A DNA stretch of 39,688 nt from Clostridiales bacterium (lineage in GTDB: Bacteria; Bacillota; Clostridia; Lachnospirales; Lachnospiraceae), in contig JAJQAA010000054.1 of assembly GCA_021204045.1 (NCBI GenBank), forward strand, positions 1 through 39,688. Direction: 5' to 3'. The first letter of the stretch is position 1; the number at the start of each line of letters is the position of its first letter. Below, in pieces: positions 1 to 39,688 of the stretch. A program made the position numbers and the translations under genes. A model generated the notes under the pieces. That model was given only the letters and a program-made list of their open reading frames with translations, did no database searches and was not told where the DNA came from.

Positions 1-92
1 AATTTAAAGTCAAAATCTCAGTCCGTCTTTTTCCCTACCCCGTGAATAGTAACCGGTAAATTACGATCGCAGTAAATCACCGCAGTAAAAAG

Positions 93-121
93 TTGACATT
101 TACATATGGCGGTGCTAAAAT
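93..121 (+). promoter_or_regulatory. Sigma-A promoter for the peptide importer operon
   Basis: TTGACA at 93-98, a 17-base spacer and TAAAAT at 116-121 form a near-consensus housekeeping promoter. It lies about 95 bases upstream of the first permease gene, so the transcript has an untranslated leader that contains a possible terminator hairpin. Confidence 0.8.
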
Positions 122-140
122 GAACAATCAGGAAAGCAAG

Positions 141-173
141 GACGCAGAGAAGGGGTTCGCTGTGTCTTTTTTT
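141..173 (+). terminator. Possible leader attenuator/terminator hairpin
   Basis: GACGCAG (141-147) pairs with CTGTGTC (160-166) with one G-U pair, closing a 12-base loop, and is followed directly by seven T residues. It sits between the promoter at 93-121 and the first importer gene at 217, where it could end transcription early. The stem is only 7 bp, so it may be a weak terminator, an attenuator or a chance fold. I see no known riboswitch consensus around it. Confidence 0.4.
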
Positions 174-216
174 CTGTAGCATACAGAAAAAGCTCTTCAA
201 TTTAATGGGGGTGCCT

Positions 217-1158
217 ATGAAAAAATACATCGCGAAACGAATCTTACTGATGTTTCTGCTTCTTCTGGGGATGAGTTTTATTGTCTTTGCCAGCCTTTAC
301 ATAGCGCCCGGAGATCCGGCGATCATGGTTGCGGGTATGAGCGCCACCGAGGAGGATATCGCGAGGGTCCGTGTCAGCCTGGACCTGGACAAGCCATTTC
401 TGGTGCAGTATCTGATCTATCTGAGAAAGCTTCTGACACTCAATCTTGGTACATCTTACACGACACGACAGCCGATTCTGGATGAGATCATGGTAAGACT
501 TCCCAATACATTAAACCTGGCCTGCGCCAGCATGATTCTGTCGGTGGTTGTGGGAGTCCCGATGGGGATTATCACAGCGCTGAAAAAGGATACGCTGACG
601 GATAATGTTATTACGACCATATCGCTGGTTGGCATCTCCATTCCCAACTTTTTGCTGGGCGTTATCCTGATGTATATTTTTTCCGTGGTTTTAAAATGGC
701 TTCCGTCCGGTGGCATGACACATTATTTCTGGACGGCGACCGGCATCCGGCAGGCTATTCTGCCTTCTATCGCGCTGGCGAGTTCCACCGTGGCGAGTTT
801 TATCCGGATCGGGCGTTCCGCCATGCTGGATGTGCTTCAGTCGGACTATATCCGCACGGCAAAGAGCAAGGGCTTAAAGCCAAAGGTGATTATCGTGGTA
901 CACGCGCTGCGCAATGCGCTGATTCCGCTGGTTACGCAGTTTGGTACGAGCTTCGGCGGCCTTCTGGGAGGCGCCATCATCACGGAGCAGGTGTTTGTAA
1001 TCAATGGAATCGGTACCTATCTGATCAGCGCGATCAACAACCGCAACTATCCGGTGGTGCAGAGCACCGTCATGGTGATTGCCGCGATGTTTATCACGAT
1101 CAACCTGCTGGTGGATATTTTATACTGTGTCATTGACCCGCGGATCAAGTACGAGTAG
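217..1158 (+). CDS. oppB: Peptide ABC transporter permease, OppB/DppB type
   Basis: Inner-membrane permease subunit of a dipeptide/oligopeptide-type importer, 313 residues, the usual family length. It opens with the family-typical MKKYIAKRILLM and a first membrane helix, has a periplasmic-side loop containing PGDPA, and a BPD_transp_1 core with the cytoplasmic ATPase-contact loop near DYIRTAKSKGL. The ATG at 217 is chosen over the in-frame ATG at 205 because the G-rich ribosome binding site (GGGGGTG, 207-213) lies between them. It heads an operon with a second permease, a binding protein and two ATPases, so it should form the channel with the OppC partner just downstream. Substrate cannot be read from the permease; the downstream gamma-glutamyltransferase suggests gamma-glutamyl peptides (inference). 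Confidence 0.93.
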   Translation: MKKYIAKRILLMFLLLLGMSFIVFASLYIAPGDPAIMVAGMSATEEDIARVRVSLDLDKPFLVQYLIYLRKLLTLNLGTSYTTRQPILDEIMVRLPNTLNLACASMILSVVVGVPMGIITALKKDTLTDNVITTISLVGISIPNFLLGVILMYIFSVVLKWLPSGGMTHYFWTATGIRQAILPSIALASSTVASFIRIGRSAMLDVLQSDYIRTAKSKGLKPKVIIVVHALRNALIPLVTQFGTSFGGLLGGAIITEQVFVINGIGTYLISAINNRNYPVVQSTVMVIAAMFITINLLVDILYCVIDPRIKYE

Positions 1159-1174
1159 AAAGGAGACGGTGGTT

Positions 1175-2095
1175 ATGGAAGAAATGAAACGCACGCATCC
1201 CGTGAAAACCGCGATGGAAAAGCTTTTTCAGAACAAACTGGCCACGCTTTGCTTTTTCTTTCTGATTGCGGAGATTATTCTCGTACTTCTGGCTCCGGTG
1301 ATTGCGCCTTACAGTTATGAGGAGCAGGACGCGACAATTAAGCTGCGCCCGGGCATCTGGGCCGTCGTTACGGCGGAGACGGACGAGAGCAGCCCGGATT
1401 ATGATCCTCAGGAGCTTTATGTACCCGGACATATTCTGGGAACGGATAATTTCGGCCGGGATGTGTTTTCCCGCCTGCTTTACGGCGGCAGGATTTCCCT
1501 GATGGTTGGTTTTGTGTCCACCTTTATGGGGCTTGCGGTAGGGGTGATCTGCGGAATGCTGGCCGGATATTATAAGCGGCTGGACAATCCCATCATGAGG
1601 GTTATGGATTTGCTGTTCACGTTTCCGGGTATTTTGCTGGCGATGCTGGTGATCGCGATGCTCGGCGTGAATACGTTCAATACCATGCTGGCGATCAGTA
1701 TCTGGTCGATTCCGTCATTTGCGCGGATGGTGCGGGGTAAGGTGCTTCAGATCAAGGAGGAGGATTATATTATGGCGACCCGCTCTCTGGGAGCGAAGGA
1801 TTCACGTATCCTGCTGGTACATGTGCTGAGAAACTGCATGCCGATCATTATCGTGATCGCCACGATGCGTATGGCGACATCCATTATCTCGATTTCCACG
1901 CTCAGTTATCTCGGAATGGGCGTGACGCCACCGATGCCGGAATGGGGCGGCATGATCGCCGCGGCCAAGGAATATCTCTGGAAAAGACCCAGCCTGGTGT
2001 TTGTCTCCGGCTGTGCCGTTATGCTGACGGTGATTTCCTTTAATATCCTGGGAGATAAGCTGCGCGATATTCTGGATCCCAGCCTGAGGGATTGA
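1175..2095 (+). CDS. oppC: Peptide ABC transporter permease, OppC/DppC type
   Basis: Second membrane subunit of the importer, 306 residues. It shows the OppC_N helix near residues 15-40, the conserved LGTDNFGRDVFSRLLYG segment that precedes the BPD_transp_1 core in OppC/DppC proteins, and the ATPase-contact loop around DYIMATRSLGA. The start is the ATG at 1175, preceded by AAAGGAG at good spacing; the frame stays open further upstream but overlaps oppB. A 16-base gap to oppB implies co-translation. It carries a longer than usual loop (about residues 48-85, rich in Glu and Asp) before the conserved LGTD motif, which is external in this family. Confidence 0.93.
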   Translation: MEEMKRTHPVKTAMEKLFQNKLATLCFFFLIAEIILVLLAPVIAPYSYEEQDATIKLRPGIWAVVTAETDESSPDYDPQELYVPGHILGTDNFGRDVFSRLLYGGRISLMVGFVSTFMGLAVGVICGMLAGYYKRLDNPIMRVMDLLFTFPGILLAMLVIAMLGVNTFNTMLAISIWSIPSFARMVRGKVLQIKEEDYIMATRSLGAKDSRILLVHVLRNCMPIIIVIATMRMATSIISISTLSYLGMGVTPPMPEWGGMIAAAKEYLWKRPSLVFVSGCAVMLTVISFNILGDKLRDILDPSLRD

Positions 2096-2166
2096 TTCTC
2101 ATTGCATCCTGTCGGTTCTCTGAATCGATTTGGTATATTTTTCAAAAATGAAGGAGGAGTAAGTTT

Positions 2167-3810
2167 ATGAAAATGCAGAAAAAGCTTGTAAGCGTTCTCG
2201 CTGTTTCGATGCTCTGCGCCGGTCTTCTGTCCGGATGCGGAGACGGAACCACGACGCCGACGACTACCGCCGCAGCGATCGCGGAGACCGCCGGAAGCGG
2301 AAGCGAAGGCGCGGAGAGTGCAGAAGCTGCGGAGAGCACCCATGAGGAGAAAATGTTCCATATCGCGCTGACTGCCGGTTTCACCGGTTTTGATCCGCTC
2401 AGGACCAATGACAGCGCGTCCACCTATGTGAATGCTCAGATGTATGAGACGCTTTACCGGATCGATCCGGTCACCGGCGAGTATAACTGCCTGCTGGCTG
2501 CCGAATATCCGGAATTTTCCGAGGACGGCATGACTGCGACGATCAAGCTTCGCGAGGGAGTTACCTTCCACGATGGCACGCCGTTTAATGCGGAAGCGGT
2601 AAAGTATACGATCGAGCTGATCAAGGATCCGAATTTCGGCTCCGCCCGCGCATCGATCGCCAATTCCATCGATGAAGTGGAGTGCCCGGATGATTACACG
2701 GTTGTGATGCACCTGGCCTATGAGGATGGTGTGCTTCTGGCGAAGCTGGCTCACACCAATTCGGCAATCGTTTCCCCGACCGCTCAGCAGAGTCAGGATC
2801 TGATGGTGGATCCGTGCGGAACCGGTCCCTATCGTTTTGTAAGCTCGGTGTCCGGCTCTGAGGTGGTTCTGACCCGCAACGACGATTACTGGGGCGACAA
2901 GCCGGCTATCAAGGATGTGACGATGACCTACATTTCCGAGGAATCCACCGCGGTAGCCCGTATGGAAACGGGAGAGGCAGACTTTATGCCGAACCTGAGC
3001 GTGGAGCAGCTGGATCGCGTGAATGCGATGGAAAGTGTGACTGCGGAGACCTCCGAGGCTGCACAGATTTATTATATGGCGCTTCGTGGAGATTCTTATG
3101 TGAATCCCGTGATGGCGGAGAAGGACTTCAGAATCGCGCTTGCCAAGGCCATTGACAAGGAAGGTTATGTGGCAAATATCCTGGAAGGTTATGCGGATCC
3201 GGCTAAGAGTATAATCGGGCCGAAGATCACCGGATACGACGAGGAAGCCACTACCCATAACATTGATTATGATCCGGAAGGCGCAAAGGCAATCCTGGAT
3301 GCCAATCCGGGCTGGGCGGATGAAGAGATCCTTTTCCTGGTGCCCTCTACCCCTGCCTACACGAAGATGGGCGAATATTTCCAGGCGAACTTAAAGGCCG
3401 CCGGTTTCAACAACATCAAGATCGAGACGATCGACTGGACTGCATGGCTGACGGAGAGCAAGGTGGACAATCGCTTTGATATTACGCTTGCCGCATGGTC
3501 GAATGTGACCCGTGACGGTTCCGAGCTGATGGAGCCGAACTTCCATTCCGTCAACGGCGCGCAGCGTCTGCGTATTCCTGCGGAGGACGCTGAGGTGATC
3601 GACGCCTATATCGAGGCGAGCAAGACGACTTCGGATATGTCCGTGAGAACGGAAAATCTGCTGCTCACCAACGCGATGCTTCAGGATAACGCGTATGTGC
3701 AGCCGATTTACCACAATACAAACATGTACTGCTACAATAAGGCGTATACCGGAATTACCCGTGATGCGGGCGGCACATTCTATGTAATGGATTTCGACTA
3801 CGCGGAATAA
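2167..3810 (+). CDS. oppA: Peptide-binding lipoprotein, SBP_bac_5 family
   Basis: Extracellular solute-binding subunit of the importer, 547 residues. The N-terminus is a lipoprotein signal with lipobox LSGC (Cys24), followed by a Thr/Ala/Glu-rich linker to about residue 60, then the SBP_bac_5 fold: a family-typical start (FDPLRTNDSAS), the LREGVTFHDGTPFNAEAV motif and a GTGPYRF motif. After maturation it should be lipid-anchored and deliver ligand to the OppB/OppC channel. AAGGAGGAG at 2151-2159 fixes the ATG at 2167. This family binds di/oligopeptides, glutathione, nickel complexes or opines. The gamma-glutamyltransferase at the end of the operon favours gamma-glutamyl compounds, which is inference. 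Confidence 0.93.
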   Translation: MKMQKKLVSVLAVSMLCAGLLSGCGDGTTTPTTTAAAIAETAGSGSEGAESAEAAESTHEEKMFHIALTAGFTGFDPLRTNDSASTYVNAQMYETLYRIDPVTGEYNCLLAAEYPEFSEDGMTATIKLREGVTFHDGTPFNAEAVKYTIELIKDPNFGSARASIANSIDEVECPDDYTVVMHLAYEDGVLLAKLAHTNSAIVSPTAQQSQDLMVDPCGTGPYRFVSSVSGSEVVLTRNDDYWGDKPAIKDVTMTYISEESTAVARMETGEADFMPNLSVEQLDRVNAMESVTAETSEAAQIYYMALRGDSYVNPVMAEKDFRIALAKAIDKEGYVANILEGYADPAKSIIGPKITGYDEEATTHNIDYDPEGAKAILDANPGWADEEILFLVPSTPAYTKMGEYFQANLKAAGFNNIKIETIDWTAWLTESKVDNRFDITLAAWSNVTRDGSELMEPNFHSVNGAQRLRIPAEDAEVIDAYIEASKTTSDMSVRTENLLLTNAMLQDNAYVQPIYHNTNMYCYNKAYTGITRDAGGTFYVMDFDYAE

Positions 3811-3852
3811 AAACAAGACGATTACCGACAGATTTTCGGGAGGGAAATTCCT

Positions 3853-4830
3853 ATGGGAAAGAACGTGCTTGAAGTAAAGGATCTGGTCACGACATTCCGG
3901 ATCAACAAAAAGGAGTACGAAGTGTTGCGCGGCATTTCCTTCCATATCGAGGAAAACGAGACCTTGTGTATGGTTGGAGAATCCGGCTGCGGAAAAAGCG
4001 TTACGACTTTATCCATCATGGATTTGCTTCCCAATAATGGACGGGTTCGTTCGGGGAGCATCAAACTGAACGGACAGGAACTTACGACGTTGTCCTCTCA
4101 TGAGCGCAACACGCTGCGCGGCCGTCAGATGGGAATGATTTTTCAGGAACCGATGACGGCCCTGAACCCGCTGTTGACGATCGGCCGCCAGATGACGGAA
4201 GGACTGGTGACGCATCAGGGTCTCAGCAAAAAGGAGGCCTATGAGGTCGCCGTATCCTGGCTGGAACGGGTAGGCATTGCCAACCCGGAAGCCAGGATGC
4301 GCCAGTTCCCGTTCCAGCTTTCCGGAGGCCTGCGCCAGCGTATCATGATTGCTATGGTGATGGCGGTGCAGCCGGCTCTTCTGATCGCGGATGAGCCGAC
4401 GACCGCCCTCGATGTGACGATTCAGAAGCAGGTGCTGGTTTTGCTGAATCGTCTGAAGAAAGATGTGAAGACCGGGATCCTGTTCATCACGCATGATTTG
4501 GGCGTGGTAGCGGAGATCGCGGATCGGGTGATTATTCTCTATGCCGGGCACAAGGTGGAGGAAGGCAGCATCGGCGAAATCTTTTCCCATCCGCTCCATC
4601 CCTATACGGTCGGGCTGATGGGCGCGGTGCCGAATGTCGATGAGGATGAGTTTGAGATCCGGGCGATTCCGGGGACCTTCCCGAACATCACGGAGGAGAT
4701 CGGAGGTTGCCGTTTCCATCCGCGTTGTCCTTACGCCACCGAGCGCTGCCGGCGTGAGATTCCGGCGGAGCGGGAATACGGAGAGCGGCATTATGTCAGC
4801 TGCCATAAGGTAGAGGAGGAGCAGAGATGA
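3853..4830 (+). CDS. oppD: Peptide ABC transporter ATPase, OppD type
   Basis: Cytoplasmic ATPase powering the importer, 325 residues, normal for OppD/DppD. It has Walker A GESGCGKS (42-49), Q-loop FQEP, ABC signature LSGGLRQR (156-163), Walker B LLIADEP (176-182) and the H-loop ITHDLG. The C-terminal oligo_HPY extension contains the cysteine motif GGCRFHPRCPYATERC with a further Cys in VSCH, which binds an FeS cluster in characterised homologues. The signature has Leu where Met or Gln is usual, probably neutral. Start ATG at 3853 follows a GGGAGGG site. The gene overlaps oppF by 4 bases (ATGA), which implies coupled translation of the two ATPases. Confidence 0.94.
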   Translation: MGKNVLEVKDLVTTFRINKKEYEVLRGISFHIEENETLCMVGESGCGKSVTTLSIMDLLPNNGRVRSGSIKLNGQELTTLSSHERNTLRGRQMGMIFQEPMTALNPLLTIGRQMTEGLVTHQGLSKKEAYEVAVSWLERVGIANPEARMRQFPFQLSGGLRQRIMIAMVMAVQPALLIADEPTTALDVTIQKQVLVLLNRLKKDVKTGILFITHDLGVVAEIADRVIILYAGHKVEEGSIGEIFSHPLHPYTVGLMGAVPNVDEDEFEIRAIPGTFPNITEEIGGCRFHPRCPYATERCRREIPAEREYGERHYVSCHKVEEEQR

Positions 4831-6296
4831 GTGATGAACGAAAGATCCTTCTGGACATTAAGGAGCTGAAAAAGTATTTCCCGGTTCGCAAAAATGTGAG
4901 CGTGAAGGCGCTGGAGGATGTCTCTTTTTCCATCTATGAGGGAGAAAAATTCGGCGTGGTGGGAGAGTCCGGCTGTGGGAAATCCACTTTAGGCCGCGTG
5001 ATACTTCAACTTTACCCTCAGACCAGCGGCGCAACTGTTTATTATGGGCGGACACTGAACCAGATGTGTCCGCGGTATCTCGCGAAAGAGATCGGAAAAC
5101 TGCCCGAATATCAAAAAAAGGCGTCCGAATTTTATCAGAAGGCGCTGGCAGTCGATAAGGAAGCGGCCGCTCTGGAAAATCAGCCGGGGCAGGACAAAAA
5201 ACGGGCGGAGCTGGAAGAAAAGTCTCTGGAGATGAAAAAGAATGCTTCCCGTCAGCTGCGGGAAGGCGCCCGCACGGTCGGATCCATGATTTTGTGCAGG
5301 GATCTGTCCGCGGTTCAATCGCTTTTTGAGCAGGCGAGAAAGGAATCCGCCGAGGCTGCCGCCATTTACAAAAAAGGCGCGCAGACGGAAGCGTTTTCGG
5401 AGCACGAAAGGAAAGCGGGAGAGTTACGGAATCAGGCGTGGACCCAGTACCGGGGGAAAGACATTCTTCCGATTGTGGAGCGCGCCGCAGATCCGACTTA
5501 TCTGGACGAGCTGGATCAATATTATGAGACCGGGATTAACCTGGGAAAACTGACCAGGAAAGAGATGCGCGAGATGCGCAAGGAAATGCAGATGATCTTT
5601 CAGGATCCGGCCGCGAGCCTGGATCCGCGTCAGTCCATCGGCAAATCCATCGAGGAAGTCTTCATCATCAATGCGGATTATCCGCCGGCGGTGCGCAAGG
5701 AAAAGGTGATGGAGCTTCTGGAAAAGGTAGGGCTGAAACGCGAGCATTATTATTCTTACCCGCACGCCCTTTCCGGAGGACAGAAGCAGCGTGTGGGGAT
5801 CGCCCGCGCGATTGCTCTGGACACCAAATTTATTGTCCTGGATGAGGCGGTTTCCGCACTGGATGTATCGGTGCAGGCGCAGATTCTGCTGCTGCTTAAT
5901 GAACTCAGCGCGGAAAAGCATCTGACATACTTTTTTATCACGCATGATCTGGGAGTCGTAAAGCATTTTTGCGACCGGATCATGGTGATGTACCTGGGAA
6001 ATGTCTGTGAGCTGACGGATTCCATAAAGCTGTTTCATAAACCGCTCCATCCTTATACGAAATCCCTGCTGGCCGCGGTGCCGCGTCTGAAAGTGGGGCA
6101 GGAGCATTCCACGGAGTCTGTGCTGGAAGGAGACGTTCCCAGCGCGATGAACCCGCCGAAAGGCTGTCCGTTCCACACGCGCTGCTCTCAATGTATGGAA
6201 ATCTGTAAGCAGGAAAAACCGGCGATTGCGGAAATTGAGCCGGGGCATTTCGTAGCCTGCCATTTGTATGATGATGCTAGGGTCAAAAGGTCATGA
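4827..6296 (+). CDS. oppF: Peptide ABC transporter ATPase, OppF type with large insertion
   Basis: Second ATPase of the importer, 489 residues against roughly 310-330 for ordinary OppF. Walker A GESGCGKS is at 46-53, but the Q-loop (MIFQDP) does not come until 256-261. Between them, about residues 80-237, lies an extra segment of about 150 residues rich in Lys, Glu, Ala and Gln, probably helical or coiled-coil. The rest is canonical: signature LSGGQKQR (315-322), Walker B FIVLDEA, H-loop ITHDLG and the oligo_HPY cysteine cluster (KGCPFHTRCSQCMEIC). The Walker B motif is followed by Ala rather than Pro, which occurs in OppF. The last codons and stop lie inside a long inverted repeat (6280-6334), so the natural C-terminus may have been altered. 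Confidence 0.92.
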   Translation: MSDERKILLDIKELKKYFPVRKNVSVKALEDVSFSIYEGEKFGVVGESGCGKSTLGRVILQLYPQTSGATVYYGRTLNQMCPRYLAKEIGKLPEYQKKASEFYQKALAVDKEAAALENQPGQDKKRAELEEKSLEMKKNASRQLREGARTVGSMILCRDLSAVQSLFEQARKESAEAAAIYKKGAQTEAFSEHERKAGELRNQAWTQYRGKDILPIVERAADPTYLDELDQYYETGINLGKLTRKEMREMRKEMQMIFQDPAASLDPRQSIGKSIEEVFIINADYPPAVRKEKVMELLEKVGLKREHYYSYPHALSGGQKQRVGIARAIALDTKFIVLDEAVSALDVSVQAQILLLLNELSAEKHLTYFFITHDLGVVKHFCDRIMVMYLGNVCELTDSIKLFHKPLHPYTKSLLAAVPRLKVGQEHSTESVLEGDVPSAMNPPKGCPFHTRCSQCMEICKQEKPAIAEIEPGHFVACHLYDDARVKRS

Positions 6297-6334
6297 ATCG
6301 AATGCTTGCATTCGAATTCATGACTTTGGGACCC
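6280..6334. repeat. Long imperfect palindrome overlapping the oppF stop
   Basis: Left arm 6280-6304 and right arm 6309-6334 surround a CTTG loop. About 22 base pairs form, with one bulged A and two adjacent mismatches; the core is GTCATGAA/TTCATGAC plus CGAATG/CATTCG, closed by GGGTC/GACCC. No T-run follows on either strand, so it is not a standard intrinsic terminator. The arrangement fits a REP/MITE-like intergenic element or an mRNA-stabilising hairpin between oppF and the gamma-glutamyltransferase gene. I see no second copy in this window. Confidence 0.75.
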
Positions 6335-6362
6335 GCAAAAACATGAGAAAGGAAGACCTCCA

Positions 6363-7991
6363 ATGAAATTCTCCTTTGATCCGGTTTATCAGCGCTATTC
6401 CTCTTTGCGCTATCCGATTTATGCCAGAAACGGAATGGTAAACTGCTCCAGCCCCCAGGCGGCGTCCGCAGGACTGGAAATTCTGCAGAAGGGCGGAAAC
6501 GCGATGGATGCGGCCGTGGCCGCCGCTTCTGCGCTGACGGTGGTGGAGCCTACGGCCAATGGCATCGGTTCCGATGCCTTTGCCCTGGTATGGTCGGAAA
6601 AAGATAAAACGCTTTATGGACTGAATTCCAGCGGTCCGGCGCCGATGGCAGCTTCCGCGGAGCAGATTCTGGAAGACGGAAACGATGAGAACGGGCAGAT
6701 GCCGACATATGGATGGACGCCCGTGACGGTTCCGGGAGCGCCGAAAGCATGGGCGGAGCTGTCAAAACGGTTTGGACGTCTTTCCCTGGAGGAGACGTTG
6801 ATTCCGGCTGTGCGCAATGCCCGGGAGGGTTATCCCTGTGCTCCGAATCTGGCGCTGATGTGGAAGCGGGCTTACGAGAAATATAAGACGGTTTGTACGG
6901 GACCGGTATTTGAGGAATGGTACCGGACATTCGTACCGGAAGACCGGCCCTATGAGGCGGGGGAAATCATTCGTCTTCCCAATCACGCGGATACGCTGGA
7001 AGCGATTGGCGCTACCGGAAGCGATGTCTTTTATAAAGGGGAGATCGCCAGGAAAATAGATGACGCAAGCCGAAAGGCCGGCGGATACCTTCGTTATGAG
7101 GATCTGGCGGCTTATGAGGCACGCTGGGTGGAGCCGATTCAGGTGGACTACCGCGACTATCAGGTCTGTGAGATTCCGCCGAACGGACAGGGAATCGTGG
7201 CGTTGATGGCGCTCAATATCCTGAAAGAATTTTCCTTCACGGAAAAGGACTGCGTTTCCACTTACCATAAGCAGCTGGAAGCGATCAAGATGGCATTCGC
7301 CGATGCGTTCCATTATGTTACGGATCCGGATGAAATGGAGCTGGATTATCACCGGCTTCTGCTGCCGGAATACGGAGCGCAGTGCGCCCGGGAAATCACC
7401 GACAGGGCGCAGGTATATACGCATATGGTTCCGCCGAAAAGCGGTACGGTTTATCTGTGCTGTGCGGACGGCGCAGGAAATATGGTATCGTATATTCAGT
7501 CCAACTATATGGGATTTGGTTCCGGCATTGTGATTCCCGGTACGGGCATATCAATGCAGAACAGAGGTCATGATTTCTCATTGAATCCGGAGCATGTGAA
7601 TGTCATTCGTCCGGGCAAGAGAAGCTACCACACGATTATTCCCGGCTTTCTGATGAAGGACGGCACCCCGGTCGGACCCTTCGGTGTGATGGGCGGATAT
7701 ATGCAGCCGCAGGGACATTTACAGGTGGTAATGAACTTTGTGGATTTCCATCTCGACCCGCAGCAGGCGCTGGATGCGCCGCGCTGGCAGTGGATGAGAG
7801 ACAATTCGGTGACGGTGGAAAGCCGTTTTGATATGGAGATTGCCCGCCAGCTGGCGCAAAAAGGCCATAATATTCGTCCGGATCTCTCTTTGAGCAGTTT
7901 TGGCCGGGGGCAGATGATTGTCCGGCTGGACAACGGCGTGCTGGTCGGCGGTACGGAGTCCCGGACAGACAGCAATATTGCGTGTTGGTAA
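6363..7991 (+). CDS. ggt: Gamma-glutamyltransferase family protein (cytosolic, YwrD-like)
   Basis: N-terminal-nucleophile hydrolase of the gamma-glutamyltranspeptidase family, 542 residues. It would cleave or transfer the gamma-glutamyl group of glutathione or gamma-glutamyl peptides after autocleavage into two chains. Visible motifs: the early GGNAMDAAVAAASALTVVEP block (44-63), PPNGQG (272-277), and the expected nucleophile Thr362 in SGTVYLCCADGAGN. The residue after Thr362 is Val where many members have Thr, but Thr362 itself is kept. GFGSGI and a Gly-Gly pair (GVMGGYMQPQGH) near the C-terminus complete the fold. No signal peptide is present, unlike secreted Ggt, so it should act in the cytoplasm on imported peptides. 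AAAGGAAG precedes the ATG at 6363. It follows the peptide importer genes, from which it is separated by a palindrome. Confidence 0.9.
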   Translation: MKFSFDPVYQRYSSLRYPIYARNGMVNCSSPQAASAGLEILQKGGNAMDAAVAAASALTVVEPTANGIGSDAFALVWSEKDKTLYGLNSSGPAPMAASAEQILEDGNDENGQMPTYGWTPVTVPGAPKAWAELSKRFGRLSLEETLIPAVRNAREGYPCAPNLALMWKRAYEKYKTVCTGPVFEEWYRTFVPEDRPYEAGEIIRLPNHADTLEAIGATGSDVFYKGEIARKIDDASRKAGGYLRYEDLAAYEARWVEPIQVDYRDYQVCEIPPNGQGIVALMALNILKEFSFTEKDCVSTYHKQLEAIKMAFADAFHYVTDPDEMELDYHRLLLPEYGAQCAREITDRAQVYTHMVPPKSGTVYLCCADGAGNMVSYIQSNYMGFGSGIVIPGTGISMQNRGHDFSLNPEHVNVIRPGKRSYHTIIPGFLMKDGTPVGPFGVMGGYMQPQGHLQVVMNFVDFHLDPQQALDAPRWQWMRDNSVTVESRFDMEIARQLAQKGHNIRPDLSLSSFGRGQMIVRLDNGVLVGGTESRTDSNIACW

Positions 7992-8086
7992 GCTGGGGCC
8001 TTGGAAGCGCTGGTGTCGGGAGACTCCGGTGATATTCATGCAAAGTTCAGCTGTAAAATTCAGGTAAAACCTGCGTAAAAAATCAG

Positions 8087-8116
8087 TTGACAAAACTGCG
8101 CCATTCGGCCTATAAT
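8087..8116 (+). promoter_or_regulatory. Sigma-A promoter of the T-box leader
   Basis: TTGACA at 8087-8092, an 18-base spacer and a perfect TATAAT at 8111-8116. Transcription would start near 8123-8125, giving an untranslated leader of about 490 bases that contains the T-box elements. Confidence 0.85.
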
Positions 8117-8119
8117 GAA

Positions 8120-8163
8120 ACACAGTTATAAGAAATGCAGTTTTAAAACACAGTTATAAGAAA
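8120..8163 (+). repeat. 16-bp direct repeat at the transcription start
   Basis: ACACAGTTATAAGAAA occurs at 8120-8135 and again, exactly, at 8148-8163, just downstream of the -10 box. It could be a tandem operator or a small duplication; no inverted symmetry is evident. Confidence 0.7.
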
Positions 8164-8164
8164 A

Positions 8165-8495
8165 ACCTGTGAGGAAGAATAGTAATCGGCTAATGCCAGT
8201 CCACAGAGAGCTCCGGGCGGTGGGATCGGGGTGTCGGGCGAACCGATGAATGGCCTTCTGAGGGCGGTTTTGAACGGGAAAGCGAGCACGGCGATGTGGC
8301 GATGATGACGAGGTCGCAGCTGCCGGGCGGCAATTTCCCAAGTAGGAGCTGACGGGATCCCCACCCGTTACCCATCGGGGCGCGTATGATGGTACGTGAA
8401 GCGAGCGGATATCTTTTAAAAGATGTCAAGTTGGGTGGTATCGCAGAGGTTTATGCTTTTGTCCCATGTATGAGGGCAGAGGCATTTTTTATTTT
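8165..8495 (+). promoter_or_regulatory. T-box riboswitch (tRNA-sensing leader with terminator)
   Basis: Stem I is recognisable: AGAA (8176-8179) pairs with TTCT (8256-8259), then AGTA (8181-8184) faces GAATGGCC (8248-8255) in the specifier loop, and ATCGG pairs with CCGAT (8243-8247). The AGAGAG bulge sequence is at 8205-8210. A Stem III-like hairpin follows (around 8418-8437). The T-box itself is TTGGGTGGTATCGC (8431-8444), with TGGT expected to bind the tRNA acceptor end. A terminator stem (8453-8465 with 8473-8485) with a T-run at 8485-8490 shares its GTCCC with the antiterminator, giving the usual either/or switch. Uncharged tRNA should permit readthrough into the solute-binding protein at 8615. 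The specifier codon cannot be fixed by eye. Confidence 0.87.
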
Positions 8496-8614
8496 ATGGG
8501 AGATTCTGTTTTTGTAGAATAAAAATGCTTTGGCAAACTTTTCTTTCATCTGCCGCCCAGGATTTTTGTATGTTTTTGGATACAAATAAACTAAATTAAT
8601 AAAGGAGAATGGTT

Positions 8615-9709
8615 ATGAAGAGAATGATTTCCATGGTATGTGCGGCCGCGATGATGGTGAGTCTGGTGGCCTGCGGCGGGCAGAGCACGGCGTCGAGCAC
8701 AACGACGGCGGCCAGCACAACGGCGGCCGCAGACAGCACTGCTGCAGCAGCGGAGACAGAGAAGGAAACGGCCAGCGCCAGCAATAAGCTGGTGGTTTAC
8801 ACGTCGATGCCGGAGGCTGTCGCTAACGCGATCATTGATGGTTACCACGAAGCGACCGGCGTCGAGGTTGAGGTTGTGGTCGCCAGCGGCGGAGAGCTGC
8901 TGACCAGAATTGATTCTGAAAAAGAGAATCCGCTGGGTGACGTGATGATGAGCGGAACCATCAGCAATGTAAAAAATGTTTCCGATCTGTTCGCGGATTA
9001 TCAGACGGAAAATGAAGATGCTGTGATGGACAGTATGAAAAATACCGAGGGAAATCTGACGCGTCTGGATGTGATCGGCAGTGTCCTGATTGTCAATAAC
9101 GAATTGATCGGCGATATGGAAATCACGGGTTATCAGGATCTTCTGAATCCGGAGCTGAAAGGGAAAATCGCCATGGCTGACCCGAACAAGTCCTCGTCCG
9201 CATGGGAGCATGTGGTGAATATGCTTTACGCCATGGGTGAGGGAGATCCGGAAAAGGGCTGGGAGTATGTGGAAAGCTTCTGCGCACAGCTTGACGGAAA
9301 GCTGCTGGGCGGTTCCTCTGCGGTTTACAAGGGCGTGATGGATGGCGAATATACGGTCGGCCTTACCTCGGAGGGCAGCGCCGCAAACCAGATTTCCGCC
9401 GGTGCGGACGTATCGATTGTACATATGGCGGAAGGCGTGATTTTCAGCGGCGACGGTGTCTTTATGATTAAGGGCTGCAAGAATGAGGAGAACGCGAAGA
9501 GCTTCCTGGATTACTGTACATCGCTGGAAGCACAGACCATGATGAACGATTCCTTAAACTGCCGCACCGTCCGCACGGATGTGCCGGAATCATCTACACT
9601 GCTTGCTATGGATAAGATCAATACGATCGAGGTGGATCAGGATTTTATCGCTGAACAGAAGAAGGAATGGATGGATAAGTTTACGGATATTTATATGGAT
9701 CTTCAGTAA
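8615..9709 (+). CDS. ABC transporter solute-binding lipoprotein, AfuA-like (family 1)
   Basis: Extracellular binding subunit, 364 residues, with a lipoprotein signal ending in VAC|G (Cys20), an Ala/Ser/Thr-rich linker to about residue 50 and a periplasmic-binding fold starting LVVYTSMPEAVANAI. This pattern matches the ferric-iron/2-aminoethylphosphonate/sugar-phosphate (AfuA) branch of SBP family 1, in which the ligand is not predictable from overall similarity. The ATG at 8615 is preferred over the one at 8609 because AAGGAG is at 8602-8607. It is the first gene behind a T-box leader and is followed 30 bases later by a fused permease. T-box control is normally used for amino-acid genes, so an amino acid or derivative is a reasonable but untested ligand. 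Confidence 0.88.
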   Translation: MKRMISMVCAAAMMVSLVACGGQSTASSTTTAASTTAAADSTAAAAETEKETASASNKLVVYTSMPEAVANAIIDGYHEATGVEVEVVVASGGELLTRIDSEKENPLGDVMMSGTISNVKNVSDLFADYQTENEDAVMDSMKNTEGNLTRLDVIGSVLIVNNELIGDMEITGYQDLLNPELKGKIAMADPNKSSSAWEHVVNMLYAMGEGDPEKGWEYVESFCAQLDGKLLGGSSAVYKGVMDGEYTVGLTSEGSAANQISAGADVSIVHMAEGVIFSGDGVFMIKGCKNEENAKSFLDYCTSLEAQTMMNDSLNCRTVRTDVPESSTLLAMDKINTIEVDQDFIAEQKKEWMDKFTDIYMDLQ

Positions 9710-9739
9710 AAGTCCGGAAAGGCAGGAAGAGGTGTTCGG

Positions 9740-11395
9740 ATGCAGAAAAAAAGAATAAAACTGGATTTTTGGAACATTATGACCCTGTTCCTGCTGCTTA
9801 TTTTTGCTTTGTTTTTGATTTATCCGCTGTTTTCCATGGTGCTGAAGGGGTTTCAGAGCCCCGAAACCGGGAACTGGTCCCTGGAAAATTTCCAGAAGTT
9901 TTTCAGCAAACGGTATTATTACCGGGCGCTGATCAACAGCTTTAAGGTCACGTTTTCGGTGACGTTTCTGGCGGTTCTGGCAGGCGTTCCGATGGCGTAT
10001 TTCATGTCCAGTTACCGGATAAAAGGCAGCGGTATTCTGGAAATACTGATCATCATATCCATGATGTCGCCCGCGTTTATCGGCGCGTACTCCTGGATCC
10101 TGCTGTGCGGCAGAAGCGGGGTTGTTACTCAGTTTTTCAATAAAACTCTGGGGATTTCATTGCCCTCCATCTATGGTTTTGGCGGAATCCTGCTGGTATT
10201 TACCTTAAAGCTTTATCCGTTTATTTATCTGTATGTATCGGGAGCTTTAAAAAAGATGGACGCTTCCCTGCTGGAAGCGGCGGAGGGCCTGGGCTACCAG
10301 GGCCCCAAAAAGGTATTTGGCGTCATCCTGCCGTTGATCACGCCGACGATTCTTGCCGGAGCGATGCTGGTATTTATGAACGCGCTGGCTGATTTTGGCA
10401 CGCCGCAGCTGCTGGGAGAAGGGTTTGTCACGATGCCGGTGCTGGTCTATTCTGAATTTGTCAGCGAGAGCGGAAGCGAAGCGCATTTTGCCGCGGCAAT
10501 GGCAGATATGATGATTCTGATCACGGCGGTTTTCTTTTTCCTGCAGAAATGGTATGTGAACCGGCATTCCTACGCGATGAGTTCGCTGCGGCCGATTGAA
10601 AAAAAGCGCGCCGCGGGAATCGGCGGACTGCTGATGCATCTCTATATTTATGGAATGGTACTGCTCTCGGTCGTTCCCCAGGCGACGGTCATTTACACAT
10701 CCTTTTTGAACGCGAATACGTCCATCTTCCTGGAAGGTTATTCTCTCAACAGCTATCGCCGGATATTTTCCTCTCTGGGCGGGGCGATCCGCAATACCTA
10801 TCTGTTTGGAATCGCAGCGATTGTTCTGATTGTTTTGTTTGGGGTGGTGATCGCTTACCTTTCCGTGCGGCGTCAGAATCCGGTTACCGGGATTCTCGAT
10901 ACGGTGACCATGTTTCCGTATATCATTCCCGGTTCGGTTCTGGGAATTACCCTGCTTCTGGCGTTTAACCACAGACCGCTGATTTTGAGCGGCACGGCGC
11001 TGATCATCATTATTTCCCTGGTGATCCGCCGGATGCCTTACACGCTTCGTTCCAGCTCGGCGATTCTGCACCAGATTAATCCCAGCATCAAGGAAGCGGC
11101 AATATCGCTGGGAAGCGGACCGGTTGGCACGTTTTTCAAAGTAACGGTACCCATGATGCTGCCAGGCGTGCTGTCCGGCGCGATTCTAAGCTGGATTACG
11201 GTGATTAATGAGCTGTCCTCTTCCGTGATACTCTATACGGGAGGTACAAAAACGATGTCCGTCACGATTTACCAGGAGGTCGTGAGAGGAAACTATGGCA
11301 CCGCGGCGGCGCTGGCGTCCATTCTGATCGCGACCACCGTCCTGTCGCTGGTGATTTTCTTTAAGGTCAGCGGCAAGAAAGAGGTGACAATGTAA
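9740..11395 (+). CDS. ABC transporter fused double permease, AfuB/ThiP type
   Basis: Membrane subunit of 551 residues made of two BPD_transp_1 halves in one chain, about 12 membrane helices. Two ATPase-contact loops are visible: LLEAAEGLGYQGPKKVFGV in the first half and SIKEAAISLGSGPVG in the second. It is the partner of the binding protein just upstream. The start ATG at 9740 follows AGGAAGAGG. No ATPase gene follows: a bidirectional terminator comes 27 bases after the stop and the next gene is on the other strand. It therefore needs an ATPase encoded elsewhere; the AfuC-like ATPase at 27369-28415 is a possible donor (inference). Confidence 0.9.
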   Translation: MQKKRIKLDFWNIMTLFLLLIFALFLIYPLFSMVLKGFQSPETGNWSLENFQKFFSKRYYYRALINSFKVTFSVTFLAVLAGVPMAYFMSSYRIKGSGILEILIIISMMSPAFIGAYSWILLCGRSGVVTQFFNKTLGISLPSIYGFGGILLVFTLKLYPFIYLYVSGALKKMDASLLEAAEGLGYQGPKKVFGVILPLITPTILAGAMLVFMNALADFGTPQLLGEGFVTMPVLVYSEFVSESGSEAHFAAAMADMMILITAVFFFLQKWYVNRHSYAMSSLRPIEKKRAAGIGGLLMHLYIYGMVLLSVVPQATVIYTSFLNANTSIFLEGYSLNSYRRIFSSLGGAIRNTYLFGIAAIVLIVLFGVVIAYLSVRRQNPVTGILDTVTMFPYIIPGSVLGITLLLAFNHRPLILSGTALIIIISLVIRRMPYTLRSSSAILHQINPSIKEAAISLGSGPVGTFFKVTVPMMLPGVLSGAILSWITVINELSSSVILYTGGTKTMSVTIYQEVVRGNYGTAAALASILIATTVLSLVIFFKVSGKKEVTM

Positions 11396-11421
11396 GGCTG
11401 ACGAGATGTTACACAAAAAAG

Positions 11422-11470
11422 GAGCGCTGCTCAATCATCCGTTATGGATGGCGGAACAGGGCTCTTTTTT
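11422..11470. terminator. Bidirectional intrinsic terminator
   Basis: An interrupted stem (GAGC/GCTC at the base, CTG/CAG, then CATCC/GGATG near the GTTAT loop) spans 11422-11464. It is followed by six T residues (11465-11470) and preceded by a run of A residues (11415-11420). It can end both the permease transcript (+) and the acyl-CoA dehydrogenase transcript (-). Confidence 0.75.
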
Positions 11471-11498
11471 CGTTCATCATATCGCAACGGATGTCTTA

Positions 11499-12638
11499 TC
11501 AAAAACCGTATTTTTTCTTCACCTGGCTGGCGATAATGGTGCGCTGGATCTGGTTGGTTCCCTCGTAAATCTGAAGGATCTTGGCGTCGCGCATGAGCTT
11601 CTCCATGGGATATTCTTTCATGTAGCCGTAACCGCCCATCACCTGAACGCCGTCCACGGCGCATTTCATGCCGGTGTCGGTGCCGAAGGTCTTGGCGATG
11701 GAGGCTTCCAGCGTGTAGGGAAGACCCGCGTCCATCAGCTCCGCGGCGTGCAGGTAGGTCTGACGTGCCGCCTGGACCTGAATCTCCATATCGGCTAGCA
11801 TCTGCTCCACCATCTGGAAATTCGCTACGGGCTGGCCAAACTGCCTGCGCTGCTTGGCATACCGTGTGGCCTCCTCAACCACGCGCTGTCCGATGCCGAC
11901 ACCGAAGGCGCCTACGCCGGGACGGGAGTGATCCAGGGTATCCAGAATATACTTAAAGCCGCGGTTTTTCCGGCCAAGCAGATGATCCTTCGGGACACGA
12001 ACATCCTCAAAGATCACTTCACTGGTGCAGCTTAAACGCATGCCCATCTTGTCCTCTTCCTTGCCGATCGAGATGCCGGGACGATCCCGCTCCACGATGA
12101 AGGCGGACAGTCCCATCGCGCCCGCAGCCTTGTTGGTGGAGGCCAGAATGGCGTAAATGCCGGCGATCGGTCCGTTGGTGATAAAGGACTTTGTGCCGTT
12201 GATAATATAGTCGTCACCGTCCTCAACGGCAGTGGTACGGACGCTGCCGGCGTCGGAACCGGCGCCCGGCTCGGTCAGACAGAAAGCGGCGTACTTTTTC
12301 TCGATAAGGGTATCAAACCAGAGCTTTTTCTGTGCGTCGGTACCCGCGACGAGAACGGGGAAGGAGGCCAGCGCGTTGGCGATCAATGTGGTCGCGATAC
12401 CGATGTCGCCGCGGGCAAGCTCCTCCGCCATGGCGAAGGCCTGTGCGTTGGTAAGACCCGGGCCGCCGTACTCAGCGGGAATACAAAGCTGGTTCAGTCC
12501 CATATCACAGGCTTTGTTCAGCAGCTCTTCCGGAAATTCATTGTTTCGTTCTAACTCCCCAACGGAGGGGATCACCTCGTTGTCCACAAATTCCCGGACC
12601 ATGGCGATCAGTTCCTGTGTCTCATTATCAAAGAGCAT
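11499..12638 (-). CDS. Acyl-CoA dehydrogenase
   Basis: Flavoprotein that introduces the 2,3-double bond into a short or branched acyl-CoA, 379 residues, standard length. FAD/substrate motifs are CLTEPGAGSDAG, KSFITNG and the C-terminal QIYEGTNQIQR, where Glu359 is the expected catalytic base of the short/medium-chain type. It is close to butyryl-CoA dehydrogenase, but the electron-transferring flavoprotein genes and the crotonase/thiolase set that usually surround that enzyme are absent here, so substrate and electron partner are open. An AAAGGAG site lies 11 bases before the ATG, and a good promoter lies at 12721-12749. It appears to be a single-gene unit ended by the terminator at 11422-11470. 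Confidence 0.92.
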   Translation of the reverse strand: MLFDNETQELIAMVREFVDNEVIPSVGELERNNEFPEELLNKACDMGLNQLCIPAEYGGPGLTNAQAFAMAEELARGDIGIATTLIANALASFPVLVAGTDAQKKLWFDTLIEKKYAAFCLTEPGAGSDAGSVRTTAVEDGDDYIINGTKSFITNGPIAGIYAILASTNKAAGAMGLSAFIVERDRPGISIGKEEDKMGMRLSCTSEVIFEDVRVPKDHLLGRKNRGFKYILDTLDHSRPGVGAFGVGIGQRVVEEATRYAKQRRQFGQPVANFQMVEQMLADMEIQVQAARQTYLHAAELMDAGLPYTLEASIAKTFGTDTGMKCAVDGVQVMGGYGYMKEYPMEKLMRDAKILQIYEGTNQIQRTIIASQVKKKYGF

Positions 12639-12720
12639 AATGGAAAAAACTCCTTTTCTTTAAAGTAGGAAAAGGGGTGATAAGGAACTAACCTAAATCG
12701 CCCGCTTTTACTCCAGATAA

Positions 12721-12749
12721 ATAATAACACATTTGCCGGGGGTTGGCAA
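12721..12749 (-). promoter_or_regulatory. Sigma-A promoter for acyl-CoA dehydrogenase
   Basis: On the minus strand TTGCCA (12749-12744), a 17-base spacer and TATTAT (12726-12721). It begins only a few bases after the stop of the upstream ATPase gene. The spacer plus -35 also forms a small TTGCC/GGCAA inverted repeat. Confidence 0.55.
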
Positions 12750-12755
12750 TGATTT

Positions 12756-13979
12756 TTAGTACCACACATTCATCAGCAGGAAATCCCGGATATGTTTGTG
12801 CTTGATGCCGCCGCGGCCGAGATCCGTATCATCCATGGATACGACGTATTTGGGAAAATTGTCCGGAATGTCCTGCAGGACGTCAAATTTTCTCCGGATA
12901 ATGTCCGGGCTGGAGAGAAGATAGCAGACCTGGACATAGACCCTGGTGCTGTGCTTTTTCGCGACAAAGTCGATCTCCCTTGTGCCGACCCGTCCGGATG
13001 TGACGGTGTAGCCGCGACGCAGCAGTTCGACGCAGACGATGTTTTTCAGGGTCTGCTCGATGTCACAGTATTCCTGGCCGTAGATGGCACTGCGCAGGCC
13101 ATGGTCGGTGATATAATATTTTTCGCCGGATGAGATGATCTTTTCCGCCGGCAGCTCTTCACGGGGGACGCGGCAGAACAGATAGGCGTCCACGCAGGCC
13201 TGGAGGTAATTGGCCGCGGTGTCATGCGAGACTTTGCGGTTTAAGTAGCGGAAAAATTTGGTGAGTCCGGAAGCGCTGCACGCGTCGCCGACGTTGGAAA
13301 GCACATAGAGCATGATCTCATTGAGAAGCTCTGCGTCCCGGATTCTGTTTTTCCCGACGACGTATTTCATTACAATCGCGTAGAAAGCATCCTGCAGATA
13401 CTGTGTGCAGGCGTCCGCGTCCCCGCCAAGCCGGTCAAGGAAGGGAAGGCCGCCGTCCCGGACGTAATCAAGAAAAGCAGTGTCAGTGCTCGCAGAAGGC
13501 CCAGTCATCCTGCGGGCCTTGAGAAACTCGGAAAAAGAAAACGGATAGACGCGGATGACGACGCAGCGGCCAAGCAGGTGCGCGTTTTCCGCGGCAGAGA
13601 GGAAAGTACTGCTGGAGCTGGCAATATAAATATCACAGTTGATGGCAGCGCGGCAGGAGTGCAGAAAGCGATCCCAGTCCGCGACTTCCTGCAGCTCGTC
13701 CAGAAACAGATAAAATTTGCTCACTCTGTTCATGACGCCCTGCGTGCGGCTGCGGATCTCATCGTAGAGCGCGTCGGCGCTGCAGAGATTGGAATTTCCC
13801 GGCTGTTCAAAATTAAAATAGATAAAATTGTAGCCGTGGATGCCGCGGTCAAGGAGTTCCTGTTGAATCTGCGCAAGCAGCGTTGATTTCCCGCTGCGGC
13901 GCATGCCGACCAGTACCTTGATCAGATCGTTGCCGAGGTATGGCCGCAGCTGGTTCAGATAAAAATCTCGTTTTAGCAT
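12756..13979 (-). CDS. ATP-binding protein, AAA_14 with DUF4143 C-terminus
   Basis: Predicted P-loop ATPase of 407 residues from the widespread AAA_14/DUF4143 family. Walker A is GMRRSGKST (25-33) and Walker B is YLFLDELQE (about 90-98). The C-terminal half carries the DUF4143 winged-helix and nuclease-like region, with GGLPFL and a REIDFVAK...VYVQV pattern resembling a restriction-endonuclease fold. The catalytic Glu/Lys pair is not convincing, so DNA cleavage should not be assumed. Function in the family is unclear. The start ATG at 13979 is preferred (AGAAGGG 10 bases upstream; family-typical opening) over upstream in-frame codons reaching 14090. It stands alone between AT-rich palindromes and the dehydrogenase promoter. 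Confidence 0.87.
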   Translation of the reverse strand: MLKRDFYLNQLRPYLGNDLIKVLVGMRRSGKSTLLAQIQQELLDRGIHGYNFIYFNFEQPGNSNLCSADALYDEIRSRTQGVMNRVSKFYLFLDELQEVADWDRFLHSCRAAINCDIYIASSSSTFLSAAENAHLLGRCVVIRVYPFSFSEFLKARRMTGPSASTDTAFLDYVRDGGLPFLDRLGGDADACTQYLQDAFYAIVMKYVVGKNRIRDAELLNEIMLYVLSNVGDACSASGLTKFFRYLNRKVSHDTAANYLQACVDAYLFCRVPREELPAEKIISSGEKYYITDHGLRSAIYGQEYCDIEQTLKNIVCVELLRRGYTVTSGRVGTREIDFVAKKHSTRVYVQVCYLLSSPDIIRRKFDVLQDIPDNFPKYVVSMDDTDLGRGGIKHKHIRDFLLMNVWY

Positions 13980-14100
13980 GGCTGGAGATCCCTTCTGTAA
14001 GGGGTGGTTTTTGTTACAGATTTCGTCGCTTTTCCGGTCATTGTGGCCGGTGCTTTTATTTAATATATCGCTTTTATAAGAGAAAATCAATAAAAATAAA

Positions 14101-14138
14101 AAAGATTTTGCCTTTATAACAATAAAAACAAAATCTTT
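14101..14138. repeat. 10-bp inverted repeat in AT-rich spacer
   Basis: AAAGATTTTG (14101-14110) and CAAAATCTTT (14129-14138) are perfect complements around an 18-base AT-rich loop. It lies in the 285-base gap upstream of the AAA_14 ATPase gene and next to a second palindrome, so it may be part of that gene's promoter control or of the end of the aminotransferase transcript. Confidence 0.6.
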
Positions 14139-14142
14139 AAAT

Positions 14143-14170
14143 ATTTTCAGCTTTTATAAAAGCTGAAAAT
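14143..14170. repeat. 28-bp perfect palindrome
   Basis: Left half ATTTTCAGCTTTTA and right half TAAAAGCTGAAAAT are exact reverse complements with no loop. Such gap-free dyads are typical of repressor operators; as RNA it could also act as a weak terminator for the minus-strand aminotransferase pseudogene. The motif CTTTTAT recurs several times between 14050 and 14160. Confidence 0.65.
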
Positions 14171-14248
14171 TTACTGACCCGACCCATTTTGGGAACTACC
14201 CATTTCCAGAAAGTTTCATAACCGCGATTTGAGCTTGGAGGTACAGAT

Positions 14249-14262
14249 TGTACAATTGTACA
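14249..14262. promoter_or_regulatory. Palindromic site TGTACAATTGTACA
   Basis: A perfect 14-bp dyad lies immediately after the stop of the aminotransferase pseudogene, with a further GTACA half-site at 14241-14245. It has the look of an operator for a dimeric regulator, but no regulator gene is nearby and its position at a 3' end is unusual. Confidence 0.35.
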
Positions 14263-14264
14263 TA

Positions 14265-15461
14265 TCAAAATCTTTTTTCTTCTTCGAGGAACGCGCTGAT
14301 GATACGGTCAAGGCCTTCTTTTACGAGTGATTTTGGGGAAGTGAGACAAATCCTGCCCCATTCATCGCCGTCTTTATCTGAGAATACCGATCCCATTTTG
14401 AGCATGACATGTTTGTTTATAATACGGCGATTTACTTCCTCTCCGCCGAGTTTATACGGACGGAAATCAACCCAGATACAGTAGGTTCCTTCCGGGACAA
14501 TTACTTTTGCGTGGGGAAGCTCCTTATGGAAGCGTTCGACAGTATAATCGATCAGCATATCGATATATTCGTTTAACTCATCCACCCAGTCTTCGCATTT
14601 GGTATAGGCAGCAATTACCGCAGATATACCGAATGGCGTGGACACCTTTTTTACACGGTATTTTGCTTTCAACTCCGGATCCTGGATAATTACATTTGTC
14701 ATGGAAAGGCCAGCGGTGTTGAATGTTTTGTTAATTGCCGTTGTAGAGACGACTCCCTTTCCGCCGAGAACTTTCATAACAGGCAGACAGGTGTTTCCTT
14801 TGCGGATAATGTCCACATGAACCTCATCCGATACGATAATCACGTGATTTCTCCGACAGATGTCTCCTATTTTCAGAATTTCTTCTTCGGTAAAAATCCT
14901 TCCTGTGGGATTATGAGGCTGAATCAGGAGAATCATCGTATTTTTTGGGTCTTTTGCAGCTTCTTCCAGTGCGTCATAATCGATGGTATAATAACAATCT
15001 GTTTCAATGAGCGGCACATCTACTTCATGTCATCCAAGTGGTTCGATATCTTCGCGATAACCATAGCTCGGTACAAAAAGAAGGATGCCGTCACCAGGTT
15101 CTGTAAAATAATGAATGCAGTGCTGAACGGCGATATGGGTACCATTCATGCAGGGAAAAATATCGTCTGCTTCAAAATGCCAGTCATATCTTCTGGCGAA
15201 CCAGCCGGTAACAGCATCATAATAGTTATCAGGGATCTCGGTATAACCATAGATTCCGTGTTCTGCTGTTTTTATCAGAGAATCAATAATTGCAGGAGGA
15301 CATTTGAAATCCATATCTGCTGTTTGCATGGGGATGCGGTCATCGGGAAGTGGATTGCCGTAGTTGTAGCGTTCACGGTTTGATTGAATATCACTCCATT
15401 TGCTGCTGTACTGATAGAGGGCGTCTTTTCTGTCAATGATGGAATCAAAATCGTATTTCAT
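14265..15461 (-). pseudogene. patB: PatB/MalY-type PLP aminotransferase, interrupted by an in-frame TGA
   Basis: Read through, this is a full-length (398-codon) fold-type I PLP enzyme of the MalY/PatB family, which contains cystathionine beta-lyases. The N-terminal part starts at ATG 15461 (AAAGGAAA upstream) and shows MQTADMDFKCPPAI and YGYTEIPD. The C-terminal part has PHNPTGR, SDEVHVDII and the cofactor lysine in AINKTF. A single TGA follows PLG (around 15030), and the same frame resumes immediately with HEVDVPLI, so no frameshift is involved. A TGG-to-TGA change would explain it. The gene is more AT-rich than its neighbours. It may be a real loss of function, a sequencing error, or expressed by readthrough; restart at the GTG at 15017 would lack the N-terminal third. 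Confidence 0.85.
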
Positions 15462-15581
15462 AAATAGTGTATTTCCTTTCGTAAATAAATTTTTTAAGCA
15501 CGTAATTATTGACCAGATACCGAGCACAAAGAACATAATATAAAGTGCGACGGTATTGACCAAGATTACCGGGAAGCATGG

Positions 15582-15695
15582 GAGCGCTCTTCTGGCTCGC
15601 TTGCACTCATTATATCGTGATTTCATCACGATCAAAATTCGCCGCTCGCCATGAGTGCACGAGCGCCCTCCTGGCTCGCTTTCGCTCATTATATC
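15582..15695. repeat. Composite repeat element: 35-bp direct repeats around hairpins
   Basis: Two 35-bp direct repeats (15582-15616 and 15661-15695) share GAGCGC, CTGGCTCGCTT and CTCATTATATC with a few mismatches. Between them lie a CGTGAT/ATCACG hairpin (15616-15630 region) and an inverted pair TGCACTCAT (15602-15610) / ATGAGTGCA (15651-15659). The element fills most of the 271-base gap between the flippase gene and the aminotransferase pseudogene; nothing coding is convincing there. It looks like a mobile or REP-type intergenic repeat that also carries TATAAT boxes. Confidence 0.65.
15609..15637 (-). promoter_or_regulatory. Possible promoter for the aminotransferase pseudogene
   Basis: On the minus strand TTTTGA (15637-15632), a 17-base spacer and TATAAT (15614-15609). 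The -10 box is supplied by the repeat element, and the second repeat copy carries another TATAAT without a matching -35. Confidence 0.4.
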
Positions 15696-15732
15696 ACAAA
15701 CGGGAGTTTCAGGCCGTTATTTTAATATGAAT

Positions 15733-17331
15733 TTAAAAATATATGTGCATCAGTCCCAGCAGCCCGCCATAGCAGCAGCCGACAAACAAAATCTGCAGGG
15801 ATGCCCGGATAAACAATGGCAGCCAGGCAGGGAGCGGAAGCAATACGGCGAAGAAGCGGTGGATACCCAGGGAGATAATCAAGAGCAGAGCCGGTTTGAC
15901 GAGCATATCCCAGGCGTTCCAGGTGAAGGGGACGAGATGCTTCAGCGAGTGCAAATGTAGTAGTGCCAGCAGCAGCTCACTGGCGAGCATACCGATGAGG
16001 CAGGCATGGATACCGCAGCGGGGGATGCCAAATACCACAAAGCCAATACGCAGAAGCAGTGCGGCGGTATTCTGCAGGAAAGTCGTGCGCGTGCGGCCGA
16101 GGCCGTTTAAGATACTGCCCATGGTGGTGGCCAGGTATAAAAACGGGCAGAGCCAGGCGAGAACCTGTATAAACTGACCGGCCTGCGTGTCCCGGAAGAC
16201 GCCCAACCCCAGCTCCATGCCGAATTCCGTAAAGATACCGATACAGAAGATGCCCATGTAGAGACTGTAGCGCAGGGAAATGGAGATACTGGCGGCGATG
16301 CTGCCGCGACGGCCCTCCGCCTGGGCCTGCGCGACATTGGGCAGCAGGAGAACGGCCATCGAATTGGTGATCGCGGATGGGAAGAGGATAAAAGGCAGCG
16401 CCATGCCGGAGAGTACGCCATAGACGGCGAATGCCTCATTATCGGAGAGACCAAAGAGACGGAGACTTCCGGGAATCCAGACGGCTTCGGCGGCGCCGAG
16501 CAGATTGAGAACAAGGCGGCTGCCCATGAGTGGTAAAGCCAGTGCCATGAGCGGCTGAGCGGCAAACAGATCGATGAGAACATGAACGTTATCTGCTTCG
16601 GAACTTGCTTCAGAGTTCGCTCCGGAGCCCTCGTCAGAGCCTGCTTTAGAGATGCTGTTTTGCGACGGAGCCAGCCGCAGGCAGAGTGCATTAAAAAGAA
16701 AGGCTCCGACCTCGCCGATGAGATGGCCGATGACGGCAAGGCGAACCGTGAGTATATGTCTCTGTGCGAGCGCAGTGAAGGCCAGAAGAGAGACGAGACT
16801 CATGCGGATCAGTTGCTCAGCGACCTGGGAGAAGGCCGGAACCTGTGGACGCTGCATACCATAATAATAGCCGTTGATACAGGAGTGGACGGCCGCAAAC
16901 GGTACGGAAAGCCCCATGAGCGGCAGAAGCGGTGCCAGGCGCGGTTCGAGCAGGATGTAAGAGGCCAGCCAGTCCACGTAACGGCAGATCAGGAAGGCCA
17001 GTGTGGCGGCCATGGCCAGCGAAAGGATCAGGCCGGTGGTCAGAATGCGTCGCCCACGCTGGCGGTTGGCGGCAATATATTGCGACAGGGCGGTCTGCAT
17101 GGATCCGGCGCACAGCGCGAAGCAGATGCCGTAGATGGGGTGGATCAGGTTGAACTGTCCTAGCCCTTCGGCTCCGATTGTACGGGAGAGAAAGATGCGG
17201 TAAAAGAATCCGAGCACACGGCAGAGAAAGCCGGTTCCGGTGAGCAGCAGGGTTCCGGCAAGAAACGCCCGCCTGTTTTTGGAAAGCGGAAAAGAAAGCA
17301 GGAAAGAAGACAGAAAAGTGGGCAGATGCAT
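15733..17331 (-). CDS. Polysaccharide/lipid flippase, SpoVB-like (MOP/MATE superfamily)
   Basis: Integral membrane protein of 532 residues with about 12-14 hydrophobic segments. The opening (FLAGTLLLTGTGFLCRVLGF, then IGAEGLGQFNLIHPIY) is typical of stage V sporulation protein B and related flippases that move lipid-linked glycan precursors across the membrane. A Ser/Gly/Glu/Asp-rich stretch at roughly residues 228-252 interrupts the middle of the protein and is likely a cytoplasmic loop insertion. GGAGG lies 5 bases before ATG 17331. The gene is divergent from the cysteine desulfurase operon. SpoVB-type proteins are usual in spore formers, but YtgP/MurJ-like roles in wall synthesis cannot be excluded. 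Confidence 0.87.
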   Translation of the reverse strand: MHLPTFLSSFLLSFPLSKNRRAFLAGTLLLTGTGFLCRVLGFFYRIFLSRTIGAEGLGQFNLIHPIYGICFALCAGSMQTALSQYIAANRQRGRRILTTGLILSLAMAATLAFLICRYVDWLASYILLEPRLAPLLPLMGLSVPFAAVHSCINGYYYGMQRPQVPAFSQVAEQLIRMSLVSLLAFTALAQRHILTVRLAVIGHLIGEVGAFLFNALCLRLAPSQNSISKAGSDEGSGANSEASSEADNVHVLIDLFAAQPLMALALPLMGSRLVLNLLGAAEAVWIPGSLRLFGLSDNEAFAVYGVLSGMALPFILFPSAITNSMAVLLLPNVAQAQAEGRRGSIAASISISLRYSLYMGIFCIGIFTEFGMELGLGVFRDTQAGQFIQVLAWLCPFLYLATTMGSILNGLGRTRTTFLQNTAALLLRIGFVVFGIPRCGIHACLIGMLASELLLALLHLHSLKHLVPFTWNAWDMLVKPALLLIISLGIHRFFAVLLPLPAWLPLFIRASLQILFVGCCYGGLLGLMHIYF

Positions 17332-17427
17332 GGAAGCCTCCGCGGCGCGAATTATTACAATATATGGGTCGGGACAGGAGGAAATGAAAAAAGAGGAGCA
17401 GTTTAAGAAAAAATTCTTTAATCTCTA

Positions 17428-17455
17428 TTGATTTACTAGGAATTAATGTTATAAT
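17428..17455 (+). promoter_or_regulatory. Sigma-A promoter of the desulfurase operon
   Basis: TTGATT at 17428-17433, a 16-base spacer and a perfect TATAAT at 17450-17455, about 36 bases before the desulfurase ATG. Confidence 0.7.
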
Positions 17456-17490
17456 AGGGCTAATTCTTCAGAAAGGTGGTTTTTGTGGTT

Positions 17491-18675
17491 ATGAAAGAAT
17501 TGATATATCTGGACAACGCAGCTACGACGAAGACCAGACCAGAGGTAGTGGAGGCGATGCTTCCCTATTTCACAGAACGTTATGGCAATCCGTCTTCGAT
17601 TTATGATTTTTCTTCGGCGCCGAAGGAGGCTGTCGCAAACGCGCGCGAGACGATCGCAAAATCGATTGGCGCGAAGACGAATGAGATTTATTTTACGGCG
17701 GGCGGTTCCGAGTCGGACAACTGGGCGATCAAGGCCACGGCGGACGCGTATAAGGCTAAGGGCAATCATATTATCACCAGTAAAATTGAGCACCACGCGG
17801 TGCTGCACACCTGCCAGTACCTGGAGGATCACGGCTATGAGGTGACGTACCTTGACGTTGACGAGGACGGCGTGGTCGATCTGGAGCAGCTGAAAGCGGC
17901 GATCCGGCCGACGACGATCCTGATTTCGATCATGTTCGCGAACAATGAGATCGGCACGATTGAGCCGGTTCGGGAGATCGGCGTGATCGCGAAGGAGCAC
18001 GGGATTCTTTTTCACACCGACGCAGTACAGGCTTATGCTCATGAGCCGATCAATGTGGACGAGTGCCACATTGACATGCTCAGCGCCAGTGGCCACAAAT
18101 TCAACGGGCCTAAGGGGATTGGCTTCCTCTATATCCGCACCGGCGTCAAGATTCGTTCGTTTATTCACGGCGGAGCCCAGGAGCGCAAGCGCCGCGCCGG
18201 GACGGAAAATGTGCCGGGGATCGTGGGGATCGGAAAGGCTGCCGAGCTGGCGATGGAGACGCTCGCGGAGCGGGCCGCAAAAGAGAGAGAGCTGCGCGAT
18301 TATCTAATTAAGCGTGTGATGGCGGAGATTCCTTACACGCGGCTGAATGGCCATCCGACAAAGCATCTGAGCAACAACACCAACTTCGCGTTTCGTTTCA
18401 TTGAGGGCGAGTCGATGCTGATCATGCTGGACGGGCAGGGCATCTGCGGCTCCAGCGGTTCGGCCTGTACCTCAGGTTCGCTTGACCCATCGCATGTGCT
18501 GCTGGCGATCGGCCTGCCGCACGAGATCGCGCACGGTTCGCTGCGTCTGACGCTCAGCGAGGAGACGACGAAAGAGCAGATTGATTTTGTGGTGGATAGC
18601 CTCAAGTCGATCGTGGAGCGGTTGCGCAGCATGTCGCCGCTGTATGAGGATTTTTTAAATAAGCAGAAGCAGTGA
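17491..18675 (+). CDS. nifS: Cysteine desulfurase (IscS/NifS)
   Basis: PLP enzyme that takes sulfur from cysteine as an enzyme persulfide, 394 residues. It starts with IYLDNAATTKTRPEV, binds PLP through Lys203 in SASGHKFNGPKG, and has the sulfur-carrying Cys326 in GSSGSACTSGSLDPSHVL, the long mobile loop of the NifS/IscS group. ATG 17491 is chosen because the protein then begins MKELIYLDNAAT as in relatives; AAAGG and GGTGG motifs upstream can serve it, and the GTG at 17476 overlaps that site. It is first in a group with the NifU-like scaffold and MnmA, so its sulfur likely feeds FeS clusters and tRNA thiolation. Confidence 0.95.
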   Translation: MKELIYLDNAATTKTRPEVVEAMLPYFTERYGNPSSIYDFSSAPKEAVANARETIAKSIGAKTNEIYFTAGGSESDNWAIKATADAYKAKGNHIITSKIEHHAVLHTCQYLEDHGYEVTYLDVDEDGVVDLEQLKAAIRPTTILISIMFANNEIGTIEPVREIGVIAKEHGILFHTDAVQAYAHEPINVDECHIDMLSASGHKFNGPKGIGFLYIRTGVKIRSFIHGGAQERKRRAGTENVPGIVGIGKAAELAMETLAERAAKERELRDYLIKRVMAEIPYTRLNGHPTKHLSNNTNFAFRFIEGESMLIMLDGQGICGSSGSACTSGSLDPSHVLLAIGLPHEIAHGSLRLTLSEETTKEQIDFVVDSLKSIVERLRSMSPLYEDFLNKQKQ

Positions 18676-18804
18676 TTATGGGGGCAGGGTACGGGATATC
18701 CGCTCATGGATGGCCCGTTAAGCGCCCGGACTTACAACAGGTAAAGTGGGATACGCCGCTCTTGCGATGCCCACTGCATAGGACAGGAAAGGACGAAGCA
18801 AATT

Positions 18805-19242
18805 ATGTATACAGAAAAGGTTATGGATCATTTTCAGCACCCGCGCAATGTCGGCGAGATTGAGAATGCCAGCGGCATGGGTACGATTGGCAACGCCAAG
18901 TGCGGCGATATCATGCGGATCTATCTGGATATCGATGAGAATCAGATCATCCGCGACGTAAAATTCAAGACCTTCGGCTGCGGTGCCGCGGTGGCGACGA
19001 GCAGCATGGCGACCGAGATGGTGAAGGGCAAGAGCGTGCAGGAGGCGATGGCGGTCACAAACAAGGCCGTGATGGAGGCGTTGGATGGGCTTCCGCCGGT
19101 CAAGGTACACTGCTCGCTGCTGGCGGAGGAGGCAATCCACGCCGCACTCTGGGATTACGCGGCAAAGAACGGTATCAAGATTGAGGGCCTGGAAAAGCCC
19201 AAGAGCGATATCGGTGAGGAAGCCGAGGAAGAGGACTATTGA
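18805..19242 (+). CDS. nifU: Iron-sulfur scaffold protein, NifU N-terminal/IscU type
   Basis: Small cytosolic scaffold, 145 residues, on which FeS clusters are built with sulfur from the desulfurase. The three cluster cysteines are present: Cys33 in AKCGD, Cys59 in FGCGAA and Cys103 in VHCSLLAEEA, with the conserved Asp35. It consists only of the IscU-like domain; the ferredoxin and C-terminal domains of full NifU are missing, as is usual in Clostridia. It ends in an acidic tail (EEAEEEDY). AGGAAAGGA precedes the ATG. The 129-base gap from the desulfurase gene holds nothing I can identify. Confidence 0.94.
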   Translation: MYTEKVMDHFQHPRNVGEIENASGMGTIGNAKCGDIMRIYLDIDENQIIRDVKFKTFGCGAAVATSSMATEMVKGKSVQEAMAVTNKAVMEALDGLPPVKVHCSLLAEEAIHAALWDYAAKNGIKIEGLEKPKSDIGEEAEEEDY

Positions 19243-19309
19243 GCGGAAAAAGCAGTGAGCGAAAAAAAGCAGTGGGCGGAAAAAGGTAGTGGACGGAAAA
19301 AAGGTAGTG
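19243..19309 (+). repeat. Four 16-17 bp tandem repeats across the mnmA start
   Basis: Four imperfect units with consensus GCGGAAAAAGsAGTGG run without gaps from just after the nifU stop into mnmA. Each carries a purine-rich run resembling a ribosome binding site and a GTG. The third unit supplies the GTG start at 19289 and the fourth is translated as the beginning of MnmA. Confidence 0.8.
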
Positions 19310-20368
19310 ATTGGCATGTCAGGCGGCGTCGACTCTTCGGTGGCCGCCTGGCTTTTAAAAGAGCAGGGCTACGACGTGACCGGCGTGACGATGCAGATCT
19401 GGCAGGATGAGTCCGAAGCGCAGCAGCAGGAGAATGGCGGCTGCTGCGGCCTTGGGGCTGTGGAGGATGCGCGCCGTGTCGCCTGGCAGCTGGGGATCCC
19501 TTATTATGTGATGAATTTTAAGGAGGATTTCCGGTGCGCGGTGATCGATTATTTTGCCGCGGAGTATCTGGCCGGGCGCACGCCCAATCCTTGTATTGCC
19601 TGCAATCGATATGTGAAGTGGGAGTCGCTTTTGAAACGCAGCCTGGATATTGGCGCGGACTACATTGCCACTGGTCATTACGCGCGGGTGGAGCAGCTGG
19701 CAAACGGTCGCTTTGCACTGCGCCGCTCGGCGACGGAGGCGAAAGATCAGACCTACGCGCTTTACAATCTGACGCAGGAGCAGCTGGCGCGCACGCTGAT
19801 GCCCGTAGGCGCTTATACAAAGGATCAGATCCGCGCGATCGCGGAGCAAATCGGCCTGACGGTGGCGCACAAGCCGGACAGTCAGGAAATCTGCTTTATC
19901 CCGGATCACGATTATGCCCGCTTTATCGAAGAATATACGGGTGTGAAGCCGCAGCCGGGACATTTTGTCGACCGCGCCGGAAATATCCTTGGTGAACACA
20001 GAGGGATCACGCATTACACGGTCGGGCAGCGCAAGGGGCTGGGGCTGGCTTTCGGTCACCCGGTTTTTGTGCTGGAGATACGGCCGGAGACGAACGAGGT
20101 GGTGCTTGGCGAGGCGGAGGAAGTCCTCACGGATCGGCTGGTTTGCGGCCCGCTCAACTGGATGTCGGTCGACGGTCTGCACGGTAAGACACATCAGGTG
20201 CGCGCTAAAATCCGCTACAATCACCGCGGCGCGGACTGTGAGATCCGCGAGCTGGATGATGGCATGGTAGAATGCCGTTTTGCGGAGCCGGTGCGTGCGG
20301 TGATGCCCGGGCAGGCGGCGGTGTTTTATGACGGCGAGTATGTGATGGGCGGAGGGACGATCCGATGA
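19289..20368 (+). CDS. mnmA: tRNA-specific 2-thiouridylase MnmA
   Basis: ATP-dependent enzyme that thiolates U34 of Lys, Glu and Gln tRNAs, 359 residues. The PP-loop is GMSGGVDSS (9-17); the two catalytic cysteines are Cys102 in NPCIACN and Cys202 in SQEICFIPD; the C-terminal beta-barrel domain includes the GQRKGLG motif. The GTG at 19289 is the only start that keeps the KKVVIGMSGG strand intact, because the next ATG lies inside the PP-loop. It sits inside a tandem repeat, with AAAAAGG only two bases upstream, so the exact initiation is uncertain. The gene is downstream of the desulfurase that provides its sulfur and overlaps the amidase gene by 4 bases. Confidence 0.95.
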   Translation: MDGKKVVIGMSGGVDSSVAAWLLKEQGYDVTGVTMQIWQDESEAQQQENGGCCGLGAVEDARRVAWQLGIPYYVMNFKEDFRCAVIDYFAAEYLAGRTPNPCIACNRYVKWESLLKRSLDIGADYIATGHYARVEQLANGRFALRRSATEAKDQTYALYNLTQEQLARTLMPVGAYTKDQIRAIAEQIGLTVAHKPDSQEICFIPDHDYARFIEEYTGVKPQPGHFVDRAGNILGEHRGITHYTVGQRKGLGLAFGHPVFVLEIRPETNEVVLGEAEEVLTDRLVCGPLNWMSVDGLHGKTHQVRAKIRYNHRGADCEIRELDDGMVECRFAEPVRAVMPGQAAVFYDGEYVMGGGTIR

Positions 20369-21516
20369 GAGAGAAAACAGGACGAGAGTTTTCCGGACGA
20401 GCGGAGAATGGACGCAGATTTCATGGATTTTATGAAAGACGCGGATATGGCGTCCGGGTATTGTCGGCGTTTGCTGTTTTCATGGTAACGTTAATGTCGC
20501 TCGGCGGCTGTCAGATGAGAGAATATGGGAAGATTGATCTGACGCAGGCCGGGGAGGAAGCCTCTTTTGCGGAAAAATCACAGTCGGAGGCTTTTGTGGA
20601 GCGTGTGGTTGCGGAGAAAGAAACGCGCGAAATCCGGATTACGGCCGAACCGCTTGCTGTGGTCAGTACGGCGGCGGAGATTGTGAAAGGACCGGGGGAG
20701 AGCGCGGGGGCGGAAGCAGAGATCCAGGCAGATGTACAGTCGGAGGCGCAGACAGATTTACAGTCGGAAACGGTCGCCCTCGATCCATCCTGGAAATACG
20801 CGGATTTTGCAAAAATCACCTCCGGCACGGCTACATTGTACCGTTCGGAGGAGGAGAATCGTGTTGGAAAAGTAGTCTGCGTGAACGCGGGGCATGGCAC
20901 GAGCGGCGGGAGTTCGGTGAAGACGCAGTGCCATCCGGACGGCACGCCGAAAGTGACGGGCGGTACGACGAGCGCCGGTTCGACGACCGCGGTCGCGGTT
21001 TCGGGCGGCATGCAGTTTGCCGACGGCACGGCGGAGGCGGAAGTGACGCTGGCGCTGGCTCTGGTGCTGAAGGAAGAATTGCTGGCGCGCGGTTATGATG
21101 TGCTGATGATCCGCGAGAGCAGCGATATCCAGCTGGACAATATCGCGCGGACGGTGATTGCCAACAACGCGGCGGACTGCCATATCGCTTTGCACTGGGA
21201 TTCGACGAGCAGCGACAAGGGAGCGTTTTACATGAGCGTTCCGGATGTCGCCTCTTATCGCGCAATGGAGCCGGTGGCCTCGCACTGGCAGGAGCATCAC
21301 GCCCTCGGAGAGAGCCTGATCGCGGGCTTAATCGGCGCGGGCGTGAAAATCTTTTCCGGTGGAAGTATGGCCATGGATCTGACGCAGACCTCCTACTCGA
21401 CGGTGCCGTCGGTCGATATTGAGCTGGGTGACAAGGTGTCCGACCACTCCGCGGCGGCGCTGAATGTGCTGGCAGAGGGGCTGGCGGACGGCGTGGAGCG
21501 GTTTTTCGGGGAATGA
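20365..21516 (+). CDS. N-acetylmuramoyl-L-alanine amidase (Amidase_3), lipoprotein-like
   Basis: Predicted zinc amidase that cuts the bond between muramic acid and the stem peptide, 383 residues. An unusually long basic N-region (about 30 residues) precedes a hydrophobic helix ending in SLGGC (Cys49), which could be a lipobox. A Glu/Ala/Gln-rich linker follows to about residue 140. The catalytic domain shows VNAGHG (His177), a Glu in TAEAEVTLALAL (224/226), ALHWDS (His277) and a late SVDIELG Glu, matching the zinc ligands and catalytic Glu of Amidase_3. Insertion-like Ser/Gly/Thr sequence lies between the first two motifs. It overlaps mnmA by ATGA, so it is co-translated with it although the functions are unrelated. 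A start further in, close to the hydrophobic helix, is possible. Confidence 0.88.
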   Translation: MREKTGREFSGRAENGRRFHGFYERRGYGVRVLSAFAVFMVTLMSLGGCQMREYGKIDLTQAGEEASFAEKSQSEAFVERVVAEKETREIRITAEPLAVVSTAAEIVKGPGESAGAEAEIQADVQSEAQTDLQSETVALDPSWKYADFAKITSGTATLYRSEEENRVGKVVCVNAGHGTSGGSSVKTQCHPDGTPKVTGGTTSAGSTTAVAVSGGMQFADGTAEAEVTLALALVLKEELLARGYDVLMIRESSDIQLDNIARTVIANNAADCHIALHWDSTSSDKGAFYMSVPDVASYRAMEPVASHWQEHHALGESLIAGLIGAGVKIFSGGSMAMDLTQTSYSTVPSVDIELGDKVSDHSAAALNVLAEGLADGVERFFGE

Positions 21517-21544
21517 GGAGTACTGTTTTACGTTATAACATGAG

Positions 21545-21605
21545 AATTGCAGTTAAGTCAGGAAAAATCGGTTGTGGGCTTATTTTTTCTGATTTAACTG
21601 CAATT
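21545..21605. terminator. Long stem-loop after the amidase gene
   Basis: Arms 21545-21568 and 21582-21605 form a 24-bp stem with two G-U pairs around a 13-base loop. A-runs and T-runs lie at the apex side, so the fold is AT-rich. It follows the amidase stop by 28 bases and probably ends the desulfurase-amidase transcript; it is symmetrical enough to act in either direction. Confidence 0.55.
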
Positions 21606-21606
21606 T

Positions 21607-21691
21607 CTGCATATAAAGCACAAAAGCATATGCAGAAAACAGATAAAAATGTCTTGATTATCTGCATATATTTAGATAAAATATATGCAGA
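21607..21691. promoter_or_regulatory. Four TCTGCATAT half-sites over the fic promoter
   Basis: Two inverted repeats of the same word: TCTGCATAT (21607-21615) with ATATGCAGA (21628-21636), and TCTGCATATATT (21661-21672) with AATATATGCAGA (21680-21691). The second overlaps a promoter, TTGATT (21654-21659), 17 bases, TAAAAT (21677-21682). This is a typical repressor layout, and the most likely ligand is the Fic protein itself or a linked regulator. Confidence 0.65.
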
Positions 21692-21706
21692 AAGGAAGAG
21701 CGGAAT

Positions 21707-22753
21707 ATGAGAAAATTCGATTATTCTTTTTTGGATAATGGTTTGCTGCCAGCTAATTTTGTAACATTAACGGCTAATATCGCCAGTTTGAAAACGATGG
21801 CTGGCATTCGTAAAGAAGAATATAAAAATATTTTTACAGAATTGGAAGTTGTGGCAAAAATACAGTCAATCAAAAGCTCCAATGCCATCGAAGGTATCGT
21901 AACAAGTGATGAACGGATCGCGGCGATTGTCAATCAGAATAGTGCGCCGTTAAATCACAATGAGGCGGAGATTGCCGGATACCGTGACGCACTTAACGCA
22001 ATTCATCTCGGACATGATTATCTGGACTTTTGCCAGAGAGATATTCTGCGGCTTCATGAGACTATGATGGCTGTCGCGGGATACGGATATGGCGGGCAAT
22101 ATAAGACGGAGGATAATGTGATTCTGGAGGTCGATGCGGATGGCAGCCGATGTGTGCGTTTTCGTCCAGTTTCCGCACGGGAGACGGAGGCGGCAATGGA
22201 GCAGCTTGAGTTAGCATATCTGGACGCCCGGAGTAACACGAATATCAATCAGCTCCTTCTGATTCCCTGTGTGATTCTTGATTTTTTGTGTGTGCATCCA
22301 TTTCGGGATGGCAACGGCAGAATGTCCAGGCTTCTTTCTTTGCTGCTTTTGTATAAAAACGGCTATGACGCGGGAAAGTATGTTTCTTTTGAGGAACAGA
22401 TCAATCATTATAAGGCATGGTATTATGACGCGCTGAAGCAATCTTCGAAAGATTGGGAATTGAGCAGAAATACGTATTTTCCGTTTGCTGAAAATTTTCT
22501 GAGTACGCTTTATATGTGTTATAAGGAACTGGACAAGCGGTTTGGTGTGGTCCATGGCAGGAAAATTACAAAAAAAGCGCGAATAGAGGCAACGGTGCAG
22601 AATAGCCTGACGCCGCTTTCCAAAGCGGAAATCTGCCGGATTTTGCCGGACGTCAGTCCTACTACCGTGGAGGCTGTGCTGGGAGCTATGGTGAAGAACG
22701 GGTTGATTAACCGGATTGGTCAGGGGCGTGCAACCCGGTATATCAAAGCGTAA
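21707..22753 (+). CDS. Fic-domain protein with N-terminal inhibitory helix and C-terminal winged helix
   Basis: Predicted nucleotidyl (AMP) transferase of the Fic family, 348 residues. The active motif HPFRDGNGR (197-205) is complete. An inhibitory S-x-x-x-E-G motif is present at residues 58-63 (SNAIEG), placing it in the class with the inhibitory helix N-terminal to the Fic core. A C-terminal region from about 285 (PLSKAEICRILPDVSPTTVEAVLGAMVKNGLINRIG) looks like a winged helix-turn-helix, so the protein may bind DNA and control its own palindromic promoter. AAAGGAAG precedes the ATG. The gene and its leader are more AT-rich than the neighbours, which suggests acquisition. No separate antitoxin gene is visible. 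It ends 4 bases from the convergent NAGPA gene with no terminator between. Confidence 0.92.
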   Translation: MRKFDYSFLDNGLLPANFVTLTANIASLKTMAGIRKEEYKNIFTELEVVAKIQSIKSSNAIEGIVTSDERIAAIVNQNSAPLNHNEAEIAGYRDALNAIHLGHDYLDFCQRDILRLHETMMAVAGYGYGGQYKTEDNVILEVDADGSRCVRFRPVSARETEAAMEQLELAYLDARSNTNINQLLLIPCVILDFLCVHPFRDGNGRMSRLLSLLLLYKNGYDAGKYVSFEEQINHYKAWYYDALKQSSKDWELSRNTYFPFAENFLSTLYMCYKELDKRFGVVHGRKITKKARIEATVQNSLTPLSKAEICRILPDVSPTTVEAVLGAMVKNGLINRIGQGRATRYIKA

Positions 22754-22757
22754 TCAT

Positions 22758-25514
22758 TCATTGCTCCAGGCACAGAGCCGTATAAACCGGCCGCGCCATC
22801 CCGGCGCAGCTTCCGGGGGAGGTGGACGGATAGCTCAGTTCGAGAAAGCTTCCGTTGACGGACAGGCCGAGGACGGAGGAACCGCCGCCGTCCACATTCA
22901 TCATGCACCAGACGTCGGGCCAGAGCTTCTGCGCGATTCGGCACATTTCCTGGTAGTCTGCTCCGGAGGAGAGCGCGGTTCTCCCGGAAAATACCAGGAC
23001 GAACAGATCGCCTTCGCGGGTGACGCCCACCGCCGTGCGGGGATGCTTTGCGCGCTGATGAATCGGGGTTTCCTGTGTCTGGCGGGAGAGGGGGCAAAGC
23101 CAGCCTTCCATGGCGACAGCGCTGCCGCCATAAGTATTCTGATTCTCGTGGGTGCTGTGGTTGCCAAGGCTGTCGTGGACACCAGGATCATTGTTGCCGT
23201 CGGAGGTGCCGAGGTCGCCGCGACGATCCGGTTTGTCACATCTGTCTTTCCAAAGAGATTCCCCATCCCAGATCAGCGAAAGTCCGCCGCCGTACGCCCA
23301 GACTACCTGCTGCCATTGCTGCGGGGAAATATGGGATGGGTCGTCAAGATGAATCTGTACCGGGATCGAGAGCTCTGCGGTTCCGGATAAATGTTCGCTG
23401 TTATCGCGGCTATTCCGGTCAGAAAAATATCCATCTTCACGGGGCTCCAGGCCGGTCTGTCGGATAAAATTAGCTGCGGTTCTCTCATCCAGGGAGATCA
23501 CGACGCCCGCGCAGGGAAGCAGCACGTCCCCCTGGCGCACGCAGACAAGGCGGTCCTGAATGATGATGAGGTTGAGTCGCCCAGCGCCGACTGCGAGCGT
23601 GTAGTCAGGCATCTCCTGTTCCTCATCCTGCCGGGAGAGATAGGGCGTGAAGACAATCACCGGAAAGGCGCTGGCTGGAGAGGCTACTGGGAAAATGGAC
23701 GTAAGGGAAGCTGGCACATCCACCGCATCGGCGCTCCAGGAAATGCGAAATCCCCGGATCGTGACGCTGCCGCCGCCGAGACGATAGCGGAAGAAGAGAA
23801 AACGCCCCTCATCTGTCATGGCAATGCAAGGTTTGCGGTACAGCGGGAAAGTTTCCAGATGCTGCCCGTTTTCCTGTGTAAGCATATAATCCAGATGTCC
23901 GCCGTCAATCCGCGTCTGTTCTCTTGGGCGATCCCGGCGCAGCTCGTTGTAGTAGGCGGCGAGCTTCGGCGTCAGGAAAAAGAGAAAATTGGAGAGAATT
24001 TTGAACGAGGCAGGAGATACCTGGGAAGATGCTGCCATCTCCATAGCTGCCCCAGCGGTTAAGGATTCATAATCCTGCCGCAATATCTGTCGCAGCGTTT
24101 TTCCTCCGCAGCGGATAACCCTGGAGTTTTGCGCACGAGAAAGACGCACGCCATGTACGAGAATGCCGTTTTGCGGTTCGGTGGCGTCCCAGGGGATGGC
24201 GGTCTGGTTTAAATCTGCGTCAAAATACGCGGAGAGATAGCGGACGCCGTCCTGCTTCTCCAGCCAGTGGGCCAGGGTTTCATCTTTCATCCGGTAAAAC
24301 TGAGGGAGCACGTCCGTTAGTTTATCCGGCGTGTAATGCTCAGGCCAGTGCAGCCGGATGGGCCAGGCAGGATCTGCCTCCGGGCAGTTGCTGCCATTTT
24401 CGTAAATATTGAGAAAATACTGCGGATAGCGCAGATAGAGTTCCTCGACGCTGCTGCCGCAAATGGCGTCTCCATAGCGCTCCCAGAGCCGCGCGATCTG
24501 CCAGTAGGTAATGCGGCTCCGTTCGGTCAACGGCACTTCTCTGACAATATCAAAGCCGCGGGGGACCCACGCCAGGCAGGGATAGTCCCCGTCTGTCTGG
24601 TTGGTGACGATTCTGGTGAAGAAACAGGAGGGAACGGCATAGACGAGGCTGTCGATCCGCAGGCTGCGGCATAAAAGCAGCCCCTCCTCGCCGTAGACGG
24701 TGAGAAAGGTCCGGTTGGCTTCGATATCCTCCGCAAGATGCGCGTCCCAGGAAATATTTCCCGGATTTAGGCCAAGATTCCGGTCGCGACAGGACAGAAA
24801 ACAGACATTTTCTGCCAGTGATCCCAGTGCTCTGCGGAGAACATCCGCGGTCGGCAGCTGCCCGCCGCTGACCGGGCAGGTGATGAGGTAAACCTGTTTT
24901 CCAAGCGTGAGCGCCTGTTTGATGTCCTCCCGCAGCTGCGGGAACCATTCCGGCGCGCAGAGAGCGAGGATAACGGAACGGCAGCCGCAAAGCAGCGCAT
25001 CGCGTTTGCGGCCCATATCCAGGCAGAGAGGGAAAAGGGTGCTGTTGTCAGAGAAATTATCAGAGGAATGATCGGAATCAGCCTGAAATTTTCGCTCGTC
25101 GGCAGAAGCAAGGGAAACCCCGTTTTCCATGCGAAACAGGCGGTCTTCTTCCAGCACCTCCACGCCGATATAGCGTCGGCGCAGCTGTTGGATCCCGCCG
25201 TAGATCTGTTCGATGGGCCAGCGGTCAAAGCGCTCTGTTTTCTCGGCCAGATTTTTCAGTATGCGCAGGTAGTCCTCACGTTTTTCCAACGCCAAAAGCC
25301 CGCGGTCCGCAAGGCGGTCCGCGAGCTGGTCGGTGACGTAGATATTTCCACGGTTGTGCTGGATGAATACGTCCTTATAGTTGTAAAACAGATAGAGATT
25401 GTCCGTCTTGTAGCTGCCGCGGGGGTAGCTGCCGAAACGCCACGCTCCGTTCGTCAGCGTTAAGCGGCGTTTTCGCTGGTTTTGTGAACCTTCTTTTTGA
25501 TCCGTTCGATCCAT
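22758..25514 (-). CDS. Large protein with C-terminal phosphodiester glycosidase (NAGPA) domain
   Basis: A 918-residue protein. The last 220 or so residues match the NAGPA/DUF2233 fold (relatives remove N-acetylglucosamine from phosphodiesters): TAVGVTREGDLFVLVFSGR, MMNVDGGGSSVLGL (DGGGSS about 875-880) and a C-terminal ARPVYTALCL strand. An unconserved Asp/Asn/Gly/His-rich insertion (about 755-800) interrupts the domain. The first 680 residues are not recognised. They contain a region with alternating hydrophobic strands (about 160-290) and a Trp/Tyr-rich middle, and I would not assign a function. No signal peptide or membrane helix is visible, so it looks cytoplasmic. ATG 25514 has AAGGAG 11 bases upstream and lies inside the end of the permease gene (55-base overlap). 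It is last in the binding protein-ATPase-permease operon. Confidence 0.8.
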   Translation of the reverse strand: MDRTDQKEGSQNQRKRRLTLTNGAWRFGSYPRGSYKTDNLYLFYNYKDVFIQHNRGNIYVTDQLADRLADRGLLALEKREDYLRILKNLAEKTERFDRWPIEQIYGGIQQLRRRYIGVEVLEEDRLFRMENGVSLASADERKFQADSDHSSDNFSDNSTLFPLCLDMGRKRDALLCGCRSVILALCAPEWFPQLREDIKQALTLGKQVYLITCPVSGGQLPTADVLRRALGSLAENVCFLSCRDRNLGLNPGNISWDAHLAEDIEANRTFLTVYGEEGLLLCRSLRIDSLVYAVPSCFFTRIVTNQTDGDYPCLAWVPRGFDIVREVPLTERSRITYWQIARLWERYGDAICGSSVEELYLRYPQYFLNIYENGSNCPEADPAWPIRLHWPEHYTPDKLTDVLPQFYRMKDETLAHWLEKQDGVRYLSAYFDADLNQTAIPWDATEPQNGILVHGVRLSRAQNSRVIRCGGKTLRQILRQDYESLTAGAAMEMAASSQVSPASFKILSNFLFFLTPKLAAYYNELRRDRPREQTRIDGGHLDYMLTQENGQHLETFPLYRKPCIAMTDEGRFLFFRYRLGGGSVTIRGFRISWSADAVDVPASLTSIFPVASPASAFPVIVFTPYLSRQDEEQEMPDYTLAVGAGRLNLIIIQDRLVCVRQGDVLLPCAGVVISLDERTAANFIRQTGLEPREDGYFSDRNSRDNSEHLSGTAELSIPVQIHLDDPSHISPQQWQQVVWAYGGGLSLIWDGESLWKDRCDKPDRRGDLGTSDGNNDPGVHDSLGNHSTHENQNTYGGSAVAMEGWLCPLSRQTQETPIHQRAKHPRTAVGVTREGDLFVLVFSGRTALSSGADYQEMCRIAQKLWPDVWCMMNVDGGGSSVLGLSVNGSFLELSYPSTSPGSCAGMARPVYTALCLEQ

Positions 25515-27364
25515 TTCTGCCGTTTCTCCTTCAATGCGAGCCGTTCTGAGAGATCCTGGCCGCCCACGCCGTATACCAGGAAGAGGATGACACCGGACAC
25601 GATCATGATGAATACCGTGGAAGCGCAGCGGCGTCCGGAGGCGTTGACATTGTACCCGAAGAGTCCTTCATCCTGGCACATGCTCTGGATGACCATGGAA
25701 TAGGTTGTGCCGTAGGTACTGGAGAAGGTGGCCGACATCTCGTACTCAGTGAACAGAGCGTTGAAATTGAGGGCGAACACGGCCAGCACGCTGGGCAGGA
25801 TAATCGGAAGCTTGACGCGCAGGAACGTGGTCAGGCCGCTGGCTCCGAGGTTTCGCGCCGCGTCCTCTAATTCCTCGTCAATCGCGTAAAACGCCGCCTT
25901 GATCATGCGCAGGGAGAACGGCAGCTTTGTGACCGTATAGGCCAGAATAATCAGAATACGGACATTCTCGGCATAGTACAGGTTTGTGTTGCCCACATAC
26001 CACACGGAGGTGCTGTTGAAAAAGATCCGGTAGGAATAGCAGATCAGGATCGTCGGCAGCAGCCAGGGGAAGAGCAGGCTGTATTCAAGCACCATGCCGC
26101 GCTTTTTGTTGCGGTTTTTGAAAATGTAATTGCAGGCCACGACGACGATGACGCAGGCCAGCAGCGCCGCGATCGCCGATAAGAGAAAGCTGGTCTTGAT
26201 GCCGGCGATCGTAGCCTCGTTGGAAAAGACGCCGGAAATCGAGTTTGTCCGCGTCTTATAGGTGCCGCGGGAGGTCAGGTACTGGTAATCTTCCGTGCCG
26301 AAGAAATTGACGAGCGTCCAGTTGCTGAGATCGATTTTCTTCATGCGGATGGCGCTGTAGGTCTGGAAGGAGAAAATGAGGATCATCACCACCGGGACCA
26401 TGTAGATGATAAACAGCGCGTAGGCGTAAATGTGTGCGATGACATTGGCCACCGGGTTGGTGATTTTCTGCTTCTGCAGCTTGGTCTTGGTCTTGGAGAC
26501 CGAGAGGTAATGCCCCTTGCGCTCATAGGAGGAAAGGATCGTCAGCAGGATAATCGTGAACGTCGCCAGGATGATAGACAGTAGGGCCGCGCGCGCCTGG
26601 GGAAATGATTCGTCCGCGGTGGAGGAACCGGCCAGGCGGACGATCTCCGGGTTGATCGAGTCATAACCGAGCAGCTGCGGAGCCGACATGGCGCACAGGC
26701 CGGTGATGAAGGTCATGATCGTCAGCGAGAACAGGGTGGGCAGCAGCGTGGGAAAAACCACCTTCATCAGCACGGAAAACGGCTTCGCGCCCATATTGCG
26801 CGCTGCCTCCACCGTGTTGTAATCGATGCTGCGGATCGCGTTGCGCAGAAAGAGGATGTGGTTGCTCGTGCAGGCGAAGGTCATCGTAAAGAGCACCGCC
26901 TTGAAGCCCGAGAACCAGTTGGGGCTGAGGCCGGGGAACGCATTGACCAGAAGGTTGGTGAGAATGCCATCGCTGTCATATAAAAACAGGTAGCCGGTGA
27001 CCAGCGCGACGCCGCTGTAGATCAGGGTGGTCATATAGCCCAGGCGCAGGATGCGCGCGCCGCGGATATCGAAATATTCCGTGAGGACGACGATTGAAAT
27101 GCCGACCACATTCACGGTGATCACGAGGCAGACGGCGAGCTTTAAGGAGTTCCATACGTATTTGGCCATGTTTCCGGCGAAAAAGAAGCGGATAACCGCC
27201 CAGGGGTCCGTCTCGCCGGCGGCGTTTGTGGTAGTGAAAATGCTGGTGAGCGTGTTCCAGCAGGGGATCAGCATCCAGCCGAAAAACAGGTAAATGAAGA
27301 ATAATGCGCCGACTACTTTGATCAGCAGCTCGGGGCGCAGCCGTTTTCCTTTTGCCTGATTCAT
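25460..27364 (-). CDS. ABC transporter fused double permease, AfuB type
   Basis: Membrane subunit of 634 residues with two BPD_transp_1 halves. The ATPase-contact loops are EAARNMGAKPFSVLMKVVFP in the first half and EDAARNLGASGLTTFLRVKLP in the second. A long soluble loop between the halves (around residues 340-385) is larger than usual, and the C-terminus is a basic tail. ATG 27364 is chosen because GGGAGG (in the last codons of the ATPase gene) is 7-8 bases upstream; the earlier ATG at 27379 would overlap that site. It is 4 bases downstream of the ATPase stop, and its own end overlaps the NAGPA gene. Together with the neighbouring ATPase and binding protein it makes a complete importer. Confidence 0.91.
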   Translation of the reverse strand: MNQAKGKRLRPELLIKVVGALFFIYLFFGWMLIPCWNTLTSIFTTTNAAGETDPWAVIRFFFAGNMAKYVWNSLKLAVCLVITVNVVGISIVVLTEYFDIRGARILRLGYMTTLIYSGVALVTGYLFLYDSDGILTNLLVNAFPGLSPNWFSGFKAVLFTMTFACTSNHILFLRNAIRSIDYNTVEAARNMGAKPFSVLMKVVFPTLLPTLFSLTIMTFITGLCAMSAPQLLGYDSINPEIVRLAGSSTADESFPQARAALLSIILATFTIILLTILSSYERKGHYLSVSKTKTKLQKQKITNPVANVIAHIYAYALFIIYMVPVVMILIFSFQTYSAIRMKKIDLSNWTLVNFFGTEDYQYLTSRGTYKTRTNSISGVFSNEATIAGIKTSFLLSAIAALLACVIVVVACNYIFKNRNKKRGMVLEYSLLFPWLLPTILICYSYRIFFNSTSVWYVGNTNLYYAENVRILIILAYTVTKLPFSLRMIKAAFYAIDEELEDAARNLGASGLTTFLRVKLPIILPSVLAVFALNFNALFTEYEMSATFSSTYGTTYSMVIQSMCQDEGLFGYNVNASGRRCASTVFIMIVSGVILFLVYGVGGQDLSERLALKEKRQKWIERIKKKVHKTSENAA

Positions 27365-27368
27365 ACGT

Positions 27369-28415
27369 TTACCTCCCACTGCCTGAATTGCCTGCGTTGC
27401 CGGAAGCCGTGTAGGACATCACGTCGCGCGCGTTGAGCACGGCCGTGACGGATTCGCCCGCCTCGTAAATATTGGCGCCGTCGTTGCGCTCGATCACTTT
27501 AATAATCTGGCATCCCAGGTCGATGTAATACTTGATGTACAGGCCGTAATATTCGCGCTTCTGCACGATACCGGGCAGTCCGACGTCGCCGCTCTGCAGG
27601 GCGGCGTTTACGTGAATGCGCTCCAGGCGGATGTAGTTGTGGTCGTCTCTGTTCAATGCGCCGCCCTGTCTGATCAGCTGGTCAACGACCTCATCCGCGA
27701 GGCGGTTGATATCGCCGATGAAATTGCAGACGAACTCGGTATCGGAGTGGTTGTAAATCTCATTGGGGGTGCCGATCTGTTCGATCACGCCCTTGTTGAA
27801 CACGGCGATGCGGTCGGACAACGTCAGCGCTTCCTCCTGATCGTGCGTGACGTAGATGGTGGTGATGCCGAAATCGGCCTGCATCTTTTTCAGCTCGTTG
27901 CGTAGCTGGATGCGCAGCTTCGCGTCGAGGTTGCTGAGCGGCTCGTCAAGACAGATGATGGAAGGATCCGTAACCAGGGCGCGGGCGATGGCCACACGCT
28001 GCTGCTGACCTCCGGAGAGCTGGCTTACAGCCTTGCCCAGCTGCTCGTCGGACAGATCCACCTTGCGGGCGATCTCCCGGACCTTCTGGTCGCGTTCTGC
28101 CCGTTTCATTTTTTTGATCTTTAAGCCGAACGCGATATTGTCATAGACCGTCATCGTGGGAAAGAGGGCGTAGCTCTGAAATACCATTCCGATATTTCGC
28201 TCCTCGATGGGGACGTGGGTAATGTCGGCGCCCTTGACCATCACCGTGCCCTGCGTCGGTTCGATAAAGCCGGTCAGGGTCCGCAGCGTCGTGGTCTTTC
28301 CACAGCCGGAGGGACCGAGGAATGTGAAAAATTCCCCTTCCTTCACATGCACGCTGACATGGTCCAGGGCAGTAAAATCCCCAAATTTTACAACGATATC
28401 ATTGAGCCTGATCAT
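27369..28415 (-). CDS. ABC transporter ATPase, AfuC/PotA/FbpC type
   Basis: Cytoplasmic ATPase, 348 residues. Walker A GPSGCGKT (34-41), Q-loop VFQSYALFP, signature LSGGQQQR (133-140), Walker B IICLDEP (153-159) and H-loop VTHDQEEA are all intact. The C-terminal 110 residues form a TOBE-like domain, as in iron, phosphonate, polyamine and sugar-phosphate importers. AAAGGAG precedes the ATG. It lies between the binding protein (204 bases upstream, separated by hairpins) and the permease. Because the T-box-controlled importer at 8615-11395 has no ATPase, this subunit could serve both systems, as is known for MsmX-type shared ATPases; that is inference. Confidence 0.94.
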   Translation of the reverse strand: MIRLNDIVVKFGDFTALDHVSVHVKEGEFFTFLGPSGCGKTTTLRTLTGFIEPTQGTVMVKGADITHVPIEERNIGMVFQSYALFPTMTVYDNIAFGLKIKKMKRAERDQKVREIARKVDLSDEQLGKAVSQLSGGQQQRVAIARALVTDPSIICLDEPLSNLDAKLRIQLRNELKKMQADFGITTIYVTHDQEEALTLSDRIAVFNKGVIEQIGTPNEIYNHSDTEFVCNFIGDINRLADEVVDQLIRQGGALNRDDHNYIRLERIHVNAALQSGDVGLPGIVQKREYYGLYIKYYIDLGCQIIKVIERNDGANIYEAGESVTAVLNARDVMSYTASGNAGNSGSGR

Positions 28416-28490
28416 ACTCGCTTACTCCTTTATCCGTAATGGGTCTGTCTTGAGAATGCCGTAAACTTACAGAAGCAACGGCTTATACAG

Positions 28491-28571
28491 CATGCGGCGA
28501 ACCGGTTCTGGTTCGCCGCATGAGGTGTGGCAGCAGGATTTTTAAATGTAAGGAACAGGAAAAATCCTGCC
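28491..28571 (-). other. Two strong hairpins between binding-protein and ATPase genes
   Basis: In the minus-strand transcript the first hairpin uses GCAGGATTTTT (28533-28543) with AAAAATCCTGC (28561-28571). The second is a perfect 13-bp stem, CATGCGGCGAACC (28491-28503) with GGTTCGCCGCATG (28510-28522). They fill the 204-base gap after the binding-protein stop. Such structures often protect the upstream message or partly stop transcription, giving more binding protein than membrane complex. Confidence 0.7.
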
Positions 28572-28619
28572 GCCGTTTTTCAGAAATTATTGCCGCAAGG
28601 GTGTTTCGCCATTTTGGCG

Positions 28620-29918
28620 TCAGCCCGCGGACTGGGTCAGGGTGCTCCAGTCGAGGTTATCCCAGTCAGGCTCGGCGACCGCGCTGCTGTCGTCTGCCCA
28701 GAAGAAGCCCAGGTTGGTCTCGATGTTGGTCCACTCGGTGAGGTGTGCCGCGACATATTCCGCATAGGTCATATCGGTACCTTCGATGGTGGCCAGGGAG
28801 AAGTTGGGCAGCGTGTACATCTCCGGAACGCCGTCCGGATACATGATAGCGGCTGCTTCCTGGTTGCAGGGGAAGGAATCGAATTCTTCGCTCCACGCTA
28901 CCTGGACGTCTGCGGAACCAAACCACTCAGCGAACGCCTTCACAGCTTCGGTCTGCTCCTCGGTGCGGCCCTTCTTGTCCAGAATACCAAGGTACTCAGC
29001 GATGTAGTAGGTGCCGTCTTCGATATCAACCAGGGACCAGTTCTCCGGCTCAGAGGTGCCGCGCAGCGGGTTCTCGGAGGAATCCGGAGCCGCGTCGATG
29101 TAGCCGTACAGAGCGGAAACATAGTAAGTACCGATCTGGACGTCGCCGCGGTTGAGCGGGATGATACCGAAGTTATCGCCGGTGTAGATACCGTTTGCGC
29201 AGTATTTCCACAGAGTCTTCCAGCCGTCAAGTGAGACGCCGCCAGCCTCGGAGGACGGATCCATGAACGGATAGAGGATCGCGCTGTTGATGTTGGTGTT
29301 GGTGGTGCCGCCGATCTTGCCCTGGCGATACCAGACGTAGCCGCTGTCAACCAGATCGGCCCAGTGCTTGAAATGAAGCTCCTCGCCGTTGGTGCCCAGC
29401 TCGTCGTTGCGGTAGAGCATCAGGACGTTCTGGATGACCAGGCCGTAGGCCTTGCCGGGATACACATACTCGCCGACCTGATCGGCCCAGCTGGGCGTCC
29501 AGTCGAGAATCGAGATATTTTCATAGGTGCCGTTGACCAGCTGTCCCCAGCGGGTCTCGTTCAGGCCGAACATCAGGTCGCCGTCCTGATTCTCATTGGC
29601 CTGCTGAATGGCTTCGGTGTCGCCGTTTACGACGGTGTTGTCGTCGATGGAGATCGTAAAGCCGGCTTCCTTCGCCTCATTGATCAGCCAGGTGGTGCGC
29701 TCCACGGAGTTGGAGTTGGAATAAATGCGGATCGTGTAATCCGAGTAATCCTTCTCCTCCGCCTCTTCGGCTTCCTCCGCTGCCGGAGCCTCGGCCTGTG
29801 CCGCTGCCTCGGTCGCAGCCGGCGCCGCGGTGGTGGAAGTAGAGCTGGAGCTGCTGGCGCAGGCCGTTACCGACAGGGCGGTAAATGCTGCCAGCGGAAG
29901 CAAAAATATTTTTTTCAT
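28620..29918 (-). CDS. ABC transporter solute-binding lipoprotein (family 1)
   Basis: Extracellular binding subunit of 432 residues. The signal peptide ends in the lipobox VTAC (Cys20), followed by a Ser/Thr then Ala/Glu-rich linker to about residue 57. The binding fold begins YTIRIYSNSNSVERTTWLI and is rich in Trp/Tyr, for example DWTPSWADQVGEY, which would suit a sugar-like or aromatic ligand. Similar lengths occur in the iron/spermidine/phosphonate cluster, so the ligand cannot be stated. AAGGAGG at 9 bases upstream sets the ATG at 29918. It is first in the operon leading to the AfuC-like ATPase, fused permease and NAGPA protein, and it is divergent from an alpha-glucosidase. Confidence 0.9.
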   Translation of the reverse strand: MKKIFLLPLAAFTALSVTACASSSSSTSTTAAPAATEAAAQAEAPAAEEAEEAEEKDYSDYTIRIYSNSNSVERTTWLINEAKEAGFTISIDDNTVVNGDTEAIQQANENQDGDLMFGLNETRWGQLVNGTYENISILDWTPSWADQVGEYVYPGKAYGLVIQNVLMLYRNDELGTNGEELHFKHWADLVDSGYVWYRQGKIGGTTNTNINSAILYPFMDPSSEAGGVSLDGWKTLWKYCANGIYTGDNFGIIPLNRGDVQIGTYYVSALYGYIDAAPDSSENPLRGTSEPENWSLVDIEDGTYYIAEYLGILDKKGRTEEQTEAVKAFAEWFGSADVQVAWSEEFDSFPCNQEAAAIMYPDGVPEMYTLPNFSLATIEGTDMTYAEYVAAHLTEWTNIETNLGFFWADDSSAVAEPDWDNLDWSTLTQSAG

Positions 29919-29994
29919 ACTGTCTATCCTCCTTATGTTTTTCCGTATGCCAAGTCAGAACATGGTTGTGTGATTTGACCGACATTCTTTTCAG

Positions 29995-30023
29995 ATTATA
30001 CCAGTAAATTGTTAATTCCGCAA
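29995..30023 (-). promoter_or_regulatory. Sigma-A promoter of the binding-protein operon
   Basis: On the minus strand TTGCGG (30023-30018), a 17-base spacer and TATAAT (30000-29995), 77 bases before the binding-protein ATG. Confidence 0.65.
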
Positions 30024-30131
30024 TAAAATTCAGTAAACTAAGGAAAAAATTTGCCACGTGGTTTGCTGCGGCGATCCGGAAGATATTTGTATCTGCGAAT
30101 TTCGAAAAAGATAGAAAATACTGACACGATG

Positions 30132-30140
30132 TGGTATCAT
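30132..30140 (+). promoter_or_regulatory. Possible extended -10 promoter for the alpha-glucosidase
   Basis: TGGTATCAT (30132-30140) fits an extended -10 element; no good -35 is seen 17 bases upstream. It is 45 bases before the alpha-glucosidase ATG. The divergent spacer 29919-30185 holds no convincing gene. Confidence 0.35.
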
Positions 30141-30185
30141 GGTGAATGTTGAAGATTGATCGAAAGAAAGGGAACGGGAAACGGT

Positions 30186-31856
30186 ATGAAGCGCTGGTGG
30201 AAAGAAGCGGTGGTTTACCAGATTTACACGAAGAGTTTTTACGACACAAACGGGGACGGGATCGGCGATATCCGCGGGATCATTGAAAAGCTGGATTATA
30301 TCCAGGCGCTGGGGGTGACCGTGATTTATCTTAATCCCATCTACCGTTCGCCGGATGTGGATAACGGATACGATATATCGGATTTTCGGGACATCAACGA
30401 GCGCTACGGGACGTTGGAGGATTTTAAGGAATTACTGGCCGAGGTTCATCGGCGGGGGATGCGTCTGATCATGGATATGGTGGTGAACCACACCTCCGAC
30501 GAGCATCCATGGTTTCAGGAATCCAGGAAATCAAAGGACAATCCATACCGGAACTATTACTATTGGCGTCCGGGAAAAAACGGGAAGGAGCCAAACAACT
30601 GGGGGAATTATTTTTACGAGGGGCGCGGCTCGGCCTGGGAGTACGATGAGACGACGGGGGAGTATTATCTGCACAATTATTCCCGGAAGATGCCGGATCT
30701 GAACTGGGGCTGCGAGGCCGTGAAAGAGGACATGTGCCGCATGATGCGCTGGTGGCTGGATATGGGCGTCGACGGCTTCCGCATGGACGCGGTCAACCGC
30801 CTGGTCAAGCCCGAGGGTCTGCCGGATTCCCCGAATCCGCCCGCGCCGCCGGTCGGCATCCACGGCTATGTGGTGGACCGCACGATGTGCGCGAACCGCC
30901 CCGGCATCCACGAGCTTCTGCACGAGATCAATGAAAAGGTGTTTAGCCGCTATGACATCATGGTGGTCGGCGAGACCGGCAATGTGGACGCGGCGCTGGC
31001 GATCGATTACGTCCAGGAGGAGCGCCGGGAGATCGACATGGTGTTCCATTTTGAGATTGCGAAGAATCCGACGCCCGGGAACGCGCTGACTTTTAAGGAC
31101 GCGCAGAAGCGCTGGTACCATGTGATCGAGCAGCACGGCTGGACGACGCAGTATCTTTCCAACCACGACACGCCGCGCCAGGTGTCGCAGTTCGGGAATG
31201 ACCGGGAATACCGCTATGAGTCGGCAACGATGCTGGCGGCGCTGATGCACACTCACCCGGGCACGGTCTTTATCTATCAGGGCGAGGAGATCGGCATGAC
31301 AAATGTGGACTTTCCTTCGATCGAGTATTATAATGAAAGATACACCGTGGGGAAATATTACACGATGGTGGAGAGCGGTGTAGACCCGAAGACGGCGCTG
31401 GATTCGTTAAAAGGCATGAGCCGGGACAATGACCGCACGCCTATGCAGTGGAGCGGCGCCGAAAACGGCAGGTTCACGACGGGTACGCCCTGGATGCATG
31501 TGAACCCCAATTATCCGGAAATCAACGTGGAGCGGGAGGAAACGCTGGAAAAATCGGTGCTGCGCTTTTACCGCAGGCTGACTGCGCTACGCCGGGAAAA
31601 TCCGGTCATGGTTTACGGCAGCTACCGCCAGCTGCTGGAAGAAGACGCGGAGCTCATCGTCTACGAGCGGGAGTACGAGGGCGTTTGCTGGCTGATCATC
31701 TGTAATTATTATTCCAATGAACGGGAGTTTCCGCAGTCTGTGGCGGAGCGCCTGAAGGCGGGGCAGGCCAGACTGCTTTTGGGAAACTACGATGTGACAG
31801 ACGGGGGAGAACGGATCCGGCCGTATGAGGCCAGGATATACGATATTTTGCTTTGA
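30186..31856 (+). CDS. Alpha-glucosidase, GH13 (oligo-1,6-glucosidase/trehalose-6-P hydrolase group)
   Basis: Cytosolic GH13 hydrolase, 556 residues, acting on the non-reducing end of small alpha-glucosides. It begins WWKEAVVYQIYTKSF as in the MalL/TreC group. The catalytic residues are in place: nucleophile Asp201 (DGFRMDAVN), acid/base Glu263 (VVGETGN) and Asp328 (LSNHDTPR). MPDLNW (169-174) replaces the QPDLN often seen in oligo-1,6-glucosidases, and Ala202 follows the nucleophile where Val or Thr usually predicts alpha-1,6 or alpha-1,4 preference, so specificity is open. ATG 30186 gives the family N-terminus; an in-frame TTG at 30156 is less likely. It is divergent from the importer operon, which suggests it acts on the imported sugar. 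Confidence 0.93.
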   Translation: MKRWWKEAVVYQIYTKSFYDTNGDGIGDIRGIIEKLDYIQALGVTVIYLNPIYRSPDVDNGYDISDFRDINERYGTLEDFKELLAEVHRRGMRLIMDMVVNHTSDEHPWFQESRKSKDNPYRNYYYWRPGKNGKEPNNWGNYFYEGRGSAWEYDETTGEYYLHNYSRKMPDLNWGCEAVKEDMCRMMRWWLDMGVDGFRMDAVNRLVKPEGLPDSPNPPAPPVGIHGYVVDRTMCANRPGIHELLHEINEKVFSRYDIMVVGETGNVDAALAIDYVQEERREIDMVFHFEIAKNPTPGNALTFKDAQKRWYHVIEQHGWTTQYLSNHDTPRQVSQFGNDREYRYESATMLAALMHTHPGTVFIYQGEEIGMTNVDFPSIEYYNERYTVGKYYTMVESGVDPKTALDSLKGMSRDNDRTPMQWSGAENGRFTTGTPWMHVNPNYPEINVEREETLEKSVLRFYRRLTALRRENPVMVYGSYRQLLEEDAELIVYEREYEGVCWLIICNYYSNEREFPQSVAERLKAGQARLLLGNYDVTDGGERIRPYEARIYDILL

Positions 31857-31948
31857 CGTTCCAATGATTTCAATGATATGACGACATCGCCATCGATCCA
31901 TGATCGGCGCCATCGATGCCATCATTCAGCGCCATCATGAGAAAAAAC

Positions 31949-31977
31949 TTTACATTCGACCATTCCTGTGTTAAGAT
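31949..31977 (+). promoter_or_regulatory. Sigma-A promoter for the AGCS symporter
   Basis: TTTACA (31949-31954), a 17-base spacer and TAAGAT (31972-31977), giving a leader of about 145 bases that contains a terminator-like hairpin. Confidence 0.65.
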
Positions 31978-32024
31978 GATCAGGTATGTAACTTCGAGAG
32001 AACGAAATCGAAAGCCGGAAAACT

Positions 32025-32066
32025 TCGCAGGTGAGGGAAACGCTCATGCTGCGATTTTTTATTTTT
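32025..32066 (+). terminator. Leader terminator hairpin upstream of the symporter
   Basis: TCGCAG (32025-32030) pairs with CTGCGA (32049-32054), extended inside by GTGAG/CTCAT, and is followed by six T residues and then another T5. It lies between the promoter and the symporter start, so full expression needs readthrough. The upstream leader (31984-32024) has a repeated ACTTCG and a TTCG/CGAA hairpin that could form an alternative fold. I do not recognise a known riboswitch class. Confidence 0.6.
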
Positions 32067-32130
32067 ACGCAAATGAAAGGCGCTCGATATTTTTTCTTTC
32101 GGGAATGGCACGGTGTAAGGAGGAAATGCT

Positions 32131-33615
32131 ATGTTGGAACTGATTACAAAAGGAAATGACCTGGTAAACGGAATCGTCTGGGGCTGGCCGGCGCTGATTT
32201 TGCTGGCTTTCGTGGGCGTGCTGATGACCTGCCTGACGAAGGTTTTTCAGCTGACCCATCTGGGACACTGGGTGAAGATGACCATCGGCGCCATTTTCAG
32301 CGACAGGGATGTGCTCAGCCATACGTCGGACAAATCCATTTCCCAGTTCCAGTCTTTGTGTACGGCACTGGCCGCAACTGTGGGAACCGGTAATATTGTC
32401 GGCGTGGCCGGCGCGATCATGGTCGGCGGACCGGGCGCAGTATTCTGGATGTGGCTGATCGCGTTTTTCGGCATGATGACCAACTATTCTGAAAATGTGC
32501 TTGGTATCTATTACCGCAGAAAAAATCATGCGGGTGAATGGTCAGGCGGAGCCATGTATTATCTGCGGGATGGCCTGGGCGCGATACAGGGCTGCAAGGG
32601 GATCGGAGCCGTGCTGGCGGTGCTGTTTTCCATCTTTTGTTTCCTGGCGTCCTTTGGTATTGGCAATATGACCCAGGTCAATTCGATTTCCGGAAATATG
32701 GATTCGGTGTTCGGCGTGCCGACCTGGATCACCGGCATTGTGGTTATGGTGATCGCGGGGTTGGTGATCGTCGGCGGATTGAAGCGGATCGCGTCGGTCA
32801 CGGAGAAGATTGTTCCCTTCATGGTGGTGCTGTACATAGTCGGGAGCATTGTGATTCTGATTACCAATCTGTCGCATGTCGGCGCGGTGTTCGGCGCGAT
32901 TTTCCGCGGCGCTTTTGCGCTCCAGGCGGCTGGCGGCGCGGTAGTCGGATATGGAATCAAGCTTGCGATCGAGCAGGGCATGAAGCGCGGTGTGTTTTCC
33001 AATGAAGCCGGTCTCGGTTCTTCCGTTATGGTTCACTCCAATTCCAACGTCAGTGAGCCGGTCCGTCAGGGCATGTGGGGGATTTTTGAGGTATTCGCGG
33101 ACACGATCATTGTATGTACGCTGACCGCGTTTTCCGTGCTTTCTTCTGGGCTGGTGGATCTGGAGACCGGGGAGACCGCGGCGGAATACGCGGGGGTTGC
33201 CCTGACCAAGGCCAATATCGTGGCGACTGTGTTCTCGATGCATTTCGGACAGGTCGGCGCGGCTTTTGTGGCGATCGCCATTATGCTGTTCGCGTTCTCC
33301 ACGACGCTGGGCTGGAGCCATTACGGGACGAAAGCTTGTGAATTTCTGTTTGGTGAGAAATATACGATTATCTATCGTGTGATCTTTGTGGCAGCGATTT
33401 TCGGTGGCGCGGTGATGAGCGACAATCTGGCCTGGGATCTGGCGGATACCTTTAATGGTATGATGATGATTCCCAACCTGATTGGCGTCCTGGTCCTTTC
33501 TCCCAAGGTTTACGCGATCACGGTAAATTATGTGGACCGCATACTGAGAGGAAAGGATATCCGGCCGATGCTGTCCGCGTTCCCGGATGTGCAGGCAGAG
33601 CAGGAAACGAGATAA
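32131..33615 (+). CDS. Alanine/glycine:cation symporter (AGCS family)
   Basis: Inner-membrane sodium-coupled carrier for alanine, glycine or similar amino acids, 494 residues with about 11 hydrophobic segments. Family signatures include FQSLCTALAATVGTGNIVGV and GPGAVFWMW near residues 70-110, the GAMYYLRDGLG loop and SNEAGLGSS near the middle. AAGGAGG at 32117-32123 fixes the ATG at 32131. It sits behind a leader with an intrinsic terminator, so conditional readthrough is likely. Its stop is only 40 bases before the TerB-domain gene on the same strand with no terminator between, so the downstream module may share its transcript. Confidence 0.94.
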   Translation: MLELITKGNDLVNGIVWGWPALILLAFVGVLMTCLTKVFQLTHLGHWVKMTIGAIFSDRDVLSHTSDKSISQFQSLCTALAATVGTGNIVGVAGAIMVGGPGAVFWMWLIAFFGMMTNYSENVLGIYYRRKNHAGEWSGGAMYYLRDGLGAIQGCKGIGAVLAVLFSIFCFLASFGIGNMTQVNSISGNMDSVFGVPTWITGIVVMVIAGLVIVGGLKRIASVTEKIVPFMVVLYIVGSIVILITNLSHVGAVFGAIFRGAFALQAAGGAVVGYGIKLAIEQGMKRGVFSNEAGLGSSVMVHSNSNVSEPVRQGMWGIFEVFADTIIVCTLTAFSVLSSGLVDLETGETAAEYAGVALTKANIVATVFSMHFGQVGAAFVAIAIMLFAFSTTLGWSHYGTKACEFLFGEKYTIIYRVIFVAAIFGGAVMSDNLAWDLADTFNGMMMIPNLIGVLVLSPKVYAITVNYVDRILRGKDIRPMLSAFPDVQAEQETR

Positions 33616-33655
33616 TTTTCCCGCATTTTAAGATTGTTAAATGAGGCTTTTTGGC

Positions 33656-35161
33656 ATGGAATGGATGGAAGAACAGGAATATTATTATGAGGACGAGCCC
33701 ATCCGGCTTTCGCCGGAACGGGCCAGGAACCTCCCACCGAAGGAGTACCGGAAAATGCGGGATCTTGCCTTTGGTTCTCCTTTCTCCCGAAATAATGACG
33801 CCCAAATTTTCTACCTTCAGGCCAAATACATGGAACAGTTTGAGGACGATTGCCCCTATGACCGGGAGGTGCGGTGCTATTATCCTACCTACCAGAGTTT
33901 GTCCATGCCGGAGCTGCGGGGATATTTTACCTGGAGGACTCGGTTGCGCCATGGGAAGCTGGAACGGACGTCGCTCTCCTACGCATTTCTCTATATCTAT
34001 GAACTTCTGCATCAGATCGGCTCGGAGACGAAGGAAGACGGGCTGGATGCGCTGATATGGTTTTACAAACAGTACGGCAGTTTTGAGTACCAGATCCAGC
34101 GCTATATGAAGCGCTGGATTGTGGACTATGCGATGTATTATAATGTGCCTGTGGAACTGATCCGGGATTACGTGAATGCCGAATTTGATGAGGCGCTGGC
34201 GGCTCTGGCCAGCTGCGATACGGAGAGTGATGAGCAGCTGTTTGCCGCCATTTTGCGGCTCTCTTCCTATCATCTGGAAAAATCCAGGGCTTACAGGGAG
34301 TATCCGGAAGTGCTTGTGCGGGTAATCTGCGAGGCGTACCGCAGGATCAACGCCCGCTATGAAAAACGTTATGAACGGCCGTATTCGCGCAAGCTTTACG
34401 GCAATCCGGTAAACGCGTGGTATTACCCGTTCCGATCGGCGATATTCTACTGGCGAAAACAAAATCGATTCCAAAATTACGAATACCGCGTCAGCCCGTT
34501 GCAATGCTATTATTGCGAGGGAAACCAGTGGAGAATGGAACGGGATTATTTCGTTGCGCGGCGCAGCGGGGATCTGAATATTTTTTTGCGGACAGCCGAC
34601 CGTCTTGTGCGGGAAGCGTACGGCGTGAAGCCCGCCCTGAAAGCGAAAGAGGAACCCAGGACCATGGTGCGTTTCCTTTCCGAGGCCATCGCGGAGCAGA
34701 AAAAAACAGTCGCGGTCAAAGTGGTGTTTGATTTAAGCAAGCTGTCCGGTATTCGCAAAAGCTCGGACACGGTAGGGCAAAAGCTGATGACGGAGGAAGA
34801 ACGATATGTAGAGGCGGAATCATTTGCGACCGGGGAAGAACGCTGCAAAGAGACGGAACAGTCGGAGATGAGAGGGGAGTGTTATCCGCAGGATAAGCAG
34901 ACTGGGATGTCTGAGGAAACCTCGGCTGAGACGGACTGCGTCCTTTCCGGAAACGAGCTGCGTTTTCTGCAGCTTCTGCTGTACGGCGGGGATTTGCAGG
35001 GCTTTTTGCAGGAGAAGCATCTGATGGTTTCCGTCCTGGCGGAAGCCGTCAACGAGCGGCTCTACGACGAATTTGCCGATACGGTGATTGAATTCGACGG
35101 CAACACTCCCGTGCTTGTGGAGGATTATCTGGACGACCTGAAAGGAATGATACCAAGTTGA
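33656..35161 (+). CDS. TerB-N / TerB-C domain protein
   Basis: A soluble protein of about 501 residues. The N-terminal half has the TerB_N signature YYPTYQSLSMPELRGYF followed by TWRTRLRHG (about 75-100), then helical Tyr-rich sequence (EYQIQRYMKRWIVDYAMYYN). A variable Glu-rich segment (about 385-425) separates this from a C-terminal TerB_C-like end (VNERLYDEFADTVIEFDGN...LVEDYLDDLK). The central metal-binding TerB domain itself is not evident. TerB-family domains are linked to tellurite-resistance-type stress systems, but biochemical roles of TerB-N/C are unknown. ATG 33656 has GAGG 9 bases upstream; ATG 33641 is directly preceded by a stop and lacks such a site. Its stop overlaps the start of the ATPase gene (TTGA), so the two are co-translated. 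Confidence 0.85.
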   Translation: MEWMEEQEYYYEDEPIRLSPERARNLPPKEYRKMRDLAFGSPFSRNNDAQIFYLQAKYMEQFEDDCPYDREVRCYYPTYQSLSMPELRGYFTWRTRLRHGKLERTSLSYAFLYIYELLHQIGSETKEDGLDALIWFYKQYGSFEYQIQRYMKRWIVDYAMYYNVPVELIRDYVNAEFDEALAALASCDTESDEQLFAAILRLSSYHLEKSRAYREYPEVLVRVICEAYRRINARYEKRYERPYSRKLYGNPVNAWYYPFRSAIFYWRKQNRFQNYEYRVSPLQCYYCEGNQWRMERDYFVARRSGDLNIFLRTADRLVREAYGVKPALKAKEEPRTMVRFLSEAIAEQKKTVAVKVVFDLSKLSGIRKSSDTVGQKLMTEEERYVEAESFATGEERCKETEQSEMRGECYPQDKQTGMSEETSAETDCVLSGNELRFLQLLLYGGDLQGFLQEKHLMVSVLAEAVNERLYDEFADTVIEFDGNTPVLVEDYLDDLKGMIPS

Positions 35162-36480
35162 AGATACCAAAGCGGATTGCGAACACCCTGATGAACGCCT
35201 TAAAGGGCGGCGTTGTGCCGCGCATCGGACTGCCCTATATCACCGTCGGGCGTGAGCCGGAGATCAACGCGCTGCTCCGCGATGTGGAGATCATCGCCGA
35301 GGGCGGAGCGTCGTTCCGATTCATTTCCGGCAAATACGGAAGCGGAAAAAGTTTTCTGCTGCAGACGATCCGGAACTATGTGATGGATAAAAATTTTGTG
35401 GTGGTGGACGCCGATCTCTCGCCGGAGCGCCATTTGCAGGGGACAAAGGGACAGGGGCTTGCCACCTACAAGGAACTGATTCAGAATATGTCCACGAAGA
35501 CGCGGCCGGAGGGCGGCGCGCTGCCGTTGGTACTGGATAAATGGATCAGCGGCGTGCAGAGCAGCGTGGCGGCGGAGAGCGGGCTGGATGTTGACACAGA
35601 GGAATTTATAAAGCAGGTTCAGCAGAGAATTTTCACCGTGATCAACGAGCTGAACGGTCTGGTACACGGTTTTGATTTCGCGCGACTGCTGATCGTTTAT
35701 TATCAGGCGTATTTGGACGGGGATGAGGAGGCCAAGGCCAGAGTCGTCCGCTGGTTCCGGGGCGAATATGTGACCAAAACCGAGGCAAAGAAGGAACTGG
35801 GCGTCAATGTGATCATCACGGACGACGACTGGTATGAGTATATCAAAATTTTCGCCACATTTCTGAAAAACGCGGGCTATGCCGGGATGCTCGTGCTGAT
35901 CGATGAGCTGGTCAACATTTATAAGATCCCCAATGCCATCACCCGGCAGTATAATTACGAAAAGATTCTGACGATGTACAACGATACGCTGCAGGGCAGG
36001 GCAAAGCATCTTGGGATCATTCTCTGCGGCACGCCTCAGTGCATCGAGGACACCCGCAGGGGGATCTACAGCTACGAAGCATTGCGGTCTCGTCTGGCGG
36101 AGGGGCGGTTTTCCAAAGGAGATACGCGCGATATGCTGGCTCCCATCATCCGGCTTACGCCGCTGACCAATGAAGAAATGCTGATTCTGGTGGAAAAGCT
36201 GGCGGACATTCATGCCCAGCTCTTTGGCTATGAGCAGCGCCTGACCCAGGAGGATCTCATTACTTTTATCCAGATTGAGTACGGCCGTGTGGGTGCCGAT
36301 TCCCACATCACGCCGCGGGAGATCATACGGGATTTCATTGAACTGCTGGACATTCTGTTTCAGAATCCAAAGCGCAACGTGGCGGAGCTTATGGGTTCGG
36401 CGGATTTTTCCTACGCGAAGACGCCGCTGGAGGAGCAGGCCGCGGATCGGCTGGGAGAGTACGCGGAGTTTGAATTATAG
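35158..36480 (+). CDS. P-loop ATPase, DUF2791 (BrxD-like)
   Basis: Predicted ATP-binding protein of 440 residues. The opening PRIGLPYITVGREPEINAL is characteristic of DUF2791 proteins, the family that includes BrxD of BREX systems. Walker A is GKYGSGKS (58-65), Walker B MLVLIDE (244-250) and a sensor-like strand LGIILCGTPQ follows. A long helical segment separates the two Walker motifs, as in other members. Start is TTG 35158, with AAAGGAA at 35141-35147 and a 4-base overlap with the TerB-N/C gene; the next ATG (35191) would cut the conserved N-terminus. It sits between the TerB-N/C protein and an Lhr-like helicase, the same pairing seen for brxD-brxHI. DNA-linked function is inferred from context. 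Confidence 0.88.
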   Translation: MKIPKRIANTLMNALKGGVVPRIGLPYITVGREPEINALLRDVEIIAEGGASFRFISGKYGSGKSFLLQTIRNYVMDKNFVVVDADLSPERHLQGTKGQGLATYKELIQNMSTKTRPEGGALPLVLDKWISGVQSSVAAESGLDVDTEEFIKQVQQRIFTVINELNGLVHGFDFARLLIVYYQAYLDGDEEAKARVVRWFRGEYVTKTEAKKELGVNVIITDDDWYEYIKIFATFLKNAGYAGMLVLIDELVNIYKIPNAITRQYNYEKILTMYNDTLQGRAKHLGIILCGTPQCIEDTRRGIYSYEALRSRLAEGRFSKGDTRDMLAPIIRLTPLTNEEMLILVEKLADIHAQLFGYEQRLTQEDLITFIQIEYGRVGADSHITPREIIRDFIELLDILFQNPKRNVAELMGSADFSYAKTPLEEQAADRLGEYAEFEL

Positions 36481-36493
36481 GGAGGCGGTGCGC

Positions 36494-38809
36494 GTGAATA
36501 CTTTTGACCGTTATGCCCCGTTTATTCAGGATTATATTTATCAGAACGGCTGGGAAAACCTGCGCGCTGTGCAGGCTGCGGCGGCGGACGTGATTTTCAA
36601 CACCGACGCGAACCTGCTGCTGACGGCCTCCACTGCTTCAGGCAAGACGGAGGCCGCTTTTTTCCCTATTCTGACCCTTTTTACGGAGGATATGCCGACC
36701 TCGGTAGGAGCGATTTATATCGGTCCGCTGAAAGCATTGATTAACGACCAGTTTTTGCGGCTGAACGACCTCTGCAAGGAGGCCGGGATCCCGGTGTGGC
36801 ACTGGCACGGGGATGTGTCGGCATCCCATAAAAATAAAATGATGAAGCATCCTTCCGGGATCCTGCAGATCACGCCGGAAAGCCTGGAGGCGATGCTGCT
36901 GCGCAAACATTCCGCGATTGGCAGGCTTTTTGGCGATCTGCGATTTATTGTGATTGATGAACTCCATTCCCTGATGCGCGGTGATCGGGGCGGCCAGACC
37001 CTGTGCCTGATCGAGCGGCTTTGCCGTCTGGCGGATGTCAATCCGAGGCGCATCGGCCTATCGGCGACCATTGGCGACCCAAAAGATGCCGGGGAATTCC
37101 TCTCCGCGGGAACGGGGCGCACGACGATCGTGCCGAAGCTGCCGGCCGGCGGCGTCAAATGGCGGCTTTCGATGGAGCATTTCTATACGTTTCCGCCGAC
37201 CAATCCCGGCGCGCCGACAAAAATCCACAACCAGCCGCCGGAGGGAGTCATGCAGGTGGAAGGGGTTACGCCGGTGGATGACGCGCTCGCGCCGAAAACG
37301 GACACCGCTCCGAAGGAGGCGGATCCCGGCATCGGCTATATTTTTGAGCACACACGGGGCAAAAAGTGTCTGGTGTTTGTCAATTCCCGGGAGGAATGCG
37401 AGGCAGTCACGACGACGCTGCGGCAATATTGCGAGGCAAAGAATGAGCCGGATCGCTTTCTGATTCACCACGGCAATCTCTCGGAATCCTACCGGGAGAC
37501 GGCGGAAGCGGTGATGAAGGATGAGGAGCAATTTCAGACCACCGTGACCACGGCCACGCTGGAGCTGGGGATTGACATTGGCAGGCTGGAGCGCGCGTTC
37601 CAGATCGACGCGCCGTTTACGGTTTCCTCGTTTCTCCAGCGCATGGGACGCACGGGCCGGCGGGAGCTTCCGCCGGAGATGTGGTTTGTGATGCGGGAAG
37701 AACCGCCAGAGGCGCGGGCACTGCTGCCCGTTACCATTCCCTGGAAGCTGATCCAGGGCATTGCTCTGGTACAGCTCTACATCGAGGAACGCTGGGTGGA
37801 GCCGCCGAAGCTGGACGCGCTGCCGTACAGCCTGCTGTACCATCAGACCATGAGCACCCTGGCTTCCTGCGGGGAGATGACCCCGGCGGAGCTTGCGTCC
37901 CGCATCCTGACGCTGCGTTATTTTCAACGGGTATCCCAGGAGGATTTCCGTATACTTCTGCGCCACCTGCTGGAAACCGGGCATATTCAGCGGACGGAGG
38001 CCGGAGGACTCATCGTCGGCCTGGCCGGAGAGCGCGTGATCAACAATTTTAAGTTTTACGCGGTATTCCAGGAAAATGAAGAATACACGGTCCGCGCCGG
38101 TTCTGAGGAGCTGGGCACGATCGTGAAACCGCCGCCCGCAGGCGAGAAAATTGCTATTGCGGGTCATGTCTGGCTGGTGGATGAGGTTGATCATAAGCGG
38201 CATATGGTTTACTGCGAGATGATACGGGGAAAGGTGCCCGCCTATTTCGGCGAGGTGGCCGGTGACATTCATACGCGGATTCTCGAGCGGATGCTTGGGG
38301 TGCTTTGCGAGGAAAAATCTTATTCCTACCTCATGAAAAACGCTGTGGCGAGGCTGGAGACAGCCCGCGTTTCCGCGCGGAATTCCGGTCTGATTCATAA
38401 AAATCTGATCTGTCTGGGCGGGAACATGTATTGTCTGCTGCCTTGGCTTGGCACTTATGCGTTTCTCGCGCTGGAACGTTTCCTGAAAATCCGCTGCGGG
38501 AAGCGGCTGGGCATCCGGGGACTGGACTCTTCCCGGCCATACTTTATGCAGTTTGTCATGAATGTTTCCGAGCGAGAATTCTGGGAGATCCTTAAAGAAG
38601 AGCTGCAGCAGCCCATCGATCCGATGAGCCTGGTCTATCCCCGCGAGGTGCCGATCTTTGACAAGTACGATGAGTATCTGCCGGAGGTGCTGGTGAAAAA
38701 AGGCTTTGCCTACGGCGTGCTGGGCATCGATGAGATGAAAGAGAAGATGCTGCGGCTGTGCGGTGAGTATCTTTCCGGAGCTGTATCCCGAAAAGTATCA
38801 TGTATATAA
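36494..38809 (+). CDS. Lhr-like DEAD/DEAH superfamily 2 helicase (BrxHI-like)
   Basis: ATP-dependent helicase of 771 residues. Motif I TASTASGKT (44-52), motif II DELH (155-158), motif III SAT (190-192), a helicase C domain with CLVFVNSREE, motif V TTATLELGIDIG and motif VI QRMGRTGR (382-389) are all intact. A Pro-rich loop (about 234-279) lies between the two RecA lobes. The C-terminal 350 residues resemble the winged-helix/Lhr core extension. GTG 36494 is chosen because GGGAGG (36480-36485) lies 8 bases upstream; the frame is open further back inside the ATPase gene but is not plausible there. It is the last gene of the three-gene module and ends before a strong terminator. Confidence 0.92.
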   Translation: MNTFDRYAPFIQDYIYQNGWENLRAVQAAAADVIFNTDANLLLTASTASGKTEAAFFPILTLFTEDMPTSVGAIYIGPLKALINDQFLRLNDLCKEAGIPVWHWHGDVSASHKNKMMKHPSGILQITPESLEAMLLRKHSAIGRLFGDLRFIVIDELHSLMRGDRGGQTLCLIERLCRLADVNPRRIGLSATIGDPKDAGEFLSAGTGRTTIVPKLPAGGVKWRLSMEHFYTFPPTNPGAPTKIHNQPPEGVMQVEGVTPVDDALAPKTDTAPKEADPGIGYIFEHTRGKKCLVFVNSREECEAVTTTLRQYCEAKNEPDRFLIHHGNLSESYRETAEAVMKDEEQFQTTVTTATLELGIDIGRLERAFQIDAPFTVSSFLQRMGRTGRRELPPEMWFVMREEPPEARALLPVTIPWKLIQGIALVQLYIEERWVEPPKLDALPYSLLYHQTMSTLASCGEMTPAELASRILTLRYFQRVSQEDFRILLRHLLETGHIQRTEAGGLIVGLAGERVINNFKFYAVFQENEEYTVRAGSEELGTIVKPPPAGEKIAIAGHVWLVDEVDHKRHMVYCEMIRGKVPAYFGEVAGDIHTRILERMLGVLCEEKSYSYLMKNAVARLETARVSARNSGLIHKNLICLGGNMYCLLPWLGTYAFLALERFLKIRCGKRLGIRGLDSSRPYFMQFVMNVSEREFWEILKEELQQPIDPMSLVYPREVPIFDKYDEYLPEVLVKKGFAYGVLGIDEMKEKMLRLCGEYLSGAVSRKVSCI

Positions 38810-38813
38810 CAAA

Positions 38814-38862
38814 AAAATACGAAGCGCCGCCAGACTATAGCTGGCTGTGTGCTTCGTATTTT
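38814..38862. terminator. Bidirectional intrinsic terminator after the helicase
   Basis: AAAATACGAAGC (38814-38825) and GCTTCGTATTTT (38851-38862) form a perfect 12-bp stem, with an inner GCCAG/CTGGC hairpin as the loop. A-runs and T-runs at both ends make it work in either direction, closing the helicase operon and the nitroreductase gene. Confidence 0.85.
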
Positions 38863-38922
38863 AAAATTGTTTGCTAAATAAGATTGCTTTGTTGAGACAG
38901 CTCCCTTTGGATTGTCGTATCG

Positions 38923-39450
38923 TTACGCTCTGCGGATATAATCCTCTTTGCGCGGCTTCGCAGCCGGCGCTTCTCCCGCACCGTATCCGAGGATGCAGTT
39001 GGCTACTCCGACATAATTTTCGTCAAGTCCCCAGCTCTTCTGGAGCGTAAGTCCCTCTTCTGAGGAAAATACTTCCTTTGCGCGATAAATATAGCAGGAA
39101 TCGACGCCGACCGCGTGGGCGGCGTTTAACAGATTTCCGGCGACGAGGCAGGCATCCTCAAACCAGGTTGGAGAGGCGTTTTGGTTGCCGAAGACGATCG
39201 CGACGACCGGTGCGCCGTAGAACGGGTCAATATTGTCTCTTCCGAGTACGGCGGCGTTCATGCGGCTGATTTTTTGCACGAGCTCCGGCGTCTGCACCAG
39301 TACGATGACCGGCGATTGAGAACCCATGCCGGTAGGCGCGTAGGTCGCGGCCTCGAGGATCGCGTCAAGCTTTTCCTGCTCGACGGGTTTGTCCGTATAG
39401 CTGCGGACGCTGCGGCGGGTTTTCAGGCTGTCCAGAATTAAATTTTCCAT
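38923..39450 (-). CDS. Nitroreductase family protein
   Basis: Small FMN-dependent oxidoreductase, 175 residues, within the family range. The N-terminal FMN-binding pattern is TRRSVRSYTDKPVEQEKLDAIL followed in helix by APTGMGSQSPVIVLV, and a late GVANCILGYGAGEAPAAKPRK closes the fold. Physiological substrates of such proteins are seldom known; quinones, nitroaromatics or flavins are options. ATG 39450 is preferred because GGAGG lies about 10 bases upstream; the frame continues to 39534 but that would include the promoter. Likely a single-gene unit with promoter at 39506-39534. Confidence 0.9.
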   Translation of the reverse strand: MENLILDSLKTRRSVRSYTDKPVEQEKLDAILEAATYAPTGMGSQSPVIVLVQTPELVQKISRMNAAVLGRDNIDPFYGAPVVAIVFGNQNASPTWFEDACLVAGNLLNAAHAVGVDSCYIYRAKEVFSSEEGLTLQKSWGLDENYVGVANCILGYGAGEAPAAKPRKEDYIRRA

Positions 39451-39505
39451 CTTGAAATGTCCTCCATATTTTCTGAAAACAAAACGATTGCGTCTAAGTG
39501 ATTCC

Positions 39506-39534
39506 ATGGTAGCATGGGAAAAATGGAAAGTCAA
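39506..39534 (-). promoter_or_regulatory. Sigma-A promoter for the nitroreductase
   Basis: On the minus strand TTGACT (39534-39529), a 17-base spacer and TACCAT (39511-39506), 56 bases before the ATG at 39450. Confidence 0.6.
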
Positions 39535-39574
39535 TGGTTTGAGACAGGCATAGTGGACTCAAAACCATGGACTT
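39528..39574. repeat. Interrupted inverted repeat over the nitroreductase -35 region
   Basis: AAGTCAATGGTTTGAG (39528-39543) pairs with CTCAAAACCATGGACTT (39558-39574), with two small irregularities and a 14-base centre. Its overlap with the -35 box suggests an operator. Confidence 0.5.
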
Positions 39575-39610
39575 AAAATTTATTGACGCAGTCAACCGAA
39601 AATAAAAGAG

Positions 39611-39639
39611 TTTACTTTTTAAATGTTTTCGTGTATAAT
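39611..39639 (+). promoter_or_regulatory. Sigma-A promoter facing out of the window
   Basis: TTTACT (39611-39616), a 17-base spacer and TATAAT (39634-39639). A GAGGTGG-like ribosome binding site follows at about 39669-39675, so a plus-strand gene probably starts at or just beyond the window end. Too little is present to identify it. Confidence 0.6.
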
Positions 39640-39688
39640 CCCGTTTTCGACACTTTGAGATTGGAAAAGAGGTGGAGCCCTTTGTAAA

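Follow-up and report, generated by a model that had tools for sequence, protein, structure and literature searches.

A three-gene operon in a Clostridia genome is very probably a Shango (SngABC) anti-phage system

The window, i.e., the whole stretch of 39,688 nucleotides of Clostridiales bacterium DNA analysed in this study, contains a three-gene operon that is very probably the Shango (SngABC) anti-phage system of this Clostridia genome, occurring as a lone three-gene cassette, because PADLOC assigns all three genes to Sng families. The top PADLOC matches of the three proteins were SngA (213.8 bits, E 2e-63, profile positions 64-527 of 528), SngB (637 bits, E 4.5e-192, positions 5-431 of 439) and SngC (912.5 bits, E 6e-275, positions 5-715 of 720), with most of each profile covered, and the genes were found adjacent to each other in the order A-B-C on one strand (Table 1). 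The initial annotation had proposed an undescribed candidate made up of a TerB_N/C protein, a BrxD-like ATPase and a BrxHI-like helicase without PglZ. The defence-type module stands whereas its novelty does not, as Shango has already been published and the window operon is an ordinary member of this known system. Anti-phage activity is published for other copies only (PMC10250203).

The open frames of sngA, sngB and sngC are uninterrupted. The 4-base overlap of sngA with sngB and the 13-base gap between sngB and sngC, both pointed out in the initial annotation, were confirmed in the open frames at 33656-38809, and its coordinates and domain calls are correct. An in-frame ATG at 33641 provides an alternative start for sngA, giving 506 aa, the AlsT stop lies 40 bases 5' of the sngA ATG at 33656, and GGGAGG is located immediately 5' of the sngC GTG at 36494. 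SngB matches BrxC_BrxD (PF10923, Pfam E 7.9e-170) and SngC matches DEAD (E 1.1e-25) and Helicase_C (E 3.2e-17). The ATPase motifs that we take to be Walker A (GxYGxGKS) and Walker B (DE), and the presumed helicase motifs I-VI of SngC, are intact in the window as had been claimed, and they are also conserved among the aligned relatives. The strong terminator noted behind the operon was likewise supported by folding, where the hairpin reaches -27.6 kcal/mol, whereas shuffled sequences average -12.2 (z -5.7) and none of 200 equals it; it is missing from the output of the simple terminator scan.

Table 1. Positions of the operon, its domains and its flanking features in the window.
Feature	Position	Strand	Description
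AlsT	32131..33615	+	Sodium:alanine symporter (called AlsT); flanking, outside the system
sngA	33656..35161	+	TerB_N + TerB_C protein; 501 aa from ATG 33656
TerB_N (PF13208) in sngA	about 33791-34369	+	Pfam E 2.6e-29
TerB_C (PF15615) in sngA	about 34691-35143	+	Pfam E 4.2e-20
Disordered linker in sngA	about 34811-34930	+	Splits TerB_C
sngB	35158..36480	+	BrxD-like AAA+ ATPase; TTG start; overlaps sngA by 4 bases
sngC	36494..38809	+	BrxHI/Lhr-like SF2 DEAH helicase; GTG start
Hairpin terminator	38814..38862	+	A-rich 5' side, T-rich 3' side
Nitroreductase	38923..39450	-	Flanking, 3' of the operon, outside the system

The E. coli copy of Shango is reportedly that of Millman 2022. An effect of about 10-fold on two phages is mentioned for E. 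coli Shango in PMC10250203 (its ref. 22), and the same source describes the Shango of P. aeruginosa PA14 as a three-gene operon of TerB-like, ATPase and helicase genes, which in PAO1 caused 10-100-fold drops in EOP for many, although not all, phages. The window operon resembles Shango in gene content and PADLOC families, and it shares its gene order with L205, a copy on an E. coli plasmid. However, the SngA of L205 has 769 aa compared to 501-506 aa in the window, its SngB is 40.5% identical to that of the window, and the window SngA lacks the central TerB domain (PF05099).

This domain, which PMC10952713 tabulates for Shango, was absent from the window SngA in the Pfam search and from all 53 SngA relatives with the window included (0/53, E<=0.01), and was present in six of ten more distant SngA proteins. 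As the PADLOC SngA profile was matched without PF05099, we take the domain to be a variable rather than a defining feature of Shango. The window genome has one TerB_N match in total. The last ~75 residues of SngA are modelled as winged-helix-like. A Foldseek search with the body of the protein gave a best E of 0.67 and a second search mainly covers residues 421-501; sequence searches of solved structures gave no match of note for SngA and none to the SngB profile (E<=0.01). The N-terminal part of SngA outpaces SngB in divergence in all twelve close pairs compared, with one clear exchange of this part observed between near-identical SngB-SngC sets, and this fast-changing part may be a clue to possible target recognition. 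The conserved SngA residues include an R88/R94/R98/E116 patch. We know of no paper on the TerB-less SngA group or on the faster N-terminal divergence.

The operon is similar to the BrxD/BrxHI dyad of type-2 BREX in that an AAA+ ATPase adjoins an Lhr-like helicase and the profiles match, but it differs in having a TerB_N/C partner, no near PglZ and an SngB under the cut-off of the NCBI BrxD equivalog (NF033438; 164.8 of 350 bits). The likeness to BrxD and BrxHI is therefore secondary, as the PADLOC profiles of these two proteins score 164 and 399 bits versus 637 for SngB and 912 for SngC. No PglZ match was found in the window genome, and the contigs that bear Shango in the 30 carrier genomes (those with SngA or a strong SngB) have none within 20 kb of the operon, which bears out the claim of an operon without PglZ; since the contigs are broken, a PglZ neighbour could still lie across a contig gap. 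At E<=0.001, PglZ occurs in four of the 30 genomes, two of them above the Pfam cut-off, clearly so in G095 and marginally in G195, and the only one sharing Shango's contig is that of G271, which is under the cut-off and about 136 kb away. Neither BrxC nor a PglX-type methyltransferase was seen on reading the ORFs of 24000-39688. Membership in BREX was thus rejected on the missed BrxD cut-off and the absence of PglZ nearby.

Within the genus, five of 24 genomes have a strong SngB, counting the genome of the window, and nine have any SngB match; the four additional ones are weak (best E between 9e-10 and 1.5e-15). Four Shango-less congeners (G003, G005, G015 and G017) carry paired ATPase frames of ~380-430 aa with weak SngB similarity (L007-L017), and weak matches resembling these were also seen in some family genomes. 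At the family level, SngA was found in 25 of 250 genomes (own genome counted) and SngB in 31, 25 of them with at least 498 bits. SngA and a strong SngB occur together in 24 genomes as counted by eye, adjacent on one contig in 22 of them and on different contigs in G066 and G092; SngA occurs alone in G154 and SngB alone in G218. This patchy distribution (5/24 and 25/250) rejects a housekeeping gene set, the universal conservation that the initial annotation had named as evidence against its own reading.

The scan of GTDB genomes gave at least 589 SngB relatives, of which 80 were kept and examined together with one viral locus. Among these 81 loci, all selected by SngB, 60 have enough flank (2 kb or more upstream and 2.5 kb or more downstream; 59 genome loci and the viral one). 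Both SngA and SngC lie within 1.5 kb of SngB in 55 of the 59 genome loci, in agreement with the co-occurrence of the three families expected at the outset, and SngA only in the remaining four. Two of these (L148 and L187) have SngC further downstream of sngB, and the other two (L155 and L199) have no SngC in the stretch examined. In L148, four frames including peptidase S51-like and GNAT proteins lie between sngB and sngC (5646-8150), and in L155 a large serine recombinase was observed downstream of sngB. SngC is present at 19 of 20 genus and family loci; at L110, SngB is accompanied by a short SngA, and SngC was not found in the stretch examined. L112 has an SngA frame of 889 aa (10554-13220), to which the radical SAM match found for one of 20 SngA proteins (E 1e-10) probably belongs, judging by its N-terminal cysteines.

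SngB-like matches were found in 692 plasmid records, among which there may be other BrxD-like proteins, in none of 50,697 phage records and in a single IMG/VR contig (L204). By the 1.5-kb count this viral locus has only SngC near SngB, and its SngA was detected by PADLOC; the complete Shango at 7716-14674, with TerB_N, TerB and TerB_C in SngA, is followed by a DUF7690/DUF7687 protein. On a Burkholderia contaminans plasmid (L242:3149-7601), an unrelated 254-aa protein stands in the place of SngA, followed by SngB-like and helicase genes. A quick tree built from 89 SngB rows, with long branches flagged, nests Desulfovibrio, Bacteroidales and Coriobacteriia rows in a mainly Bacillota group, but many rows are bins and stray contigs are therefore possible. 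The rows nearest to the window SngB are Lachnospiraceae or Clostridiales bins.

Evidence for movement comes from two congeners, G006 and G008, in which SngB (98.2% aa identity, dS 0.21) and SngC (96.6%, dS 0.28) are far closer than RpoB (85.6%, dS 1.27), the ParC-like protein (76.2%, dS 2.93) and AlsT (83.0%, dS 1.89), the three yardstick genes; dS values near or above 1 are saturated. The shared block extends from about 10,630 to 16,509 of L104, comprising Shango and a glycine-transporter-family gene, and outside the block on both sides the identity drops to about 39-50% with unrelated flanks. Shango has been passed between the G006 and G008 lineages, as shown by the low dS of SngB and SngC, the high dS of the other genes and the block bounded on both sides. 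For the sister pair G006-G009, SngB, SngC, RpoB, the ParC-like protein and AlsT all have dS of 0.44-0.64. The glycine-transporter-family gene (L104:15853-16548) lies behind Shango in three congeners, with matching DNA in L105 and L107, and its DNA travelled with Shango between G006 and G008.

For the window copy itself, dS to G007 is 0.94 for SngB versus 0.95 for RpoB, and DNA similarity between 30001-39688 and four congener loci is confined to the operon. In the four Shango-bearing congeners, AlsT and the nitroreductase have their best matches on separate contigs, and those of AlsT in G006-G009 are on contigs other than Shango's. No empty insertion site was found among the congeners, and the flanking repeats are only short, chance-like ones. 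The dS values of the window copy are compatible with common descent combined with a different site.

Besides Shango, no defence-like genes were seen on reading the ORFs of 24000-39688, with four flanking proteins checked by Pfam. PADLOC was run at 1e-10 on 126 proteins of at least 110 aa within 5 kb of 15 Shango loci, to which the window contributes less than 1 kb downstream; these loci are part of a set of 21 (the window and L104-L123), with L110, L117 and L120-L123 left out, the last four accounting for 32 of 158 proteins. As a control, 119 proteins encoded no more than 6 kb from AlsT-like genes were taken from 12 loci of the same genus. Both sets gave scattered matches, with no family found more than once in 126 among the best 25 of 85 matches listed for Shango and up to two in 119 among the best 25 of 67 listed for the control, a comparison that is approximate. 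The Shango loci showed no defence island within 5 kb and no clear excess over the control, as the AlsT neighbourhoods are no poorer in matches. Elsewhere in the window, a perfect sigma-70 pair (TTGACA and TATAAT, 18-base spacer) occurs at 8087-8116 with 0.02 expected by chance, and a 918-aa frame at 22758-25514 beside transporter-like genes has a C-terminal phosphodiester glycosidase (NAGPA) as its sole Pfam match at 1e-3.

The mechanism of Shango is counted as unknown in a 2026 review (PMC12926258), and no mechanism paper was recognised in the literature, judged mostly by title and abstract opening. According to PMC12839542, BrxD is built as an AAA+ protein of the ORC/Cdc6 type, and its proposed role is to load BrxHI or activate it. 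SngC, BrxHI, DruE and DpdJ are described as a potentially distinct clade of defence helicases (PMC12278908). We tentatively favour, at somewhat less than even confidence, a joint mechanism in which SngB, as an ORC/Cdc6-type AAA+ ATPase, would load or activate the SF2 helicase SngC, placing it onto invading or replicating phage DNA, where its movement would block phage replication. SngA would be the adaptor: its predicted winged-helix-like tail would dock on SngB or DNA, and the recognition of a phage cue and the setting of specificity would fall to the fast-evolving N-terminal part; the loading, the DNA target and the role of SngA as sensor are what we infer. As none of the three proteins has a Pfam nuclease domain, the infection would be ended by strand separation itself, by host nucleases or by an SngA activity not yet recognised.

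The same lack of a nuclease, by which an unrecognised effector is needed somewhere, also fits a different division of labour in which sensing falls to the helicase SngC and the effector role to SngA. This arrangement would resemble Hachiman, where the helicase HamB restrains the effector HamA (PMC12278908) and where an SF2 helicase likewise has a partner protein in defence, and the fastest evolution being in the N-terminal part of SngA is possible for effectors too. However, the matches of SngC to the HamB profiles are weak (43 bits at best in PADLOC) and its partner is a different one, SngA has no Pfam toxin or nuclease domain, and no catalytic pattern stands out by eye among its conserved polar residues, so that we consider an SngA effector possible but rather unlikely.

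TerB_N/C families have been linked to DNA processing and to stress. This link, the lack of a clear defence neighbourhood and the matches to the BrxD and BrxHI profiles would suit a BREX-derived pair that works with the TerB_N/C protein in DNA repair or stress and not in defence, but the far higher scores of the Sng profiles, the patchiness of the operon, its horizontal movement in congeners and the anti-phage activity measured for a related copy (PMC10250203) make this improbable. A chance passenger that has decayed or gone silent is the least probable reading of all. Decayed copies do occur, with L110 as an example, and no promoter-like site was listed on the + strand from 33000 to the operon by the scan also used for terminators; against this, the three frames and their motifs are all intact and dN/dS of SngB and SngC is 0.03-0.07 in all 20 congener comparisons, ten pairs for each protein.

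An uncertain three-gene find has thus been given a name, and comparative data have been added on a system of unexplained mechanism. Beyond the favoured loader-motor-adaptor reading, we raise as a speculation, one that may well prove wrong, that Shango is a modular engine in which a conserved SngB-SngC DNA motor is combined with exchangeable adaptors. The SngA tail would stay with this motor, and swapping or diversification around the disordered linker would alter the N-terminal part, in a Bacillota-centred branch without the TerB core; in one plasmid (L242), an unrelated small protein stands in place of SngA. If this is true, a swapped N-terminal part of SngA would change what Shango recognises.
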